Shown here: piece after piece, positions 1-64,000 of the stretch
Position numbering within the stretch: the first letter of the stretch is position 1
Layout: each line of letters starts with the position of its first letter
IMG/VR virus record: IMGVR_UViG_3300044609_000483
Coordinates: 1-64,000 of that record
Direction: 5' to 3' (one strand)
DNA: 64,000 nt
Source: a virus
Notes under the pieces: model-generated
What the model was told of the DNA's origin: nothing
The model's input: only the letters and a program-made list of their open reading frames with translations
Databases searched by the model: none
Translations under genes and position numbers: made by a program

Positions 1-210
1 CTTCTGTTGCTAGGTTATATGTCTGCCGACCCCCCGTTTCCGTAAACCTATTAGGCTACAGTAACTTCAGAACCTCTTAGTAAACCAAGAGTTTCCATTT
101 TCGATAAAACGTCGCCGATTGTTTTTGTGAATCAGTTTTTAAGGAGATTAATTCAGTCTCCACGTGCCCTTTGTCTTCAGCCAATACCTGTCAAATCCAA
201 AAACACCCCC
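1..210 (-). ncRNA. ssrA: tmRNA (ssrA), 5' part, truncated by window edge
   Basis: Read on the minus strand from 210 down, the RNA begins GGGGGUGUUUUUGGAUUUGA and continues CAGG. This aligns without gaps to the first 24 nt of E. coli tmRNA (acceptor strand plus the GGAUUCGAC element). Next comes GGAGA...UCUCC, whose loop UGAAUU can pair with a downstream GAUUCA: the expected first pseudoknot. A sequence AACAAUC-GGC matches the resume site (E. coli AAUAGUC-GCA). An open tag frame ending UAA UAG follows, then a UAGGUU/AACCUA helix. The 3' half (remaining pseudoknots, T arm, CCA end) lies outside the window. tmRNA with SmpB rescues stalled ribosomes. A phage copy would act on late phage mRNAs or retag host proteins. 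SmpB was not seen here. Confidence 0.85.
51..116 (-). other. Predicted tmRNA tag-peptide reading frame
   Basis: If the resume codon is GGC at 116-114, by alignment to the E. coli resume site, the frame encodes 21 residues. It begins GDVLSKMETL and ends GSEVTVA, followed by tandem stops UAA UAG. The tag is longer than the usual 8-15 residues. It ends in Val-Thr-Val-Ala instead of the common Leu-Ala-Ala. The exact resume codon is an inference. Confidence 0.5.
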
Positions 211-216
211 ATATGT

Positions 217-245
217 CAAATAACTTGTTATATTATAAATACAAA
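217..245 (-). promoter_or_regulatory. Putative tmRNA promoter of Bacteroidota type
   Basis: Relative to the inferred 5' end at 210, TTTG lies at -35 to -32 and GTTATTTG at -14 to -7, 17 nt apart. This resembles the Bacteroidota TTTG / TAnnTTTG arrangement, with only the TTTG half of the -7 element conserved. Confidence 0.35.
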
Positions 246-279
246 TATAAATGTAAAATTACAATAATCAAAATTTTTT

Positions 280-288
280 GATATTTAT
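280..288 (+). promoter_or_regulatory. Late-type box GATATTTAT
   Basis: The box ends 5 nt before the ATG at 294. It is the first of a recurrent family in this window. If it works as a -7/-10 element the transcript would be nearly leaderless. Confidence 0.45.
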
Positions 289-293
289 TTTAT

Positions 294-1382
294 ATGGAGA
301 AAAATAGTGAGTTATATGAATTGCTAGACGAATTAGTTAAAGGAGAAGATGTGTCCTGGAATAGAACCATATATACTGATGACAAACTGGTGGATTATAT
401 TAGTCAAGACAAGGATAATAAAAAAGCAAGTACTATTATTATTGAATTTCCAGATGAGGAGGATTTTTTATACACTCTGGGTGTTGATGATGATGATGAT
501 ATATACACATATAGAAGATTTAATTATGATAGTTATGGTTCTGACATAGATTATTATAGATACGAAGAGGATTTTAGAGAAGGTTATTTATTGGATAATT
601 TTGATGAATCTAACACCCTAAAACTTAATAATATTTTAAGGTTTTTAAATCCTTCATTAATTGGTGGAGATAAGGATAAAATAGCGCAATTTTTAACTCA
701 GTCATTCCCAAGTGAAAGTGATGAAATAATTTATGAATATGGTTATAGAGATCGTGACTGTATAGAAAGGGCAGTAAAAGAAGAAATTAATAGTGAAACA
801 AAAAATCCATATGTTAGATTTGGAATAAAAGAAATATATAATGGACGTAGATATGAAACAAATGTTGGGATTATATATCATTGGTATAAACAATTAAAGT
901 GTCCCACATACGACCTAAAGGAACTTTTAACCTTATTAATTAGTAGATACACAAAAACTAATATCGGTGGTTGGTATGAGTTGGAATATAACACGTATTG
1001 TAACGACTTTGATAGTGAGGGATTTCAAAGGGATGTGTCTAACATATTAGATAAAATAAGTGATGAAATTGAAGATTCTGATAAGTATGTTGATATTGAA
1101 GAGTATAAAAATTTATTAAATAAGATTATTGAACTTGGTGGATTTAAAAATGTATTAACTTTACCAAAAGATAAAACAATAAAATATGTAATTAAAGGTA
1201 TTGATCCAATGACAAATAAAGTTCGTTTAGTTGTTCAATATGATACTAGTCACCCGGATTATGATGGTTCCCTTAGATCAATAACAAAAGACAGATCCGT
1301 TGATTTTGAAGGGTTAAACTTATTCCTTTACCATCCAGAATTGTTTAAAGAAAGTAGAATAATAATAGAAAGATTTTTTTAA
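294..1382 (+). CDS. Unknown acidic, Tyr-rich protein, 362 aa
   Basis: I do not recognise this protein. It is soluble-looking, rich in Asp, Glu, Tyr and Ile, and has a run of five Asp near residues 64-68. There is no signal peptide, membrane segment or obvious catalytic motif. The ATG follows an AT-rich leader and a GATATTTAT box, with no ribosome binding site, as elsewhere in this phage. It is the first of three co-oriented genes (294-3005), each preceded by its own box, so they may be separate transcription units. It lies just behind the promoter of the divergent tmRNA. It is certainly coding, because the frame is long and codon use matches its neighbours, but the function is unknown. Confidence 0.8.
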   Translation: MEKNSELYELLDELVKGEDVSWNRTIYTDDKLVDYISQDKDNKKASTIIIEFPDEEDFLYTLGVDDDDDIYTYRRFNYDSYGSDIDYYRYEEDFREGYLLDNFDESNTLKLNNILRFLNPSLIGGDKDKIAQFLTQSFPSESDEIIYEYGYRDRDCIERAVKEEINSETKNPYVRFGIKEIYNGRRYETNVGIIYHWYKQLKCPTYDLKELLTLLISRYTKTNIGGWYELEYNTYCNDFDSEGFQRDVSNILDKISDEIEDSDKYVDIEEYKNLLNKIIELGGFKNVLTLPKDKTIKYVIKGIDPMTNKVRLVVQYDTSHPDYDGSLRSITKDRSVDFEGLNLFLYHPELFKESRIIIERFF

Positions 1383-1397
1383 TTCAAATAAGTTTTA

Positions 1398-1405
1398 TAT
1401 ATTTG
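1398..1405 (+). promoter_or_regulatory. TATATTTG box, exact TAnnTTTG
   Basis: This is an exact match to the Bacteroidota -7 element TAnnTTTG. It ends 4 nt before the ATG at 1410, so a transcript started from it would be essentially leaderless. Confidence 0.45.
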
Positions 1406-1409
1406 TGGT

Positions 1410-2195
1410 ATGGAAAGAAATTTTGAGTTATTAAAACAGGTTTTATCTGTTCCCACAAAAACTTATCAAGAAGATTTGATGATTGATTTTATAACAACTT
1501 GGTTGGAGGAAAATAAAATCCCCTTCTACGTTGACCAATTTTACAATATCTACGCCACAAAACAAACTGATGAGAATATTGATTATTTTCCTTGTGTGGT
1601 TGCACATACGGATACCGTACATACAATTGATTCAATCAATGTTGTTGAAGAACAATTACCTAATGCCCAGAAAGAAATTAAACTTTCTTTAAAGGCTTAC
1701 AATAATGATGGCGAACCAACCGGTATTGGCGGTGATGATAAGTGTGGTGTGTATGGTTGTTTGGAACTTTTAAATGAATTACCGAACCTTAAAGCGGCAT
1801 TTTTTGTTGCTGAGGAAACAGGATGTAAAGGTTCGTTTAATGCGGATCCTGAATTCTTCACTAATGTCGGGTACGTAATTCAATTCGACGCTCCAGAAAA
1901 CAATATGATTTCAGAATTTCTAATGAACAGACCAATGTTTAATAGAGATAGTGAATTCTTTAACGTTGGGGGTAGTTTGATAACGGAACATTTTCCTGGA
2001 GATACAAAATATCATAGGCACCCATATACTGACATATACCCACTAAATAAAAACTTTGGTCTGTCTTGTTTTAATATCTCCATTGGATATTACAACTATC
2101 ATACAAGAAATGAGTATGTTGTTGTTGAGGATACCTATAACGGAATTAAGGTTGGTAAGTTAATGATTGAAAATTTAGGTTACACCAAACATTAA
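1410..2195 (+). CDS. M20/M42-like zinc metallopeptidase (clan MH), 261 aa
   Basis: Probable di-zinc exopeptidase or deacylase of the M20/M28/M42 fold. Visible ligand motifs, in family order, are HTD at residues 66-68 (AHTDTV), GIGGDDKCG at 106-114 with the bridging Asp, EE at 135-136 (AEETGCKGS: general base plus ligand), D160 in QFDAPE, and a late His231 in NYHTRNEY. The protein is short (261 aa against 350-400), consistent with absence of the inserted dimerisation domain. There is no signal peptide, so it is cytoplasmic. Substrate cannot be read from sequence; peptide turnover is plausible, but it could also act on an acylated amino acid. Such enzymes are uncommon in phages. The start ATG is 4 nt after a TAnnTTTG box. 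Confidence 0.75.
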   Translation: MERNFELLKQVLSVPTKTYQEDLMIDFITTWLEENKIPFYVDQFYNIYATKQTDENIDYFPCVVAHTDTVHTIDSINVVEEQLPNAQKEIKLSLKAYNNDGEPTGIGGDDKCGVYGCLELLNELPNLKAAFFVAEETGCKGSFNADPEFFTNVGYVIQFDAPENNMISEFLMNRPMFNRDSEFFNVGGSLITEHFPGDTKYHRHPYTDIYPLNKNFGLSCFNISIGYYNYHTRNEYVVVEDTYNGIKVGKLMIENLGYTKH

Positions 2196-2211
2196 TTTTT
2201 TCATAGTTTAT

Positions 2212-2220
2212 TATATTTAT
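2212..2220 (+). promoter_or_regulatory. Late-type box TATATTTAT
   Basis: Box 14 nt upstream of the ATG at 2235, followed by an A-rich leader. Confidence 0.4.
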
Positions 2221-2234
2221 AATAAAAATCAAAT

Positions 2235-3005
2235 ATGAAAAAATTTATAATTACAGAAGAAGAAAAGAAAAACATACTTAATCAACATAAAGACGCAACA
2301 AAAAATCATTATTTAATTTCTGAAGCTTTAGGTGGTCAGGATATAAGTTCTGAAGACAGACAGAAAAAAAAATATCCAAATGGATTTAATATCCCATATA
2401 CTATAACATCATACGGTAGTTCTACATTTTCAAACGGTATTGATATAATTAATAAAAATGACCCAAAAATTAAAGAAATATTACTTACAATATCTGACTT
2501 ATTAAAAGTAACAAAAGGTAGTGTTAATGTTATTGTGAATGGTGGGGCTTCAGCCGTTAATAGTTCTTCTGGTTATAATAATAAATCTTTGGCTACAAGA
2601 AGAAGGGATAATTTAATAAAACTTATAAAAGATAATTCGCAATCACTAAGATTGAATGTAACGCCAGGAGCAACAGTTATTGGTAAATCAACAGTAAAAG
2701 ATAGCGCGGCTTCAACAAAAGAACAATATGTTTCCGCATCAATATCTGGTGTAGGAACAATGAACGTACCAATTAAAGCTGAAAAAGGTGACAATACTAA
2801 TACATATATACCAGAACCAGGACCAAAAATTGTTAATAAAAAAGTAATTAAACCAAAACCAGGACCAAACCCAAAACGGAAAATTAAAAGAGTTTGTGTT
2901 AAGATACCTGAACAATATTTAGATAAATTTAAACAAAAAGTAAGGGAATTTAAAAGGGAAAACTCTTTAGGGGATATTCCTTATGGTGTTTATGATGTAA
3001 AATAA
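2235..3005 (+). CDS. Probable virion protein with cleavable leader and OmpA-like middle, 256 aa
   Basis: The N-terminus (residues 1-30, beginning MKKFIITEEEKKNILNQHKD) is charged and helical. It ends in YLISE|A at 30/31, which fits the T4 gp21 prohead-protease rule (Ile/Leu-x-Glu, then a small residue). Residues about 105-145 contain VIVNGGAS and NNKSLATRRRDNLIKLI. This recalls the OmpA-like peptidoglycan-binding pattern (beta strand, then N..L...R....V), but the match is weak. The C-terminus is basic and Pro/Lys-rich (PKPGPNPKRKIKR), suggesting nucleic-acid or wall contact. No signal peptide is seen. My reading is a head-internal or injected protein; function is uncertain. Confidence 0.5.
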   Translation: MKKFIITEEEKKNILNQHKDATKNHYLISEALGGQDISSEDRQKKKYPNGFNIPYTITSYGSSTFSNGIDIINKNDPKIKEILLTISDLLKVTKGSVNVIVNGGASAVNSSSGYNNKSLATRRRDNLIKLIKDNSQSLRLNVTPGATVIGKSTVKDSAASTKEQYVSASISGVGTMNVPIKAEKGDNTNTYIPEPGPKIVNKKVIKPKPGPNPKRKIKRVCVKIPEQYLDKFKQKVREFKRENSLGDIPYGVYDVK

Positions 3006-3007
3006 TA

Positions 3008-3036
3008 AAAATGGAGGGTTTTTAATCCTCCTTTTT
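3008..3036. terminator. Bidirectional terminator between convergent genes
   Basis: GGAGG / CCTCC stem (3013-3017 with 3027-3031) followed by T-rich sequence on both strands. It ends the plus unit at 3005 and overlaps the stop codon of the minus-strand Clp gene at 3022. Confidence 0.6.
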
Positions 3037-5076
3037 CTTTCTACCTCGTTTCTTTGGTTCCTGAATTGTGTGGTCTTCAATTACAATCTCCTCACCCTCT
3101 TTTACAAGTAACATATATTCGGTACCCTCAACAACTTCACTAAGAAGTATTTTTTCTGAAATTAAATCTTCAATCTTATTTTGGATTGCCCTTTTAATTG
3201 GTCTTGCTCCGTATGTTTCATCAAACCCCACCTTAGATATGATCGTAACAACAGATTCTTCATATGTAAAATTATATCTCATTGATTTTAATCTTTTAAT
3301 AAGGATATCGATCTCAAGTTTAACTATTTTATCCACATGTTCTTTTTTAAGTGAATTAAAGATAATTACATCATCAATTCTATTTAAAAATTCAGGAGCA
3401 AAAAACTTACTTAATTCCTTTTTAATAATGTCTCTTTTATGTTCCTCAAGAACTTCCTCACTTGTATTGTTTGTTTTAAATCCCATTCCTCCACCAAACT
3501 CTTGAACTTTTCTAACCCCAATGTTTGATGTCATAATTATTAAACAATTTTTAAAATTGATTTTTCTACCAAGACCATCAGTCATATGTCCATCATCTAA
3601 CATCTGGAGTAATGTTGAAAATATGTCTTTATTTGCTTTTTCAATTTCATCAAATAAAATAACCGAATATGGTTTGTTTTTAACTTGTTCTGTAAGTTGT
3701 CCACCTTCTTCGTGACCAACGTATCCTGGAGGTGACCCAATTAATCTAGAGATGGTGTGTTTTTCTTGGTATTCAGACATATCAACTCTAATTAAACTAT
3801 CTTCATTACCAAAAATTTCTTTAGCCAATCTTTTAGCCAAAAACGTTTTACCAACACCGGTTGACCCCAAGAAAATAAATGACCCAATAGGTCTATTAGG
3901 ATCTTTAATACCAACTCTATTTCTTCTAATTGATTTTGATATTTTTCCAACCGCATCCTCTTGACCAATAACCGTAGAATTTAAAGTCTTTTCAAGACTA
4001 ACTAATGAATTTTTTTCATCAATATTAATTTTACTTACAGGAATTTTAGTCATATTAGACACAACTTCATAAATTAAATCTTCTGGAATATGTCTTTTAC
4101 TATTTTTAAGTTCTTCCTCAAATTTTCTTTTTCCAGCCTCTAATTGTGTTAATATATTTTTTTCCCTATCTCTAAGTTCTGCCGCTAACTCATAGTTTTG
4201 TTTTTTAATAACCTCAGCCTTTTCCCTTTTTATATCTTGAGATATCTGTTTTAATTTTTCAATATGTTCTGGGAGTTTAATATCTATTTGCATTCTTGAA
4301 CCGACCTCATCTAAGATATCAAACGCCTTATCTGGAAATTCTCGGTCTGTTATATATCTATCTGCCAATTCTACACATAAACGTAATGACTCATCACTAT
4401 AATTCACATTATGGTGTTCTTCGTATTTACCCTTACTTTGTTTTAAAATTTCTAATGTTTCTTCTTTTGTTGAAGGGTCTACAATTATTTTTTGAAACCT
4501 TCTTTCAAGAGCTCCGTCCTTTTCAAAATGTTTACGGTATTCGTCTAATGTTGTGGCCCCAATACATTGTATTTCACCACGAGATAATGCTGGTTTGAAT
4601 ATATTTGATGCATCTAATGACCCTGAACTATTACCCGCACCAACCATTGTGTGTACCTCATCTATAAAAATAATTATATCTGGGTTACTTTGTATCTCTT
4701 CAATAATCACCTTCATTCTCTCTTCAAATTGACCTCTATATTTTGTACCAGCAACAACTGAATTAATGTCTAACGAAACAATTCTTTTTTCGGATAAATT
4801 TTTAGGACAATCCCCATTATGTATCATCATTGCAAGACCCTCAACTATTGCCGTTTTACCCGCTCCAGGTTCTCCAATAATGATGGGGTTATTTTTTTTC
4901 CTTCTTGACAATACTTGGGCAATTCTTAAAATCTCTTTTTCACGACCAATCACTGTGTCTAATTTTCCTTGACTTGCAAGTTTAATTAAATCTTTACTAA
5001 AATTATCTAAAACTGGTGTTCCACCCCCTTCAGGTTTTTTTTTATTTTTATCTCCCTCATCAATAAATTCTATCAT
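3022..5076 (-). CDS. ClpC/ClpA-like double AAA+ unfoldase, 684 aa
   Basis: Hsp100 class I unfoldase that threads proteins through a hexameric ring. The first AAA module has Walker A GEPGAGKT (68-75), Walker B IIIFIDE (to 140) and pore loop KYRG near 112-115. A UVR-like linker (KKQNYELAAELRDRE, about 291-305), typical of ClpC/ClpE, follows. The second module has Walker A GSTGVGKT (404-411), Walker B ILFDE (to 477) and pore loop GYVG (451-454). The two N-terminal Clp_N repeats are absent; the protein starts about 20 residues before the first AAA region. The tripeptide MGF at 531-533 is where ClpP-dependent Clp ATPases carry their hydrophobic-Gly-Phe/Leu ClpP loop, so docking to host ClpP is plausible. 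No ClpP gene was seen. The C-terminus is Lys/Arg-rich (KKRGRKKKED). Confidence 0.9.
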   Translation of the reverse strand: MIEFIDEGDKNKKKPEGGGTPVLDNFSKDLIKLASQGKLDTVIGREKEILRIAQVLSRRKKNNPIIIGEPGAGKTAIVEGLAMMIHNGDCPKNLSEKRIVSLDINSVVAGTKYRGQFEERMKVIIEEIQSNPDIIIFIDEVHTMVGAGNSSGSLDASNIFKPALSRGEIQCIGATTLDEYRKHFEKDGALERRFQKIIVDPSTKEETLEILKQSKGKYEEHHNVNYSDESLRLCVELADRYITDREFPDKAFDILDEVGSRMQIDIKLPEHIEKLKQISQDIKREKAEVIKKQNYELAAELRDREKNILTQLEAGKRKFEEELKNSKRHIPEDLIYEVVSNMTKIPVSKINIDEKNSLVSLEKTLNSTVIGQEDAVGKISKSIRRNRVGIKDPNRPIGSFIFLGSTGVGKTFLAKRLAKEIFGNEDSLIRVDMSEYQEKHTISRLIGSPPGYVGHEEGGQLTEQVKNKPYSVILFDEIEKANKDIFSTLLQMLDDGHMTDGLGRKINFKNCLIIMTSNIGVRKVQEFGGGMGFKTNNTSEEVLEEHKRDIIKKELSKFFAPEFLNRIDDVIIFNSLKKEHVDKIVKLEIDILIKRLKSMRYNFTYEESVVTIISKVGFDETYGARPIKRAIQNKIEDLISEKILLSEVVEGTEYMLLVKEGEEIVIEDHTIQEPKKRGRKKKED

Positions 5077-5159
5077 AATAATTTGTTTTACATAAGTGTA
5101 ACTATAAGGTCGTATGTAGTCAATAATTTTAACAACTTGTTAGTTTGTTTTTTATAATA

Positions 5160-5210
5160 CTGACATTTTGTCAGGTTTTTACCCAAAAGGGTGTATTTTT
5201 TTTTTATTAA
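5160..5210. promoter_or_regulatory. Two small inverted repeats in a divergent leader
   Basis: CTGACA-TTT-TGTCAG (5160-5174) is followed by GTTTTT, then ACCC-AAAA-GGGT (5181-5192), then a run of T. They lie between the minus Clp gene and the plus KTSC gene. They could be weak terminators on the plus strand or an operator. They fill most of the 159-nt gap. Confidence 0.3.
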
Positions 5211-5213
5211 AAA

Positions 5214-5222
5214 TATATTTAT
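5214..5222 (+). promoter_or_regulatory. Late-type box TATATTTAT
   Basis: Box 13 nt upstream of the ATG at 5236. Confidence 0.4.
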
Positions 5223-5235
5223 ATAAAAAAACATT

Positions 5236-5481
5236 ATGGCAATTACTAAAGAAGAAATAAAAGGAACAAAAATTTTAAATGAGGTTGAGTCATCTAATAT
5301 CATTAAGACAGAATACGACACTCAAACTAAAAAAATGATTACGGAATTTAAAAATGGTATGAGATACGAATATGAAGAAGTTCCTCACCAAACATATACC
5401 CAATTTAGAACCGCTAAATCACAAGGGTCGTTTTTTAATACAAACATTTCAAAGGTATTTAAATATAAAAAGTTAAGTTAA
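5236..5481 (+). CDS. KTSC-domain small protein, 81 aa
   Basis: The C-terminal two thirds match the KTSC domain pattern: a short beta hairpin (Tyr-Asp ... F.NG..YEYEEVP), then YTQFRTAKSQGSFFNTNIS, with the conserved F..A.S.G.FFN..I core. KTSC domains are small single-domain proteins common in phages and bacteria, sometimes fused to lysyl-tRNA synthetase-like or nucleic-acid enzymes. Their biochemical role is not established. It is followed 24 nt later by the nucleotidyltransferase gene, which has its own box. Confidence 0.7.
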   Translation: MAITKEEIKGTKILNEVESSNIIKTEYDTQTKKMITEFKNGMRYEYEEVPHQTYTQFRTAKSQGSFFNTNISKVFKYKKLS

Positions 5482-5492
5482 TTTAAATTTCA

Positions 5493-5501
5493 AGTATTTA
5501 T
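5493..5501 (+). promoter_or_regulatory. Late-type box AGTATTTAT
   Basis: Box ends 4 nt before the ATG at 5506; an example that implies an almost leaderless message. Confidence 0.4.
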
Positions 5502-5505
5502 TATT

Positions 5506-6243
5506 ATGAATAATACGGAAATTTTAAAAAGTTTTGAAACACAAAATGAACTTAATTCTAAAATCTGGAATAAAAAAGGTAATAAATACGAAATAAACCC
5601 AGAAGTTAGAAAAAAATTATTAGAGGTTTCAAATTTATTTATAGATTTTTTAGGTATAGATATCCTAATAACAGACATAATAATGATAGGTTCTTTAACT
5701 AATTATAATTGGTCAAAATATTCTGATGTTGATTTACACATCGTATTAAATTATTCTCAGTTTCCTGAAAATGCAAAAGATTTATATATGGAGTTTTTTG
5801 ATTTAAAAAAAATAGTATTTAATCAAAAACATAATATAAAATTGTTTGGGTACGAAGTTGAGTGTTTTGTCCAAGACGAAACTGGAGTTACCTTTAGTTC
5901 TGGGGTTTATTCAATCCTTTACGACATGTGGGTAAATGAACCAAATAAAGGTGATATGAAAGATATTGATGTGGAATTAATAAAGGAAAAATCAAAACAA
6001 TGGATGAAAATTATTGATGGTGTTGTTGATAACATCAAAGATGAAAGTCCGGATGAAATAAAGTCAATTGTAAAGAAATACAAAGAAAAGCTTAAAAAGT
6101 TTAGAAATTGTGGGTTAGAAAAAGGTGGAGAAATGTCACTTGAGAATCTAGCGTTCAAATTAATTAGAAGAAATGGTTATATTGAAAAACTATATGACAT
6201 ACCGACAGAAATTATAGATAAAAAATTATCTATGAAACAATAA
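5506..6243 (+). CDS. Pol-beta-superfamily nucleotidyltransferase, 245 aa
   Basis: The signature GSLTNYNWSKYSDVDLH (62-78) is the nucleotidyltransferase G-S-x(n)-D-x-D metal-binding motif (D74, D76) with a hydrophobic strand after it. A third acidic residue probably lies in YEVECFVQDE (near 120-130). Such proteins transfer a nucleotide to small molecules, RNA or protein; some are toxins or tRNA modifiers, so the substrate is open. The C-terminal third is helical and Lys-rich. This N..WSKYSDVDLH subgroup is familiar from T4-type phages of Bacteroidota, but I cannot name a tested function. Confidence 0.75.
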   Translation: MNNTEILKSFETQNELNSKIWNKKGNKYEINPEVRKKLLEVSNLFIDFLGIDILITDIIMIGSLTNYNWSKYSDVDLHIVLNYSQFPENAKDLYMEFFDLKKIVFNQKHNIKLFGYEVECFVQDETGVTFSSGVYSILYDMWVNEPNKGDMKDIDVELIKEKSKQWMKIIDGVVDNIKDESPDEIKSIVKKYKEKLKKFRNCGLEKGGEMSLENLAFKLIRRNGYIEKLYDIPTEIIDKKLSMKQ

Positions 6244-6276
6244 TTTAACAAATCAACAAATAAACATATTTATTGA

Positions 6277-6285
6277 TATATTTAT
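6277..6285 (+). promoter_or_regulatory. Late-type box TATATTTAT
   Basis: Box 32 nt upstream of the ATG at 6318; it would serve the overlapping cluster 6318-10541. Confidence 0.4.
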
Positions 6286-6317
6286 ATAAAAAATAATATT
6301 TTAAAAACAAATATACT

Positions 6318-7784
6318 ATGGGAGGATTAAGACCTATTGGAAGTGAAAAATTGCAAGGTATGGACAAGATTCGTAGAATTATGGAAATTGCCAGATTTAA
6401 CGAAGTTTTACCACAATCCATAAATGAAAACAAATCAACTGAATACACTATACCTTTGGCGGATGGTAACACATATGCTATTGTTAAAGAAAGACAAGGT
6501 TATATTATTAAACTAAGTTTAAACGAATCTATAACAGATTATGTTGAACCTATGCAAAGTAGGAAATACTACCCATCATATTCCCAAGCCTTAAAAAGAT
6601 TAAATTTAATGGCCAAAGAATACAACGGTTTGTACGGAAACGATGAAGGTATCTCTCTTTTTACAGAGCAAAAAAAAAAGTTTAAACTAAGATTACCTAA
6701 AACAAATACGGAAGAAATTCCCACACCATCTCCGGCACCAGAATTAGCTCCGGCACCGGCACCTATTACCCCACCGGCACCTATTACCCCACCGGTACCT
6801 GTTGATGATATGGGAGGTGATATGCCCCCACCACCATCTGATATGGGAGGTGATATGCCTCCACCACCGGAAGGAATGGGTGATGATATGGGAGGTGATA
6901 TGCCTCCACCACCGGAAGGAATGGGTGATGATATGGGAGATATGGATGATGAAATGCCACCACTTCCTGATGATATGGGAGATGATATGGGTGACGAATC
7001 AAAAAAAGAAGAAGGAACTTCTTTTAAAATTATCCAGAAACTTACAGGTAAATTAGCACAAAAAATCAGAAAATTTAACGATAAAGATGAAATGGATGGT
7101 AATGATGTTAAATACATTATTAATTCTATTTTATCCGCTATTGATGTTGATGTATTAGACGATGATGATCTTGAAGAAATTATATCAAGATTAGAGGGTG
7201 ATTATGATGATGAAGATAAAGACGAAGAGGATGATGACAATGAAGACGAAGATTTATCAATGGAAGAACCTTCAGATATGGGAGATGATGAATTACCTCC
7301 ACCACCACCAGAAGGAGGAGAAATGACTGAATATGACACACCTACACTTGGGGATGCGGTTAATCGTTTGGCAACAACAACAATGGCTGATGGTCTATCT
7401 AAAATGAGTGGTGAAATGGGTGAAGAATATCCTAAACATGGGGCAAGAACCAGTCAAAGAAATTATAACCATTTTGAACACGGAACATTTGGTGAGTCAA
7501 AAGTGGATAAAATTATTTCAAAATATTTTAATATTACTAACAAGGATGTAATGATTAACGAAAGTAAGGGAATTAAAAGAAAAGAAGAAATGGAAAAATT
7601 AAGAGAAAAAAATATTAAAGGAATAAAAAGATTATCTGAAAATATTAAACAAGAAAGAATGTCTCTTAAATTTATTGAAATAAACCCAACATCAAAATTA
7701 GCCGGTTTATCTAATAAAGGTAATTTAGTTTTTATTGATGGTTTAACAGAAAGAAAAATAACAACGAACGGTAAAGTACTATGA
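6318..7784 (+). CDS. Probable virion protein with Met/Pro/Gly/Asp repeats, 488 aa
   Basis: Three parts are visible. Residues 1-130 are a folded N-terminal region (MGGLRPIGSEKLQGMDKIRR start) with a possible gp21 site SINE|N at 37/38. Residues about 135-235 are a low-complexity tract of Ala-Pro (APAPITPPAP) then repeated DMGGDMPPPPEGMGD units, visible also at DNA level (6808-6990). Residues 235-340 are very acidic. The C-terminal 90 residues are Lys-rich and helical and end in a small beta-like module (FIEINPTSKLAGLSNKGNLV). The gene heads a translationally coupled cluster (4-nt ATGA overlap with the next). Function is unknown; a head or scaffold-associated structural protein is my inference from repeats, acidity and position. 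Confidence 0.5.
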   Translation: MGGLRPIGSEKLQGMDKIRRIMEIARFNEVLPQSINENKSTEYTIPLADGNTYAIVKERQGYIIKLSLNESITDYVEPMQSRKYYPSYSQALKRLNLMAKEYNGLYGNDEGISLFTEQKKKFKLRLPKTNTEEIPTPSPAPELAPAPAPITPPAPITPPVPVDDMGGDMPPPPSDMGGDMPPPPEGMGDDMGGDMPPPPEGMGDDMGDMDDEMPPLPDDMGDDMGDESKKEEGTSFKIIQKLTGKLAQKIRKFNDKDEMDGNDVKYIINSILSAIDVDVLDDDDLEEIISRLEGDYDDEDKDEEDDDNEDEDLSMEEPSDMGDDELPPPPPEGGEMTEYDTPTLGDAVNRLATTTMADGLSKMSGEMGEEYPKHGARTSQRNYNHFEHGTFGESKVDKIISKYFNITNKDVMINESKGIKRKEEMEKLREKNIKGIKRLSENIKQERMSLKFIEINPTSKLAGLSNKGNLVFIDGLTERKITTNGKVL

Positions 7785-8188
7785 GTTTTTTAATTTACAT
7801 AAATGGATTAGGCCCAAATTATAGGGGAGAAAACATTTATGAATTTATATTTTCAGATAGTATTGATGAGATTTGGGGTGAAGGTTGGGAATTAAAACCA
7901 GCTAATGGATACCCAAGTCCTCCAGATGTTGAACACGTGAAAAAGGTTGGTACCTTAACCAACGGGGAAATAACATTAGAGTTGGTGCAAAACTCAGATG
8001 TATTTTCTGTTCAGGATTCAATAGACGGTGTATTGGCTTTGGGTTGGGAAAAAGAAGAAGACATTGATTTCTCATTAGTCAAACGACTTGTTTTCAAGTT
8101 TGGTGATGAGGAACAGATAGTTAAAGATAAACTGTATGAGAGAGATCTTGTATTAGAATTTGAAAAAAAAGTAGTATATGAAAACTAA
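7781..8188 (+). CDS. Unknown 135-aa protein in structural cluster
   Basis: Not recognised. It is a compact alpha/beta protein rich in Glu, Trp and Gly (EIWGEGWELKPANGYPSPP near residues 30-50), with no motif I can name. It starts inside the stop of the preceding gene (ATGA at 7781) and overlaps the next start by 11 nt. It is therefore translated as part of the 6318-10541 polycistron and probably acts with those proteins. The tight coupling and conserved-looking hydrophobic core support a real gene. Confidence 0.65.
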   Translation: MSFLIYINGLGPNYRGENIYEFIFSDSIDEIWGEGWELKPANGYPSPPDVEHVKKVGTLTNGEITLELVQNSDVFSVQDSIDGVLALGWEKEEDIDFSLVKRLVFKFGDEEQIVKDKLYERDLVLEFEKKVVYEN

Positions 8189-9140
8189 AAAATATGTTAC
8201 AGTTTTACTAGAAAATGGTATTCATTTTAACACCATTTCAAAAATGACTGGAAATCAAGTTAGAATTCTTGCAGAAAAGTTTGAAACAAAAGAGGCAGTA
8301 ACACAAAAAGTTGCTCAAACCATAACAACATTAGATGATACAGATTTAAGTAAAGGTATGGCAGTACCTAACGATGACGCAACAGGTGATGTTCAGATTA
8401 AAAAAGTTGGAGGTAAAGTACAAGTTGTTACTGGTTCTAATGCTCCTATGTCTGAAGAAAAAGAACTTGATGAAAAATTTGAATCAAGATCACAACAAAA
8501 ATTATTCTTTACAAAATGTGGTAATGGTAAAACAAAAGAACAAAAAAAATGGTGTAAAATGAGAGATGAATTTTCACGTAGTACAACTAAAAAAGACCAA
8601 AAAAATATGCCAGAAAAAGTAACCAAAGAAGGATATGAAAGATATCTTGAAGATAGAATTGTTGAAATGATTGAAAAACATATTGACCCTAAAATGACTA
8701 AGGGAGACATTTTACGAACAATTTCCGAAAGAAATAATAAGAGCGAATCTTTTATGTTGTCAAAACCAAAAAGAAATACTATGTTTTCCGAAAATGAAGG
8801 TATGGAAATGAAAAGACCAATTGGTAAAATGTCGTCTATGGGTGGAGAAATGGGAGAAAACACTAAAGAAAAAGAAAGAACAAAAACTCCAGGAACAAAA
8901 ACTCCACCAAAAAAAAGAGATAACCCATTTAAGGACCCTAACCCTGGAGTAAAAGAAAAACCAAAGGCAAATACTAGAACTAAAGAGGCTCCGGCAAAAC
9001 CTGGAGTTAAAACTCCACCAAAAAAAGGAGATAATCCATTTAAAGATCCTAACCCTGGAGTAAAAGAAAAACCAAAGGCGGAAATTGAAAGTCAAAAAAA
9101 TGAGTTCATTGGAGCGATAAAACAAGCGTTAAATGTATAA
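8178..9140 (+). CDS. Lys/Pro-rich virion-like protein with internal repeat, 320 aa
   Basis: The N-terminal 60 residues are helical. Residues about 105-140 hold a short basic Cys-containing module (QQKLFFTKCGNGKTKEQKKW) of the kind found in internal phage proteins. The C-terminal 80 residues are a basic Pro/Lys tract carrying two copies of TPPKK-x-DNPFKDPNPGVKE 37 residues apart. No enzymatic motif is seen. It overlaps the upstream gene and is followed 3 nt later by the next, so they are co-translated. High basicity suggests DNA contact inside the capsid; that is inference. Confidence 0.55.
   Translation: MKTKKYVTVLLENGIHFNTISKMTGNQVRILAEKFETKEAVTQKVAQTITTLDDTDLSKGMAVPNDDATGDVQIKKVGGKVQVVTGSNAPMSEEKELDEKFESRSQQKLFFTKCGNGKTKEQKKWCKMRDEFSRSTTKKDQKNMPEKVTKEGYERYLEDRIVEMIEKHIDPKMTKGDILRTISERNNKSESFMLSKPKRNTMFSENEGMEMKRPIGKMSSMGGEMGENTKEKERTKTPGTKTPPKKRDNPFKDPNPGVKEKPKANTRTKEAPAKPGVKTPPKKGDNPFKDPNPGVKEKPKAEIESQKNEFIGAIKQALNV
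8901..9079 (+). repeat. Direct repeat pair, 68 bp, 111-bp offset
   Basis: Copies 8901-8968 and 9012-9079 differ at only a few positions and keep frame (37-codon offset). They encode the repeated TPPKK-x-DNPFKDPNPGVKE segment of the 320-aa protein. Confidence 0.85.
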
Positions 9141-9143
9141 AAA

Positions 9144-10541
9144 ATGTCAAATAATTTAGAAAGATTAATAAGAAAAATTGTTAATGAAGCTCCTATGGAT
9201 TTTGGTGATTACCAGGAAAGACCTCACCCAAGAACCCAACAAAAAATTGAGGACCCTCAAGGAATTTATGCAAAAAATAGGGCGTTTAGAGGTGGTGTTA
9301 GTGACGTAGAAAAAATGACTAGTAAACGATTTAAAGAAATTGTTGATTACGTTAAAAGATATTTTGGTACTCAACAAAATATTACAAACCCACAAGTTAA
9401 GTTGGCGATTCAAATGGAACAGATGAGATCTGTACAACAAGCCATGAGAACCGAACCTAGATATAGAGAACAATTAAGAGATTTAGCGGTTGAGATAGCA
9501 GCTAAAGAAGATGGGTGGTTATCTTATGATTTAACTATGGAAGATGCAGTTAATCAAGGAATTATTGCTAAAAAAAGACGGAATGGTGGTGGAATTGTGT
9601 ATGAATTTAATTTTGTTAACATTGTTACATTTTTAGGTGAAAAACCAATTAATCCAAATGAGTTTCAGATTAAACCGGATAAAAAAAAGAAATTAGAATT
9701 ACCTAAAAACTTTTCTTTTGATATTGATGAATTAACCCCTGAAGAACAAAGAGAGTTAGAAATTGAAAAAAGAAATGTTATTAACGCACTGTCACAAGGG
9801 GCGGGTAAAAAAGGTCAATTTTTGTACCAACTATATAAAGATAGATTAGACGCAATAGACCCATCATTATATGATTTATATAATAAAATAATGGGAGCAA
9901 ATGATTTAATGTATTTTACGGATGAAGACCTTATTGAATCTTTAGGTGGTAATGCTGCCGGTTCTGCCGGTAAGGGAGGTGATGCTCCTGATGATGACGA
10001 TGATGAAGAACAAGGGGGAGAACAAAATAATGAGGGTAACGATAATGATACGTACCATTCAAATGGAGTAATATTCCCAATCCTACTTCACGAACTATCT
10101 AAGGTGTTCCCAATGATACAAACAAGAGAACAATGGAGGGATATGGACCCAGAAATGGCAATGGATGTTATGGGTCAAACAGATACAATGGAGAATGAAC
10201 CAATGAATTTTCGTGTTGGAACCCCACTTTTAACAAAAATGAGGACGTTATTACCAGATGAGTTAACTTTATATGATGAAGGTAAAATTTACAAACCTTT
10301 CTTTTATAAAATACTTTATGGAATCCCAGCTGAAAAATTTTTAAAAGATGTGATTGCCAATGTTGTTTCCGATAACCCATCTGACAATGAAAAAGCTAGA
10401 ATAAAATTTACTGAAATTTTAGGACAAGCAAAAGAAATGTATAGAAAAACTTACGGTGATGCTCCTGATGATGACGATGATGATTACGATGATGATGATT
10501 ACGATGATGATGGTGGCGATATTCTAAGTAAATTAGATTAA
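9144..10541 (+). CDS. Probable head-internal protein with N-terminal gp21 leader, 465 aa
   Basis: It begins MSNNLERLIRKIVNE|APMDF. The Val-Asn-Glu|Ala at 15/16 fits the gp21 rule, and the 15-residue amphipathic leader resembles T4 capsid-targeting sequences of internal proteins. The body is mixed alpha/beta (residues 20-270). It is then interrupted by an acidic tract (DAPDDDDDEEQGG, about 278-290) and ends in another Asp run (APDDDDDDYDDDDYDDD). The two acidic blocks share a DAPDDDDD core. It is the last gene of the 6318-10541 cluster, directly before a strong terminator. Role unknown; packaging into the prohead is inferred. Confidence 0.5.
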   Translation: MSNNLERLIRKIVNEAPMDFGDYQERPHPRTQQKIEDPQGIYAKNRAFRGGVSDVEKMTSKRFKEIVDYVKRYFGTQQNITNPQVKLAIQMEQMRSVQQAMRTEPRYREQLRDLAVEIAAKEDGWLSYDLTMEDAVNQGIIAKKRRNGGGIVYEFNFVNIVTFLGEKPINPNEFQIKPDKKKKLELPKNFSFDIDELTPEEQRELEIEKRNVINALSQGAGKKGQFLYQLYKDRLDAIDPSLYDLYNKIMGANDLMYFTDEDLIESLGGNAAGSAGKGGDAPDDDDDEEQGGEQNNEGNDNDTYHSNGVIFPILLHELSKVFPMIQTREQWRDMDPEMAMDVMGQTDTMENEPMNFRVGTPLLTKMRTLLPDELTLYDEGKIYKPFFYKILYGIPAEKFLKDVIANVVSDNPSDNEKARIKFTEILGQAKEMYRKTYGDAPDDDDDDYDDDDYDDDGGDILSKLD

Positions 10542-10564
10542 TAATAAAACAATTATTATTTATT

Positions 10565-10598
10565 AAAACCCCCTTTTACAAAAATAACTGGGGGTTTT
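10565..10598 (+). terminator. Rho-independent terminator
   Basis: AAAACCCCC (10565-10573) pairs with GGGGGTTTT (10590-10598); the loop is AT-rich. It separates the 6318-10541 cluster from the terminase promoter box, which begins at the next base. Confidence 0.85.
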
Positions 10599-10607
10599 GA
10601 TATTTAT
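10599..10607 (+). promoter_or_regulatory. Late-type box GATATTTAT before terminase
   Basis: Box 14 nt upstream of the ATG at 10622 and directly abutting the preceding terminator. Confidence 0.45.
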
Positions 10608-10621
10608 ATGTAAATATCTTT

Positions 10622-12391
10622 ATGGGTTTATCTAAAGAACAGTTAATGATAGAGTATGTTAAGTGTATGAAAGACACTCCATATGCTCTTAGAACTTATT
10701 TACAAACATACGACAACACAGTATCAAAGTACGTTCCATTGGGATTATTTCCTGACCAAATTTCCTTATTAAATGATTATGAGGAATTTGAGGAGAATAT
10801 TGCATTAAAATATAGACAAGCCGGTGTAACTACGGTAACCGCCGCTTGGATATCTAAACGATTAGTTTTTGCAAAAAAAACACAACCTGAGAAAATACTA
10901 ATAATTGCAAATAAATTGGACACCTCAATGGAGATGGCTAATAAGATTCGTGCCTTTGTTGACCAATGGCCTTCTTGGGTTGGTGCTGGGTTTTCGGTAG
11001 ACAAAAATTCACAAAAACATTATAAACTAACTAATGGTAGTGAAGTTAAGGCCGTTGCGACATCAAAGGATGCCTTACGTGGATTTACCCCTACGATACT
11101 TGTATTTGATGAAGCGGCATTTATTGAGGCTGATAGCGATTTCTGGGCAGCTTGTATGGCGTCCCTATCAACAGGGGGTAAGGTAATTGTGGTTTCCACA
11201 CCTAACGGGTATGACCCAATTTATTACGAGATTTATGACCAATCTTTAAAAGGAATGAATAACTTTAAAATCTCTGAGATGTTTTGGTTCAGAGACCCAA
11301 GATACTCAAAAGATTTATATTTAGTCCCAACAGACGATTTAGTTCATTATTTACTACATAAAGATGAACAAGATCCGTTAAAACACGTATCGTTTGAACA
11401 TATTGATCCGTATCATAGAGATTATGACGAACTAACATCATATTTTAAAAAGGGTTATAAACCCTGTTCTTCTTGGTATGAAAAAATGGTTAAAAAACTT
11501 AAATATGATAAAAGAAAAATTAATCAGGAGTTAAATTGTGAATTTTTAGGTTCCGGAGATAACGTATTTGACAACAAACAATTAGAATATATTAAAAATA
11601 ATTCTATAGAAGAACCTAAAACAAAGTTAATGGGTAATTCTTTATGGATGTGGGAAGAACCTAAAGAGGGTCATAAGTATATAATGGGGGTTGACGTTTC
11701 TCGTGGGGATAGTGAGGATTTTTCATCAATACAGATAATTGATTTTGACACTAGAGAACAGGTTCTAGAATATGTGGGTAAAATACCACCTGACGCTTTG
11801 GCGGAAATTGCATATAAATGGGGGTTAATGTATAGTGCGTTTGTAGTGGTGGATATTACTGGAGGTATGGGTGTCACTACGATTAGAAAAATGCAAGAAC
11901 TTGGTTATAAGAATTTATATGTTGATGGTTTTGACACAACAAATATATGGAGTTATAACGCAAAGGCGCAGGAAAAAATACCTGGTATAAGTTTTAATAA
12001 TAAAAGAGTTCAAATTATCGCCTCTTTTGAGGAATATGTAAGACACAAATTTAAAATTAAAAGCATTCGTTTATATAATGAAATGAATACTTTTATATAT
12101 CTTAATGGTAGACCAGACCACCAAAGGGGGCAACACGACGACCTTATAATGGGAATATCAATGGCAATATATGTTGGTGAAACATCCTTCGCAAAACTTG
12201 AAAAGGTAACGGAACAAACAAAGGTTATGCTTGAATCGTGGACTATAAGTAATAACGATAGTGTGGGTAAAGATATTTACTTTAATCCGGTACTTCCAAA
12301 TTTGAATGCGGCCTCACACAGATACAACATGAATTCAGGACCCTCAAAAGAAGATTATATTAAACATGGTTGGTTATTTGGTGGTAGATAA
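10622..12391 (+). CDS. Terminase large subunit (T4 gp17-like), 589 aa
   Basis: DNA-packaging motor ATPase and headful nuclease. The ATPase domain has a deviant Walker A KYRQAGVTT (63-71), Walker B TILVFDEA (158-165) with catalytic Glu164, and coupling motif VSTPNG (191-196). The RNase H-like nuclease has GVDVSRGD (Asp358), VVVDITGG (Asp411) and QHDD (506-507), three acidic sites equivalent to those of T4 gp17. The usual P-loop Lys directly before Thr is replaced by Val; a Lys sits at position 63 instead, as in some other terminase families. Length is close to T4 gp17 (610). No small terminase precedes it; a candidate lies at 29177-29548. Confidence 0.95.
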   Translation: MGLSKEQLMIEYVKCMKDTPYALRTYLQTYDNTVSKYVPLGLFPDQISLLNDYEEFEENIALKYRQAGVTTVTAAWISKRLVFAKKTQPEKILIIANKLDTSMEMANKIRAFVDQWPSWVGAGFSVDKNSQKHYKLTNGSEVKAVATSKDALRGFTPTILVFDEAAFIEADSDFWAACMASLSTGGKVIVVSTPNGYDPIYYEIYDQSLKGMNNFKISEMFWFRDPRYSKDLYLVPTDDLVHYLLHKDEQDPLKHVSFEHIDPYHRDYDELTSYFKKGYKPCSSWYEKMVKKLKYDKRKINQELNCEFLGSGDNVFDNKQLEYIKNNSIEEPKTKLMGNSLWMWEEPKEGHKYIMGVDVSRGDSEDFSSIQIIDFDTREQVLEYVGKIPPDALAEIAYKWGLMYSAFVVVDITGGMGVTTIRKMQELGYKNLYVDGFDTTNIWSYNAKAQEKIPGISFNNKRVQIIASFEEYVRHKFKIKSIRLYNEMNTFIYLNGRPDHQRGQHDDLIMGISMAIYVGETSFAKLEKVTEQTKVMLESWTISNNDSVGKDIYFNPVLPNLNAASHRYNMNSGPSKEDYIKHGWLFGGR

Positions 12392-12398
12392 TATTTAT
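12390..12398 (+). promoter_or_regulatory. Late-type box AATATTTAT
   Basis: It overlaps the terminase stop codon and ends 4 nt before the ATG at 12403. Confidence 0.4.
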
Positions 12399-12402
12399 AA
12401 AA

Positions 12403-12600
12403 ATGGGGTTAGAACTTAGAAGAACATCGGGAAAACAAATTAATGGATCCACTTTAGTGGTTCCCGGACAACCCATTTTAGGGTATAAAAAATTTGAGAA
12501 CTCTTTTGGGTATAAGAAAAAACCGGAAACTTATGAAGGGCATCCAGTAGACCTAAAACAAATACCCCCAACACCAACACCAACAAATACGAATATATGA
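12403..12600 (+). CDS. Unknown 65-aa protein between terminase and portal
   Basis: Small, basic, Gly/Pro-rich, with two similar Gly-Tyr-Lys-Lys segments (ILGYKKFENSFGYKKKPE). It ends in PPTPTPTNTNI, the same Pro-Thr vocabulary as the linkers at 48225-48265 and 60310-60450. There is no recognisable domain. A box 4 nt ahead of the ATG and a position in the head module support it being real. A minor head or neck component is possible, but there is no direct evidence. Confidence 0.55.
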   Translation: MGLELRRTSGKQINGSTLVVPGQPILGYKKFENSFGYKKKPETYEGHPVDLKQIPPTPTPTNTNI

Positions 12601-12659
12601 GTGCAGATTCTAATTTTTACTTAATGTTTGTTGATTAACTTTAAAATGTAAGAATAGTA

Positions 12660-12668
12660 AATATTTAT
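12660..12668 (+). promoter_or_regulatory. Late-type box AATATTTAT before portal
   Basis: Box 29 nt upstream of the portal ATG at 12698. Confidence 0.4.
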
Positions 12669-12697
12669 ATTTAAGAATTATAAACTAAATTTTCAAT

Positions 12698-14497
12698 ATG
12701 GAACAAAACTTTAATCAACTAACAGTTTGGCAAAGATTATCAAAGGCATTCGGACCAAATTCATTATTGGGTCAAGATGTTCCGACGTACAAATTTGACA
12801 AAAAAGAACTATTAAAAACTAGAGATAGAAACGAGTTTGAAAAAGAAAAATTACAAGCTCAACAGTCATTATATATGGCCAATCAATGGACTAAAATAGA
12901 GAGTAATCTTTATACACAAGCCATTTATTATGAACCAACAAGAATTGCAGCATTTTATGATTATGAATCTATGGAATTTACTCCAGAGATTTCTACTGCT
13001 TTAGATATATATGCGGAAGAATCAACAACACCAAATGAAGATGGTCATATTTTACAAATTTACTCCGAATCAAAAAGAATAAAAGGAATATTAGCCGATT
13101 TATTTAACAACACTTTAGATATTAACACTAACCTACAGATGTGGATTAGAAACACTTGTAAATATGGTGATAATTTTGTTTATCTTAAATTAGATTCCGA
13201 AAAAGGAATAATTGGTTGTGTTCAATTACCAAATATTGAGGTTGAAAGGCTTGAAAAGGGAATGTCACCTAGAACTCCCAATTCAGAAGTTAAACCGGAC
13301 GAAAAAGGTTTAAGATTTAAGTGGAAAGAAAAACAAATGGAATTCAATACATTTGAAGTTGCCCACTTTAGATTACTTGGAGATGATAGAAAGTTACCTT
13401 ACGGAACCTCAATGTTAGAAAAAGCTCGTCGTATCTGGAAACAATTGGTTTTGTCTGAAGATGCTATGTTAATTTATCGTACATCAAGAGCCCCCGAAAG
13501 AAGGGTTTTTAAAGTATTCGTTGGTAATATGGACGATAAAGATGTTGAAGCATATGTACAACGTGTTGCAAACAAATTTAAACGTGACCAAATTGTTGAC
13601 AATAAAACGGGTAACGTCGATTTACGTTTTAATCAAATGGCGGTTGACCAGGATTACTTTATTCCAGTTAGAGATGCAACACAAACAATGCCAATTGAAA
13701 CTTTACCAGGTGGTACAAATCTTTCTGAGATTGCCGATATTGAGTATATTCAAAAGAAACTTGTTTGTGCATTAAGAATACCAAAAGCATATCTTGGATT
13801 TGAAGAACCGGTTGGTGATGGTAAAAATTTATCATTACTTGATATACGTTTTGCTAGAACAATTAATAGAATACAAAAAAATATTTTATCCGAATTAAAT
13901 AAGATTGCGATTGTCCATTTATTTTTATTAGGATTTGAGGATGAATTACAAAACTTTACATTAGGGTTAAACAATCCATCTAAACAAGCTGACCTATTAA
14001 TGGTTGATGTGTGGAAAGAAAAAGTTTTACTTTATAAAGATTTGGTAAGTGAAATACCAAACTCATTGGCGCCGACCTCAGCTACTTGGGCTAAGAAACA
14101 TATATTTGGATTCTCAGATGAAGACATTAAGTTGGATACCCAGAGACAAAGAATGGAAAGAGCGGTTGCCGCTGAACTTGCAAATACCGCAACAATCATA
14201 ACCCATACAGGAATGTTTGATACGATTGATAGATTATATAAAACCGTTACCGGAACAACCCAATCAGGGGGAGCGCCTCCAGAAGGAGGAGAAGGTCCAG
14301 AAATGGGAGGACCACCATCCCCACCAGCAGGAGGACCACCAGAAATGGGAGGACCACCACCAGGAGGACCTGAAGGTTTACCAGAATCAAGAAACAAGTT
14401 AGAAAATTTACTATTAGAAACTGATAACGATATGTATATCACAAACTCATCGTTAGGTGATATGGAAAAAGAATTACTTAAAATATTAAAGGATTGA
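12698..14497 (+). CDS. Portal protein (T4 gp20-like), 599 aa
   Basis: Forms the dodecameric head vertex through which DNA is packaged. The T4-type portal fold is recognisable by the clip/wing segment after an N-terminal YEPTRIAAFYDYESMEF stretch (about 70-90). The long central region includes NTCKYGDNFVYLKL (about 150-163) and RRIWKQLVLSEDAMLIYR (about 244-262). The stem-like part has DIEYIQKKLVCALRIPKAYL (about 350-370). The last 100 residues include a Pro/Gly/Glu-rich tail (GGPPEMGGPPPGGPE), absent from T4 gp20, followed by a short helical end. Order relative to terminase and protease is as in T4. Confidence 0.92.
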   Translation: MEQNFNQLTVWQRLSKAFGPNSLLGQDVPTYKFDKKELLKTRDRNEFEKEKLQAQQSLYMANQWTKIESNLYTQAIYYEPTRIAAFYDYESMEFTPEISTALDIYAEESTTPNEDGHILQIYSESKRIKGILADLFNNTLDINTNLQMWIRNTCKYGDNFVYLKLDSEKGIIGCVQLPNIEVERLEKGMSPRTPNSEVKPDEKGLRFKWKEKQMEFNTFEVAHFRLLGDDRKLPYGTSMLEKARRIWKQLVLSEDAMLIYRTSRAPERRVFKVFVGNMDDKDVEAYVQRVANKFKRDQIVDNKTGNVDLRFNQMAVDQDYFIPVRDATQTMPIETLPGGTNLSEIADIEYIQKKLVCALRIPKAYLGFEEPVGDGKNLSLLDIRFARTINRIQKNILSELNKIAIVHLFLLGFEDELQNFTLGLNNPSKQADLLMVDVWKEKVLLYKDLVSEIPNSLAPTSATWAKKHIFGFSDEDIKLDTQRQRMERAVAAELANTATIITHTGMFDTIDRLYKTVTGTTQSGGAPPEGGEGPEMGGPPSPPAGGPPEMGGPPPGGPEGLPESRNKLENLLLETDNDMYITNSSLGDMEKELLKILKD

Positions 14498-14506
14498 TAT
14501 ATTTAT
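14498..14506 (+). promoter_or_regulatory. Late-type box TATATTTAT
   Basis: Box 14 nt upstream of the ATG at 14521. Confidence 0.4.
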
Positions 14507-14520
14507 AATAAAAACTGATT

Positions 14521-15237
14521 ATGAAATTTGGAATATTAAAAACAAAAATAGAAAAGTGCCTTACCGAATCTTATGAAAACGGCACATTTAAAAAAGATGT
14601 GTTTCTTTTTAAGGAACTTGTTCTAAACAATAAAAACGTAAGCAAACTTTATTACCTTTACGATGAATTATCAAAGAATAAAGGACTAAACGAATCTTTA
14701 GGTTCTGAATATATTAATCAAAGTACGATTATATATGAAAACATTATTAATAAAATTGATAAGTTAAATCTTAAAGAATTATCGTTATGGTTAGGTCATG
14801 TAAAATCAGGTAATAACTATAATGATATTGATAATTTATTCTCCTCAAGTGTTGTAAATTTAGAGGAAAAAATTAAAAGTAAAAAAACTATATTAGAAAA
14901 CTTAAAAAAACAACCAGTAACCGAAGAAGAAACATCAAAGGTCCCAATGGATAAAATGGTAAAAGTTGCTAATAAGACAGTTAATGATTATATCTCAACC
15001 TTAGAGGAATCTGATAAGAAAAAATTAACATCAATTTTAAATGAAAGTAATGATAAGTTAGTTATTAAGTACGATGTTTTAAAAGAAACGGTAATTGAAA
15101 AATTAGAAGATCTTAAATCTGAGGAATCTAACAACGAAGTTTTAGGAAGAATAAATGAAACTATTGTTAAAGTTCAAAAAGAATCCTTTGATAAGTTAAG
15201 TTATTTCAAACTATTGCAGTTGAATAAGAATCTTTAA
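14521..15237 (+). CDS. Possible prohead core protein, 238 aa
   Basis: It sits between portal and protease, where T4 has the core proteins gp67 and gp68. It is almost wholly helical and Lys/Glu/Leu-rich. The N-terminal segment MKFGILKTKIEKCLTE|SY has a gp21-type site at 16/17. Similar sites recur (GRINE near residue 220; ESNNE), as expected for a core protein degraded after assembly. There is no enzymatic motif. The gene overlaps the convergent bS21 gene by 4 nt. Assignment rests on location, composition and the cleavage-like site, not on a recognised domain. Confidence 0.5.
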   Translation: MKFGILKTKIEKCLTESYENGTFKKDVFLFKELVLNNKNVSKLYYLYDELSKNKGLNESLGSEYINQSTIIYENIINKIDKLNLKELSLWLGHVKSGNNYNDIDNLFSSSVVNLEEKIKSKKTILENLKKQPVTEEETSKVPMDKMVKVANKTVNDYISTLEESDKKKLTSILNESNDKLVIKYDVLKETVIEKLEDLKSEESNNEVLGRINETIVKVQKESFDKLSYFKLLQLNKNL

Positions 15238-15419
15238 TCTTTTATTTGGATTTTCTGTTTGTAAATTGCTTTTTGCAACTCTTGTCTTTTTTCAACTGAC
15301 TTTTTAGTAAATTCTTTTTTATAATTTAGGTGACTATTTTGTCTTGTTTTTATCACCTTACTTTTTAATTCTTTCAGGGCTTTTTCAATATCCCCTCTTT
15401 TAACTTTTACTATTAGCAT
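15234..15419 (-). CDS. rpsU: Ribosomal protein bS21 homologue, 61 aa
   Basis: It starts MLIVKVKRGDIEKALKELKS, followed by KVIKTRQNSHLNYKKEFTKK and SVEKRQELQKAIYKQK. This matches bS21 along its length, closest to the Bacteroidota form (MLIIPVKDGENIERALK... RKQKMKAIY). bS21 sits on the 30S platform near the anti-Shine-Dalgarno end of 16S rRNA. A phage copy can replace or compete with the host protein and bias initiation. It is the only minus gene inside the head module and overlaps the 3' end of its neighbour. No Shine-Dalgarno sequence precedes it, unlike the autoregulated rpsU reported in Flavobacteriia. Its leader is A-rich (AAAATAAAACAAAAAT). Confidence 0.85.
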   Translation of the reverse strand: MLIVKVKRGDIEKALKELKSKVIKTRQNSHLNYKKEFTKKSVEKRQELQKAIYKQKIQIKD

Positions 15420-15508
15420 ATTTTTGTTTTATTTTCTTGTATATTGATATATATCGTAAAAATACGTAAACTTATTGAAAATAAACGATATTGGTATGAA
15501 AAAAAAAT

Positions 15509-15976
15509 ATGAAAAAAGGAAAAACCACAAAAATAAATGGATTCAGAACATCTAAAGTACATTACGGGACCGTCGACTCAAAAGAATTTAAATCACTTTA
15601 TTTAAATATTCAAACTTGGTCGGAACCAAAAATTGAATCTGAAAATTGGACCCGTGTGGTATTAAACATGAACAGGGCAATAAAACATTCGGTTTATCAA
15701 AATATAGACAAAACATTATTTGACGACAAATTTATTGTAGATATGGACTTAAGAACCAGCGGACTACAACTAAAGAAAAAATCATTTATGAATTTAGAAA
15801 TAAATTTATTTTTAAACCAAGAAATAGATTTTAAATCACCAAAATTAAAAAAATCCTTAAAAAATTTAACTAAAGAAATTTATAACGATGTCCTAACCGG
15901 AAATGACTATTTTAAGTTCTTTCTCACAAAAAATGGAAATTATAAACCTGTAAAGGTAATATTAGAAAAAGTTTAA
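15509..15976 (+). CDS. Unknown 155-aa protein in head module
   Basis: Not recognised. It is basic at the N-terminus (MKKGKTTKINGFRTSKVHYG), with beta-rich segments (WTRVVLNMNRAIKHSVY; FIVDMDLRTSGLQLKKK). The LRTSGL-x-x-KKKSFMNLE arrangement looks like a conserved structural core. No signal peptide or catalytic motif is seen. It lies between the prohead-core candidate and the protease and ends 21 nt before the protease ATG, so a head-assembly role is possible. The start ATG follows a poly-A run (AAAAAAAT) without any ribosome binding site. Confidence 0.6.
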   Translation: MKKGKTTKINGFRTSKVHYGTVDSKEFKSLYLNIQTWSEPKIESENWTRVVLNMNRAIKHSVYQNIDKTLFDDKFIVDMDLRTSGLQLKKKSFMNLEINLFLNQEIDFKSPKLKKSLKNLTKEIYNDVLTGNDYFKFFLTKNGNYKPVKVILEKV

Positions 15977-15983
15977 TATTTAT
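15975..15983 (+). promoter_or_regulatory. Late-type box AATATTTAT before protease
   Basis: It overlaps the previous stop codon; 14 nt upstream of the ATG at 15998. Confidence 0.4.
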
Positions 15984-15997
15984 TATTAAAACTAATT

Positions 15998-16735
15998 ATG
16001 AACGGTTATAAAATTTTAGGCCCTAGAGATACGGGTAAGGGTATTCTTATTGAGTATGATGCGGGATACATTAATCCAAGAGAAGGTAGAAATTACGATT
16101 TATTAAAAGAGTCCAAAAATTTTATGGATTATTCTAAACCATTTGAATTCTATGCGGTCCTACAAAAATATGATACGCCAAATAGAAATGGTAGGGTTTA
16201 TCCAGAAAAAATATTAAAGAGAGAATCTGAGAATTATAAAAAAATGATTGAGAAGGGAACTTCTCTTTCTGAATTAAATCACCCGGAATCTTCTTTAATA
16301 GATTTAGATAGAGTATCACATATGATAACTGAAGTTTGGTGGGAAGGTCCTGTTTTATTAGGTAAATTAAGGTTACTTACAAGTCCTGGATTTCATGAAA
16401 GAGGGATATGTTCAACTAAGGGAGATATTGCGGCAAACTACTTACGTCAAGGGGTTACATTAGGTATTTCTTCTCGTGGTGTTGGATCACTTAAAAAAGT
16501 TGGGGAAAGAAATGAGGTACAAGATGATTTTGAATTAATTTGTTTTGACTTGGTATCATCACCATCTACTCCTGGAGCTTATTTATTCTTAGATAAGAAC
16601 GATAGAGGTAAGTATGATGAGAATCTTGAGGAGGAGACAAAAATGAATATAGAAAGAGCGACTGGAATGGAATCCACATCTATTGATAAAACAAAAAGTT
16701 TAATGGATAAGTTATCTTCATTTCTTGACAAATAA
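15998..16735 (+). CDS. Prohead protease (T4 gp21-like), 245 aa
   Basis: Serine protease of the herpesvirus-assemblin-like fold that trims the core and capsid proteins before DNA packaging. Key elements are the conserved entry KYDTPNRNGRVYP (57-69), the catalytic His95 in SELNHPESS, the Ser158/159 pair in TLGISSRGVGS, and the downstream FDLVSSPSTPGAYLF (183-197). All are typical of the T4-type protease family. The last 45 residues (NLEEETKMNIERATGMESTS onwards) look like a removable tail. It is followed by the small 16774 gene, the scaffold and the major capsid protein. Its likely substrates in this window carry (I/L/V)-x-E|A sites. Confidence 0.92.
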   Translation: MNGYKILGPRDTGKGILIEYDAGYINPREGRNYDLLKESKNFMDYSKPFEFYAVLQKYDTPNRNGRVYPEKILKRESENYKKMIEKGTSLSELNHPESSLIDLDRVSHMITEVWWEGPVLLGKLRLLTSPGFHERGICSTKGDIAANYLRQGVTLGISSRGVGSLKKVGERNEVQDDFELICFDLVSSPSTPGAYLFLDKNDRGKYDENLEEETKMNIERATGMESTSIDKTKSLMDKLSSFLDK

Positions 16736-16773
16736 TATTATTAGTCTTATTTTTATAAAAAAAAATTATAATT

Positions 16774-16989
16774 ATGGAACAAGGAGAAAAGTATTTTGTG
16801 GCTAAAATCGCATCTGATTTATTAGATAGTGAATCAGGTAAAGTAAAAAAAACAAGAGAAGAAAAATTAGTTAAAGGGTATTCACCTACAGATGTTGAAG
16901 CCAAAGTTACTAAAGTTTATGAAAATTACACAATGGATTGGAGAATAACTTCAATTACAGAAAGTAAAATTGACGAAGTAATTGAATAA
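16774..16989 (+). CDS. Small DUF4494-like protein, 71 aa
   Basis: The pattern YFVAKI..DLLDSESGKVKK.REEKLVKGYSPTDVEAKVTKVYE...WRITSITESKIDEVI resembles the DUF4494 family of Bacteroidota. That family has an aromatic start, then GK.KK..E.YLV.A.S.T.AE and a final I..I..SKI.E. Function of that family is unknown. It lies between protease and scaffold. The gene starts after a poly-A leader and ends before a terminator. Family assignment is by eye; coding status is well supported. Confidence 0.6.
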   Translation: MEQGEKYFVAKIASDLLDSESGKVKKTREEKLVKGYSPTDVEAKVTKVYENYTMDWRITSITESKIDEVIE

Positions 16990-17011
16990 AAACAAATTTT
17001 ATTTAAAAAAT

Positions 17012-17048
17012 AAATGGAGATGATTAGGTTCATTTCCATTTTTTTTTG
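17012..17048 (+). terminator. Rho-independent terminator
   Basis: AAATGGAGA (17012-17020) pairs with TTTCCATTT (17033-17041), one G-T pair, followed by a run of T. It separates the portal-protease group from the scaffold-capsid group. Confidence 0.75.
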
Positions 17049-17086
17049 CATCTATATCAAAATAACTGAACTTTTTTATTTTATCA

Positions 17087-17095
17087 AGTATTTAT
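17087..17095 (+). promoter_or_regulatory. Late-type box AGTATTTAT before scaffold
   Basis: Box 25 nt upstream of the ATG at 17121, just after a terminator; it probably drives scaffold and major capsid protein. Confidence 0.45.
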
Positions 17096-17120
17096 TTGAA
17101 TAAACATCACAAAATAAAAG

Positions 17121-18899
17121 ATGATAAAAAACAATTCAGTTATTGAGGACGCACTTTTCCAAATACAAAATTTGGAGGAATCCCTTAACAAAAATGCACA
17201 AGGAATACTTTCTTCAACTATGAGGAGAGAAATTGGTTCATTAGTAAAAGAATCTCTCTTAGAACAAGATGAGGTTGAAGATGAGGACGATGTTGACGTT
17301 GATGTATCTACCATGGATGATTTGGAAGATATTGATGCCGATACTGATAATTTAGATGATGTAGATGATGAGGATGATTTTTCATTAGACGTGGATGACA
17401 CGGAAGATGATATGATGGACCTACCAACTATGGATTCAGATGAGGACACAATTGATTTAACCAAAGCATCAGATGCTGAAGTTTTAAGAGTATTTAAAGC
17501 AATGGGAGATGAAGATGGTGTAATCGTAAAAAAAGAAAACAATATGTTACATTTATCAGACAACGAAAATGATACAGAATACCTAATCCAACTTGGAGAA
17601 TCTGATATGCCTATGAGAGATTCTATGATGGACGATATGCCTATGAGAGGTTCTATGAGAGGTTCTAGGATGGACGATATACCTATGAGAGGTTCTATGA
17701 AAGGTTCTATGAAAGGTTCTATGATGGGTGATGAATTTGGTGATTACGATAAATTTGGTGATTACGATGAATTTGGTGATGAAGACGATTATTCGTCAAA
17801 TAAATTTTCATTTGATGAATTTGGTGATGAAGACGATTATTCGTCAAATAAATTTTCATTTGATGAATTTGGTGAAGAAAACGATGATGATTTTTCATTT
17901 GGAGAATTTAAAGAAATTGAGGACTTAACTCAACAATCTCTTGAAAACGATAAAAAAGAGATGGGTGAAGAAACAATCTATGAGTTAGAATTAGATGATG
18001 AAGGACTTTCAGGTGACAGACACCCAATCGAATTTATGGAAATGGATGATTATGATACGTCAGATAATGTAGATAGATATTTTGAAGAAGACCCATATGC
18101 GGAAGAAGACCCATATATGGAAGATGAACTATACTCTAATGAGATGCCAGTTGGTAGGTCCATCACTGATGAATTAGAAGAAGGATGGATGAATGAAGCC
18201 AAAATGAAAGCAAAAGCCAAAGGAATGGGTATGGGTAACGCATCTAAATTCAGATACGATAAAAAACCAAACCAATCTGGTGGTTTCAAAACAACTATGA
18301 AACAAGGAACCAGAGGTGTTGGAATGGGTAAAGCGAAATTTGAATATAAAGAAGAAGTTAACTACGAAGGTTTTGGAATGAAACCAAAAGCTAGAGGAGA
18401 ATTTAAAGAGGCTTCTAGAACTTTGGGTAACGGTAAAAGATGGGGTAGAGAAGGTTTGGATAAACCAAAAGCAGCACCTAGACATTTAAGAAAAGAAAGT
18501 ACTGAAGAATTAGATTTATTAAGAGCGAAAAACGGAGAATACAGAAAGGCTCTTGACCTTTTCAGAACTAAATTAAATGAGGTTGCAGTTTTCAATTCAA
18601 ACTTGGCTTACGCAACTCGTTTATTTACTGAACACTCAACAACTAAACAAGAAAAGATTAATATTCTAAGAAGATTTGACAACGCCGAAACTTTAAAAGA
18701 ATCTAAAAATCTTTACAAATACATTAAAGGAGAACTTTCTGAAGTAACTTCAAAAGGAGATGGTACAATCACAGAATCAGTACAAAGAACAATTTCTAAA
18801 GTTCCTACAACAGGATCGGCAGTAAATTTAATTGAATCTAAAACGTATGAAAATCCTCAGTTCTTAAGAATGAAAGATTTAATGGGAAAATTAAAATAA
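17121..18899 (+). CDS. Prohead scaffold protein (T4 gp22-like), 592 aa
   Basis: Placed immediately before the capsid gene, as T4 gene 22. Residues 50-115 are strongly acidic (Asp/Glu tracts). Residues 155-205 carry MRGSM/MKGSM repeats. Residues about 205-265 carry DEFGDEDDYSSNKFSF repeats. A basic Gly-rich stretch follows (AKGMGMGNASKFRYDKKPN). The C-terminal 110 residues are helical and hold the scaffold-like element YATRLFTEHSTTKQEKINIL-RRFDNAETLKESKNLY. The last feature and the gene order make this the gp22 counterpart. It is larger than T4 gp22 (about 270 aa) because of the acidic/repetitive insert. A possible gp21 site is LVKE|S near residue 39. It should be internal to the prohead and lost on maturation. 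Confidence 0.75.
   Translation: MIKNNSVIEDALFQIQNLEESLNKNAQGILSSTMRREIGSLVKESLLEQDEVEDEDDVDVDVSTMDDLEDIDADTDNLDDVDDEDDFSLDVDDTEDDMMDLPTMDSDEDTIDLTKASDAEVLRVFKAMGDEDGVIVKKENNMLHLSDNENDTEYLIQLGESDMPMRDSMMDDMPMRGSMRGSRMDDIPMRGSMKGSMKGSMMGDEFGDYDKFGDYDEFGDEDDYSSNKFSFDEFGDEDDYSSNKFSFDEFGEENDDDFSFGEFKEIEDLTQQSLENDKKEMGEETIYELELDDEGLSGDRHPIEFMEMDDYDTSDNVDRYFEEDPYAEEDPYMEDELYSNEMPVGRSITDELEEGWMNEAKMKAKAKGMGMGNASKFRYDKKPNQSGGFKTTMKQGTRGVGMGKAKFEYKEEVNYEGFGMKPKARGEFKEASRTLGNGKRWGREGLDKPKAAPRHLRKESTEELDLLRAKNGEYRKALDLFRTKLNEVAVFNSNLAYATRLFTEHSTTKQEKINILRRFDNAETLKESKNLYKYIKGELSEVTSKGDGTITESVQRTISKVPTTGSAVNLIESKTYENPQFLRMKDLMGKLK
17766..17861 (+). repeat. Perfect 48-bp tandem repeat, two copies
   Basis: Copies 17766-17813 and 17814-17861 are identical and a third partial copy follows from 17862. 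They encode 16-residue units DEFGDEDDYSSNKFSF in the scaffold. Identity at DNA level means recent duplication. Confidence 0.9.
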
Positions 18900-18936
18900 A
18901 TAAATAAATAAACTAAAAAATAAAAAACCAAAAAAA

Positions 18937-20781
18937 ATGGGAGCATTATTAGAATCAGGTCTTGTAGGTAACATCGGGTTAAAACACCTTAAAGTTATCA
19001 AAGAAGACACTATAAACAAATGGGACAGATTAGGGTTCCTTGAAGGTCTTAGAGGCCACCTAAAAGAAAACGTAGCACAGTTATATGAAAACCAAGCTTC
19101 TTTCTTGATTAACGAAGCAACTTCAGAAGGTTCTAACGGAGCATTTGAAACAGTTGTTTTCCCTATCGTAAGAAGAGTTTTCTCTAAATTGTTAGCTAAC
19201 GACATCGTTTCTGTACAAGCAATGAACTTACCTATCGGTAAATTGTTCTTCTTTGTACCTAAAATCCAAGGTTACAAATCGGCAGCCGTTGATGGTGGTG
19301 AGCATTACGCACCAATCGGTTCTCCAAACGCAGTTGACAGTGGTGATAACGATCCTAACCAAGGTTATGGTACGGCATCGGCAACAAACTTCCCTTACGC
19401 AAAAAATCTTTATGATTTGTTCTACGAAGGTGGTGAAGCAGGTTTGGATCCTCCAGGATTGTTTGATTACTCTAAAGGAGCGTGGACTGCAGTTACTGCT
19501 ACAACACAAATCCAAGTATGGTCTAGTGGTAATCTAGTTCTTTCAAACGCACCGACAGGTAACATCAGAAAAATGATTTTGAAAATTTCAGGATTCAGAA
19601 GTTCAGGAGCTGGTAAATTAGTAGGTCCTGATGGTAATGAAATGGATTCAGAAACATTCTTATCTGACCTTAAGATTATTGCAAATCAACCAACTTTATC
19701 CGCATCTACAACACCTTGTAATGTACTTGCAGACGCAAACGGTACCCCACTTCCATTGTTATTTAGAGTTGTTACTCAACAATACGGTAAAGGAATCGTT
19801 CAATACGGTAATCAAGCGTCAACAACTTGGCCAACAACAGGTAATGGTGGTTCTTACTACGATATTTGTGACGCTAATGGTTACATCTACGTTGAAGTTG
19901 ACCTTTCTTGTCCTGTATGTGCTGACTGTGACTCAACATCTTTAGATGGTTACACAGGTACTACAATTTATTCAGGACATTCAGGTAATTCATTTACTTC
20001 TATCTATAGAACTTACAAAAATATGGAGTTTGAAGACCAAATTGGTGAGGTTTCTTTTGATTTAGAATCAGTAACTGTTTCTGTATCTGAAAGAAAATTA
20101 AGAGCACAATGGTCTCCAGAAATGGCACAAGACGTTGCGGCATTCCACAACATTGACGCTGAAGCTGAATTGACGGCTTTATTGTCAGAACAAGTGGCCG
20201 CTGAAATTGACCGTGAAATTTTACGTGACTTGAGAAAAGGAGCGGCTTGGAACCTACGTTGGGATTACAACGGATGGAGAAGAATTGCTCAAACTACATC
20301 TTATACTCAAAAAGATTGGAATCAAACTTTGATTACGGCAATCAATCAGTTGTCAGCACAAATCCACAAATCTACTTTAAGAGGTGGAGCTAACTGGATC
20401 GTTGTTTCTTCTGAGGTTTCTGCAATCTTTGATGATTTAGAATACTTCCACGTATCTAACGCATCTCCTGAACAAGACCAATACAATATGGGTATTGAAA
20501 GAGTTGGTACTCTTGCAGGACGTTACCAAGTTTACCGTGACCCTTACTTCCCACCAAACACAGTTTTGTTAGGACATAAAGGAACATCATTGTTAGACAC
20601 AGGTTACATCTACGCACCGTACGTACCTCTACAATTAACACCTACAATGTACAATCCGTTCAACTTTACTCCGATTAAAGGAATAATGACGAGATACGCG
20701 AAAAAAATGGTAAACAACAGATTTTACGGAAGAATTACCGTAGATGGTGTTCGTACATTTGATTTAAGAGAATTGAGATAA
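18937..20781 (+). CDS. Major capsid protein (T4 gp23-like), 614 aa
   Basis: HK97-fold shell protein. The helical N-terminus (1-60) ends FLINE|ATSEGSNG, giving a gp21 site at 60/61 that closely parallels T4 gp23 (65/66). After it come FETVVFPIVRRVFSKLLAND (about 69-88) and VQAMNLPIGKLFFFVPK (about 92-108), typical of gp23. Around residue 370, SVSERKLRAQWSPEMAQDVA and the following AEAELTALLSEQVAAEIDRE are the gp23 signature. The C-terminus YGRITVDGVRTFDL is conserved. An insertion about 220-350 contains Cys-Pro-Val-Cys-Ala-Asp-Cys-Asp. Codon use is visibly richer in C-ending codons than neighbouring genes, as expected for a very highly expressed protein. Confidence 0.96.
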   Translation: MGALLESGLVGNIGLKHLKVIKEDTINKWDRLGFLEGLRGHLKENVAQLYENQASFLINEATSEGSNGAFETVVFPIVRRVFSKLLANDIVSVQAMNLPIGKLFFFVPKIQGYKSAAVDGGEHYAPIGSPNAVDSGDNDPNQGYGTASATNFPYAKNLYDLFYEGGEAGLDPPGLFDYSKGAWTAVTATTQIQVWSSGNLVLSNAPTGNIRKMILKISGFRSSGAGKLVGPDGNEMDSETFLSDLKIIANQPTLSASTTPCNVLADANGTPLPLLFRVVTQQYGKGIVQYGNQASTTWPTTGNGGSYYDICDANGYIYVEVDLSCPVCADCDSTSLDGYTGTTIYSGHSGNSFTSIYRTYKNMEFEDQIGEVSFDLESVTVSVSERKLRAQWSPEMAQDVAAFHNIDAEAELTALLSEQVAAEIDREILRDLRKGAAWNLRWDYNGWRRIAQTTSYTQKDWNQTLITAINQLSAQIHKSTLRGGANWIVVSSEVSAIFDDLEYFHVSNASPEQDQYNMGIERVGTLAGRYQVYRDPYFPPNTVLLGHKGTSLLDTGYIYAPYVPLQLTPTMYNPFNFTPIKGIMTRYAKKMVNNRFYGRITVDGVRTFDLRELR

Positions 20782-20805
20782 TCAAAATCTTAAAGTATTA
20801 CACTC

Positions 20806-20832
20806 AAAAGGGACAATTTATTGTCCCTTTTT
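20806..20832. terminator. Strong terminator after major capsid gene
   Basis: An 11-bp stem AAAAGGGACAA / TTGTCCCTTTT (20806-20816 and 20821-20831) with a TTTA loop and T tail. The minus strand also has T at its 3' side, so it can serve the convergent 20833-21072 gene. Confidence 0.9.
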
Positions 20833-21072
20833 TTATTTCTCATTAGTTTGGGTAGAATCCCCCAATTTTGAAAACACTCTAATAGATTTAGAAATAACTT
20901 CAGATTCGCCTATTGTATAGATTCCTCTATTATATGCACACTTAACCGCCTCCACTAAATAGTATATTGCGTGTTCTTTATCCATAGTGGATAGTATAAC
21001 TTCCAGGTGTTCTTCGTTAAACAAATCAATTGTTCCGAATAAATTACCAAATAACTCTTCTTTATTTTTCAT
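20833..21072 (-). CDS. Unknown 79-aa protein
   Basis: Helical, acidic, soluble; no domain recognised (features EHLEVILSTMDKEHAIYYLV and ISKSIRVFSKLG). It is convergent with the capsid gene, sharing its terminator, and divergent from 21111, with which it shares a 38-nt AT-rich intergenic region. Small genes of this size in phages often regulate or inhibit a host function, but nothing in the sequence says so here. Confidence 0.6.
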   Translation of the reverse strand: MKNKEELFGNLFGTIDLFNEEHLEVILSTMDKEHAIYYLVEAVKCAYNRGIYTIGESEVISKSIRVFSKLGDSTQTNEK

Positions 21073-21086
21073 TTTATTTAATATAA

Positions 21087-21095
21087 GATATTTAT
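21087..21095 (+). promoter_or_regulatory. Late-type box GATATTTAT
   Basis: Box 15 nt upstream of the ATG at 21111, within a 38-nt divergent intergenic region. Confidence 0.4.
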
Positions 21096-21110
21096 AATTA
21101 TAATTAAATA

Positions 21111-22415
21111 ATGAACATAAATCAAATATTAAGAAAAATTTTAAATGAGGCTACTTCTGATAGTTCCGGAAGTAGAGGATCGTATATCGGTCCACTACAA
21201 CCTGGGGTTAGAGAATTTAAAAAAATTGATTTACAACCGTTCACAATGCCCGTTTCAAAATACAATAACGCAATGTTACAGTATGATAGTTATGATGGGT
21301 CAATGAGTTTACCAAAAAAACAAATTAATAAATTAGAAAATAAATCCAAAAAAATTTCTAATTATATAAAGAATCACCCAAATTCAACATCTAGTGATGA
21401 AGATGGTAATGTAATTAATCAATACCCAGGAAAAATAACTGAATCCAGTACATCTATTTCAGCGGGAGCATATAATGGACCACAAGAACTTGGTTTACGT
21501 AAATGGAAAAAACATATATTAGGACCGTACACCGATGAGGTTGACCATTACATAACTAAGAAATACAAGGAAAAAACATTAAAAGGTAATGTTAAAAGAA
21601 TTGTTGGTGTTTGGGAAAAGGACCCACATACTGATTCATATGAGGTTGATACATATCCGGTAGATACAATTAAAGAAGACCTTAGTGTTTGGTTTGGTAA
21701 TAAAAAAAAATCAAAGGGTTCATCAGAACCACAAGGTCCGTGGGTAAATATATGTAGTAATAAAAAGGGTGGAGGTCATCCACCTTGCGGTAGACCAGAT
21801 GCGGATTCAAAAGGTTACCCAAAATGTAGAGCCGCTGGGGTTGCTGCAAAAATGACAGATGAACAAAAAAAATCAGCGTGTCAACAAAAAAGAAGTGCTG
21901 AGAAAAAAGACACCCAAATTGGTAAAGGTCAAAAACCAATTATGACAAAATATAAACCAAGAACAAATGAAAATATGAAAAGAAAAATTATTACATTAAC
22001 CGAAAACGATTTAATGAGAATTGTTAAACGAGTTATAACAGAACAAAAAACACCTACTGGAGTAATTAATCTCTTTTGTCAAAATGATATAAAAGATGAT
22101 TCATTTAGAGAAAATAACTTAATCTTCAATAGTGAAGAAGATAAGAATGGAGGAATAAATGGTGGTGGATATAAAAGATTATACTTATCCCCGTCACCAT
22201 CATCAACAATTCCTAGAGAAACATATGATACTGATATGTTTACGTTGGATATAGTGCCAGCCGACATTCTAAGTCAAGATTTTTTAGACCAAACCGAATT
22301 TGATGATCCTAACGCCAAAGTTTATTTTCTTGGTATTAAAAATGACTTAACATACTTTTGTCGTATAGATTCCGGTACTGATCCGGAATGGAAAACTTAT
22401 CTGAATAGTCTTTAA
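21111..22415 (+). CDS. Two-module protein, each module led by a gp21-type sequence, 434 aa
   Basis: The N-terminus MNINQILRKILNE|ATSDS gives a gp21-type site at 13/14. Residues about 195-275 hold a Cys-rich basic module: WVNICSNKKGGGHPPCGR, YPKCRAAGVAAKM, then SACQQKRSAEKK. This resembles small Cys/Lys modules (DUF5872-like) seen in phage internal proteins. At Met289 a second leader-like segment begins, MKRKIITLTENDLMRIVKRV, ending ITE|Q. It is followed by a separate 120-residue acidic domain (MFTLDIVPADILSQDF). This looks like a fusion of two head-targeted proteins, or a gene with an internal start. Function unknown. Confidence 0.5.
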   Translation: MNINQILRKILNEATSDSSGSRGSYIGPLQPGVREFKKIDLQPFTMPVSKYNNAMLQYDSYDGSMSLPKKQINKLENKSKKISNYIKNHPNSTSSDEDGNVINQYPGKITESSTSISAGAYNGPQELGLRKWKKHILGPYTDEVDHYITKKYKEKTLKGNVKRIVGVWEKDPHTDSYEVDTYPVDTIKEDLSVWFGNKKKSKGSSEPQGPWVNICSNKKGGGHPPCGRPDADSKGYPKCRAAGVAAKMTDEQKKSACQQKRSAEKKDTQIGKGQKPIMTKYKPRTNENMKRKIITLTENDLMRIVKRVITEQKTPTGVINLFCQNDIKDDSFRENNLIFNSEEDKNGGINGGGYKRLYLSPSPSSTIPRETYDTDMFTLDIVPADILSQDFLDQTEFDDPNAKVYFLGIKNDLTYFCRIDSGTDPEWKTYLNSL

Positions 22416-22675
22416 TCGTTAAACTTAGGAACAACAATCGGTTCGTTAGGGATTGTAATATTACCTCTAGTGTAAGCGAAAGTTTTAAACCATTCTTTTT
22501 TTTCTTTAGACCAAGTTGACATCTCAGTCGCATACTCTGAAGTGAATTTATTTAAATCATATTCTGTGGTGTCAGAATAAACAATGGCATTTGATGTTTG
22601 CGTGTTAGTAATAACTGTTTGGGAAAACAAGTTAAAACTAATAAAAAAAGACAGGGTTAATAAGGATGTTTTCAT
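22412..22675 (-). CDS. Small exported protein, 87 aa
   Basis: A classical signal peptide occupies residues 1-20 (MKTSLLTLSFFISFNLFSQ, then T). It has a Lys, a hydrophobic core and a cleavage region ending Phe-Ser-Gln, the form common in Flavobacteriia. The mature 67 residues are polar and aromatic-rich (STWSKEKKEWFKTFAYTRG) without a known domain. It would be exported to the periplasm or surface of the infected cell, so superinfection exclusion, envelope change or lysis support are candidates. Its stop codon overlaps that of the convergent 21111 gene by 4 nt. Confidence 0.65.
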   Translation of the reverse strand: MKTSLLTLSFFISFNLFSQTVITNTQTSNAIVYSDTTEYDLNKFTSEYATEMSTWSKEKKEWFKTFAYTRGNITIPNEPIVVPKFND

Positions 22676-22723
22676 AAGGTTTATTTTTTTAATTATTTAT
22701 ACAAATATAAGTATTCTATTCTA

Positions 22724-22750
22724 ACCACCAAAATTTTTTGTGGTTTTTTA
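22724..22750 (+). terminator. Putative terminator
   Basis: AACCAC (22724-22729) pairs with GTGGTT (22741-22746), followed by TTTT. The T tail is on the plus strand, so it would stop read-through from 21111-22415 before the minus gene at 22748. Confidence 0.5.
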
Positions 22751-23179
22751 TTTAACAACGTGATTCTCTAATTTTTCTAATACGTGTTGTAGAGAATTTT
22801 TAATTTGGGAACTAACATCTTGTTCTGTCTCTGAACGTCTTTTTTCTGTTTCAGTATCAAAGATAAATGTTATTCTTTCCCAATCTCTATCTGATAATTT
22901 AACGTTATAATTAAAAACGTGATTTGTGATCTCAATTCTACCATGATCCATAGTAACAAACATATCAAACGCAGTATTTCTAATATATCGTTTATTAGAC
23001 ATTGGGGCTATCATAAAATCGGAATGAGGGTTTGAGATTAATTTAAGACATATCTTAAAACAAGTTTTTTCGTATGACGTAACTTCCTCTTGGTAAGTTT
23101 TCATCAATGACGAACGTTTTGACCAAAGATAAAATCTCATCTTAAATCTTTTAAAAAATCTGATTATTTTTTTTTTCAT
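22748..23179 (-). CDS. Unknown basic 143-aa protein
   Basis: The N-terminal 30 residues are strongly basic with aromatic residues (MKKKIIRFFKRFKMRFYLWS), which could bind membrane phospholipid or nucleic acid. The middle has a beta-like ITNHVFNYNVKLSDRDWERI, and the C-terminal 35 residues form a likely helix. No known domain or catalytic motif is visible. It is co-oriented with 22412 and 23253 but separated from them by 70-75 nt AT-rich gaps. Confidence 0.6.
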   Translation of the reverse strand: MKKKIIRFFKRFKMRFYLWSKRSSLMKTYQEEVTSYEKTCFKICLKLISNPHSDFMIAPMSNKRYIRNTAFDMFVTMDHGRIEITNHVFNYNVKLSDRDWERITFIFDTETEKRRSETEQDVSSQIKNSLQHVLEKLENHVVK

Positions 23180-23252
23180 ATATGTGTGTTATTTTTAGTA
23201 TAAACAAATATAATCAAATTAATTTAATCCACAAATAAAATCTTTAAATAAT

Positions 23253-23717
23253 TTAACAATAAGCTCCAGAACAATGTCTTTTACCATCTAAACCTTTAAT
23301 TTTTCCTTTACATACTTGTACGGCATGGCCATTTGAATATGCGGAGGGGTACACGTCATATTTTGCCTTTGCTGATGCCTTACCCCTTGCACAAAGAGGT
23401 GTGCCAGTTTTTTTTCTACCTTCCATCATAACCGTATCATCATCCATATTCATAGACATTTCCATACCGTCTTTTTTAGATTCATTCATTAAAAAATCAA
23501 ATACTTGGTCCATGTTATTTTTTGCTTCTGAAATATGGTCTTGAGCCCAATCATGACCATTATCTAAAATAGATTCAATCATGTCTTGGTCTAAATCTAA
23601 TAACATATCACATTGTCTTCTCATTTGTTCTAAATTTGAAAAGAACATATATCTTTGAGATTTTTCTTCGTGTGTTTCTCTAATAACTTTTTTAATTAAT
23701 CTATCTAAATTTCTCAT
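23253..23717 (-). CDS. Probable head-internal protein with gp21 leader, 154 aa
   Basis: The start MRNLDRLIKKVIRE|THEEK has a 14-residue basic amphipathic leader and a gp21-type site. The middle is acidic and Met-rich (MEMSMNMDDDTVMMEG). The last 50 residues are a compact basic Cys module: PLCARGKASAKAKYDVYPSA, then QVCKGKIKGLDGKRHCSGAY. I have seen this type repeatedly at the C-termini of T4-type phage proteins, but no function is attached. Leader and module together suggest packaging with the DNA. Confidence 0.55.
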   Translation of the reverse strand: MRNLDRLIKKVIRETHEEKSQRYMFFSNLEQMRRQCDMLLDLDQDMIESILDNGHDWAQDHISEAKNNMDQVFDFLMNESKKDGMEMSMNMDDDTVMMEGRKKTGTPLCARGKASAKAKYDVYPSAYSNGHAVQVCKGKIKGLDGKRHCSGAYC

Positions 23718-23727
23718 TTTTAAAATA

Positions 23728-23895
23728 TTACGAATTTAATCCATCCGGACCTCCAAGAACTACCATATTCAATTGAGTTACCGTACCACCCGTTAAATCG
23801 GACCATACGGGGTGAGGTGGTGTTACTGACACCACAGATTGGTCACATAATTCAATACATATTGTAACTTCAGTATTTGCGCTTGATTCTCCCAT
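23728..23895 (-). CDS. Small conserved-looking protein, 55 aa
   Basis: Starts MGESSANTEVTICIELCDQS after an A-rich leader (CAAATAAAA) and ends QLNMVVLGGPDGLNS. It has a beta-type, Cys-containing N-terminal half and a VWSDLTGGTVTQLNMV segment. It is short, but its last 18 residues recur downstream in degraded form, and the changes keep the protein sequence. That supports it being a real gene. It sits among structural genes, so a minor virion component is possible. Confidence 0.6.
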   Translation of the reverse strand: MGESSANTEVTICIELCDQSVVSVTPPHPVWSDLTGGTVTQLNMVVLGGPDGLNS

Positions 23896-23924
23896 TTTTA
23901 TTTGTTTTTATATAAATATATTGT

Positions 23925-23984
23925 TTAATTGTTTAATCCATCAGAACCACCTAATGTTACCATATTTAATTGTGTTACTTGACA
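23925..23984 (-). pseudogene. Remnant second copy of the 55-aa gene's 3' end
   Basis: Directly after the stop of the 487-aa gene, in the same frame, 19 codons read CQVTQLNMVTLGGSDGLNN and stop. Compare TVTQLNMVVLGGPDGLNS at the end of the neighbouring 55-aa gene. No start codon covers the copy except an internal ATG. It looks like the surviving 3' end of a duplicated gene whose 5' part was lost. Confidence 0.65.
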
Positions 23985-25448
23985 TTATTTTTTATTCACA
24001 ATCTGGAATTTTATTGTTCTTTTAAATGTATTTATCTCACCACTTGAAATAACTTTTAAATCAACATAATACTCATTTGGTATTTTATCTCTCATATCAA
24101 AAATAAAATAATATTCATTTGATGTTCTATTTAATTTTGTCCAATCTTGAACTTGAACTTCTGTTTGACCTTCTCTAACATAAACACGATAAAAACCTTC
24201 TACTTTTGGTAGTTGTTTATTAGTTGTAAAAGCTTGTTTAATAATTACGCTAACTTTTCTAATATCGGTGTTTAATATTTTTTCATCTTGTTTAACACCA
24301 TAAAAATCAAAACCATATGTTGCTGGTTCATTAGTTGTTGTTGTAAGTTGTATGGATTTTTTAATTGGGTAAATTACAAACTCATTAACCACATTAGGTA
24401 ATGAAAATCCATTTAACTTTATATTAGACCAAGTATCTGTGAATATACAAGGTGTGTGGTATCCAATAAGTGGAGGTATTGTAACCTCATAAACCCCTTG
24501 TGTTCTTTGACATGTGGGTAGATTAATTAATCCTGGAATTGCAGTCCCAGTTTGATCCTTAATAGTGACAAAAGGATTTTCATCAAGATTTTGAAAACTA
24601 CCATCTTCAAAAGAGTAAAGGTAAAGTTTGTTTGTTTTACCTAAAGAAAAAGTATTCCTATCATCCTCAATTAAATCGTCATATACAGTTTCTAATCTTG
24701 GTTCATAAAATGTCTGAGTATGTCTTGAAAAGAACCCAACATAATAAGGTGCGGTTGTCCCAGTTAAATTTTCTAATTGGGGTAAATATGAAATTCCCCA
24801 ACCAACAGGGTTAACAAAATTACCTTGTATAATTGAATTTATATCATTTGTCATATCAAACTCAATGTTCTCATCCCCAAATTCAAAATGTTGTATATCA
24901 ACAATGGTTAATGCCGAAAAATTAAAAACACCAGAATTTGTATTATCATAAATTCCTTGTTGTTCCCAATCATATAAAGTTTCTCTTTGAACCCAGTTAG
25001 ATGGTCTTACAGAATAATTTCTATCTCCAGGTAATGACTGTACATCTGTGAAATCATAACCAACACCTTCATCCCAAGTTTGTGGTTTTGTTTCGTTAAA
25101 ATCCTCATAAGGTATTCTCCACAAAATTAAATCAAATGAAGTTGCTCTTTCCATTTCTGATGCGGTCTTTGTATTTAAAAAATCCCTATCAAAAAAAGAG
25201 GTATTAACCATCCTTAAAGTGTGTTTAACATTATCAAAACAGGTTACGCCTGTTGTAATAATTCCTTGTTGATACTTTTCCTGTAATTCTGTAAGGTCTA
25301 TATTAAATATAAATCTTGAGAATCCAATTGGGATTTTAACATCACCGTCACCATAGTACAACTCAACAATAGGATTTCTTCCCGTATTTGTTAAACCACT
25401 GTAGACGATAGTGTTATTCCTACTAAAATAAGAGTTGTGAATTGACAT
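23985..25448 (-). CDS. Probable tail or baseplate structural protein, 487 aa
   Basis: All-beta, aromatic-rich protein without signal peptide or membrane segment. Short stretches such as WRIPYEDF, WVQRETLYDWEQQGIYD and FYRVYVREGQTEVQVQDW suggest beta-sandwich modules. The last about 100 residues read like an Ig-like or fibronectin-like domain. It ends a block of minus-strand tail genes with the gp5-like protein next upstream. No family recognised; structural role inferred from composition and location. A late-type box precedes the ATG. Confidence 0.5.
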   Translation of the reverse strand: MSIHNSYFSRNNTIVYSGLTNTGRNPIVELYYGDGDVKIPIGFSRFIFNIDLTELQEKYQQGIITTGVTCFDNVKHTLRMVNTSFFDRDFLNTKTASEMERATSFDLILWRIPYEDFNETKPQTWDEGVGYDFTDVQSLPGDRNYSVRPSNWVQRETLYDWEQQGIYDNTNSGVFNFSALTIVDIQHFEFGDENIEFDMTNDINSIIQGNFVNPVGWGISYLPQLENLTGTTAPYYVGFFSRHTQTFYEPRLETVYDDLIEDDRNTFSLGKTNKLYLYSFEDGSFQNLDENPFVTIKDQTGTAIPGLINLPTCQRTQGVYEVTIPPLIGYHTPCIFTDTWSNIKLNGFSLPNVVNEFVIYPIKKSIQLTTTTNEPATYGFDFYGVKQDEKILNTDIRKVSVIIKQAFTTNKQLPKVEGFYRVYVREGQTEVQVQDWTKLNRTSNEYYFIFDMRDKIPNEYYVDLKVISSGEINTFKRTIKFQIVNKK

Positions 25449-25461
25449 TTACTTTTTTAAT

Positions 25462-25470
25462 ATAAATATC
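25462..25470 (-). promoter_or_regulatory. Late-type box GATATTTAT (minus strand)
   Basis: Box 13 nt upstream of the ATG at 25448 on the minus strand, overlapping the preceding gene's stop. Confidence 0.4.
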
Positions 25471-26971
25471 AATTAATTCGAATATTTTGATTTAAAATTG
25501 TTTTTTCTGCATTTGCTAATGCGGTTGTTATGTCTGAAATTTTAACTCCTTGTAATGGTTCTTGTATTGGAGCCTCATTAATGTTGTGAGTATGAGCCTG
25601 AATAAAGTCAACAATTAGTTTTAGAAAATCTATAAGTTCCTCACCTCTAACCATAGAACTTGTGTTTGGTTTTATATCGTCAAGGATTTTTTCCTGAGAT
25701 ATTCCATATAAGGTATCTTTTAAATTAAAAATATTTCTATTTGGATTTTCTGCTCTGTGAGACAATAAATAAAGATAATCACCACCCATTAATCCATATG
25801 TTACAGGTCTCTCAAGATACTTTATTTTTTCTACAATAGTTTCCTTAGAAACTTTTTGAGGTCCTACGGTATCTTTATCCCAAACAACTGCAAACCCTGA
25901 CTCACTATTAACTTCATTTAATTTTATTTCATTAAAAACTGTTGTTATTAAATTAGATACTATTACATCATTACTTAATAATTTTTCATTTGTACTTACG
26001 TTTGGACCAAAAACAAATGGGAATTGTTGATTCAATATTCCATTATTTGGATAATCTTTATATCCAGGTATTGTAACTTTACCTCTATTGAATCCTCTAA
26101 TATATTGATTAACTAAAGAACTTACTTGTAATGCGGTAAAACCGGTAAACTCCATTTTTGAACCTGGAACAGGAATACAATTAGATGTTGTTCCGGTATT
26201 AATTGCAAAATTTAAAACTTTTGTTGAATCCGTTGGTTTAACACTATTAGTTTGAACATACCCACTCATAATATTTAAAGTGGTATCTACTCCGGTTATT
26301 GACCACTCAACAAAGTTTTTAACTTCTTGGTCAACATAAAAATCAACATTTAAACTCATTGCTCCATCATCAACCCTTTCTAAAGTATAATTTGATAATT
26401 GAACAAATGACCTAAGATCGTTTGATGTTGGTATTTCTTTATTTGGTGATTTAATATATTTTCCAGACCTTAAAATAATATCTTCTTGTTTAATTAATAG
26501 GTCCGATGTTCCTCTACCTAAAATTGCGTTATCTCCAGGTTCCGGATATACCCCACGTATGTCCACATCAATTTCTCCGGTAAGTTTGTTTCTAACGTCC
26601 TTTGCTTGTTTTATGTAAACTCCATTGTCTAACATAGATTGGGAGTTATCATAAGATTCAAAATAATTGTTCCAAGGACGACTTACAGGACCTTGTATGT
26701 AGAATTTGTTTGCCCCCCTTATTTCATCACGAGTTGCATACATAACGTGAACATATTCACCCACTCTTGGAACCTGACTAATGTAGTATGGTATTAATGG
26801 TAAAAAAACAAAAGGGTCTTTATAAGTCCATATATCTTTAGATGCATTCCAATCTACTGGGAGTGCTTGTAATTGATTATCAATTTTTGGTAATACCCTA
26901 AGTCTACCCAACATTAGTGGGTCGACATTATCTAAAACTTTACCGGATATTATAATTCTTTTATCTTCCAT
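25469..26971 (-). CDS. Baseplate spike/hub protein with gp5-like OB fold, 500 aa
   Basis: The N-terminal about 120 residues carry the OB-fold pattern of T4 gp5/VgrG-type baseplate proteins: ISGKVLDNVDPLMLGRLRVL near 8-27, then PRVGEYVHVMY (about 89-99) and FYIQGPVSRPW. The middle is beta-rich. Near the C-terminus QAHTHNINEAP carries an H-x-H pattern often found near the end of central-spike proteins, where such His bind iron. No lysozyme domain is seen. It overlaps the small 26961 gene by 11 nt, so the two are co-translated. Confidence 0.6.
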   Translation of the reverse strand: MEDKRIIISGKVLDNVDPLMLGRLRVLPKIDNQLQALPVDWNASKDIWTYKDPFVFLPLIPYYISQVPRVGEYVHVMYATRDEIRGANKFYIQGPVSRPWNNYFESYDNSQSMLDNGVYIKQAKDVRNKLTGEIDVDIRGVYPEPGDNAILGRGTSDLLIKQEDIILRSGKYIKSPNKEIPTSNDLRSFVQLSNYTLERVDDGAMSLNVDFYVDQEVKNFVEWSITGVDTTLNIMSGYVQTNSVKPTDSTKVLNFAINTGTTSNCIPVPGSKMEFTGFTALQVSSLVNQYIRGFNRGKVTIPGYKDYPNNGILNQQFPFVFGPNVSTNEKLLSNDVIVSNLITTVFNEIKLNEVNSESGFAVVWDKDTVGPQKVSKETIVEKIKYLERPVTYGLMGGDYLYLLSHRAENPNRNIFNLKDTLYGISQEKILDDIKPNTSSMVRGEELIDFLKLIVDFIQAHTHNINEAPIQEPLQGVKISDITTALANAEKTILNQNIRIN

Positions 26972-27173
26972 TTCTTGAGTTGTACTCCTTTAATAAACTA
27001 TTATAAGTTGTCTCTAACTTATCTAAATGTTTTGTCATTTTTAAAACAACATTTTTTGTTTTTTCAAAATCTTCATTAATAAAATCCATAGCAAATTCAA
27101 GATCTTTTTTTGGTCTTACTTTATATTCAGTTATGATTTCTACTATTTTATTTGTTTCTATATTATTTTCCAT
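26961..27173 (-). CDS. Small coiled-coil protein, 70 aa
   Basis: Highly helical with regular hydrophobic spacing (FEKTKNVVLKMTKHLDKLET), so likely a coiled coil. No domain recognised. It overlaps the gp5-like gene by 11 nt and lies 1 nt after the 666-aa gene, within one tail operon. It may be a baseplate chaperone or minor hub component; this is inference from context. Confidence 0.6.
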   Translation of the reverse strand: MENNIETNKIVEIITEYKVRPKKDLEFAMDFINEDFEKTKNVVLKMTKHLDKLETTYNSLLKEYNSRNGR

Positions 27174-27174
27174 G

Positions 27175-29175
27175 TTATAATTTTTTACCGAACACTACTT
27201 TAGGGATTGTTTGACCAATAGGTGTGATTGACAATAAATCAACCGCCACCTGTACTTGACCATTTTGTGATTCTTCTTTATCAATCCCATCAATAACCGC
27301 CTTAATTGATGCCATAAATTTATTTGGTGACCCATCCGACATAGGTCCTGTAGGAATACCTAACTTTTCAAATTCCTCAATAACATTTAAAAATGCTCTG
27401 GTTGATGAAAATCCACTTAAAAATCTTGATGCTAATAACAAAGGTAGAGGAACTTGATTCCCAAAACCTTTAGATGCTAATTTTAATAAATTTTGTAAAT
27501 CATCTATTACACTTTTACATTCTCTAAAATCTTTAACCAATTTAGCAATTGCCAATATTATTTGAGTTAATGCCAATATTATTGATAATTTTTTATTAAC
27601 TTTTTCATTTCCAATATCGGTAGTGATTGTTTGTAATAATTCTTTTATGTCTTCTTTAATAGAATCAAAAATAATTTTAATAAAAATTGCACCTATTTTA
27701 GAAACAACACTAGTGAAAAATGTTTTTAATTTTTTTATAAAATCAACGTATGAAAATACTTCATCCATTACATTTTGATTTAACGCCTTTAATACAATAC
27801 CAAGAGGTAATAATGTTTTTGGTGATAATAAAGACAAAACGACTGATTTGGGAAATTCTTTAATAAAAGATGCATCTAAATTTATTTGTAATGGTACCCA
27901 ATCTGGATTTTTAGTTATTGTGTCAGTTATATTTGTTGCATCCTCAAGGGTGTTATTATTATTTGTTCCAGGAACAAAAACCAAATTATTAATTGAGTTT
28001 ACAATTGCGGTACTATTAATTGGTAATTGTACATTATCACATTCTTCAAACGTTGCAACACCATTAATAATATCCGAAACATTTTGGTCAATAAAATTTA
28101 AATCAATTTCGGTAAATTCAAAAAAAGAATCGTCAATATTATCGTTTTCAGAAACTTTTGCGGTACCAGAAACATCAATCTCTTTAGTGTTATCATAACA
28201 TAACCCCATTATTCTTTGTAGGAGTATAAACACTTTTTGTAGTGACTCAAGATCGGACTTACCATCACCTTTTTCAATGGATACGGCTCCAGTTAGTTGA
28301 TTCATTAAATTAGCAAAAATATTTTTAAAATCAATAACCTCAATCGTTGAGTAATAATCTTTTAAAAATTCTTTTATTTTGTTTCCTGTTAATCTGTTAG
28401 ATAAATTAACTTTATAAAAGTTACCAGTAACGTTATTACCAAATGGGTCAATGTAATTCTCAACATAAGTTATATCAAATAAATTTTGTCCTGATTTTCC
28501 TTGGTAGTTTGAAGAATATTGAACGGAAAATGGTTGGTTAATATTTTGAATCCTATTATACAATTCTTTATTCATTGCAAACGGACTTCCAGGATAAGAA
28601 AGAGTTTTATCTTCATAAATTATTTGACCAACATTATTATTAGGGTCAACCATTAACTGACCTAATAAATCAATAGATTTAACTTTTAAATATAAATCTT
28701 GGTTTGGTGTGTATGTTTGGTCTTGGGAACAACCCGCAGCATTTAAAATTTCTTGTTCTATTAACTCAAGAATTTTAGGTTTTAACTCATTAAGCGCAGT
28801 TACAAATTTATTAATTATATATTTTTGTGTGCTATTTTTACCTTTTATTTTAAGTCCGGGTATTTTATTATATTTTGAATCTTTTAACTTTTTAAAGCTA
28901 CCCCCCATTAAATCATCTTTTGATGGTAAATTATCTCCAGAATCTAATTTAAGTTTCATTAAATTATCTATCTGACTGTTTGCGCTTTTTTGATATTTTT
29001 GTTTTTTCTTTTTTGCACTATCAAGAGTTTGGGTTATCTTCTTCTTATTTTTTTCATAAGAACTACCCGCTTTCTTTTTTAGTTTTTTATAATCTAAAGA
29101 TATTTGTTTATACGTTTTATTCTTGGTTATAGAACTACCAATAGATTCATAACCTTCCTCAATATCAATAGCCAT
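27175..29175 (-). CDS. Large tail/baseplate protein, 666 aa
   Basis: The N-terminal 90 residues are extremely Lys-rich and helical (YKKLKKKAGSSYEKNKKKIT). The centre is beta-rich with Asn/Asp/Thr. Residues about 460-600 contain long hydrophobic helices (KIGAIFIKIIFDSIKE; LSIILALTQIILAIAKLV) that could be buried in a tail or contact membrane. No family recognised. The gene runs co-directionally with the gp5-like protein and the late sigma factor. It could be a baseplate or tail-length-related protein; the sequence alone does not decide. Confidence 0.45.
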   Translation of the reverse strand: MAIDIEEGYESIGSSITKNKTYKQISLDYKKLKKKAGSSYEKNKKKITQTLDSAKKKKQKYQKSANSQIDNLMKLKLDSGDNLPSKDDLMGGSFKKLKDSKYNKIPGLKIKGKNSTQKYIINKFVTALNELKPKILELIEQEILNAAGCSQDQTYTPNQDLYLKVKSIDLLGQLMVDPNNNVGQIIYEDKTLSYPGSPFAMNKELYNRIQNINQPFSVQYSSNYQGKSGQNLFDITYVENYIDPFGNNVTGNFYKVNLSNRLTGNKIKEFLKDYYSTIEVIDFKNIFANLMNQLTGAVSIEKGDGKSDLESLQKVFILLQRIMGLCYDNTKEIDVSGTAKVSENDNIDDSFFEFTEIDLNFIDQNVSDIINGVATFEECDNVQLPINSTAIVNSINNLVFVPGTNNNNTLEDATNITDTITKNPDWVPLQINLDASFIKEFPKSVVLSLLSPKTLLPLGIVLKALNQNVMDEVFSYVDFIKKLKTFFTSVVSKIGAIFIKIIFDSIKEDIKELLQTITTDIGNEKVNKKLSIILALTQIILAIAKLVKDFRECKSVIDDLQNLLKLASKGFGNQVPLPLLLASRFLSGFSSTRAFLNVIEEFEKLGIPTGPMSDGSPNKFMASIKAVIDGIDKEESQNGQVQVAVDLLSITPIGQTIPKVVFGKKL

Positions 29176-29176
29176 A

Positions 29177-29548
29177 TCACTTATTTAATTTGTAATTTTT
29201 ATCTGACGTATCTTTGTCAATTAAGTTTTTCATCACATCATCATCTAAATCCAAATCAGAAAGTGTAAAATTATCATCTTGTCTTTCTTGAGATTTTTGC
29301 CAAATTTGTGCTTGTAACTTTGAGAGGGATAATTTTTTCTCCACACAATCATTAATTATTTTTTGTTGTTTTTCAATAACAGGACCAATAAGAGTCATAT
29401 CTTCTGGTTCCTTCATCATTGTTAACATTTTATTTTGGATTCTAATTGCGGTATTTCTTTGTTCCACTAATTCGTTGTAGATTTCTTGCATCAAAGATAA
29501 CATAGAATCTTTGGTTAAATTAATTTCTTTTTTTGGTGGTCTTCCCAT
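29177..29548 (-). CDS. Helical GRPPKK-start protein, possible small terminase, 123 aa
   Basis: I start it at the ATG (29548) giving MGRPPKKEINLTKDSM, not at the TTG 15 nt upstream, because that TTG lies in the promoter box TTGATATTTAT. The protein is a long helical pair: SLMQEIYNELVEQRNTAIRI and IEKQQKIINDCVEKKLSLSK. It ends in an acidic C-terminus (LSDLDLDDDVM). A basic GRPPK start plus a coiled-coil core recalls T4-type small terminases, but the match is weak. A small tail chaperone is the main alternative. Confidence 0.4.
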   Translation of the reverse strand: MGRPPKKEINLTKDSMLSLMQEIYNELVEQRNTAIRIQNKMLTMMKEPEDMTLIGPVIEKQQKIINDCVEKKLSLSKLQAQIWQKSQERQDDNFTLSDLDLDDDVMKNLIDKDTSDKNYKLNK

Positions 29549-29552
29549 ATTT

Positions 29553-29561
29553 ATAAATATC
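29553..29561 (-). promoter_or_regulatory. Late-type box GATATTTAT (minus strand)
   Basis: It ends 4 nt before the ATG at 29548. It overlaps the stop codon of the sigma-factor gene. Confidence 0.45.
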
Positions 29562-30309
29562 AATTTTTTAAAATCTCTTGGATAAGTTCTAAATATAATT
29601 TTTTATATCTTTTCATAGAACTTCTAATTTCTTTTGTTGATAGGTTGGTCATTTCCCTTAACTCAAATAAAATTACATTTTTATTAAACTTATTATTATT
29701 TGTGTCAGGAAATATTGATCCATAATTTTCAAAAAGGTCAGAGATTGCTTGGCCTAATTTTACCTCTTGTTCGGTTATTTTATTATCATCCATACTATCT
29801 TTTAACTTATTTAAAAATTTTTTAATAATTTCTTCTGTAGTTAACTCTTCATTATCAATGTAATAAATCATATCAGGACTATGTTGTAAATCAGATGAAA
29901 TGTCCTCGTATGAAATTTTACGATTAGTTTCCTTCTGGTCTTTCATAATTTGACCCATAAGATAATTCTTACAGATAGTACCAAAATATGAATACGCTTT
30001 TTTTTCTTTTGACGGTTTAAATTTATCAATTTTTGTCATCAAAAATGAATGTGTATCAACATGAATTTCATCGTAACTCATATCTTTTCTATATAATTTA
30101 TATCGTCTTATTATTGACGATATCATCTTATCCAAAGGAAACTTTAAAAACTCATTATATATTTTATTCTTCTCTTCAAAAGTAGTTGCGGTTAGATATT
30201 CTCTAACCGCATTTTCTTCTCGTTCTGCAAAATAATTTGTTGTTTTTGGTTTTCTTCCTTTCTTTTTCTTTTCATCACAATTTTCACAAATTTGTTCATT
30301 TTCTAACAT
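29560..30309 (-). CDS. Late-transcription sigma factor (T4 gp55-like), 249 aa
   Basis: The core, residues about 55-135, reads as sigma region 2. A helix PLDKMISSIIRRYKLYRKD is followed by the acidic helix HVDTHSFLMTKIDKFKPSKE and the strongly conserved KKAYSYFGTICKNYLMGQIM. The Ala-Tyr-x-Tyr-Phe / Lys-Asn-Tyr-Leu pattern is characteristic of gp55-type and related phage sigma factors. The N-terminus has two Cys pairs (ICENCDEKKKKGRKP) and a basic patch. The C-terminal 45 residues (LREMTNLSTKEIRSSMKRYK) can form a helix-turn-helix like region 4, which T4 gp55 lacks. It would direct host RNA polymerase to late promoters, plausibly the ATATTTAT boxes described here. Its ATG overlaps the GT2 stop (TAATG). 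Confidence 0.75.
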   Translation of the reverse strand: MLENEQICENCDEKKKKGRKPKTTNYFAEREENAVREYLTATTFEEKNKIYNEFLKFPLDKMISSIIRRYKLYRKDMSYDEIHVDTHSFLMTKIDKFKPSKEKKAYSYFGTICKNYLMGQIMKDQKETNRKISYEDISSDLQHSPDMIYYIDNEELTTEEIIKKFLNKLKDSMDDNKITEQEVKLGQAISDLFENYGSIFPDTNNNKFNKNVILFELREMTNLSTKEIRSSMKRYKKLYLELIQEILKN

Positions 30310-31115
30310 TAAACTTCTTGTGGTTCATATTTTATGTCTCTATCTTTAATATATAGATATTCTTTTTTTGCCGACTCAACCCAGAACTTAACCTCATCTT
30401 CAGAAAGTCTATCATCACCATTTTTATAGTTCCAAAAAATTGACCCCTCTCTTAAATTCATATGTTTATAACCAATTTTAGGGATTGCCATAAATTTAAG
30501 TGAATTATGTGTCATTCTTAATAAGAACTCATAACCAAAGGTTAATCTAAAAGATGGTTTAATCATACCAAATTTAACATATTTTTCTTTTTTAATTAAC
30601 ATTCCTGAGATTTGGAAGTTTTGATATGTAAGTAATGTTTCATTAGTTAAAATTCCCATTTCCGATGTGAAGTTTGCCGCAAATGTGGCTTCGTTTGTAA
30701 ATCCTACAAACACCCCTTTATCGTTAACGTCAACAACTATTGGTAAAAATGCGTCCACATCTCCATAAATTCCCATATAGTTTTTTGCATTTTTAAACCA
30801 AATGTTGGAGTACTCATCATCAAATTCTAAAATAGATACCCATTCAGAAGTTGCTTTCTCAATACCGTAATTAACTTGAGACGCAAAATTAGGGTCTTCA
30901 TCGTATTGTTCAATAATAACGTTTAGACCTTCAAAATCAAAATCCTTTACAAAATTTAAGAATGTAGATTCTCCAGTATGGACAATGATTAGTTCGTCAA
31001 CCAATCCAGTTTGGTTTTTAAGTGAGGTGATTGCTTTAGTGAAATAATCATCAAAGCCAAATACATTACCTGTTTTAATTGGTAAGATAACCGAAATAGT
31101 GTTTTTTGTTTCCAT
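30309..31115 (-). CDS. Family 2-like glycosyltransferase, 268 aa
   Basis: GT-A fold. ISVILPIKTGN at the start is the nucleotide-binding strand. ASQVNYGIEKATSEWVSILE leads to EFDDEYS (about 108-114) as the metal-binding D-x-D equivalent. A later acceptor region (FGYEFLLRMT) follows. It acts on a nucleotide-sugar donor in the cytoplasm; acceptor unknown. It is first of the glyco-island, 1 nt after the following GT4-like gene and directly upstream of the sigma factor. That is an unexpected coupling, but it keeps both in one transcript. Confidence 0.8.
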   Translation of the reverse strand: METKNTISVILPIKTGNVFGFDDYFTKAITSLKNQTGLVDELIIVHTGESTFLNFVKDFDFEGLNVIIEQYDEDPNFASQVNYGIEKATSEWVSILEFDDEYSNIWFKNAKNYMGIYGDVDAFLPIVVDVNDKGVFVGFTNEATFAANFTSEMGILTNETLLTYQNFQISGMLIKKEKYVKFGMIKPSFRLTFGYEFLLRMTHNSLKFMAIPKIGYKHMNLREGSIFWNYKNGDDRLSEDEVKFWVESAKKEYLYIKDRDIKYEPQEV

Positions 31116-31116
31116 A

Positions 31117-32178
31117 TTATTCTATTGTTTCAAATTTAGTTAATTGTTCTTCAAATGTTTTCATTCTTGTTTCTATCATGTTTGAGAACACTTCCAAAAC
31201 GCGAGATTCAAACTTTGACATATCTGAATATTCAGACGAGGTTTTTTTCATAAAAGTATATAATTCAGGGTTAACATTATCCTCTAACCAATTTTGGACA
31301 AAATCTGAAATAACATCCACCATTGAGTTTTTATTAACTAACCATAGTCCGTTATCTTCATTTAACCATTCCGGTTGCAAATTAGGTACTAGACCAATTA
31401 CCGGAACTCCCATCTTCATTGATTCAAGAGGAAAGGTACCAAACCCACTAGTTTCATCTACCCAGACAGATAAGAAACTATCTTTAAGTGCATTTGCAAA
31501 TTCAGTTTCAGTTAGACCTCTTAAATCTCTAAATGTTATCCATCTATATTGTGGGAATCTAACGTAGAATTGTTTTATAATGTTGGCAGTATCTCTTTGG
31601 TCTCTAGTGTGAATTGAGATAATTGTTTTAGGTGGAAACTCTGATTTTTCAAAAACTTCAGAAATAACCGGTTCAATAATGTCAAATGAAATTTTTCTCA
31701 TTAGAGTGTCAATACGTTCTTTTTGTTTTTCTGATGTAGTAATACATTTATAAAAACTCATCTGAGTCCAACTTTGACCAGGTTGTAAAGTTTCAAAAAT
31801 ATGGTCATATGCTTGAGTTAAAACAACTTTACCACAAGGTAAATTTTTAACTTGTTCCATAATGTAACCAAATATTTCTGGAATAATTAAAAGGTCATCC
31901 GGAGAAATTTCTAAGTTTCCATCATCAATTGATTTATGTGGGAGTTCGGACATATATTCTTCACCTAACCAACTACCAACACCAAAATATTCTTTATTTT
32001 CGTGTAATATAATTGGGTTATAACCGTTTTTTTTAAGTGTCATTGCCATCTGATAAGTATATCTAACAGAAGCCCTAGCATTTCCTTTAGTATCTTGTAC
32101 TATAAAATACAAACGAGATTTTTTATCCTTCATACTTTGGATTGATTTCTCTAGTTTTTTTACTTGTTCTGAGTTCAT
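31117..32178 (-). CDS. GT4-type glycosyltransferase, 353 aa
   Basis: GT-B fold retaining glycosyltransferase. The C-terminal donor-site motif VDETSGFGTFPLESMKMGVP (about 250-269) has the conserved E-S-M-x-x-G-x-P-V. The N-terminal half binds the acceptor (YTYQMAMTLKKNGYNPIILH). The motif E..GFG.FPLE is a variant of the usual EGFGLPxLEAMA. Preceded by a small acidic gene. Acceptor and sugar are not readable; phage DNA, virion proteins or host glycans are all possible. Confidence 0.75.
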   Translation of the reverse strand: MNSEQVKKLEKSIQSMKDKKSRLYFIVQDTKGNARASVRYTYQMAMTLKKNGYNPIILHENKEYFGVGSWLGEEYMSELPHKSIDDGNLEISPDDLLIIPEIFGYIMEQVKNLPCGKVVLTQAYDHIFETLQPGQSWTQMSFYKCITTSEKQKERIDTLMRKISFDIIEPVISEVFEKSEFPPKTIISIHTRDQRDTANIIKQFYVRFPQYRWITFRDLRGLTETEFANALKDSFLSVWVDETSGFGTFPLESMKMGVPVIGLVPNLQPEWLNEDNGLWLVNKNSMVDVISDFVQNWLEDNVNPELYTFMKKTSSEYSDMSKFESRVLEVFSNMIETRMKTFEEQLTKFETIE

Positions 32179-32182
32179 AATT

Positions 32183-32437
32183 TTATATTTTGTTTATTAT
32201 TTTATTCATCAATAATGTGTTGAATGCAATTTTAAAAGGGATAGATAGTTCATTACTTTTCATCCCTAAATTTTCATCCACTTCATTACTTTCGGTTAAT
32301 ACAGTTTCCAACATCGATTTTACAATCTCATATTTTACTAAATGTATTTGGGTTTCTCCGGACTCCCCGTCAAATTGGACATATTGGTCAATAACTTCTA
32401 AGTCCACATAGTAATTTTCGTTAAATACTTGAAACAT
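32183..32437 (-). CDS. Unknown 84-aa acidic protein
   Basis: No recognised domain. The N-terminal half is beta-like (FNENYYVDLEVIDQYVQFDG) and the C-terminal half helical (IPFKIAFNTLLMNKIINKI). It overlaps the HAD-like gene by 17 nt and lies 4 nt ahead of the GT4 gene, so it is translationally coupled to both. Real coding status is likely from this packing; role unknown. Confidence 0.6.
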   Translation of the reverse strand: MFQVFNENYYVDLEVIDQYVQFDGESGETQIHLVKYEIVKSMLETVLTESNEVDENLGMKSNELSIPFKIAFNTLLMNKIINKI

Positions 32438-33107
32438 ACTTTTTAATTTTTTCTAAAGTTTCTTTGAATTCAGAAAGGGACGATACCTCATATTCTGATT
32501 CAATGTGTTTATTATAATTTGTTGTAAATTTTACAACAATTTTATCCTTTGGTTTTTCTAATAATAAGGTAGGATTAGCCGTAAGTAAAACGTCAACGTC
32601 ATTCCACATATTATTTTTAGTTATTTCACTATAAAAAAGTACTTTTTCAATCAAACATCCAAACTTTGATAAGAAAAATAATGAAGATGGTTTTGATTTA
32701 CCAATCTCATCTGACACAATTAATAAATCATATTCATCTCTTAATTCATAATACAAATCATTTAATATATTAAATGTTGACATTTCTGTTGATGGAGCGT
32801 GACCAAATAGTTCCATTGTGTATTCTTCATACATAAAAGAATATAGATCCTCTTTTGATGGAAAAGAAAAATGATTTAATAAATCCAAAGACGTAACATC
32901 ACTTAAAATTTTATATTCAAACAAATTAGAATTAACATTCTCATTAATGGAAACCACTTCATCAGTATCTCCAGAAAATTCTAACTCATATGTTTTATCC
33001 GTTGATTTACATTCATGACTATCAAGTAAATGTTTTTCATATATTTCTATGAATTTACCAATAGTATCCCTAAGAACTCCATTAATCTCAATCCCTATTT
33101 TCATCAT
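32421..33107 (-). CDS. HAD-superfamily-like protein with altered nucleophile, 228 aa
   Basis: The fold looks like a HAD phosphatase/5'-nucleotidase. Motif I is IGIEINGVLRDT (4-15), where the usual D-x-D-G-V-L is replaced by E-x-N-G-V-L. Motif II/III-like segments follow: LLIVSDEIGKSKPSSLFFL (about 130-148) and DVLLTANPTLLL (about 172-183). Replacement of the nucleophilic Asp by Glu and the general acid by Asn should impair phosphotransfer. It may be a catalytically dead binder or a regulator. It overlaps PhoH by 20 nt. Confidence 0.55.
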   Translation of the reverse strand: MMKIGIEINGVLRDTIGKFIEIYEKHLLDSHECKSTDKTYELEFSGDTDEVVSINENVNSNLFEYKILSDVTSLDLLNHFSFPSKEDLYSFMYEEYTMELFGHAPSTEMSTFNILNDLYYELRDEYDLLIVSDEIGKSKPSSLFFLSKFGCLIEKVLFYSEITKNNMWNDVDVLLTANPTLLLEKPKDKIVVKFTTNYNKHIESEYEVSSLSEFKETLEKIKKYVSSI

Positions 33108-33828
33108 ATTTACTTAGTATTTTACTTATTAATGGATTTCTAACATTCTTAGCGTCCCTAAAATCATAAACACCAATATCTGGAACATCTTTAAATCTTT
33201 GGATTGCATCATATAGTCCCGATTGTTTTTTATCTTTATATCTATCGGTTTGTTCTAAATCTCCAGAAATAAAGAACTTACTATTATAACCAATTCTTGT
33301 TAATAATAATTTCATTTGATTTGGAGTGGAGTTTTGAGCTTCCTCAAAAACTAATATTGAATTGTCAATATTCATACCTCTCATAAAAGCCAAAGCAAAA
33401 ACCTCAATAACCTCTAAGTCCTTTAATTTTTCTCTAGCCTCTTTACCAATAATTTTATTTAATAGATAATAAGATGGAAAAATATAAGGATCTAATTTTT
33501 CCTCAAGGTTACCAGGTAAAGAACCTAATTTTTCCTCTGCCTCAACTGCCGGTCTTACAATAATAATTTTTTCGTAAGAATTGTTTGAGTCAATTAATAA
33601 ATCAACCGCCGCTTTCATTGCGATATATGATTTACCAACACCTGCTGGTCCTGACGCAACCGTAATTTGATTGTTTCTAAGAATATTATAATACTCTTCT
33701 TGGTGTTCGGATAAAAATTTATTTTTTTGTTTTTTCTTTATAACTGAATTTATCAAATCTTTTTTTGAAAATTGTGGTTGTGGAGACGTTTCATCGTCTT
33801 TTTGTATTGGTTTTTTTCTAGCCGTCAT
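33088..33828 (-). CDS. phoH: PhoH-like ATPase, 246 aa
   Basis: P-loop NTPase of the PhoH family, common in phages. Walker A is GPAGVGKS (60-67), Walker B ILVFEEAQN (158-166), and the family-specific LLTRIGYNSKFFISGDLEQT (about 174-193) follows, with the sensor region near it. PhoH proteins are RNA helicase/nuclease-associated ATPases in bacteria; the phage role is unsettled. The N-terminus is basic. It overlaps the HAD-like gene downstream and the epimerase gene upstream (4 nt), so it is coupled to the glyco-island. Confidence 0.92.
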   Translation of the reverse strand: MTARKKPIQKDDETSPQPQFSKKDLINSVIKKKQKNKFLSEHQEEYYNILRNNQITVASGPAGVGKSYIAMKAAVDLLIDSNNSYEKIIIVRPAVEAEEKLGSLPGNLEEKLDPYIFPSYYLLNKIIGKEAREKLKDLEVIEVFALAFMRGMNIDNSILVFEEAQNSTPNQMKLLLTRIGYNSKFFISGDLEQTDRYKDKKQSGLYDAIQRFKDVPDIGVYDFRDAKNVRNPLISKILSKYDENRD

Positions 33829-34862
33829 TTATTTAAAACTACTTGTTTATTTATCCATTCATATGTTTTTTTCATCCCTTCAAATAGAGGTTGGGACACT
33901 GACCACCCAATTTTTTCTTTGAAGAGTGTGTTGTCGGAATTTCTTCCTCTTACACCAACCGGACATTTAAATCCATATTTTTTTTGGAATTCTTCACCAT
34001 TTATATTATTAATTGTAATTTCTTTATTAGAAATATCAATAGCCATTTGAGCTAACTCATTAATGGTTACCATTTCTTCAGATCCTATATTAACAGGCCC
34101 AATAAATTCACTTTCCATTAATTTTAAAACCGCCTCAACACACTCATCAATATATAGAAATGATCTGGTTTGTTGACCATCTCCCCATACTTCAATAGAT
34201 TTACCATTATTTGTTTCACATACTTTTCGACACATAGCCGCAGGTGCCTTTTCTTTACCACCATCCCAAGTCCCATACGGACCAAATATATTATGGAATC
34301 TCCCAACTCTAATATCTAGTTTATAATTCCTCATAAACGCAAAATACAACCTTTCACTAAATAATTTTTCCCAACCATATTCAGAATCGGGATTTGCTGG
34401 ATATGCGGAAGATTCTTCACAGTTTGGATTTTCAGGGTCTAGTTGATTATGTTCTGGGTACATACAAGCCGATGACGAATAGAATAATTTTTTAACACCA
34501 AACTTTGATGCATAATAACTAACATTTAAGTTAATTAGTGCCGAATTATGCATAACGTTTGCATCATTTTCTCCCGTAAAAATATAACCAGCTCCACCCA
34601 TATCTGCGGCTAGTTGGTATACCTCATCAAAAGAATTAATACCATCCTCAATAGAAATTTGTTTTGGTGAGAACATTATTGTGGAAACAAAATTTGGGTC
34701 TCTCAAATCACCTAAAATAAATTCAGAACAAAAATCTGAACTTTTAAAATATTCGTGGTTTTTTATATCAACAACCCTTACAAAATTTCCTTGTTCATAT
34801 AATTTTTTTGATAAATGGCCACCTATAAAACCACCACCACCTAGTATTAAAATTTTTTTCAT
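33825..34862 (-). CDS. GDP-mannose 3,5-epimerase-like SDR, 345 aa
   Basis: Extended SDR enzyme. The NAD site is GGGGFIGG (8-15). The family-specific QLAADMGGAGYIF (83-95), SSSACMYPEHNQL (129-141), YGWEK (162-166, the catalytic Tyr-x3-Lys) and IFGPYGTWDGGKEKAPAA (192-209) follow the plant/bacterial GDP-mannose 3,5-epimerase sequence very closely. It should convert GDP-D-mannose to GDP-L-galactose or GDP-L-gulose, making an unusual sugar donor for the neighbouring glycosyltransferases. Host supply of GDP-mannose is needed; no mannose-1-phosphate guanylyltransferase was seen. Confidence 0.85.
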   Translation of the reverse strand: MKKILILGGGGFIGGHLSKKLYEQGNFVRVVDIKNHEYFKSSDFCSEFILGDLRDPNFVSTIMFSPKQISIEDGINSFDEVYQLAADMGGAGYIFTGENDANVMHNSALINLNVSYYASKFGVKKLFYSSSACMYPEHNQLDPENPNCEESSAYPANPDSEYGWEKLFSERLYFAFMRNYKLDIRVGRFHNIFGPYGTWDGGKEKAPAAMCRKVCETNNGKSIEVWGDGQQTRSFLYIDECVEAVLKLMESEFIGPVNIGSEEMVTINELAQMAIDISNKEITINNINGEEFQKKYGFKCPVGVRGRNSDNTLFKEKIGWSVSQPLFEGMKKTYEWINKQVVLNK

Positions 34863-35815
34863 AATTTATTATTAATAATTTTATTTAATTCTTGATCACT
34901 AATTAACTCAGTTTTACTTCTGTTACCGATTTTAAATTCATCAATCTCATATAAGTTATCTGGACAAGATAGTATAAAACCATCATATTGAAAAGATTCG
35001 TTATCAAAATCACACGAAGATAAAATTTTATACCCATTTTTTTTTAAAAAAGAAATACACTCATAATGAAGTGGATTACTGTGTGTACTAATAAATAAAT
35101 ATTTTATTTTTTTTTCAGAAAGATAAGGTTGTATCATATCCAACATCTCTACCTCATATCCTTGAATGTCACTATGTAATATATCTATTTTTTCTAAATT
35201 ATTTTTTAAAAAGAACGTTAGTGGGTTAAAATCGGATTTAGAAATTTTGCCTTGTATAAAATTTGGTTTTAATTCGTTAATTTCAAAATTTTTAATTCCA
35301 ACCCTCATATTATTAGCGTCAGGTTCAATACAGTAAGAGATTGAATCTTCAATTGCTTTCATAAACCATATTGAGTACATTGACCAGTAACTACCTAATT
35401 CAATCATAATAGAACCTTTGTCTAGTTTAGTTAAAACTTTTTGAAACGCTCTTTCTTCGGATGGTTCGTGAACACCTAAATTATATTTTAATATCTCAAT
35501 AAAGTTACCGTAATATTCAGTACTAAGTTTTATACCATTATGTAAAGTAATAATTCCGTTTTCAACAGTACCTGCATTTTCTACTCTATTAATATACAAA
35601 TTGTTTGGGTCAGATATAATATCTTTAAATCTATTAAAATTATCTGATGGACTATTAAATCCCCCTTTTAAGTTATTTATTGATTCATCTTCTAATAAGT
35701 CAAAAATATTGTCCGTATAGAAGTCCTCGTCATACGTTTTTTCAGATGTGTTATAGTTTTTAGAATTTAGTTTTTCTATTAAAGATTTGTGTGGATTCAT
35801 TTTATTATTATTCAA
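34859..35815 (-). CDS. FkbM-family methyltransferase, 318 aa
   Basis: Class I SAM methyltransferase. Motif I is MIELGSYWSMYS (about 134-145), CIEPDANN is the acidic ribose-binding strand, and DILHSDIQGYEVEMLD (about 212-227) is the FkbM hallmark D-x-Q/E-G-x-E. The final strand YLFISTHSNPLH has a His. FkbM enzymes O-methylate sugar hydroxyls. An N-terminal 110-residue extension of low similarity is present. It overlaps the epimerase gene by 4 nt. Its likely substrate is a glycan built by the adjacent transferases. Confidence 0.8.
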   Translation of the reverse strand: MNNNKMNPHKSLIEKLNSKNYNTSEKTYDEDFYTDNIFDLLEDESINNLKGGFNSPSDNFNRFKDIISDPNNLYINRVENAGTVENGIITLHNGIKLSTEYYGNFIEILKYNLGVHEPSEERAFQKVLTKLDKGSIMIELGSYWSMYSIWFMKAIEDSISYCIEPDANNMRVGIKNFEINELKPNFIQGKISKSDFNPLTFFLKNNLEKIDILHSDIQGYEVEMLDMIQPYLSEKKIKYLFISTHSNPLHYECISFLKKNGYKILSSCDFDNESFQYDGFILSCPDNLYEIDEFKIGNRSKTELISDQELNKIINNKL

Positions 35816-35835
35816 ATGTTTATATGGTTTTATTA

Positions 35836-36465
35836 TTATTTTACAAAAATTAAGTTTTCACCGTTTTGGTGTATTAAATTCATATTGAATTTTTGACAAT
35901 AATTAACAAAAAGGTCTTTTTGTTTACCATTAAACTCAACACAAACAACCTCACAATTTACTTTGTTTAAATCAATTTGATTAAGAACTATATAATCCAT
36001 TCCTTCAATATCAATACTAATTATGTTAAAACTTTGTTCTGTAAGATTGTATTTTTCTAAAAAAGAATTCCAGGTTAAACATTCTACTTCGTTTTCTTCA
36101 TAGGTTACACCACTACGTCTCCACCTAAAAGTTTCATCCATAATAAGAGACGATACTAACCCCGTGTCCTTTTCCCCAAGTTGTTTACCACTTTCATAAA
36201 ATTTTAATTTACAATTTTCAGAACCTAATGCAACATTATAACATTTACTATTTCCTAAAACGTTTTCAACTAATTTATCAAAAGGTTTTTTCCCTGCCTC
36301 AACTAAAAAACCTTGCCAACCAAGATCCCTAAAAAATTTTGAGTTACTAAGGGTTATGCCATCATTTGCCCCAATTTCTAAAACAGTACCAATATAATCT
36401 GGTCCGTGTTTTTCCAAAATATAATCATTAATTATTTTGTCTTCATTATTTTGTCCGTAATACAT
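35836..36465 (-). CDS. FkbM-family methyltransferase, 209 aa
   Basis: Shorter FkbM-type enzyme. It has the start YYGQNNEDKIINDYI (family Q-D/N entry motif), motif I VLEIGANDGITLSNS (about 28-42), and the hallmark IISIDIEGMDYIVLNQ (about 149-164). Methylates a sugar hydroxyl, probably. Distinct from its neighbour at 34859, since the two share only the core motifs, so they are probably two successive methylation activities on the same glycan. Confidence 0.8.
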   Translation of the reverse strand: MYYGQNNEDKIINDYILEKHGPDYIGTVLEIGANDGITLSNSKFFRDLGWQGFLVEAGKKPFDKLVENVLGNSKCYNVALGSENCKLKFYESGKQLGEKDTGLVSSLIMDETFRWRRSGVTYEENEVECLTWNSFLEKYNLTEQSFNIISIDIEGMDYIVLNQIDLNKVNCEVVCVEFNGKQKDLFVNYCQKFNMNLIHQNGENLIFVK

Positions 36466-36477
36466 CTTTATTTAATA

Positions 36478-37164
36478 TTAAAATTGTTTATTAAAATTGT
36501 TTATTAATCTTTTTTGGTAAATTTTTTCATCACCACTTACATTGTTTTTTATGTAAGTTTCATCATATTCATTGTGAACATCTTTTGTAATATCTGGATG
36601 AAAATGTTTAATTATACAATTATTAAAATATGTTTGTTTGTTTAAACTTTTAGCGACTAACATAAATTCGTTGTCGGCATAAAAAGAAACATAACTAGGA
36701 TGGTAAATATAATTAAAACGTTTATAATATGTTTTACCTAAAATACTAAGAGTATTTAAATCACTTCTGTATCCATCATAATACCATAAAACACCATCAG
36801 TATCCGGGTAAAATTCATTCATATTATTTCTAATGATACTATCGTAACCTTTAACTTGTGGTATCATATCATCCGAAGCTAATAAAATAATATCATAATC
36901 ATTATGTTTATCTAAATCTGAATTTACCGCCTCTATTTTTGTTTTAGAATTACCAAAATAAAAAAATAAATTTTTATAAGTTTCTAATTTTTTTATCACA
37001 GATTCATCATTCATTTCTTTATCGTCTAAATCACAAGTAATTACAAATATTGTATTATCAATATCGTCTAATAATTCGTAATATTTATCAAGTACTTTAA
37101 AAAAAAGTTCTTTTCTACCCCTTGTTGGGAATTTAATTAGTAATTTCATTTTTTTTTCATTCAT
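36478..37164 (-). CDS. GT-A type glycosyltransferase-like protein, 228 aa
   Basis: Begins MKLLIKFPTRGRKELFFKVL, a GT2-like first strand and helix. The centre YDIILLASDDMIPQVKGYDS (about 93-112) gives the metal-binding D-D in the equivalent of D-x-D. HFHPDITKD near residue 188 is a late His typical of some GT2 subgroups. Donor and acceptor are unknown. The first Met overlaps the preceding stop by 8 nt; Met6 after a run of A is an equally good start. Confidence 0.65.
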   Translation of the reverse strand: MNEKKMKLLIKFPTRGRKELFFKVLDKYYELLDDIDNTIFVITCDLDDKEMNDESVIKKLETYKNLFFYFGNSKTKIEAVNSDLDKHNDYDIILLASDDMIPQVKGYDSIIRNNMNEFYPDTDGVLWYYDGYRSDLNTLSILGKTYYKRFNYIYHPSYVSFYADNEFMLVAKSLNKQTYFNNCIIKHFHPDITKDVHNEYDETYIKNNVSGDEKIYQKRLINNFNKQF

Positions 37165-37951
37165 TTAAATGTTTATAGTATTCATCTGGATTAACTTCCC
37201 CCCAAGTAACATTTGGTCCGTAAGTCTCAAATATTGGTTCATAACCCATCATATCAACAAAATGTATAAAATCTCTTTCAAAAAAATATCTATCACCCTC
37301 ACCACCGTGAACACCATTAATTTTTTTGTATAAAAATTTTTTACTTAAATTATTAATCATTTTTAAAAAAATTTCACTTTTAATAACAAAAAATGTATTA
37401 ACATACATAAATTTTATAGGTTTTTTTATAAAAGTAAAATCACAATAAGATGTCCAAATGTCTTTTATTTTTTTAGTGTCGTATATTGGTAAAAAACTTA
37501 AATGTGTTCCATAACAACCATAAGAATTATTACTAAAAAGTTTTTCCATAATTAATTCTGGTTTACCCCAAAAATTCTCAAACATCCAGTTATGACAAGA
37601 CATTTCATTAGTTGTAACACCTTTACTGTGTCCAAACCACGCAAGACTATTGTCTTTTACTTTTATATTTTCTTTATTTAAGTAAAATAATTCTAACGCC
37701 TTTTGATATCCCGCAACATCTGAATTTACGTATAGTTCAGGATTACACCTTTCGTATATAATATTCAAACCACTATTTTTATATTTTTCTAATATTTCTA
37801 ACCAAGTATTTATCGTATCGGTTTGAATACCAACAAATATTAAATGGTTTTTAAATTTTTCTACCATAGTGGTTAAAAATTTTTCACCTCTGAAAATATT
37901 TTTTTCATCAGGAAAAAAGGAAGAATAAAAAACTAAACCATCGTAAATCAT
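37157..37951 (-). CDS. Unknown glyco-island protein, 264 aa
   Basis: I start at the ATG at 37951, 2 nt after the previous stop, which avoids a 43-nt overlap with the methyltransferase gene. The protein opens MIYDGLVFYSSFFPDE and has SLAWFGHSKGVTTNEMSCHN (about 118-137). It ends with HGGEGDRYFFERDFIHFVDM and an aromatic segment. The G-H-S-K-G and G-G-E-G-D-R-Y patterns resemble uncharacterised capsule/glycosyltransferase-associated proteins, but I cannot name the family. It could be a glycosyltransferase. Confidence 0.55.
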   Translation of the reverse strand: MIYDGLVFYSSFFPDEKNIFRGEKFLTTMVEKFKNHLIFVGIQTDTINTWLEILEKYKNSGLNIIYERCNPELYVNSDVAGYQKALELFYLNKENIKVKDNSLAWFGHSKGVTTNEMSCHNWMFENFWGKPELIMEKLFSNNSYGCYGTHLSFLPIYDTKKIKDIWTSYCDFTFIKKPIKFMYVNTFFVIKSEIFLKMINNLSKKFLYKKINGVHGGEGDRYFFERDFIHFVDMMGYEPIFETYGPNVTWGEVNPDEYYKHLNE

Positions 37952-37953
37952 AT

Positions 37954-38568
37954 TTAAATATTTTTTGTTTTGTAAATTAAACCAATACCACCCCACAAAT
38001 CACTTGCATCCGAGTCAAAGAAAACAATGTTATTTTTACCATCTTCAATCAATTCATCCCAAAAATCGTGAACGTAACATCCGTGATTTTCGTGAAAATT
38101 ACTCCTATGAATATCGTGAAAAGCAATTATACCACCATCTTTGACAAAATCATAATACATATTGAAGTCTAACTTAACTCCGTTATATGAATGGTCTCCA
38201 TCAATAAAAAGTAAATCTAATTTATTACCATTAAGTGTGTTTTTTACTTTATCATAGGTATTTTTATCGTGACTACTTCCTGAAATATAGTTAAAATTGC
38301 ATTTTGTTTTTATATATTCGGAACCAAATAAATTAGAGTTATTATGTGTGTATTTAAATTCATCAAATCTAGGTTGTATTTGTTGATCTATGGTTATAAG
38401 GTTTTCAAAAAAATTAGATAAAAATACAGTTGTACCCCCATCATAACAACCTATCTCTAAACAATTTTTTAGTTTACCATTTTTGGATATTTCTTTAATA
38501 AAAGAAATCCATTCATTCTTTTTTTGTTGTATTTTAAAACTTAAACTTTCTTCCCAATAATTTTCCAT
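37954..38568 (-). CDS. Class I SAM methyltransferase (Methyltransf_24 type), 204 aa
   Basis: Motif I CLEIGCYDGGTTVFLS (about 36-51), then ITIDQQIQPRFDEF (acidic residue after strand 2), IDGDHSYNGVKLDFNMY (about 139-155), and GGIIAFHDIHRSN with the conserved His-Asp. This is the cephalosporin-hydroxylase/CmcI-like methyltransferase pattern, often in glycan clusters. The target is probably a sugar. It lies 1 nt after the 38570 gene and 2 nt before the 37951 start. Confidence 0.75.
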   Translation of the reverse strand: MENYWEESLSFKIQQKKNEWISFIKEISKNGKLKNCLEIGCYDGGTTVFLSNFFENLITIDQQIQPRFDEFKYTHNNSNLFGSEYIKTKCNFNYISGSSHDKNTYDKVKNTLNGNKLDLLFIDGDHSYNGVKLDFNMYYDFVKDGGIIAFHDIHRSNFHENHGCYVHDFWDELIEDGKNNIVFFDSDASDLWGGIGLIYKTKNI

Positions 38569-38569
38569 A

Positions 38570-39337
38570 CTAAAATTTATTTTTTACTTTTATGACATTT
38601 AATAACTTACTTGGTTTACCTCCCCACAAAACTTTATTTGGGAACTTCCAAATGTTATAATGATTAACAATTTTACTTACCTCGTCTTTGAAATTAACGA
38701 AAGCGGAACTGTTTAATAATTTTCTTTTTATGTCGTTCCTAATGTAGGATCCGTGATGCATTTCAATTTGGTCCCTACTAAAAACAACTGGGTTGGTAAT
38801 ATCAGACATTCTCCTTGTAGGATCTACTAACACAGGTGAGCTATATCCAAAAACGTAATTAGATTTTTCTTTTATCTTAAAAATTAAAGATACATAATAT
38901 TCTTCAGGTGGATCTAATTGGTATTCCCAAGTTTTATAATAAGTCTTCATTTGACAATACGAAGAATCGTAATCATTCTTTTGTATTATGTTTTTAATTT
39001 TTATAAATTCATTTATATCGTAATATTCGTCAGTGTCCATTGACATATGATGTGTGCATCCATTCTTTTTTGACAACTCAAGTCCTATATTTCTTTTTGT
39101 TATTTCACAATGGTGAGGGTTCATACCAAAAGGTGAATATTTATCTAAATGGTCTATAAGTTTTTCTGAAACTAATCTATTTAAAAGAGGTTCTAAATTT
39201 TCATCACATCCATTACCCAAATTTGAGGTTGTTTGATATACCACACTTATGTAATCAACCTCACTTCTTATTTGTTTTATTGAATCTTCTAATAGTTCTT
39301 CTCCATCAAAAACATTATAACTAATTCCTAACTTCAT
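38570..39337 (-). CDS. Glycosyltransferase-like protein, 255 aa
   Basis: Opens KLGISYNVFDGEELLEDSIK, a GT2-like motif. HHMSMDTDEYYDINEFIKIK (about 95-114) supplies the D-x-D (MDTDEY). It has a Cys/His-containing middle (NPHHCEITKRNIGLELSKKN). The closing part IWKFPNKVLWGGKPSKLLNV is basic. It is likely an inverting GT-A enzyme of the GT2 type; the substrate is not readable. Confidence 0.65.
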   Translation of the reverse strand: MKLGISYNVFDGEELLEDSIKQIRSEVDYISVVYQTTSNLGNGCDENLEPLLNRLVSEKLIDHLDKYSPFGMNPHHCEITKRNIGLELSKKNGCTHHMSMDTDEYYDINEFIKIKNIIQKNDYDSSYCQMKTYYKTWEYQLDPPEEYYVSLIFKIKEKSNYVFGYSSPVLVDPTRRMSDITNPVVFSRDQIEMHHGSYIRNDIKRKLLNSSAFVNFKDEVSKIVNHYNIWKFPNKVLWGGKPSKLLNVIKVKNKF

Positions 39338-39356
39338 ACTTTTATTTTTATATTAT

Positions 39357-40868
39357 TTATTTATTTTGATAAAAGAAATTTTTTAATTCTTTAACGTGAT
39401 TAAGCATAAATGGATAAAGTAATTCCGCATAATCATTTCTTTCTTTTTCGTTTTTTTCTGTATCTTTTTTTCTTGTTTCACTTTCTAAATGATAAGAAAC
39501 TGAAGAACTATCACAATAATTAATATAACCCTTTATGATACATTTTGCATTTAATTCCACGTCTTCAAAACACGTTTGGTAACCCTCATTAAAAAATCCA
39601 CAAGATTCAAATAAACTTTTTCTTATCATCATTAATGCCGCAGTATTACCAATAACCGGATTAACTCCTGTGGAATAATTGTAATAATTTCTTAGGCCAA
39701 TGTGAGATAATTGTACAATTTTGTTTGAGTCAAAAAAGGCTATTATTCCATTATGTTGGATTGTGCCATCCTCAAAATGAAGCCTAGCCCCCACAGTTCC
39801 AGTTTTAGGGTATGTTTTAAAAACCTTTAACATTCCATAAATAACATTATTTAATATTTTAATATCATTATTACAAAAAAGTAAAAATTCATATTCTTTA
39901 CCAATATGGTTTTTAACAACATCATTATTTATTTTTGCAAAATTATAATAATCATATTCAATTAATTTTATATTCCCCATTGGGAGTATTTTTTCTTTTA
40001 CCCATTCTTTTTCTTCGTTTGTTGACCCGGTATCCGCAATAAAAACATCAAATAATTTTGAATCACATTGTTGGTAAAATGAATTAACACAATCAAATAA
40101 CATTTGTGTGTTACCTTTTGTTGGTATTATTATCGCAATCTTACCAACATTTTTTAATTGTTTTATTTTAATTGTTGGTACGTATGGAATCTCAGGTTTT
40201 AAATCTAAAGGTAAATTATTACCCCACTTCTCAACAAATTTTTCCTTACTTTCCCAGAACTCTTGATTTGGTTGGCCAACAGATTCGTGAGTGATTTCAA
40301 AAGACGAAGTCACTCCAATTTTTACTCCATCTATATAATTTGGAATACAAAATAAATGGTCATAAAAGTGAAATTTACCAATTGACTCGTCAAAGGTGTG
40401 TTTTATTTTTGTTTTATTAAACGAAATAAAAAGACCATCAATTGTTACAACTGGAATTAAAAATGGCAATTTAGAGGAATATTTACTTAACCATTTGTTA
40501 TGACCTTTAGGGTGATGATAAACTTGACCAACCATAGTTTGTTTTAATCTTTCCCAGTAAACTCCTGACTCAGGAAAATAACAAGAACCGGCCTTACCAA
40601 TAATACCGTAGTCGGAGTTATCTTCAAAATCCCTTAGTAATTTTTTACCCCAACCTTTCTCAAGTTTAATGTCGTTATGACAACAAACTACAATATCATA
40701 TATTGATTCTGTAATACCACTGTTATAAACTTGAGATAATGAGAATTGATTATGATTCTCAAATTCTAAAATTTGAACGTCCTTTAACCCAACAGTATCC
40801 CTTAGATGTTTTTGAAATTTACTATTGTGGTTTGAATCCTTATGTGTTGAGTAAACTATTGTTATCAT
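39357..40868 (-). CDS. Two-domain GT2 glycosyltransferase, 503 aa
   Basis: Two GT-A units in tandem. The first has VVCCHNDIKLEKGWGKKLL (about 61-79; N-D metal site). The second starts KIAIIIPTKGNTQMLFDCVN (about 249-268), with ADTGSTNEEK and FLLFCNNDIKILNNVIYGML (about 330-349). The second is closest to typical rhamnosyl/galactosyl GT2 (NND; later YQTCFEDVELNAK, about 443-455, the ED-x-E acceptor motif). The two domains could add two sugars or have one regulatory half. Bifunctional GT2 proteins are known in capsule clusters. Confidence 0.8.
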   Translation of the reverse strand: MITIVYSTHKDSNHNSKFQKHLRDTVGLKDVQILEFENHNQFSLSQVYNSGITESIYDIVVCCHNDIKLEKGWGKKLLRDFEDNSDYGIIGKAGSCYFPESGVYWERLKQTMVGQVYHHPKGHNKWLSKYSSKLPFLIPVVTIDGLFISFNKTKIKHTFDESIGKFHFYDHLFCIPNYIDGVKIGVTSSFEITHESVGQPNQEFWESKEKFVEKWGNNLPLDLKPEIPYVPTIKIKQLKNVGKIAIIIPTKGNTQMLFDCVNSFYQQCDSKLFDVFIADTGSTNEEKEWVKEKILPMGNIKLIEYDYYNFAKINNDVVKNHIGKEYEFLLFCNNDIKILNNVIYGMLKVFKTYPKTGTVGARLHFEDGTIQHNGIIAFFDSNKIVQLSHIGLRNYYNYSTGVNPVIGNTAALMMIRKSLFESCGFFNEGYQTCFEDVELNAKCIIKGYINYCDSSSVSYHLESETRKKDTEKNEKERNDYAELLYPFMLNHVKELKNFFYQNK

Positions 40869-41578
40869 TTGTAAAAGAAATTATATGCGGTTAAGTCTTC
40901 CGTGTCGTTAGTGTTGTGAGGTTCAAACTCACCTATGTTTCGTTTAGTATTAAACATATCTGCCCTACCTCTGTCACATTTTAATTGGAATTCCTCTTGT
41001 GTTTTACAAAAATAGTGGTTTATCTGCGCAATATCGTCAGTGTGTATTTGAGTAAATGGACCTGTATTTTGTCGTTTATGGGTGTCAACCCAAACAGAAC
41101 TCGGGTTATGAACACTCATATGTGTTGTTGGTGTTAATTTTACAATACATTTAACGTGTAAATTCACATCTTTCTGTCTTTTAGTAAATCTTTTTACTAC
41201 GTTATAATCACCGTTAACGGTTTTATGTCCATTATCACCAAATAACACCCAATTTATTCCTACGGCCGGAAATTCCTCATAGTCGGAAAGAAAAGATTTG
41301 ATATTATCATGTTTTTTTAAAACTAAAAACTCATCAACATCAAAAAATGCAACCCAATCAAAATTATTAACATTATGTTTAATAAAGTGATTATATGCGT
41401 CTCTTTGTTTATTTAACCCATCAAAATCTATTTTATGAACGTTATCGTTCTCACCTGACCATCTCCAGTCATTTTGGTAAATGATTATATCATCAAACCC
41501 TAATTTTTTATTATAATCAATCCACTCTTGGATATATAATTCTTCATTTTTTGCAATGCAAACTAACGCAACTCTCAT
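40865..41578 (-). CDS. GT92/Glyco_tranf_2_4-like glycosyltransferase, 237 aa
   Basis: Opens VALVCIAKNEELYIQEWIDY with the C-x-K-N-E-x2-Y-x2-E-W-I pattern, and has WVAFFDVDEFLVLKKH (about 75-90) as D-x-D. This is the GT92-like/PF13704 group. HDNIKSFLSDYEEFPAVGIN leads to a Trp-rich region, then WVDTHKRQNTGPFTQIHTDD and INHYFCKTQEEF, the usual metal/acceptor His set. It overlaps the bifunctional GT by 4 nt. Confidence 0.8.
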   Translation of the reverse strand: MRVALVCIAKNEELYIQEWIDYNKKLGFDDIIIYQNDWRWSGENDNVHKIDFDGLNKQRDAYNHFIKHNVNNFDWVAFFDVDEFLVLKKHDNIKSFLSDYEEFPAVGINWVLFGDNGHKTVNGDYNVVKRFTKRQKDVNLHVKCIVKLTPTTHMSVHNPSSVWVDTHKRQNTGPFTQIHTDDIAQINHYFCKTQEEFQLKCDRGRADMFNTKRNIGEFEPHNTNDTEDLTAYNFFYK

Positions 41579-41581
41579 GAT

Positions 41582-42139
41582 TTAAATTCCTGTTGATCCG
41601 AAGCCGTTATCGCTTCTTTCTTTATTTTCTAATTTTTTAACCTCAATTAATTTAACCCATTTACCTGAAACCACTGGACATAGAACCGCTTGTGCAATTT
41701 TTTGTCCTTTATTTACGGTGATTACTTCGTTATTCATATTCATCAAAATAACTTTAATTTCTCCCGTATAACCTTGATCTACAGTGCCAGGACTATTTAA
41801 AACCATTAATCCCTGGTTAAGAGCTAAACCACTTTTAGTTCTTACTTGTATTTCGTAATTTTCTGGAATATCAAAATGAACTCCAGTTGGAACTAAAACT
41901 CTACCAAAAGGGTCTACATCAATATCTTCAGTTGAATATAAATCCATACCTGAATCTGTAGGGTATGCGTATTTAGGTGTAATTGATCCTTCATTTGAGA
42001 AGGAGAACCTTAAATCCATTGTAGGTTGATAAATTCCCATATCCTTCTCAAGTTGTTTAACATCAAGACCATACTCCTCAATTATTTGATTGTAGTCAGT
42101 GTCCTCTATTGAATCTTCAAACAAATCTTCTATTCCCAT
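41582..42139 (-). CDS. dut: dUTP diphosphatase, 185 aa
   Basis: Trimeric dUTPase that hydrolyses dUTP to dUMP and keeps uracil out of DNA. All five motifs are present: DSGMDLYS (62-69), RTKSGLA (100-106), GTVDQGYTGEIKV (118-130, with the catalytic Asp and the Tyr of the uracil pocket), GQKIAQAVLCP (about 145-155), and RSDNGFGSTG (175-184). It has an acidic N-terminal extension of 40 residues (MGIEDLFEDSIEDTDYNQII). It sits in a metabolic pair with the exonuclease between glycosyltransferases. Confidence 0.95.
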   Translation of the reverse strand: MGIEDLFEDSIEDTDYNQIIEEYGLDVKQLEKDMGIYQPTMDLRFSFSNEGSITPKYAYPTDSGMDLYSTEDIDVDPFGRVLVPTGVHFDIPENYEIQVRTKSGLALNQGLMVLNSPGTVDQGYTGEIKVILMNMNNEVITVNKGQKIAQAVLCPVVSGKWVKLIEVKKLENKERSDNGFGSTGI

Positions 42140-42858
42140 TATTTTAATTCTTTTAATTTTTTTATAGTGTCAATCAAAACATTAACATCTTTCTCACAAT
42201 ATTCTGAGATTGCCTCTAATTTATTTTCATTCCAGTATGCATGATGTACTTTATCTCCGGTTACTTCACCGTCTTTTGGTGTTGGTATGTCAAGACAAGT
42301 ACACATAAGATCTAAAGAACCAATTGAGGTATATGATCCGTATTGCCATATTTCTTTAGTATCAATCGCCTTTACTTCCCAAGGTTTTGTATCGTAAGAA
42401 GGTAGAATCTTTGAAGGCATAATTCCATTTATAATCATTCGTTTTGCCAACATAGGTATGTCAAAGTTTTTAAGGTTGTGACCACAAAGATAAAAATCCA
42501 ACTTGTGACATCTATCTAAAAGATTTCTTACATCACTTAAAAGTTTTTTTTCATCATCACCAGAAAAAGTTTGTTTTTTAATGTCACCATTATCCATAAC
42601 AAACGCCATAGAAACACATACAATTTTTGCAAACTCTGGAACTAAAGCGGCTCTTTTTACAAACACCGTATTTTTTAATTGATTTTCATCTTGGTTGTTT
42701 AAATTATCTTCAGGAAATCTTTTTAGGAACCAATCAAAATATTTTTCAAATTGACTTGCAACTCCTGGATTATTTTCTTGACAATTTTCCCAGTCCTTAC
42801 ATCCACCAACTGTTTCTATATCAAGAAACAAAATTTTTGTTATAGGTATATTAATCAT
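42139..42858 (-). CDS. 3'-5' exonuclease, DNA polymerase B exo-like, 239 aa
   Basis: DEDD nuclease: Exo I motif ILFLDIETVGG (9-19; D13, E15), Exo II HNLKNFDIPMLAKRM (about 146-160), Exo III YCEKDVNVLIDTI (about 219-231, DEDDy type). It resembles the PolB exonuclease-like family that is detached from a polymerase. It removes 3' mismatches or degrades single strands; a role in phage replication or repair is plausible. It overlaps dut by 1 nt. Confidence 0.8.
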   Translation of the reverse strand: MINIPITKILFLDIETVGGCKDWENCQENNPGVASQFEKYFDWFLKRFPEDNLNNQDENQLKNTVFVKRAALVPEFAKIVCVSMAFVMDNGDIKKQTFSGDDEKKLLSDVRNLLDRCHKLDFYLCGHNLKNFDIPMLAKRMIINGIMPSKILPSYDTKPWEVKAIDTKEIWQYGSYTSIGSLDLMCTCLDIPTPKDGEVTGDKVHHAYWNENKLEAISEYCEKDVNVLIDTIKKLKELK

Positions 42859-42861
42859 AAA

Positions 42862-44076
42862 TTATTTTATTAAAGATTTGTAAAAAGATGCACGTTCGGC
42901 CGTCACAAAATTAAGATTATATTTAACACTTACTGTTTCATACAACCTCTCACCAAGATCAACAATCATATTTGGATTGTCAACCAATTTCTTAATATTT
43001 TTTGCCCAATCACTATGGTTGTTATTTTCATTAACTAATAAAGCGTTACCGTCGGTAAATTGACCTTTATCTAGTGCGTGTTTTAAATCAATGGTATATG
43101 GACCAACATTTGAAGCGATTAATGCTTTTTTATAGAACCCAGCCTCAATAACTTTTAATTGTGATTTCATTCTATTAAAGATGTGATTTTTAATAGGAGC
43201 TAGTGATATATCAAACTTGGAATAGTTTTTTGCGTATGAGCTTACAGGACGAGTCCAAACACGAACATAATTTTCATTTTCAACACCAGAGTAATCATTC
43301 TCAACAAAAGTATTAAGATAATCTTTATATGTTGGTGTTATTATTTTGTAATCATTAGTAAATATTTGTTCATATTTAACCCAAACGGTTTCTTCAGGTT
43401 TAATAGGTCTTTGAGTTTTTTCTCCTGTTTGTTGATTTATTTCGGTAACGGTACCTCTTATATCAAACCCACAAAGATAAAATTGTAACTTATCTTGTTG
43501 TTGTGATAGTTTTGAAACTGTTCCATCAAGTAATTTTAAATCGTGTAAATGTGATGAACCACCTAACCAACCAACTCTAATTTTTTCTGAAGGTAATGTT
43601 GGTTCATTAAACTGTGGATCATTCGGGTCGATTGCATTTGGCAAAACAATTACATTTTTATTAAATTTTCTTATTTCATTGGCAAAAATTTCTGTTGTTG
43701 TAATAACATAATCGGCAACTTTTAAATTTGCAACAATTTTTTCGTATAATTTATTTTGAATAATTAATTGGTGAATCGGGTGTTCTTTTGTTGGTAACCA
43801 ATAATCATCTATATCACCAACAACAACAATTCCCATAGCTTGTAATTGCTTAATAAGTATAGGTGTGTTATCGTAATCAGACCCAATTGTTCTATGGAAA
43901 TGTACAATTTGATATTTTTTCCAAAAATTAATGTCGTTTACATTTGGTTGATACTCAATATCCACATGGAAATCATCTGGATACATATTCTGTAATTTAA
44001 TGTGGGGGTCAGTTGACCTAAATTTACCAACACCTGATTGGTCTGAAGGGAGTACTAGTACATTGATTTTTTCCAT
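42862..44076 (-). CDS. GT4-like glycosyltransferase, 404 aa
   Basis: GT-B type. The N-terminal half has VDIEYQPNVNDINFWKKYQI and DIDDYWLPTKEHPIHQLIIQ. ATEIFANEIRKFNKN-like text (VITTTEIFANEIRKFNK) and VIVLPNAIDPNDPQF mark the domain linker, VRVGWLGGSSHLHDL (about 187-201) the nucleotide-sugar binding start, and FDISLAPIKNHIFNRMKSQL the C-terminal donor site with a Lys-x-x-E (KVIEAGFYKKALIASNVGPY). Likely adds a sugar from a nucleotide donor. It heads the minus-strand glyco-island after a terminator gap. Confidence 0.8.
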   Translation of the reverse strand: MEKINVLVLPSDQSGVGKFRSTDPHIKLQNMYPDDFHVDIEYQPNVNDINFWKKYQIVHFHRTIGSDYDNTPILIKQLQAMGIVVVGDIDDYWLPTKEHPIHQLIIQNKLYEKIVANLKVADYVITTTEIFANEIRKFNKNVIVLPNAIDPNDPQFNEPTLPSEKIRVGWLGGSSHLHDLKLLDGTVSKLSQQQDKLQFYLCGFDIRGTVTEINQQTGEKTQRPIKPEETVWVKYEQIFTNDYKIITPTYKDYLNTFVENDYSGVENENYVRVWTRPVSSYAKNYSKFDISLAPIKNHIFNRMKSQLKVIEAGFYKKALIASNVGPYTIDLKHALDKGQFTDGNALLVNENNNHSDWAKNIKKLVDNPNMIVDLGERLYETVSVKYNLNFVTAERASFYKSLIK

Positions 44077-44122
44077 ATAAGGAAAAGATACTTAAATATT
44101 GTAAAAATATCAACCCATAAAA

Positions 44123-44154
44123 TAAAAAAATCCCAAACTCAAAGAGAATGGGAT
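44123..44154 (-). terminator. Rho-independent terminator (minus strand)
   Basis: On the minus strand ATCCCATTCTC-TTT-GAGTTTGGGAT folds to a hairpin with an internal bulge, followed by TTTTTTT. It ends the 47100-44174 gene group ahead of the glyco-island. Confidence 0.8.
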
Positions 44155-44173
44155 AAATTAATTTTAAGTAAAT

Positions 44174-44809
44174 TTATTTAGCAACTTTCTTAACACTTGT
44201 TAATTTACCCTCAAACAAATGTTGCCCTACTTTAAATTTAAAAAGTTCGTTACTGTTTGATGTTGACTCAATTAAAAGACCATTCTCTCTTAACACATCC
44301 TGAACAGTTTCTCTTACAATACTTTTAATATCATCAGCATTAATAGAATTAAGTGATAAATTTTGTGGTTGTTGTTTTTTAACCGTAGTATTTTCTATTA
44401 AACTACCATTTGGTTTTGTATTCATTAATCTAGACGCTCTTTCTATCAAATCATTAGACAATGTTGCACTTGTATTAACTCCCATAGTTGGTTGTTGTAT
44501 TGGGTGTTCCATCATTAATCTTTTTATTTCATCCGGCAATCTAGAGTTTTTAATTGCGTCCGTAGTAGGAGATCCAACAGGTTTAGTATTTTCTCTTGGT
44601 AATTCAGATAAATAAGGTTGTTGTGTTTGTTCCGATTCTTGTAAATATTCTTGGGGAACGTTATATTTTGCGTTAACTGGTCGATACTCCTCAACCACAG
44701 GACGGTCCATATTCATAGAACCTCCATTTCCTCTACCCATTTCGTTATGTTTTTCCATAATTTTTTTGGATATCATTAATTTTTGTAATAATTGGTCTTC
44801 GTTATTCAT
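44174..44809 (-). CDS. Unknown polar protein with conserved C-terminal motif, 211 aa
   Basis: The N-terminal 150 residues look disordered (Gln, Asn, Pro, Glu-rich), with a short helix RLPDEIKRLMMEHPIQQPT near 91-109. The last 60 residues are structured: ADDIKSIVRETVQDVLRENG then FKFKVGQHLFEGKLTSVKKV. The latter is a small beta element I recall from many T4-type phages of Bacteroidota without a named function. It is last gene of the 47100-44174 group, directly before the terminator. Confidence 0.55.
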   Translation of the reverse strand: MNNEDQLLQKLMISKKIMEKHNEMGRGNGGSMNMDRPVVEEYRPVNAKYNVPQEYLQESEQTQQPYLSELPRENTKPVGSPTTDAIKNSRLPDEIKRLMMEHPIQQPTMGVNTSATLSNDLIERASRLMNTKPNGSLIENTTVKKQQPQNLSLNSINADDIKSIVRETVQDVLRENGLLIESTSNSNELFKFKVGQHLFEGKLTSVKKVAK

Positions 44810-44813
44810 ATAA

Positions 44814-45194
44814 TTAAAATACTGCGTTTATAATGACTTTAGTCATACTTTTATCACCAGACGGATTATAATTTGGTCTTGCCTCATTAAATGTCTCGGT
44901 TGTTGGTTTAAAAGTAATTACCTTGTCTACTCTAAATAATCTCCAACTAGGTAGAGGTTTTTTACCAAGATAAGCCCTGTGAGAAGCCCCTTCTAAATCC
45001 CACGCCCGTAAAACTGGATTACCTGCTTTACTATAACCAAAACAAACCGGCTCAACAATTCTTAATCCTTTTCCCCCTGGTTCATCTCCTTCATAATAAA
45101 CAATAACACGCTGCCTTTTCTTAATAGCGTCTACAATATTATTTATTGAAGCTATTTCAAGAATAAGTTTATTATAGTTATTGTAAAGTTTCAT
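44814..45194 (-). CDS. WYL-domain-like protein, 126 aa
   Basis: Pattern of a WYL-like ligand-binding beta barrel: DAIKKRQRVIVYYEGDE (about 22-38), RIVEPVCFGYSKAGNPVLRAW (about 46-66; EP.x.G...G...LRA), and WRLFRVDKVITFKPT (about 83-97). WYL proteins bind nucleic acid or nucleotides and often sense them; phage stand-alone forms are common. It starts at the stop codon of the 95-aa gene. N-terminal MKLYNNYNKLILE|I is only a weak gp21-like site. Confidence 0.6.
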   Translation of the reverse strand: MKLYNNYNKLILEIASINNIVDAIKKRQRVIVYYEGDEPGGKGLRIVEPVCFGYSKAGNPVLRAWDLEGASHRAYLGKKPLPSWRLFRVDKVITFKPTTETFNEARPNYNPSGDKSMTKVIINAVF

Positions 45195-45481
45195 TATGCC
45201 GATGGAGTGGTATAAGGTTTGTCTATTTGATATTCGTTAATTTTAATTTCATTAATTCTTTCTAATGTATCAACAGAAGAACCTCCATTCGCGGTATCTA
45301 AGAAAATACCGGTACCTTTACCAAACTCATCACCATCACCAAGAGCGTCAGGATTTGTTGCTGAATATTTATTTTGTTCTTTATAATCATTCTTTGGAAA
45401 TAATTTTTTTCTTTGCTCTTCACCAATTTGACCTAAATCATTCATTGGTTGACTAAAATCTAATCTTTCACTAGTTGCCAT
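45194..45481 (-). CDS. Unknown 95-aa protein
   Basis: Gln/Asn/Gly-rich, probably extended (EFGKGTGIFLDTANGGSSVD). No domain recognised. Encoded 1 nt after the preceding gene's stop and overlapping the WYL-like gene by 1 nt. Conserved position in a tight cluster argues for a real gene; role unknown, perhaps virion-associated. Confidence 0.6.
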   Translation of the reverse strand: MATSERLDFSQPMNDLGQIGEEQRKKLFPKNDYKEQNKYSATNPDALGDGDEFGKGTGIFLDTANGGSSVDTLERINEIKINEYQIDKPYTTPSA

Positions 45482-45482
45482 T

Positions 45483-45953
45483 TTAAAGTAGTTTTTGCAT
45501 TATTTTGTTTATTTTTTTAAGGTTTTCAGTGATTTTTATATCATCCGTAAACTTACTATGTTCTTTAGATGGTCTATTCATATCTGCTAACCAACCCATA
45601 TCGTCATATACTTTACCATCAATTGGTTCTGGCATATGTTCAGTTTCAATCCTTTTTGTGAACGAATCCCCATTTCTCATACTCTCTAAGGTCCTATCGG
45701 TCCAACTTTTCATATAATCCGCACCATTTAAAATATATGGAGCGTCTTTTCCGTCCCCAGAATAATTATCAAACCAATTTTTAATCCTCCCTAATTGTTG
45801 GTAAGTAACATACCCAGTATCTCTTAATTCTTGGTTTCTTTTATGTCCTTCAATCGAGGTGTCAGAATTAGGTAAGTGGTTAAAACAAATCCCTAAGTAT
45901 TCAACTATCTCCTTTGGTAGATAAATAACTTGTCCATATAAATCTTTATTCAC
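45483..45953 (-). CDS. Unknown 156-aa protein
   Basis: Mixed helix and aromatic-rich segments: VIYLPKEIVEYLGICFNHLP (about 9-28), then YQQLGRIKNWFDNY and GADYMKSWTDRTLESMRNG. No motif I can name. It overlaps the 384-aa gene by 8 nt, so translation is coupled. A helical C-terminus (ITENLKKINKIMQKLL) could mediate assembly. Confidence 0.6.
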   Translation of the reverse strand: MNKDLYGQVIYLPKEIVEYLGICFNHLPNSDTSIEGHKRNQELRDTGYVTYQQLGRIKNWFDNYSGDGKDAPYILNGADYMKSWTDRTLESMRNGDSFTKRIETEHMPEPIDGKVYDDMGWLADMNRPSKEHSKFTDDIKITENLKKINKIMQKLL

Positions 45954-47100
45954 CTTCTTTTAAATGTTTTATTAATTTATTTAAATCAATACCTTCTTTT
46001 TCTGCAATTTTCTTAATTGATTCTATATTTCTTAAAAGTATTTTACTTATTGGGGATTCATCGTCTTCATCAGAATCTTTTTTTACAACATCCTCAGATT
46101 TTTTCTTTTTATCCAATAAGATTTCATCAATCATTTTTTTCATCTTATCTTTTCTAAGTTCGTTGATTCTCATTTTAACATCACAATCCTCACACTCACC
46201 ATGTTTTTTTTCTTGTTTAAGTTCTACATCAAGTTCAGGGTCGTAACCAAAACTCATACATCTTTCATATCTTTCAAACGGATCTTTTACCCCCAACTCT
46301 TCAAAAACCTCTAAACATTCATTAAATGAGTTTACATTTTCCATTTCCGCATACCCATAAGTGTCGGAGTAATTTTCTTCCTCTAATGGTGTTTTATTTT
46401 CTTTTGATTCCCCATAAAATATTCTAGCTCTTTGAGGGAACATACCGGTAGCGTTTCTAATTAATGCGGCTCTCTGGTCTTGTGTCCATTGAGTGTGTTG
46501 TCCCATATCTAAAATTGGTATGTTTGAAGAAGAAAAACTTCCATCCGCATCAACAAATTCATCTAATTCACCACCTTCTTTTTCTTTCTTTTTATATTTT
46601 TCAGGTATTTTACTATTTAATCTAATACCCGCTTTATCCGCTAATGAAATTATAAATGGAGTTGCAATTGTTGATCCTGGAACCAATTGAAAAACAATAA
46701 TTGGTATTAATTTTAAAATATCTTTTGATTGTGATTTAATAAAATCAACGTCCTCTTTATCTAATTTAAAATCACCCCCTTTAACAAATGAGGTTATTGA
46801 TTTTGAAAGTATCTTCCCTAATAATTTTGTTTCAACCACCTCATCTTTAGTTGAGGAAACTAATTTTTTTAAATTTTTAGTTATAGAATCTAAACTTATT
46901 TTTCTACTATCTTTAAGGGTTTTTGAAATAAAATTTTTAACATTTTTTTCTTCTTTTTTAGGGAAGTCCATTTTGTTATCTTCTTTCTTTGCCTCATTTA
47001 AATTTTCAGATACAGAATAATGCAAAGATATTTTATTCCCCCTATCCTTTAAAAAGAAATAATATGGTTTATTAAAATATTCTTTTTCAAACTCAATCAT
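45946..47100 (-). CDS. Unknown virion-associated candidate with gp21-type site, 384 aa
   Basis: The N-terminal 36 residues end in ENLNE|AKKED, a gp21-type site. Residues about 125-165 carry hydrophobic segments (LIPIIVFQLVPGSTIATPFI) followed by IPEKYKKKEKEGGE. This faintly recalls the LETM1 motif, but too weakly to assign. Residues 200-260 are polar with a QAR/FPQRARIFYGES run. It ends in a Lys/Glu-rich helix. Two Cys pairs (ECEDCD) occur at about 302-307. It is the first gene of the minus cluster, sharing a divergent promoter region with 47153. Confidence 0.5.
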   Translation of the reverse strand: MIEFEKEYFNKPYYFFLKDRGNKISLHYSVSENLNEAKKEDNKMDFPKKEEKNVKNFISKTLKDSRKISLDSITKNLKKLVSSTKDEVVETKLLGKILSKSITSFVKGGDFKLDKEDVDFIKSQSKDILKLIPIIVFQLVPGSTIATPFIISLADKAGIRLNSKIPEKYKKKEKEGGELDEFVDADGSFSSSNIPILDMGQHTQWTQDQRAALIRNATGMFPQRARIFYGESKENKTPLEEENYSDTYGYAEMENVNSFNECLEVFEELGVKDPFERYERCMSFGYDPELDVELKQEKKHGECEDCDVKMRINELRKDKMKKMIDEILLDKKKKSEDVVKKDSDEDDESPISKILLRNIESIKKIAEKEGIDLNKLIKHLKEGE

Positions 47101-47114
47101 AAACAGTTTTTCAT

Positions 47115-47123
47115 ATAAATACT
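47115..47123 (-). promoter_or_regulatory. Late-type box AGTATTTAT (minus strand)
   Basis: Box 14 nt upstream of the ATG at 47100, in a 52-nt intergenic region with an opposing box. Confidence 0.45.
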
Positions 47124-47132
47124 TTGATTTGT

Positions 47133-47141
47133 TGTATTTAT
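47133..47141 (+). promoter_or_regulatory. Late-type box TGTATTTAT
   Basis: Box 11 nt upstream of the ATG at 47153; divergent partner of the minus box nine bases away. Confidence 0.45.
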
Positions 47142-47152
47142 AAATAAAAAGT

Positions 47153-49339
47153 ATGGCACAACAAAATATTAACCAATACGTTTATAAAAAATATAATCTT
47201 AATATGATTTCTGATAGTATGGACATGTCCCTAACTTCAGATGAAAGGGATTATTATGAGGAGGTTATATTTTCACCATATTTAATTGCAGAAACATATG
47301 GTAATAAGTTACCGGTATACTTTGATATTGATAACCCATTAACCGCACAGGATTTAACATTAACATATAAAAATTTTAACCCAAACAATATATTTGTTTC
47401 CCAAAATTATTATAACCCAAAAAAAGAAAATTTTTGTAATTATTCGGCATCAACCGTTTGTGATATTGGGTTAACAGGTATTGATAATGGTTTGGTTAAT
47501 AAAATGTCTGGAGAAGAATTATTTTTTACAAATGGTTTATTTGACGACACCGTTAAATTTGATAGGTTACACGTTGATAGAAGGTTAAAGTTAATACAAG
47601 TAACTGGTTATACTGGTGAATATAATAAATTTTCTGGTATATCTAATTATACCTTATATGAGGTTGTTAGTAAGATAGACCCAACCGCAGGTAAATACCA
47701 CGAATTGTATGGTGGGTTCTATCAGGGATTTTATAAACTTTTTGGTTATGATTATGAAATTTTACCGGAAAGAATAAATAAAGGTTGGTCTGTTGAAATG
47801 GTTTTAAAACCAAGATTCTGCGATGAGTTTGGTCCCTCAACTGGAGAAACAACTTTAAATTTAATTTATCCTGAAAACAAAAATACTTTTTTTTATTTGG
47901 GGACTAGGGCGGAAAATAAGTTTTATCATTACGCCGATGGAACACCAAATTGTTTTACCGGTTATACTAGAGTTACCACCCCTTTATCCAATTGTTTACA
48001 AACTTGCGCTTGTTGTAATGAAACTATAACAAATAGTAGATGTATTTTTGTGTATCCCCCAAGATCTATAAATGGTCAATATGACCCTCATTTAAATTAT
48101 GGTTGTGACAAATGTGGTGGGTTAACTGAAAAAAAATTAACTTGTGGGTGTGGATGTGGAGACTCCGCTTGTTTAACTTGTGGGTGGGAATGTTTTAATC
48201 ACCCTTGTGTAACAATAATACCCCCAACACCTACACCAACACCTACACCAAGTCCAATACCAACTTGTGATCACATTGTTCCGGTTTGTACTCCAAGTTG
48301 TGCTGTTTGCGATACTTGTTTGGATTGTTTGGATTGCACCCCAACAGGTTACACTTCAATTGAGGATACTTGTGAGAAAGACCCTTTATATGATTCTATG
48401 TCAAATAATATTTCATTTAAATTATGTGGAGACCCTAAAAATCCTGGTATTGGAATTAAAGTTCTTAAGTTTACCGGAGATTGTATTACAACAGGAACCA
48501 CAATAACAGGTCAAACATTTGTTACAGGTTATACAATACAAGAATGGTGTACTCCTCCAATATACTCTTATTGTGAAAATATTAATCCAGAATTTTTAAA
48601 TTTAGAACATTGGTTTTTACTTGATGTTGTATGGGAAAGATATTCATATTTGGACAATTGTGACTTATGGTACAGAGGTGGGTTAGGTAATATTACAAAA
48701 ACAGAACCTTTAGAAAGTTTGGCAAACAATTCCGTTGAACTAATTAAACCTCCTTATACTAATGGGTTAAAAATAGAATTAAGTGTTGATATTGTTAACC
48801 TTAATTATAGTTGGATTGAAGATAAAAAATTTAGGGATGGTAGATTAAAAATATATGTTAACGGTAAACTACATTATACAATTGAGGACTTTGAGGAAGT
48901 GATACCAAGAGCTTTAAATACCGATAAAGAAAAACAATTAGGGGTTCCTTTTAATATATCTTGGGGAGGGGGAACTCAGGGTCTTCACGAAAATTTAACA
49001 TTTTCTTCTTGTACCCTTCCTTATAGTAATTATATTCAAGACCCAGAGTGTTTTCCAACATCAATTTTGTCCGGAACATCATTATCCGGATTAACAACAA
49101 ATATTTTATTAGAAAAAGAATTTGGGGGTACTTTTGAAGGTGGTATTTCACAATTTAGAATGTATGTTGAACCAATAAATGCTTCAGAAATAAGACACAA
49201 CTTTAATTTATTAAAGGAAAAATTTAGGATGTTTAACCCATTTTGTCCTGATTGTGATATAGTAGTTTGTGAACCAAATGATTTTACTTACACTATTGGG
49301 GGACATACCACAACCACCACAACAAGTTTTTTAATTTAG
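47153..49339 (+). CDS. Cys-rich virion structural protein with Pro-Thr linker, 728 aa
   Basis: Large beta-rich protein without signal peptide. Residues about 284-410 are unusually rich in Cys (CACCNETITNSRCIFVYPP; then CDKCGGLTEKKLTCGCGCGD), in pairs that could bind metal or form disulphides. Between the Cys blocks lies a Pro-Thr linker PTPTPTPTPSPIPT (about 355-375). The C-terminal third has a LamG/concanavalin-like feel (GRLKIYVNGKLHYTIEDFEE; GGISQFRMYVEP). Likely a tail-fibre or whisker component of the fibre region that starts here. The Cys content and linker are its most unusual features. Confidence 0.55.
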   Translation: MAQQNINQYVYKKYNLNMISDSMDMSLTSDERDYYEEVIFSPYLIAETYGNKLPVYFDIDNPLTAQDLTLTYKNFNPNNIFVSQNYYNPKKENFCNYSASTVCDIGLTGIDNGLVNKMSGEELFFTNGLFDDTVKFDRLHVDRRLKLIQVTGYTGEYNKFSGISNYTLYEVVSKIDPTAGKYHELYGGFYQGFYKLFGYDYEILPERINKGWSVEMVLKPRFCDEFGPSTGETTLNLIYPENKNTFFYLGTRAENKFYHYADGTPNCFTGYTRVTTPLSNCLQTCACCNETITNSRCIFVYPPRSINGQYDPHLNYGCDKCGGLTEKKLTCGCGCGDSACLTCGWECFNHPCVTIIPPTPTPTPTPSPIPTCDHIVPVCTPSCAVCDTCLDCLDCTPTGYTSIEDTCEKDPLYDSMSNNISFKLCGDPKNPGIGIKVLKFTGDCITTGTTITGQTFVTGYTIQEWCTPPIYSYCENINPEFLNLEHWFLLDVVWERYSYLDNCDLWYRGGLGNITKTEPLESLANNSVELIKPPYTNGLKIELSVDIVNLNYSWIEDKKFRDGRLKIYVNGKLHYTIEDFEEVIPRALNTDKEKQLGVPFNISWGGGTQGLHENLTFSSCTLPYSNYIQDPECFPTSILSGTSLSGLTTNILLEKEFGGTFEGGISQFRMYVEPINASEIRHNFNLLKEKFRMFNPFCPDCDIVVCEPNDFTYTIGGHTTTTTTSFLI

Positions 49340-49395
49340 TTACATATAAAATTTTCGTTTTTTTTTAGATTAATTCTTTATTTATCTTTTATTGA

Positions 49396-49404
49396 GATAT
49401 TTAT
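49396..49404 (+). promoter_or_regulatory. Late-type box GATATTTAT before long fibre
   Basis: Box 43 nt upstream of the ATG at 49448; leader is A-rich (AACAAACAAACAAA). Confidence 0.4.
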
Positions 49405-49447
49405 CAAATAAAAGAAATTAAATAAACATTAAAAACAAACAAACAAA

Positions 49448-52400
49448 ATGGCTTTTGTAATAATTAACGATTTAACTGGTGGAACTACATCTACCGTTAG
49501 ATGTTCACAAGGAAATTCAGCTGCTGCGGTGTATTCAACGGTAAGTGGAGGTAGAGGAAATACTTCCAATAATACTTACTCTATAATCGCCGGAGGAGCT
49601 TATAATAAATCAACCGGATATGGGTCAACCGTTGGTGGTGGTTCTTATAATAGTGCAATAGGTAGATATTCTGTAATCGCTGGTGGTTATTGTAATACCG
49701 CAAATGATACAAAATCAATTGTACTTGGTGGTGATAATAACGTTTCTAGATCTGGTTCTACGGTAACAGGAGGAGATAACAATACCGGTCTTGGGTGTGA
49801 TTCATTTATAGGTAATGGTGAATTTAATACAACTCTTGGTAATTATTCATCAGTTGTTGGTGGTTCTTATAATACCGCAGTTGGAACTAGAAGTGTTGTA
49901 CTTGGTGGTAGTAATATTATTGGTACTCAATCAAACACAGTATATGTGCCACAATTAAATGTTGATACTGTCGGGTCAACAACATCTCTAAATAATTTAG
50001 GAATAGATTTAAATGGAAACGTTGTTGTTGGTAATGATGTATTTGCAACAGGTCTTACTTTTAACAATAACACAGGTTTATTAACTTTGAATAATAACAA
50101 TGGTGTTAATCTAACAACTGGAGGATTTATTACTCAAGATGTATTTGCAACAGGTTTTACTTTTGACACTAACACTGGTTTATTAACTTTAGATAACAAC
50201 AATGGAGTTAGTTTAACAACTGGAGGATTTTTAACACAAGATATTTTTGTTACCGGAGGTACGTTAGATTATAATACACAAACATTAACATTAGATAATA
50301 ATGATGGTAGTAATGTTATTATTAATGGACTACAAGATTATTTCTTAACTGGTTTAACTTTTGATAATAGTGGATTCACATTAACGGCATCCGTTAACGA
50401 TGGTAATTCTTATAGTGTAAGTTTAGGTATTTTAGCAACCGACTTAGGTTTAACCGGAGGTACTTACAACCCTAATACTGGTGTTGTTACATTTACTAAT
50501 ACTTCTGGACAAACTGTTGACGTATCAGGTTTTACAACCGGATATACAGATGTTTTTTTAACTGGTGGAACTTTTGCCGCTGGAGATTTAACTTTAATAA
50601 ATACTGATGGTTCAACAGTAACAATCACAGGATTTACGGCATTAGATTCATATGTTACAGGAGGAACATATGATAACAATACGGGAACTTTAACGTTAGA
50701 TAGTCAAATACAATCTGTTTTAATAACCGGGTTTACAACAGGGTTTACGGACATTTATGTTACCGGAATGACTTTTGATACTCTTAATTATGATTTAACA
50801 ATAGAAAGAAATGACGGATTTACCGATACGGTTAATTTAGGTATACTTTCTTCAGATATGACAATTACTGGAGGTACTTATGACCTTAACAGTGGTACCG
50901 CAACATTTACAAATAGTAGTGGAGGAACATTTAATGTTACCGGTTTCTTAACTGGATACACAGATGTTTACGTAACTGGAGGATATTACACACCATCAAC
51001 AGGAACAATAACAATACAACAACAAAACGGTACTGTTAATATTTCTGGAATTGATGACGCAGTTATTATAGCGGGGACAGGAGGATCCTCAACAGTTAGA
51101 AAAAATAATAATAACAGTGCTTCGGGACAATATTCAACAGTAATTGGTGGTTATAATAACGTAGCAACACAGTATGGTGCTACTGTTGGTGGAGGTGTAT
51201 CCAACCTTGCAAACAGCGTTACCGATACAGTTGCGGGTGGTTATTTTAACTCTGCGACTGGTGCGTATTCATTTGTTGGTGGAGGTTATTCAAACCAAAC
51301 ACAAGGTTATATGTCAAGTATTGTTGGTGGTTGGGGTAATAAAACTTGTAATAATCAAGCTACTGTTGGTGGTGGGTGTTTTAACACATCATTAGGGGTT
51401 CAATCTTCAATTGGAGGTGGATGGAATAATACATCATTAGGGACTCAGTCATCAATTGGTGGTGGACTTTATAACATATCACTAGGGTGCTATTCATCAA
51501 TTGGTGGTGGTGGATATAATAAATCAACTTGCGTAAGCGCATCAATTGGTGGTGGTTACAGTAATACATCTTCTGGAGTATCAACAACAGTAAGTGGAGG
51601 TTACCGTAACGCAGCATCAATATGGAATTCAACAATTGGTGGTGGTGCGTGTAACACAACATTACCAACCGCTTGTGGGTCAGTGATTAGTGGGGGTAGA
51701 TTAAATACAACATCCGGTTTATATTCAATGATACTTGGTGGTTGTAATAATACCGCAGTTGGAACTAGAAGTGCAGTTGTTGGTGGTCAAAATATTATAT
51801 CAACTAATAACGACACTGTTTACGTACCATATTTAAATATTCAAACAGTAGGAGCAACAACTCCAGTTTCAAACTTAGCGGTTGATGGTTCAGGTAATGT
51901 TGTTGTTGGTTCGTCAACAACAGATTATTTCTTAACTGGTTTAACATTTGACACTAGTGGATTTACATTAACGGCATCCGTTAACGATGGTAACGATTAT
52001 ACGGTAAGTTTAGGGATTTTAGCAACTGACTTAGGTTTAACCGGAGGTACATATAATTCTAGTACAGGTGTTGTAACATTTACAAACACATCTGGACAAA
52101 CAGTTGATGTGTCAGGGTTTACAACTGGATACACTGATGTGTTCTTAACTGGTGGTACTTTTGCTGCTGGAGATTTAACTTTAACAAATACTGACGGATC
52201 AACAGTAACAATTACAGGATTCACAGATTACTATGTAACTGGTGGAACTTATTCTAATGGTTCAATAACATTAGATAGACAAAATGGTTCTGTTACAATA
52301 AATGGACTTTATACAGGTGGTACGGATACATTCTTAACCGGAGCTACTTATAGTGCGTCAACTGGAGAATTAACATTACTCCAAAATAATGGACAAGCCC

Positions 52401-53536
52401 CAATCAGTGTATTAGGATTCCAAACATTAAATAATTTTGTAACTGGAGCAACATACTCTAACGGAACTTTAGATTTATCATTAAATAATGGAAACGTTGT
52501 TACCGCAACTGGTTTCTTAAATAATGATTATTATGTAACTGGAGGTACATTTGATAATAGTACTGGTATCTTAAACTTAGAAAGACAAAACGGAACAGTT
52601 TCTATTGGTGGAATTACATTTACTGGATTAACTGGTGTTATAGTTGCGGGTACTGGAGTAGGTTCTTCAATAAGGGCTGGAAACTCAAACATAGCTTCAG
52701 CAAATTCGTCAATTGCGTTAGGTTGTACTAACTCTTCATATTCTAACGGATCTTCAATTTTAGGTGGTTTTAATAACTATGCCGCTTCCCCTTATTCAAC
52801 AATTGCGGGAGGTAGATCTAATACAAGTTCTGGATATTACTCATTTATTGGTGGTGGTTGTAGTAATACATCATCATGTTATCAAACCGTAGTTGGTGGG
52901 GGTATGTTAAATATTTCATCAGGGGTTTCAACCGTAGTTGCTGGTGGATTTAGTAACCAATCTTTAATATGGAATTCAACAATTGGGGGTGGTGCTTGTA
53001 ATATTAATACATTAACCGCTTGTGGTTCTGTGATTAGTGGAGGTAGATTAAACACAAACTCATGTCTTTATGGGTCAATTGGGGGTGGTTATAATAATAT
53101 GGTATTATCTCCATCATCTTTTGGTAGTATATTTGGTGGTTGTGGAAATAAAGTTTGTGGTCAGTATGGTTACATTGGTGGTGGTAGATCTAACGTTGTT
53201 AGATCATCGTCAACCAACGGTACTGTATCTGGAGGTTTATCTAACACATCGGTAGGTTTAAACGCAACTGTTGGTGGAGGAACTCTTAACACATCGGCAG
53301 GAGATTTCACATCAATTATCGGAGGGTGTTCAAACAAAGCGACTTGTATTCACTCACATATTGTTGGTTGTAATATAACTTCTGATAGACCATATCACAC
53401 ATATGTTAATAACTTTACTGTAAGTGGAGGTGGACAACCGACTACTGAAGTAAGAATGGATGGTTTACCAACTACTGATCCTGGGATAACCGGATACGTA
53501 TGGAATGATAGTGGTACATTAAAAATATCTCTTTAA
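49448..53536 (+). CDS. Long fibre with YadA-head repeats in three modules, 1362 aa
   Basis: Each module combines a head block of about 14-residue repeats (S-x-x-x-GGG-x-x-N-x-x-x-G-x-x type, e.g. STVGGGSYNSAIGRYSVIAG) and a beta block of TGGT...L..DGS..TITGF units. Head blocks lie near residues 20-165, 540-790 and 1060-1310; beta blocks lie between. Linker segments NTVYVPQLNVDTVGST / DTVYVPYLNIQTVGAT join them. The C-terminus ends TDPGITGYVWNDSGTLKISL, a common phage-fibre ending. YadA-type repeats form trimeric left-handed rolls in adhesins. There is no signal peptide or membrane anchor, so it is a phage fibre, not an autotransporter. Ser/Thr/Asn-rich surface; followed by a terminator. Confidence 0.75.
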   Translation: MAFVIINDLTGGTTSTVRCSQGNSAAAVYSTVSGGRGNTSNNTYSIIAGGAYNKSTGYGSTVGGGSYNSAIGRYSVIAGGYCNTANDTKSIVLGGDNNVSRSGSTVTGGDNNTGLGCDSFIGNGEFNTTLGNYSSVVGGSYNTAVGTRSVVLGGSNIIGTQSNTVYVPQLNVDTVGSTTSLNNLGIDLNGNVVVGNDVFATGLTFNNNTGLLTLNNNNGVNLTTGGFITQDVFATGFTFDTNTGLLTLDNNNGVSLTTGGFLTQDIFVTGGTLDYNTQTLTLDNNDGSNVIINGLQDYFLTGLTFDNSGFTLTASVNDGNSYSVSLGILATDLGLTGGTYNPNTGVVTFTNTSGQTVDVSGFTTGYTDVFLTGGTFAAGDLTLINTDGSTVTITGFTALDSYVTGGTYDNNTGTLTLDSQIQSVLITGFTTGFTDIYVTGMTFDTLNYDLTIERNDGFTDTVNLGILSSDMTITGGTYDLNSGTATFTNSSGGTFNVTGFLTGYTDVYVTGGYYTPSTGTITIQQQNGTVNISGIDDAVIIAGTGGSSTVRKNNNNSASGQYSTVIGGYNNVATQYGATVGGGVSNLANSVTDTVAGGYFNSATGAYSFVGGGYSNQTQGYMSSIVGGWGNKTCNNQATVGGGCFNTSLGVQSSIGGGWNNTSLGTQSSIGGGLYNISLGCYSSIGGGGYNKSTCVSASIGGGYSNTSSGVSTTVSGGYRNAASIWNSTIGGGACNTTLPTACGSVISGGRLNTTSGLYSMILGGCNNTAVGTRSAVVGGQNIISTNNDTVYVPYLNIQTVGATTPVSNLAVDGSGNVVVGSSTTDYFLTGLTFDTSGFTLTASVNDGNDYTVSLGILATDLGLTGGTYNSSTGVVTFTNTSGQTVDVSGFTTGYTDVFLTGGTFAAGDLTLTNTDGSTVTITGFTDYYVTGGTYSNGSITLDRQNGSVTINGLYTGGTDTFLTGATYSASTGELTLLQNNGQAPISVLGFQTLNNFVTGATYSNGTLDLSLNNGNVVTATGFLNNDYYVTGGTFDNSTGILNLERQNGTVSIGGITFTGLTGVIVAGTGVGSSIRAGNSNIASANSSIALGCTNSSYSNGSSILGGFNNYAASPYSTIAGGRSNTSSGYYSFIGGGCSNTSSCYQTVVGGGMLNISSGVSTVVAGGFSNQSLIWNSTIGGGACNINTLTACGSVISGGRLNTNSCLYGSIGGGYNNMVLSPSSFGSIFGGCGNKVCGQYGYIGGGRSNVVRSSSTNGTVSGGLSNTSVGLNATVGGGTLNTSAGDFTSIIGGCSNKATCIHSHIVGCNITSDRPYHTYVNNFTVSGGGQPTTEVRMDGLPTTDPGITGYVWNDSGTLKISL
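50336..52223 (+). repeat. Direct repeat pair, 301 bp, 1587-bp offset, in fibre gene
   Basis: Copies 50336-50636 and 51923-52223 have equal length and differ at scattered, mostly third positions. They encode the same beta block (DYFLTGLTF through VTITGF). The offset is 529 codons, which is one fibre module. Confidence 0.85.
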
Positions 53537-53542
53537 CAAAAT

Positions 53543-53569
53543 AACCCCCAGGGAAACTTGGGGGTTTTT
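53543..53569 (+). terminator. Rho-independent terminator after fibre
   Basis: AACCCCCA (53543-53550) pairs with TGGGGGTT (53559-53566), followed by TTT. Confidence 0.85.
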
Positions 53570-53600
53570 AAAAATAAAAAATTAATAAAAAAAAATAAAA

Positions 53601-55253
53601 ATGGCATATGTTATTATAAACGACCCTATTGGTGGACTAACATCAACAGTAAGATGTGATAATCAAAACACCGCAATTAGACAATATGCGACAGTAACAG
53701 GTGGTTATCAAAATACCTCATCAGGAAAATATTCATTTGTTGGTGGTGGACAAAATAACACATCGTCTTGTTATAACTCGGTTGTTGGTGGAGGGTTTTT
53801 AAACACATCTTCAGGATTTTGTTCTGGGATTCTTGGTGGTTCATTAAACGTTGCCAATGGTGAGTTTTCATTTATTGGTGGTGGTAAAAATAATACCGCA
53901 TCTGATTCTTTATCGGTTGTTGCTGGTGGAACATTTAACGTTTCCACTTGTGAATGTACCGTAGTTGGTGGTGGGGAAAATAATACGGTTAATTCCCTTT
54001 ATGGGATAATCGGAGGTGGTTTAAACAACACATCTATTGCTGACTTCTCAATTGTTGGTGGTGGTTGTAATAATGCAAACTTAGGAAGTTCTTCTGTTGT
54101 TGGTGGGGGTAACTCAAACACATCGGTATCAAACTTTTCTGTGGTTGCCGGTGGTACAAGAAATCAAAACTATGGGACTTACGCCACAATATCTGGAGGT
54201 ATTTGTAATAAAGCTTATTTAGATGGTGTAACAATCGGGGGTGGTTCATTTAACACCGCAATAAAATATAATTCAGTTATTGCTGGGGGATATGGAAATA
54301 CCGTTTCAGGATATGGGTCAACCGTATCTGGGGGATATACAAATACCGTAATTGGGGATTGTTCTTTTGCGATATCAAATAATTCGGTTATTATGGGAGA
54401 TAGAATTGTGGTTATTGGTGGTTCTGGTATTACAGGAACAACAGATGACACAGTTTATGTTCCTTATTTAAATATTGGAAATATATCAACAGGCACTTCA
54501 GTTAATAGTTTAGGCATTGACTCAAATGGTTTGGTTATTGTTGGTAATGATTTTACTGGTAATACACCATCATTATCTGAAGTAATTTCAATTGGTAATG
54601 AAACTGGTAGTGATATTGTTATGACAAACGGAACCTTGATAAAATCTAATTTAGAGTTTGCTTCATTATCGGTAAATGATTTTACATCTATTTCTGGAGA
54701 AATTAATATGGGTGTTACAAAATCTGGAGTTACGTCAAATTCATTGTTTAATTTAAGATCAGGCGGAATTACACTCACATCATCTGACGACAATAATGAG
54801 TCCCAAATTAGTGTTGATAACGGTCAGATTTATATTTATACCAATAATAATGATTCTGGATCTTACGTAGATTTAAACAACTTTAGATATAACACTGCAG
54901 ATGTTACAATAACTGGAGGTACTAGTGCAAACATTATAGAAATACTTATCACACCACAAGAATTTAGAACAACAAATGTAAAAATTTGGTGTAATGCTTA
55001 TGATAACAATTATTTATCAGGATTAACACAAGAATTTACATCTGGATATTTATTATCTGGAGATACAGGTTCATTGTATGAATTGTCAGCAGACGGACCT
55101 ACTATAAATCTAAACCAGTCAACATTTCCTTCAAGTGTTACAAGTGTTTTGACTTATGCCGACGACACTATAATTGTTAGTGTTCAAAATAACGATGAAG
55201 GTGATACATCCACAATAATTAATTGGAGATGTCGTGCAAGGTGGTCATCTTAG
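53601..55253 (+). CDS. Second YadA-repeat fibre, 550 aa
   Basis: Paralogue of the 1362-aa fibre. The shared start MAYVIINDPIGG-like / MAFVIINDLTGG, one head-repeat block (about 20-265; e.g. SFVGGGQNNTSSCYNSVVGG), and the linker DDTVYVPYLNIGNISTG are followed by a different tail. That tail (residues about 290-550) is beta-rich (GLTQEFTSGYLLSGDTGSLY), without the TGGT units, and closes INWRCRARWSS. Same host-contact role likely; the tail difference suggests a distinct tip domain. A terminator follows. Confidence 0.75.
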   Translation: MAYVIINDPIGGLTSTVRCDNQNTAIRQYATVTGGYQNTSSGKYSFVGGGQNNTSSCYNSVVGGGFLNTSSGFCSGILGGSLNVANGEFSFIGGGKNNTASDSLSVVAGGTFNVSTCECTVVGGGENNTVNSLYGIIGGGLNNTSIADFSIVGGGCNNANLGSSSVVGGGNSNTSVSNFSVVAGGTRNQNYGTYATISGGICNKAYLDGVTIGGGSFNTAIKYNSVIAGGYGNTVSGYGSTVSGGYTNTVIGDCSFAISNNSVIMGDRIVVIGGSGITGTTDDTVYVPYLNIGNISTGTSVNSLGIDSNGLVIVGNDFTGNTPSLSEVISIGNETGSDIVMTNGTLIKSNLEFASLSVNDFTSISGEINMGVTKSGVTSNSLFNLRSGGITLTSSDDNNESQISVDNGQIYIYTNNNDSGSYVDLNNFRYNTADVTITGGTSANIIEILITPQEFRTTNVKIWCNAYDNNYLSGLTQEFTSGYLLSGDTGSLYELSADGPTINLNQSTFPSSVTSVLTYADDTIIVSVQNNDEGDTSTIINWRCRARWSS

Positions 55254-55282
55254 GATAATATAATAATTAAAAATATTATTAG

Positions 55283-55308
55283 CCCCTCCCACAAAGAGGG
55301 GTTTTTTT
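55283..55308 (+). terminator. Rho-independent terminator
   Basis: CCCCTC (55283-55288) pairs with GAGGGG (55296-55301), followed by seven T. Confidence 0.85.
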
Positions 55309-55336
55309 ATTTAATACACTTTTACATTTGATTTTT

Positions 55337-55345
55337 TATATTTAA
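55337..55345 (+). promoter_or_regulatory. Late-type box TATATTTAA before glycan cassette
   Basis: Variant box, 3 nt before the ATG at 55349; it would start the 55349-60056 cassette after a terminator. Confidence 0.35.
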
Positions 55346-55348
55346 GAT

Positions 55349-56092
55349 ATGTTTGTAAGTGTTTGTAATAAAGATTATCTAATCGGGTTTGAAGTAATGT
55401 TAAAATCATTAATTGATAACAACCCAAGAGTTGTAAATGAAAATATTCCATTTGTTATAATTAGTAACGATTTAAACCCTGAAGATTTAATTACCTCAAG
55501 AAAAATATACAACAATATTCATATAAAAAAGTTTGATACTGAAAAATATTTTGAGATAGAAAAATTAAAAGACCAACAAAGAATGTTTGGTGATTATACA
55601 AAATATGAAATTTTTTCATTAACGGAATTTGATAAGATTATATTTTTAGATTGTGACATTGTTGTATTAGGTAACATAGATTATTTGATTGATTATGAAA
55701 AACCTTTTGGTGCAGTAAGAGAACTTTATATTGACCAATATAACACTGGGGTAATGGTAATTAGTAAAGAATTTTTAAATGAAAAAATAACAAATGATTT
55801 AATTCATTTAACAACAATTTATGGAATTACAGAACATTTAGACCAAGATATTATTGACCACTACTTTAGTGATATTATCACCCCAATTTCTATCGAATAC
55901 AATTATTTAAAAACATATTCTAAAGAAATATTTAAAAATTCGGGTTTACCTAAATATATTAAAATATTACATTTTATTGCAAAAAAACCTTGGCAAAACA
56001 AACCATTGGTCTTTTTAGAAGAAGGAACAATTTGGCAAGAAAAATATTGGTTTGATTATTATTCTAAAATTCTTAAATTAAAAAATGGTTAA
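55349..56092 (+). CDS. GT8-family glycosyltransferase, 247 aa
   Basis: Retaining glycosyltransferase of the glycogenin/LPS galactosyl type. FVSVCNKDYLIGFEVMLKSL at the start, FLDCDIVVLGNIDYL (about 99-113) with the D-x-D (D101, D103), then YNTGVMVISKEFL (about 131-143) and a late His in KILHFIAKKPW. It likely starts or extends a short glycan. It is first gene of a cassette that overlaps the next by 8 nt and lies directly after the two fibre genes. Confidence 0.8.
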   Translation: MFVSVCNKDYLIGFEVMLKSLIDNNPRVVNENIPFVIISNDLNPEDLITSRKIYNNIHIKKFDTEKYFEIEKLKDQQRMFGDYTKYEIFSLTEFDKIIFLDCDIVVLGNIDYLIDYEKPFGAVRELYIDQYNTGVMVISKEFLNEKITNDLIHLTTIYGITEHLDQDIIDHYFSDIITPISIEYNYLKTYSKEIFKNSGLPKYIKILHFIAKKPWQNKPLVFLEEGTIWQEKYWFDYYSKILKLKNG

Positions 56093-56993
56093 AAGACATT
56101 ACGATAATTCAGAACTATTAAAATATACTGAAAGAGATCCTAATTTATCTAATTTTAAAGATAAAGAACTTTTATTACATTTTGATTCTTTTTGTTTGGG
56201 AGATACGATATGTTTTTCATCCCTTATAGACCCGTTTATGGAATATCATAAACCAAAAAAAGTTTATATATCAACATTCTTCCCCCACTTACTAAAGTCA
56301 ACAAATCCAAAGTATGAGTTTATAAACGCAAATCAATCTAAATCTATTGAGATAGATAAGTTAATTGATGTTGGGTACCATAAAGATAATATGTCCCATA
56401 CTCTTGGTGGAATGTTTTATGCTGCAAAAGATACAATGTTCTTACCTCAAGAAACAAAACCAGGTAAATGTCCAGTAATACCCAAACAAAGAATCATAAA
56501 TAAAAATAAAATAACGATGGGTCCTGAAACAATAAAGGAAATATCAAAATGGGAATATAAGGATGGTTGGCAAACAATCATAAATGAATTGGTTAATAGT
56601 AATTTTGATGTTTATAATGTTTCGTATGAAAATACATTAAATTTACAAAACGCAAAAGGATTTCACGGAAACAACGATATAAATGTTTCATTAAATCATA
56701 TTTTAGAATCAAGATTTTTTATTGGTTTATCTTCTGGGTTATCTTGGTTGGCGTGGGCGTATGGAGTTCCTGTTGTTATGATATCAAACTTCACTAAAAA
56801 ACAAAACGAGTTTGAATGTTTTAGAGTTGAAAATCCTTATGTATGTAACGGATGTTTTAATATGTTTCCAAACATTAAAAGTAGTTGTCCAATATTTTTA
56901 AACACTGAAAGAGAAAATGAATGTCATAGGAGTATAACACCAGAAATGGTTATTAATAAAATAAACCAAGTAATTAACTTTACTAATAGTTAA
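56085..56993 (+). CDS. Autotransporter O-heptosyltransferase-like (TibC/AAH type), 302 aa
   Basis: The C-terminal half matches the bacterial autotransporter heptosyltransferase family, which glycosylates Ser of adhesin repeats. Visible are FFIGLSSGLSWLAWAYGVPV (211-230), RVENPYVCNGCFN, and CHRSITPEM (280-288). Four Cys (254, 257, 268, 280) are spaced as in the iron-binding finger of TibC. The N-terminal LLLHFDSFCLGDTICFSS is the GT-B entry. Homologues act in trans on self-associating autotransporters (AIDA-I, TibA, Ag43). Here the target could be the adjacent YadA-like fibres. It overlaps the GT8 gene by 8 nt. Confidence 0.7.
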   Translation: MVKRHYDNSELLKYTERDPNLSNFKDKELLLHFDSFCLGDTICFSSLIDPFMEYHKPKKVYISTFFPHLLKSTNPKYEFINANQSKSIEIDKLIDVGYHKDNMSHTLGGMFYAAKDTMFLPQETKPGKCPVIPKQRIINKNKITMGPETIKEISKWEYKDGWQTIINELVNSNFDVYNVSYENTLNLQNAKGFHGNNDINVSLNHILESRFFIGLSSGLSWLAWAYGVPVVMISNFTKKQNEFECFRVENPYVCNGCFNMFPNIKSSCPIFLNTERENECHRSITPEMVINKINQVINFTNS

Positions 56994-57013
56994 TTAATTT
57001 ATATAATAAAATT

Positions 57014-57895
57014 ATGGAAAAAAAATATAGTATATTTCACGTAGAGGGTGGTTTAGGTAAACATGTTTTATCAACCGCGGTTGCAAAATGTATAAAAAAT
57101 AATCATCCGGATAGAGAACTAATAATAGTTTGTGCATATCCGGAAGTGTTTTTAAATTTGGATTATGTTGATAGGGTTTATCGTGTTGGTATGACACCTT
57201 ATTTTTATGATGATTACATTAAAGATAAGGAAAGTTTAATTTTTAAACACGAACCATATTTTACATCGGACCATATTAATAAAAAATTACCTCTAATTGT
57301 TAACTGGTGTAAGTTACTTGGATTAGAATATAATGGAGAACAACCATCCCTTTCTTTTAATTTAAGGCAACAACAAATAGCTCAGAATAAGTGGGCAAGA
57401 GATAAACCAGTAATGGTTATTCAAACAAACGGAGGACCACTACAAGAACAACCGTTCCCATATTCTTGGACTAGAGATATTCCTTATGATGTTGCCCAGA
57501 AATTAGTTGACCACTTCTCAAAATATTATCATATTATCCAAATATGTAGAGATAAATCAAATGTGTTAAATAATGTGGAGGCGTTTTTTGAATCAATGTC
57601 AAATATGGAATTATTTTCCTTACTGGCCTATTCTCAAAAAAGAATATTAATTGACTCTTGTTTGCAACACGCATCGGCAGCAATGGGGTTACAATCAACT
57701 GTTTTATGGGTAGGGACATCACCAATAGTATTTGGTTATAATTTACATAACAATATAATTGCAACATTACCCACAACCGTTAAATTACCAGATAGTTATT
57801 TATTTGATTATAATTTTAATGGTACAGTACACGAATGCCCTATGTTTGATACAAACATTTTTGACATAAATGAAATAATAGAAAGTTTAAAATAA
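57014..57895 (+). CDS. GT9-like heptosyltransferase-family protein, 293 aa
   Basis: GT-B protein with IFHVEGGLGKHVLSTAVAKC (about 7-26), the GT9-like acceptor-domain entry GG.G. ..., and a C-terminal RILIDSCLQHASAAMGLQST (about 214-233) with S/D-x-x-x-x-H-x-A-A/G. This is the ADP-heptose-type donor site. VLWVGTSPIVFGYNLHNN follows. In the family these enzymes transfer heptose or a related sugar. With the TibC-like gene next to it, two successive sugars on the same acceptor are possible. Confidence 0.65.
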   Translation: MEKKYSIFHVEGGLGKHVLSTAVAKCIKNNHPDRELIIVCAYPEVFLNLDYVDRVYRVGMTPYFYDDYIKDKESLIFKHEPYFTSDHINKKLPLIVNWCKLLGLEYNGEQPSLSFNLRQQQIAQNKWARDKPVMVIQTNGGPLQEQPFPYSWTRDIPYDVAQKLVDHFSKYYHIIQICRDKSNVLNNVEAFFESMSNMELFSLLAYSQKRILIDSCLQHASAAMGLQSTVLWVGTSPIVFGYNLHNNIIATLPTTVKLPDSYLFDYNFNGTVHECPMFDTNIFDINEIIESLK

Positions 57896-57900
57896 TAATT

Positions 57901-58719
57901 ATGGTACAAAAGATATTTTTTCAAAGCTCATTACCAAGAGCTGGATCAACACTACTACAAAACGTAATGGGTCAGAATCCCGATTTTTATGTAACACCAA
58001 CATCTGGTGTTTTAGAATTAGTTTACGCATCAAGATCAAACTATTCCACATCTCCAGAATTTAAAGCTCAAGACCCTGAATTAATGAAGAGTGGGTTTTT
58101 AAATTTCTGTAATCAGGGTATGTTAGGATTTTTTAATGGTGTAACCGATAAACCTTACGTTTTAGATAAAAGTAGAGGGTGGGGAGTACATTATGGGTTT
58201 TTAAATTCATTCTATCCAAATCCAAAAATTATTTGTATGGTTAGAGATTTAAGAGGAATATTCTCTTCAATGGAGAAAAACTTTAGAAAAAACCAACATA
58301 AGGATTCTGGTTTGGTTGACCACTCACAAATGAAAGGAACCACAACAGAAAAAAGGATTGATATTTGGGCTCAGTCACAACCTGTTGGTATGTCATTAGA
58401 AAGGTTATATCAAATGTTTAAAGAGGGTATTAACCAAAATGTTTTGTTTGTAAAATTTGAGGACTTTACATCAAACCCAAAAAAGGAGATGCAAAGAATA
58501 TACAATTATTTAGAACTTCCATATTTTGAACACGACTTTAATAATGTGGAACAAATAACTCAAGAAGATGATGAGGTTTATGGGGTATACGGTGACCATA
58601 CAATAAAAAGTAAAATAGAACCTATTAAAAGTGATTATAAAGAAGTTTTGGGTGTTAATGCCTCAAACTGGATTAAAAGTAATTACCAATGGTTTTATGA
58701 CCAATTTGGATATTTTTGA
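57901..58719 (+). CDS. PAPS-dependent sulfotransferase, 272 aa
   Basis: Sulfotransferase family. The 5'-phosphosulfate loop is LPRAGSTLLQN (11-21). The 3'-phosphate motif is VRDLRGIFSSMEK (114-126), with the Arg and Ser that bind the 3' phosphate of PAPS. The acceptor segment YNYLELPYFEHDFNNVEQIT lies near 201-220. The enzyme sulfates hydroxyls of sugars or peptides. Soluble, no membrane anchor, so it acts inside the infected cell. It ends immediately before the APS kinase gene, which makes its donor. Confidence 0.85.
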   Translation: MVQKIFFQSSLPRAGSTLLQNVMGQNPDFYVTPTSGVLELVYASRSNYSTSPEFKAQDPELMKSGFLNFCNQGMLGFFNGVTDKPYVLDKSRGWGVHYGFLNSFYPNPKIICMVRDLRGIFSSMEKNFRKNQHKDSGLVDHSQMKGTTTEKRIDIWAQSQPVGMSLERLYQMFKEGINQNVLFVKFEDFTSNPKKEMQRIYNYLELPYFEHDFNNVEQITQEDDEVYGVYGDHTIKSKIEPIKSDYKEVLGVNASNWIKSNYQWFYDQFGYF

Positions 58720-58721
58720 TT

Positions 58722-59171
58722 ATGAGAGATAATAAAATATATTGGTTTACTGGTCAACCTGGGGCAGGAAAGACAGTTTTGTCTTTAATGTTAAAAACGG
58801 TTTTAGAAGATAAAAATAAAGTTTTTCATATTGATGGGGATGAACTTAGATCGTTATTTAACAACCAAAAATATGGTAGAGAAGGTCGTGAGGAAAATAT
58901 TAAAAGAGCTCAAGACATTGCAAAATTTATCTTAGCCCAAGGACATACTGTTATCGTTAGTTTAGTTGCTCCATATAAAGAACTTAGAGAAAGTTTTAAG
59001 TACGATTTAGGTGATTTACTTGTAGAGTTTTATGTTCATACTACAGACATTAGAGGTAGAGAACATTTTCATACTGACGAATATGAACAACCAACAGAAA
59101 ACTTTATTGACATTGATACCACAAATGTTGACCCTCAAATATCTTTAAACAAAATAATTGAAAATTTATGA
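58722..59171 (+). CDS. cysC: Adenylylsulfate (APS) kinase, 149 aa
   Basis: Start at the ATG 58722; an upstream TTG at 58716 lies inside the sulfotransferase gene. The motif series is Walker A GQPGAGKT (11-18), HIDGDELR (36-43), NQKYGREGREENIKRAQDI (48-66) and SLVAPYKELRE (80-90): all characteristic APS kinase segments. It phosphorylates APS to PAPS. Slightly shorter than cellular CysC (about 175-200). The gene overlaps the next by 4 nt (ATGA). APS itself must come from host ATP sulfurylase or from the adjacent nucleotidyltransferase. Confidence 0.9.
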   Translation: MRDNKIYWFTGQPGAGKTVLSLMLKTVLEDKNKVFHIDGDELRSLFNNQKYGREGREENIKRAQDIAKFILAQGHTVIVSLVAPYKELRESFKYDLGDLLVEFYVHTTDIRGREHFHTDEYEQPTENFIDIDTTNVDPQISLNKIIENL

Positions 59172-59632
59172 CCTGGGAAGTTAAAAATCATGGAGGAAAT
59201 CCTACAACGAATGAAAGTAAGAAATATGCAATCTTTATAGGCCGTTTCCAACCATATCATTATGGTCATATAGAGTTAATACAACAAAAATTAAATCAAG
59301 GTATTCCGGCCCTTATTATGGTTAGAGATATTGAACCTGATGATAAAAATCCATTTACAACAGAACAAACCGTTACAATGATTGAGAAATATCACAAATC
59401 AAAAGGTGATAATGTTAAGGTTATTGTTATTCCAGATATTGAATCTGTTAATTACGGTAGAGGTGTTGGGTATGAAATAAATGAATTTACTCCTCCAGAT
59501 AATATTGGTTTTATTTCCGCAACAGGTATTAGAAACTCAATATCAAAAGAAGATGATAAATGGAAATTTATGGTTGACGAATCAATACAAGAAGATATAA
59601 TTAATTATTTGACGGATGAAAACACAAAGTAA
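59168..59632 (+). CDS. HxGH nucleotidyltransferase, NMNAT-like, 154 aa
   Basis: Nucleotidylyl-transferase superfamily. IFIGRFQPYHYGHIELIQQK (22-41) holds the H-x-G-H (31-34) and the late ISATGIRNSI (near 118-127) is the I-S-x-T-x-I-R signature. Closest by eye to NadM/NMN adenylyltransferases (GRFQP-H-GH). Its place directly after APS kinase raises the possibility of an adenylyltransferase acting in sulfate activation, but ATP sulfurylase motifs are not present, so NAD-type chemistry is the conservative call. Overlaps at both ends (4 and 17 nt). Confidence 0.7.
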   Translation: MTWEVKNHGGNPTTNESKKYAIFIGRFQPYHYGHIELIQQKLNQGIPALIMVRDIEPDDKNPFTTEQTVTMIEKYHKSKGDNVKVIVIPDIESVNYGRGVGYEINEFTPPDNIGFISATGIRNSISKEDDKWKFMVDESIQEDIINYLTDENTK

Positions 59633-60056
59633 AACTTACCAAATTAGATTTAATACAGTTTCCGAAACCAAAGATAATAGGTGGAGATTGATTGAAAATG
59701 GAAATGAAATATTAGTTTCAGATATTATTATTGATGGTAATACTTATACCACAAAAGATTGGTTGCCAGAAATAAATGAATATAAATGGCATATTAGTTG
59801 TGTTGGTCACTGTAAAATTAAAAATAATATTGCATATATTAAAACAATTAAAGAAGAATCTGTTTTAGTTAGACATATACTTAAAACAATTACCTATAGG
59901 TTTTTAGGTACTTTAACTACCGTCGGGGTTGCGTATTCATTAGGGGCATCAATAGGGGTCTCAACATTACTTGGGGTTAGTGAGTTAGTGTTAAAACCAT
60001 TTATATATTTTGCTCACGAAAGATTGTGGTATAATTTTATTAAGGTGAAAAAATGA
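59616..60056 (+). CDS. DUF2061 membrane protein with N-terminal domain, 146 aa
   Basis: Residues about 80-146 match DUF2061: VRHILKTITYRFLGTLTTVG, VAYSLGASIGVSTLL, then ELVLKPFIYFAHERLWYNFI. The family core K...TYR..GT..T and Y..HERLW is complete. Two hydrophobic helices would place it in the inner membrane. The N-terminal 75 residues are a separate small beta domain (WRLIENGNEILVSDIIID; WHISCVGHCKI). It overlaps the nucleotidyltransferase gene by 17 nt. Function of DUF2061 is unknown; here it appears as part of the sulfate/sugar cassette. Confidence 0.75.
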   Translation: MKTQSKTYQIRFNTVSETKDNRWRLIENGNEILVSDIIIDGNTYTTKDWLPEINEYKWHISCVGHCKIKNNIAYIKTIKEESVLVRHILKTITYRFLGTLTTVGVAYSLGASIGVSTLLGVSELVLKPFIYFAHERLWYNFIKVKK

Positions 60057-60065
60057 CCTGTTCAT

Positions 60066-60074
60066 TGTATTTAT
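60066..60074 (+). promoter_or_regulatory. Late-type box TGTATTTAT
   Basis: Box 13 nt upstream of the ATG at 60088. It separates the enzyme cassette from the last two fibre genes. Confidence 0.4.
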
Positions 60075-60087
60075 AGAAATAAATACG

Positions 60088-61011
60088 ATGAGTCAAATAA
60101 TAACAATACAAAGTATAAATTTTGACGGTGAAATAGCGAATATTTTATTTAAACCGGATAATGATAACATTACCATTAATTTGGGTGATGTAACTCTACC
60201 GTTTATTTTTCAACCAAATTTATTAATACCGGAAAGAGAAGTTTACGGAACATATACTATTTTAATTTTAGGTTCTGATTGTCCAAATATTCTAAACGTA
60301 TTAAGACCAATACCAACTAATACTCCAACACCAACAATAACACCAACAAATACGCCTACCAGAACACCAACACCTACTCCAACACCTACTCCAACAAATA
60401 CACCTACTCCAACACCTGGAGTTACTCCTACACCTACACCAACCCCTGTTTACTTGGCTTACTTGTTTATTGAACCAATAAGTGGAGGAACGTTAATGGG
60501 TCAATGGATGTATGATGGTGGTTTTGATTTCTATGGTTTTAGTAATAATAGTCAACCAACACAAAATCAAACAATATTTAATACAGAACTTAACAGATAT
60601 GTTGGATTTAGTGGTTGGACATCTGGAGAGTTCCCACATATAATAAATAAATCTGTACCTCAAGTAAGTGGAGGTTTAGATTCATTTGGTAATAATATTG
60701 TTGCATACAATTTTACAACAACTGAAATTCCTGAATTCACAATACCTGGAGATTCTTGGTACACCTGGGTAATCCCAATTAGTTTAACAAATAACCAAAA
60801 ACAAATAATAATTGATTTAAGTTCTAATGGTAGCCCAAATATATTTACACCAATATATATGGAATCAACTATTAATTCAAACACATTTACGTATACTGGA
60901 TCAACAATTTTCCAAACAACATATAGAGTTTATACATCATACCCAAGTTCTGAATTTAAATTAACGAATAATGAAAATATTTATTTTAAAGGAAACACAG
61001 TTTCATCATAA
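60088..61011 (+). CDS. Virion protein with Pro-Thr stalk, 307 aa
   Basis: The N-terminal 70 residues are a beta domain (ITIQSINFDGEIANILFKPD). Residues about 74-122 are a low-complexity stalk of PTNTPTPT / PTPTPTP units, coded by repeated CCAACACCTACT-like triplets. The C-terminal about 180 residues form a beta-rich domain (YLFIEPISGGTLMGQWMYDG to the end). This looks like a base domain, a Pro-Thr linker, and a distal domain; Thr-rich stalks are classical O-glycosylation substrates. It is co-oriented 12 nt before the collagen-like gene. Confidence 0.6.
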   Translation: MSQIITIQSINFDGEIANILFKPDNDNITINLGDVTLPFIFQPNLLIPEREVYGTYTILILGSDCPNILNVLRPIPTNTPTPTITPTNTPTRTPTPTPTPTPTNTPTPTPGVTPTPTPTPVYLAYLFIEPISGGTLMGQWMYDGGFDFYGFSNNSQPTQNQTIFNTELNRYVGFSGWTSGEFPHIINKSVPQVSGGLDSFGNNIVAYNFTTTEIPEFTIPGDSWYTWVIPISLTNNQKQIIIDLSSNGSPNIFTPIYMESTINSNTFTYTGSTIFQTTYRVYTSYPSSEFKLTNNENIYFKGNTVSS

Positions 61012-61023
61012 TTAAAAAAAGAT

Positions 61024-64000
61024 ATGTCAAAAGTATATAGAAACCCAATAACCCCAATTGTCTCTTTAGGACCACAATCCGTATTGAGAACTAAACCGTT
61101 TGGGACAACGTTTAGTGTATTAAATATTGGTGGTTATATGGAAGTATATACCACAAATGATTTATTATATACAATACCTTCAGGTCAAACAGGGTATATT
61201 GAATTTATTGGAAATACAATACCTATACATTATTATAAAGGAACTGGTTCGGTATTTTCATTTGACTCAATAGTTCTTAATTCTGATAATATATCTTCAG
61301 GTAGAAGAAGATTAGGTATGTTGGCATATGCTTACAGTGGAGATACGGTTTATCAATTCAATATAGAAAATTACAATACATTATTTTTAAATGCCTCTGG
61401 AGCAACAGGTCCCGGAGGTAGAACCGTAATATTTTCAGACTATGGTACAACAGTTAGAAATAACACACCTGAAGGTGTTGCATTTATTAATGCTTGGTTA
61501 GACAATTCAATTGAAGGTGTAAATGGTGTTACAAGAAATGATTCGGTTTGGAAAGTATTCCCGGAACCTGGTTGTTGTTTAACTGGGGGAACATATTTTT
61601 CAGGTAGTAGTACTTTAGAATTATATAACAATGATGGATCAACAATTATAATAACTGGAATAACCTCTGGGGGTGGTGGTTCAGGAACTAGCGGAACTTC
61701 AGGGACTAATGGTACTAATGGTACTTCAGGTACTAACGGTACTAGCGGAACGAATGGTTCTTCGGGCACAAGTGGTGGTTCAGGAACGGCAGGGTCTTCA
61801 GGAACTAATGGTAGTTCGGGTAGTGATGGGACAAGTGGTGCAAATGGAACTTCAGGAACTAATGGTACATCTGGGAGTAATGGAACTGACGGAACAAGTG
61901 GTATATCCGGAACAAGTGGTATATCTGGAACAAGTGGTATATCTGGAACATCGGGGGATAATGGATCAAGTGGAACCAACGGTACGTCAGGAACGAATGG
62001 AACAAGTGGGACTAATGGAACTTCAGGAACTAATGGAACAAGTGGGATATCTGGAGTAAATGGAACTTCAGGTACTAATGGTACAAATGGTACGGATGGT
62101 ACGGATGGGTCTTCAGGTACAAATGGTACGGATGGGTCTTCAGGTACAAATGGAACTTCAGGTACAAATGGAACTTCAGGAACGAATGGAACCTCAGGAA
62201 CTAATGGTACAGATGGAACTTCTGGGACCAACGGAACAAATGGTACCTCAGGAACATCAGGAACAAATGGTATTAGTGGCACATCTGGAACTAATGGTAC
62301 TTCAGGATTAAACGGTACTTCGGGGACAAATGGAACTTCGGGTACTAATGGAACTTCGGGTACTAATGGAACTTCGGGTACTAATGGTACAAACGGAACT
62401 TCAGGCGCGAACGGTACGTCAGGTACAAATGGGACTTCAGGAACTAATGGTACAAATGGTACAAATGGTACAAGTGGAACCAATGGGACTAATGGAACAA
62501 GTGGAACATCTGGTACTAACGGGACAAATGGAACATCTGGTACTAACGGAACAAATGGTTCAAGCGGTACCAACGGGACATCAGGAACTAATGGAACTTC
62601 GGGTACTAATGGAACTTCGGGTACTAATGGAACTTCGGGTACTAATGGAACAAATGGTTCATCAGGGTCTTCAGGGACTAATGGAACAAATGGTTCAAGT
62701 GGGACCAACGGTACAAATGGTACAAATGGTACTAACGGAACTAATGGTACGAGCGGGACAAATGGTACTAGCGGTACAAATGGTACGAGCGGAACAAATG
62801 GAACTAGCGGAACAAGTGGAATATCGGGAGTAAATGGAACGTCAGGTACTAACGGAACAAATGGTACAAGTGGAACTAACGGAACAAATGGTACTTCGGG
62901 AACAAATGGTAGTTCAGGAACAGATGGAACAAGTGGTACGGATGGAACTAGCGGAACGGATGGTACTAATGGATCTTCAGGAACAGACGGGACTAATGGG
63001 TCTTCAGGGACTAATGGAACAGATGGAACTAGTGGTACGGATGGTACAAGTGGTACAGATGGAACTTCAGGTACAAATGGAACAGATGGATCTTCAGGAA
63101 CTAACGGTACGGATGGTTCAAGTGGTACCGATGGTACAAGCGGAACAGACGGTACTAGTGGTACAGACGGAACTAATGGGTCAAGCGGAACAAATGGAAC
63201 AGATGGTACTTCAGGTACTGATGGAACAAATGGATCTAGCGGAACCGATGGAACTAGTGGTAGTTCAGGTACAGATGGGACTAGCGGTACTGATGGTACA
63301 AATGGTAGTTCGGGAACAGATGGTACAAGTGGAACAAATGGAACAGATGGTAGTTCAGGCACAAATGGTACAGATGGAACTTCAGGTACAAATGGAACCG
63401 ATGGGTCTTCAGGAACTAACGGTACTGATGGATCAAGCGGTACTGATGGAACAAACGGAACAGACGGGACTTCAGGTACTGACGGCACAAGTGGTATATC
63501 TGGAGTAAACGGAACTTCAGGTACAAGTGGAACTAATGGAACAGATGGAACATCAGGTACTGATGGTACTAACGGATCTTCAGGTACTAGCGGAACAAAT
63601 GGGACAAACGGAACTTCGGGAACTAATGGAACAAACGGAACGTCAGGTACAAATGGTACTTCAGGAACTAATGGAACATCAGGTACTAATGGTACTAACG
63701 GAACATCAGGGACAAACGGAACAAATGGAACTAGCGGCACTAATGGAACATCAGGAACAAACGGAACAAATGGAACTAGCGGCACTAATGGAACAAATGG
63801 AACTAGCGGCACTAATGGAACAAATGGGTCTTCAGGAACTAACGGTACAAACGGAACATCAGGGACTAATGGTACAAGCGGAGTTAATGGGGAATCAGGG
63901 ACTTCTGGGACATCAGGCACCAACGGAACAAATGGTACTAATGGAACTTCAGGTACTAATGGTACGAGCGGGGTAAGTGGAGACTCAGGATCTTCAGGCA
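61024..64000 (+). CDS. Collagen-like fibre protein, proline-poor (GT[SND])n, 3'-truncated
   Basis: Open from the ATG at 61024 to the window end (at least 992 codons). Residues 1-216 are a beta domain: MSKVYRNPITPIVSLGPQSV, then from 187 TGGTYFSGSSTLELYNNDGS, which also appears in the YadA-like fibre. From about residue 217 the sequence is uninterrupted Gly-x-y triplets for 775 residues, nearly all GTS, GTN or GTD with rare GSS, GIS, GVN and ESG. I see essentially no Pro after the start. Collagen-like phage fibres are known, but a Thr at almost every X position and no Pro is unusual. Long opposite-strand and shifted frames across this gene are by-products of the repeats. C-terminus outside the window. 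Confidence 0.9.
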   Translation, partial: MSKVYRNPITPIVSLGPQSVLRTKPFGTTFSVLNIGGYMEVYTTNDLLYTIPSGQTGYIEFIGNTIPIHYYKGTGSVFSFDSIVLNSDNISSGRRRLGMLAYAYSGDTVYQFNIENYNTLFLNASGATGPGGRTVIFSDYGTTVRNNTPEGVAFINAWLDNSIEGVNGVTRNDSVWKVFPEPGCCLTGGTYFSGSSTLELYNNDGSTIIITGITSGGGGSGTSGTSGTNGTNGTSGTNGTSGTNGSSGTSGGSGTAGSSGTNGSSGSDGTSGANGTSGTNGTSGSNGTDGTSGISGTSGISGTSGISGTSGDNGSSGTNGTSGTNGTSGTNGTSGTNGTSGISGVNGTSGTNGTNGTDGTDGSSGTNGTDGSSGTNGTSGTNGTSGTNGTSGTNGTDGTSGTNGTNGTSGTSGTNGISGTSGTNGTSGLNGTSGTNGTSGTNGTSGTNGTSGTNGTNGTSGANGTSGTNGTSGTNGTNGTNGTSGTNGTNGTSGTSGTNGTNGTSGTNGTNGSSGTNGTSGTNGTSGTNGTSGTNGTSGTNGTNGSSGSSGTNGTNGSSGTNGTNGTNGTNGTNGTSGTNGTSGTNGTSGTNGTSGTSGISGVNGTSGTNGTNGTSGTNGTNGTSGTNGSSGTDGTSGTDGTSGTDGTNGSSGTDGTNGSSGTNGTDGTSGTDGTSGTDGTSGTNGTDGSSGTNGTDGSSGTDGTSGTDGTSGTDGTNGSSGTNGTDGTSGTDGTNGSSGTDGTSGSSGTDGTSGTDGTNGSSGTDGTSGTNGTDGSSGTNGTDGTSGTNGTDGSSGTNGTDGSSGTDGTNGTDGTSGTDGTSGISGVNGTSGTSGTNGTDGTSGTDGTNGSSGTSGTNGTNGTSGTNGTNGTSGTNGTSGTNGTSGTNGTNGTSGTNGTNGTSGTNGTSGTNGTNGTSGTNGTNGTSGTNGTNGSSGTNGTNGTSGTNGTSGVNGESGTSGTSGTNGTNGTNGTSGTNGTSGVSGDSGSSG
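61902..61955 (+). repeat. 18-bp imperfect tandem repeat coding GISGTS
   Basis: Three successive units of the form GGTATATCTGGAACAAGT (one C/T change, last unit diverged) encode Gly-Ile-Ser-Gly-Thr-Ser. Confidence 0.75.
62332..62385 (+). repeat. 18-bp tandem repeat, three copies
   Basis: GGAACTTCGGGTACTAAT occurs three times in a row (62332-62349, 62350-62367, 62368-62385) inside the collagen-like gene. The same array recurs at 62593-62646. Confidence 0.9.
62593..62646 (+). repeat. 18-bp tandem repeat, three copies (second array)
   Basis: Same unit and copy number as at 62332-62385, 261 bp downstream, so the arrays are probably related by unequal exchange or slippage. Confidence 0.9.

Follow-up and report, generated by a model that had tools for sequence, protein, structure and literature searches.

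What would a phage do with a compact run of genes, apparently for sugar transfer and sulfate activation, placed among its fiber genes? The window, a stretch of 64,000 nucleotides that is part of an 83,869-base virus record (the remainder was covered by the PF13469 search), contains seven plus-strand open reading frames (ORFs) at 55349 to 60056 that are flanked by fiber genes. In order, this cassette encodes a GT8 glycosyltransferase (55349 to 56092), a TibC/Aah-like glycosyltransferase (56085 to 56993), a GT9-fold glycosyltransferase (57014 to 57895), a PAPS-type sulfotransferase (ST; 57901 to 58719), an APS-kinase-like protein (APSK; 58716 to 59171), a small HxGH nucleotidyltransferase that is a candidate sulfate adenylyltransferase (NT; 59168 to 59632), and a DUF2061 protein whose N-terminal part is unnamed (59616 to 60056). 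A preliminary description had proposed these seven family assignments, and the family and fold searches supported all of them. It had also described a tight run with overlaps of 4 to 17 nucleotides, which were found at four of the six junctions: 8 nucleotides for GT8/TibC, 4 for ST/APSK, 4 for APSK/NT, and 17 for NT/DUF2061. The ST/APSK overlap assumes that APSK starts at the TTG at 58716; if the in-frame ATG at 58722 is used instead, a 2-nucleotide gap follows ST. Gaps of 20 and 5 nucleotides separate TibC from GT9 and GT9 from ST, respectively. The arrangement is not due to chance because related contigs retain it. A second glycan-type island was recognized from the ORFs at 30309 to 44076 of the same phage.

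The cassette lies, as had been described, between YadA-repeat fibers and Pro-Thr-rich and collagen-like ORFs, all on the plus strand and all candidate substrates. Upstream are a large ORF with YadA-head-like repeats (49448 to 53536) and a second YadA-repeat fiber ORF (53601 to 55253), which served as the query of the linkage test; both are rich in Ser, Thr, Asn, and Gly, and their repeats are mostly spaced 14 to 15 residues apart. Downstream are a Pro-Thr-rich protein (60088 to 61011) and a collagen-like (GTSGTNG) ORF that starts at 61024 and continues past the window end at 64000. The Pro-Thr-rich ORF had a tblastn match in 27 of the 28 loci with TibC at ≥60% identity, a count in which some loci share one contig and low-complexity stretches may inflate the matches.

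We consider it probable (roughly 0.6) that the cassette makes activated sulfate and spends it on glycans of the phage's own fibers. This reading is based on gene content, family, fold, recurrence, the linkage of GT9 plus ST to YadA-repeat fibers, the coupling of NT to APSK, and the exclusion of CysD in one bacterial order. NT would adenylylate sulfate with ATP to yield APS, which APSK, judged by its family and fold, would phosphorylate to PAPS. GT9, here accompanied by GT8 and the TibC-like enzyme, would place sugars on Ser/Thr or other residues of the fiber repeats, and ST would then transfer sulfate from PAPS to the GT9-built glycan. The DUF2061 protein would be an accessory of the PAPS-making part.

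ST matched Sulfotransfer_3 (PF13469) with 77.7 bits against a cutoff of 27 (E = 1.9e-21), as well as PF00685 (E = 7.1e-12) and phrog_27463 (E = 1.7e-42), as expected of a PAPS-type sulfotransferase. The preliminary description had proposed a survey of related phages for linkage of the cassette to fiber genes, and such linkage was found for GT9 plus ST. Of the 80 viral ST loci kept, 63 have GT9 no more than 1.2 kb away from ST. When loci were clustered at 95%, a YadA-repeat ORF was present in 34 of 39 GT9+ST clusters versus 1 of 22 without GT9 (P = 1e-10); the corresponding counts were 17 of 21 versus 1 of 20 at 85% (P = 7e-7) and 9 of 12 versus 1 of 10 at 75% (P = 0.004), and all of these P values overstate the significance because the records are related. 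One cluster with GT9 and YadA and no ST was left out at 95% and at 85%. Of 22 records with listed YadA-repeat matches, 18 also had ST no more than 5 kb from such a match, compared with an expected 4.9, a figure that was derived from the matches listed and may be too low for match-rich records. These 22 came from 26 records, with G480 and G492 having no matches and the matches of G486 and G495 falling outside those listed. Seven of 64 GT9+ST loci (contigs can count more than once) lacked a YadA-type ORF according to the sequence pattern; among them, L014 has another S/N/G-rich protein at that place, and the pattern overlooked YadA-like stretches in L065. Neither APSK nor NT was found in 47 of the 80 viral ST loci kept; such loci either use host PAPS or are incomplete. 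The earlier view of the cassette as one fiber-linked unit is modified in that its parts come and go, with GT9 plus ST being the one linked to the fibers. The three scans for relatives kept 80 of 188, 80 of at least 572, and 80 of 94 loci, which differ in length and are in many cases incomplete.

The sugar-transfer genes are of three kinds. The GT8 ORF matched Glyco_transf_8 (PF01501) above the Pfam cutoff (E = 3.8e-22). The TibC-like protein scored 125.8 bits (E = 2e-36) against the equivalog hepto_Aah_TibC (TIGR04414), below its cutoff of 200, and its sole PDB sequence match was TibC (4rap; E = 1.3e-18), with phage residues 23 to 296 corresponding to TibC 93 to 386. Asp40 and Cys254, Cys257, Cys268, and Cys280 were invariant in all 15 phage rows and aligned with TibC; in TibC/Aah enzymes we take the Asp of the LGD motif to be catalytic and the four Cys to bind iron. 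TibC itself is a protein O-heptosyltransferase, and enzymes of the TibC/Aah O-heptosyltransferase class are dodecamers that use ADP-heptose as the donor. The phage protein differs from the autotransporter-modifying enzymes in falling under the equivalog cutoff and in being phage-borne, and the YadA-like fiber repeats are, we assume, unlike the autotransporter repeat of TibC/Aah substrates. For the GT9-like protein, neither Pfam nor NCBIfam gave a match at E = 0.1, and the one PHROG matched (E = 1.5e-5) is of unknown function. Its predicted structure (AF2 model ma498e033acee) supports a GT9 fold: the closest neighbor was 3tov (Z = 22.4), followed by heptosyltransferases at 19 to 20, including the lipopolysaccharide (LPS) heptosyltransferases II and WaaC, then TibC at 19.0 and three plant NDH-complex chains at 17 to 18, with the next at 10.8. 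Because GT9 plus ST tracks the fibers and GT8 with the TibC-like gene was present in only 15 of the 80 ST loci kept, the sulfated sugar is more likely to be the one made by GT9 than a heptose added by the TibC-like enzyme. A scan that used the TibC-like protein as a single query sequence yielded 12 loci, and its reach is not comparable with that of the other scans.

It is possible that the cassette instead alters host surface polysaccharide, leading to serotype change or superinfection exclusion, and that its proximity to the fiber genes reflects late co-expression only. The LPS heptosyltransferases among the structural neighbors of GT9 and the second glycan-type island would fit this alternative, as would the settings of cellular relatives. 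In Flavobacteriales (L184 to L186, L222, and L227), APSK-NT is followed by gene clusters, of which representatives were scanned, that encode an inositol-monophosphatase-family protein, probably a PAP phosphatase, together with a sulfotransferase and a MatE/polysaccharide flippase; this setting counts for the preferred reading as well. NT does not adjoin APSK in Dadabacteria and similar loci, and the ten ORFs scanned near APSK in L260 to L262, L266, and L267 included five sugar-nucleotide epimerase/dehydratase-like proteins (in L261, L262 [two], L266, and L267), one carbamoyltransferase, and no sulfate-assimilation genes, a result that is neutral as to a role of NT in sulfate activation. However, GT9 plus ST tracks YadA-repeat fibers across diverged phages, the only PDB match of the TibC-like protein is TibC, a protein O-heptosyltransferase, and Pfam searches revealed no flippase or polymerase families among the seven ORFs. 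Host polysaccharide is thus an unlikely target, and fiber glycans are the preferred one.

APSK and NT, with DUF2061, would constitute the PAPS-making part, which is present also where ST was not seen. APSK scored 68.5 bits against a cutoff of 21.1 for PF01583 (E = 8.4e-19) and 68.4 bits against a cutoff of 138.7 for NCBIfam apsK (TIGR00455). The model of its relative from L052 (77% identical) has an APS kinase fold, with 7yq1 at Z = 21.6 and gluconate kinases at 17. A KGLYKKA-like segment, which we take to be a mark of canonical APS kinases, is missing from the window APSK and present in 20 of 78 NT partner kinases. A Pfam match of APSK to Zeta toxin was attributed to the common P-loop. The DUF2061 protein scored 50.5 bits (PF09834; cutoff, 23.1; E = 2.8e-13) over residues 88 to 138 only, and some relatives carry DUF2061 and APS kinase as one fused protein.

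NT matched PF01467 (CTP_transf_like; E = 6.1e-8) above the Pfam cutoff and is 115 to 159 amino acids long in the loci examined. APSK was present in 78 of the 80 viral NT loci kept, in 73 within 600 nucleotides of NT or fused to it; fusions were found in L052, L106, L110, L117, and the Stenotrophomonas phages DLP_6 and Bhz60. ST was present in 22 of these 80 loci. Among NT-positive phage records, PF13469 was matched in 9 of 33, most of which had been chosen because ST was not seen nearby, and PF00685 above its cutoff in none of 24; the complete genomes of DLP_6 and Bhz60 were among the records without an ST match to either family. The closest solved structures to NT are NMN adenylyltransferases, and an ordinary enzyme of that kind was considered and set aside: the window NT scored 43.4 bits for TIGR01527 (cutoff, 181.2) and 48.3 for NF002243 (cutoff, 127), and it is coupled to an APS kinase. 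Between two blocks aligned with the NMN enzyme MJ0541, 34 MJ0541 residues face 9 of NT. This suggests that part of the NMN site has been lost, which we treat as no more than a lead because the second aligned block scores 2.6 bits by itself. The Sat-class family PF01747 was not matched by the window NT and was above its cutoff in none of 44 NT-positive records, in which two weak matches (E = 3.2e-4 and 8.3e-4) fall within NT itself. When NT and five Sat proteins were compared profile against profile, the probability was 86% over columns 42 to 144, a span that does not include the HxGH motif. For the fusion model, the rows listed by VIA were mostly kinases; those on the NT part were adenylyltransferases for NMN or pantetheine phosphate, and the only rows with ATP sulfurylase were bifunctional chains.

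Cellular genomes suggest what NT might do. The NT-positive set took in 48 of 80 loci, with L212 left out, and among its 47 genomes APS kinase was found in 46, Sat in 5, and CysD in 1. Sat and CysD, the two established ATP sulfurylases, were both absent from 40 of the 46 genomes with APSK and NT. In one bacterial order, CysD was present in 59 of 59 APSK-bearing genomes without NT versus 0 of 5 with it. For this count, shortened or stop-broken copies were scored as present (G158) and G188 (25 bits) as absent, and the NT status of 148 genomes was taken from a 395-genome search. NT thus looks like the missing sulfate-activating enzyme, a point that the preliminary description did not contain, and on this genomic replacement pattern it is a candidate third class of ATP sulfurylase.

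The pair might instead not make PAPS: NT could adenylylate NMN or some other substrate, and the kinase could act on a different nucleotide, as the CysC-like kinase of the Campylobacter O-methyl phosphoramidate pathway does. The nearest solved structures of NT and the many NT-positive phage records without an ST match are consistent with such a role. However, we judge it improbable in view of the scores below the NMN adenylyltransferase cutoffs, the canonical APS kinases among the NT partners, the genomes with neither Sat nor CysD, and the mutual exclusion of CysD and NT in one order. Direct sulfation of fiber tyrosines by ST, with the glycosyltransferase genes acting separately, is very improbable: protein-tyrosine sulfotransferase 1 was the only PDB sequence match of ST at E = 0.01 and the YadA-repeat fibers contain 4 to 5% Tyr, but the matches were weak (best E = 6.2e-6), and the proximity of GT9 to ST in 63 of 80 loci favors a sugar acceptor.

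The preferred reading can be extended to a joint proposal: that NT is a third ATP sulfurylase class that arose by shortening of an NMN-adenylyltransferase-like HxGH enzyme and is used by some Flavobacteriales, Dadabacteria, Marinimicrobia, archaea, and many phages, that NT and the kinase together amount to a PAPS synthetase encoded by two genes and about 300 residues long, and that the phage sulfates its own fiber glycans with it. The chances that all of this holds together are about even. If it does, the new class would account for how sulfate activation begins in genomes that yielded neither known enzyme in this analysis, and NT plus APSK would be a very small PAPS-making pair for biotechnology. 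Self-sulfated adhesion fibers would extend the ways in which phages are known to alter their surface by a charged decoration and would be likely to affect adsorption and shielding.

Several known systems resemble parts of the cassette. Animal PAPS synthetase joins APS kinase and ATP sulfurylase in a single chain in the same order, kinase then nucleotidyltransferase, and the L052 fusion model aligns in order along both parts of the human enzyme (1x6v; 278 residues, with an rmsd of 19.4). Unlike the animal enzyme, NT is small, falls below the PF01747 cutoff, and is closest to NMN adenylyltransferases. Mycobacteriophages also carry glycans on virion proteins, but on capsid and tail-tube subunits (Freeman et al. 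2023, as cited in PMC12619734), and sulfate is not mentioned in the relevant passages of PMC12619734. In searches confined to open-license PMC articles, no paper was found that describes sulfated phage fibers or assigns NT a role in sulfate activation. The cyanophages S-SCSM1, S-SKS1, and S-SRM01 encode a related sulfotransferase (27 to 29% identity), but the stretches examined, in which many genes are unnamed, contain no annotated APS kinase or nucleotidyltransferase. S-SRM01 carries a putative tail fiber gene together with glycosyltransferase and epimerase genes, all within 10 kb.

The virus record totals 83,869 bases, of which the window covers 64 kb, and the phage is read as T4-like from the window's ORFs. 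Its large terminase had tblastn matches in 2449 phage records, the best of which, in Flavobacterium, Microcystis and uncultured phages, reached 27-28% identity. The preliminary description of a tight run of seven plus-strand ORFs at 55349-60056 was confirmed: four of its six junctions are overlaps of 4 to 17 nt between neighboring ORFs, and the run has two YadA-repeat fibre ORFs on one side, and a Pro-Thr ORF and a collagen-like ORF on the other. A second glycan-type island was read from ORFs on the minus strand (30309-44076), where several ORFs resembling glycosyltransferases or FkbM methyltransferases, and one resembling an NAD-epimerase, are interspersed with PhoH-, dUTPase- and exonuclease-like ORFs.

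The gene assignments within the run also hold. The GT8 transferase, the PAPS-type sulfotransferase (57901..58719), the APS kinase-like protein (58716..59171), the small HxGH nucleotidyltransferase (59168..59632) and the DUF2061 protein exceeded Pfam cut-offs. The TibC-like protein scored below the TIGR04414 cut-off; its residues 23-296 matched the solved TibC structure (E 1.3e-18), and Asp40 and four Cys were invariant in 15/15 phage rows. Pfam and NCBIfam searches with the GT9-like protein gave no match. Structure comparison of its predicted model (pLDDT 91.9) gave GT9 3tov as the best match (Z 22.4). Heptosyltransferases followed at Z 19-20, then TibC (19.0) and three chains of the plant NDH complex (17-18), after which values fell to 10.8. 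The sole match of the sulfotransferase among PDB sequences, a weak one, was protein-tyrosine sulfotransferase 1. In Microcystis phage Mel-JY01 (locus L097, 4750-8430), the C-terminal part of a long protein annotated as methyltransferase FkbM matched the TibC-like enzyme at 27%.

Sulfotransferase relatives were encoded in 188 IMG/VR stretches, 80 of which were kept for counting. GT9 lay within 1.2 kb of the sulfotransferase in 63 of these loci, while GT8 plus the TibC-like gene (at least 60% identity) occurred in 15; the APS kinase was present in 32, the nucleotidyltransferase in 31, both in 30 and neither in 47. Because of these counts, GT9 and the sulfotransferase are the common core, and the remaining cassette genes are variably present.

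This core tracks YadA-repeat fibres. A YadA-repeat ORF was found in 34/39 clusters of loci with the core versus 1/22 without GT9, and in 9/12 versus 1/10 after 75% clustering, figures inflated by kinship; the contrast outlasts clustering despite that inflation. When 26 long records were searched with the second fibre protein, the sulfotransferase was within 5 kb of a fibre match in 18 of the 22 records with listed matches (expectation, 4.9). Seven core loci lacked a YadA-type ORF by repeat pattern. In one (L014) another S/N/G-rich protein occupies the fibre position, and in another (L065) YadA-like stretches were overlooked by the pattern. The former, a TibC-bearing phage, has a second ORF matching the sulfotransferase profile (6617-7435; 404 bits) that adjoins the S/N/G-rich protein. 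The earlier proposal that the phage sulfates a glycan on its own fibres is plausible, and the comparison among phages lends support to its core of GT9 and the sulfotransferase. It is possible that the cassette instead targets host polysaccharide.

The most novel element of the cassette is the nucleotidyltransferase, a candidate for a sulfate-activating role that the preliminary description did not see. An APS kinase accompanied it in 78 of the 80 viral loci kept from at least 572 relatives, lying no more than 600 nt away or fused to it in 73; a DUF2061 ORF was present in 43 of the 80. Fusions with the kinase in front and the nucleotidyltransferase behind occur in loci L052, L106, L110 and L117 and also in the Stenotrophomonas phages DLP_6 and Bhz60. 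In L112, L123, L124 and L129, the kinase carries a fused DUF2061 at its front. One part of the L052 fusion model (pLDDT 92.4) has the fold of an APS kinase (7yq1, Z 21.6) and the other that of an adenylyltransferase (NMN enzyme 1f9a, Z 13.9). A canonical KGLYKKA-like segment occurs in 20/78 kinase partners and is absent from the window's kinase.

Relatives of the nucleotidyltransferase also occurred in 94 stretches of cellular genomes (80 kept), although some contigs may be viral. An APS kinase was found in 46 of 47 such genomes searched, Sat in five and CysD in one; 40, including a 1.59-Mb Dadabacteria chromosome (L219, genome G067), had the kinase without either sulfurylase. Within the order of genome G047, 8/395 genomes had the nucleotidyltransferase at 144 bits or more, and 23 more had matches at E 0.001, all at most 27.5 bits. 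Sat was found in none of 148 sampled genomes of this order, 64 of which scored at least 100 bits for APS kinase. Among kinase-bearing genomes, CysD was present in 59/59 without the nucleotidyltransferase versus 0/5 with it (Fisher P 1.3e-7, uncorrected for relatedness).

The simplest reading is that the nucleotidyltransferase replaces ATP sulfurylase. Weak matches to the Sat profile PF01747 in two phage records fall within the nucleotidyltransferase itself, which fits but proves little. Three observations count against it. The closest matches in sequence and structure are NMN adenylyltransferases, and possibly the protein is an enzyme of that type. Five of the cellular genomes with the nucleotidyltransferase have Sat in addition. 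Many phage records with it show no sulfotransferase: PF13469 was found in 9/33, mostly chosen where no sulfotransferase was seen nearby, and PF00685 exceeded its cut-off in 0/24, among which DLP_6 and Bhz60 are complete genomes.

In Flavobacteriales (L184-L186, L222 and L227, among others), the kinase and nucleotidyltransferase precede further gene clusters, which in scanned representatives encode a member of the inositol-monophosphatase family, a flippase and a sulfotransferase. In five Bacteroidetes loci (L232, L237, L241, L242 and L255), one ORF directly before the nucleotidyltransferase matches both DUF2061 and APS kinase profiles. Six others (L197, L198, L201, L202, L205 and L215) have a second small gene (132 aa) between kinase and nucleotidyltransferase; the one scanned (L198) is CTP_transf_like.
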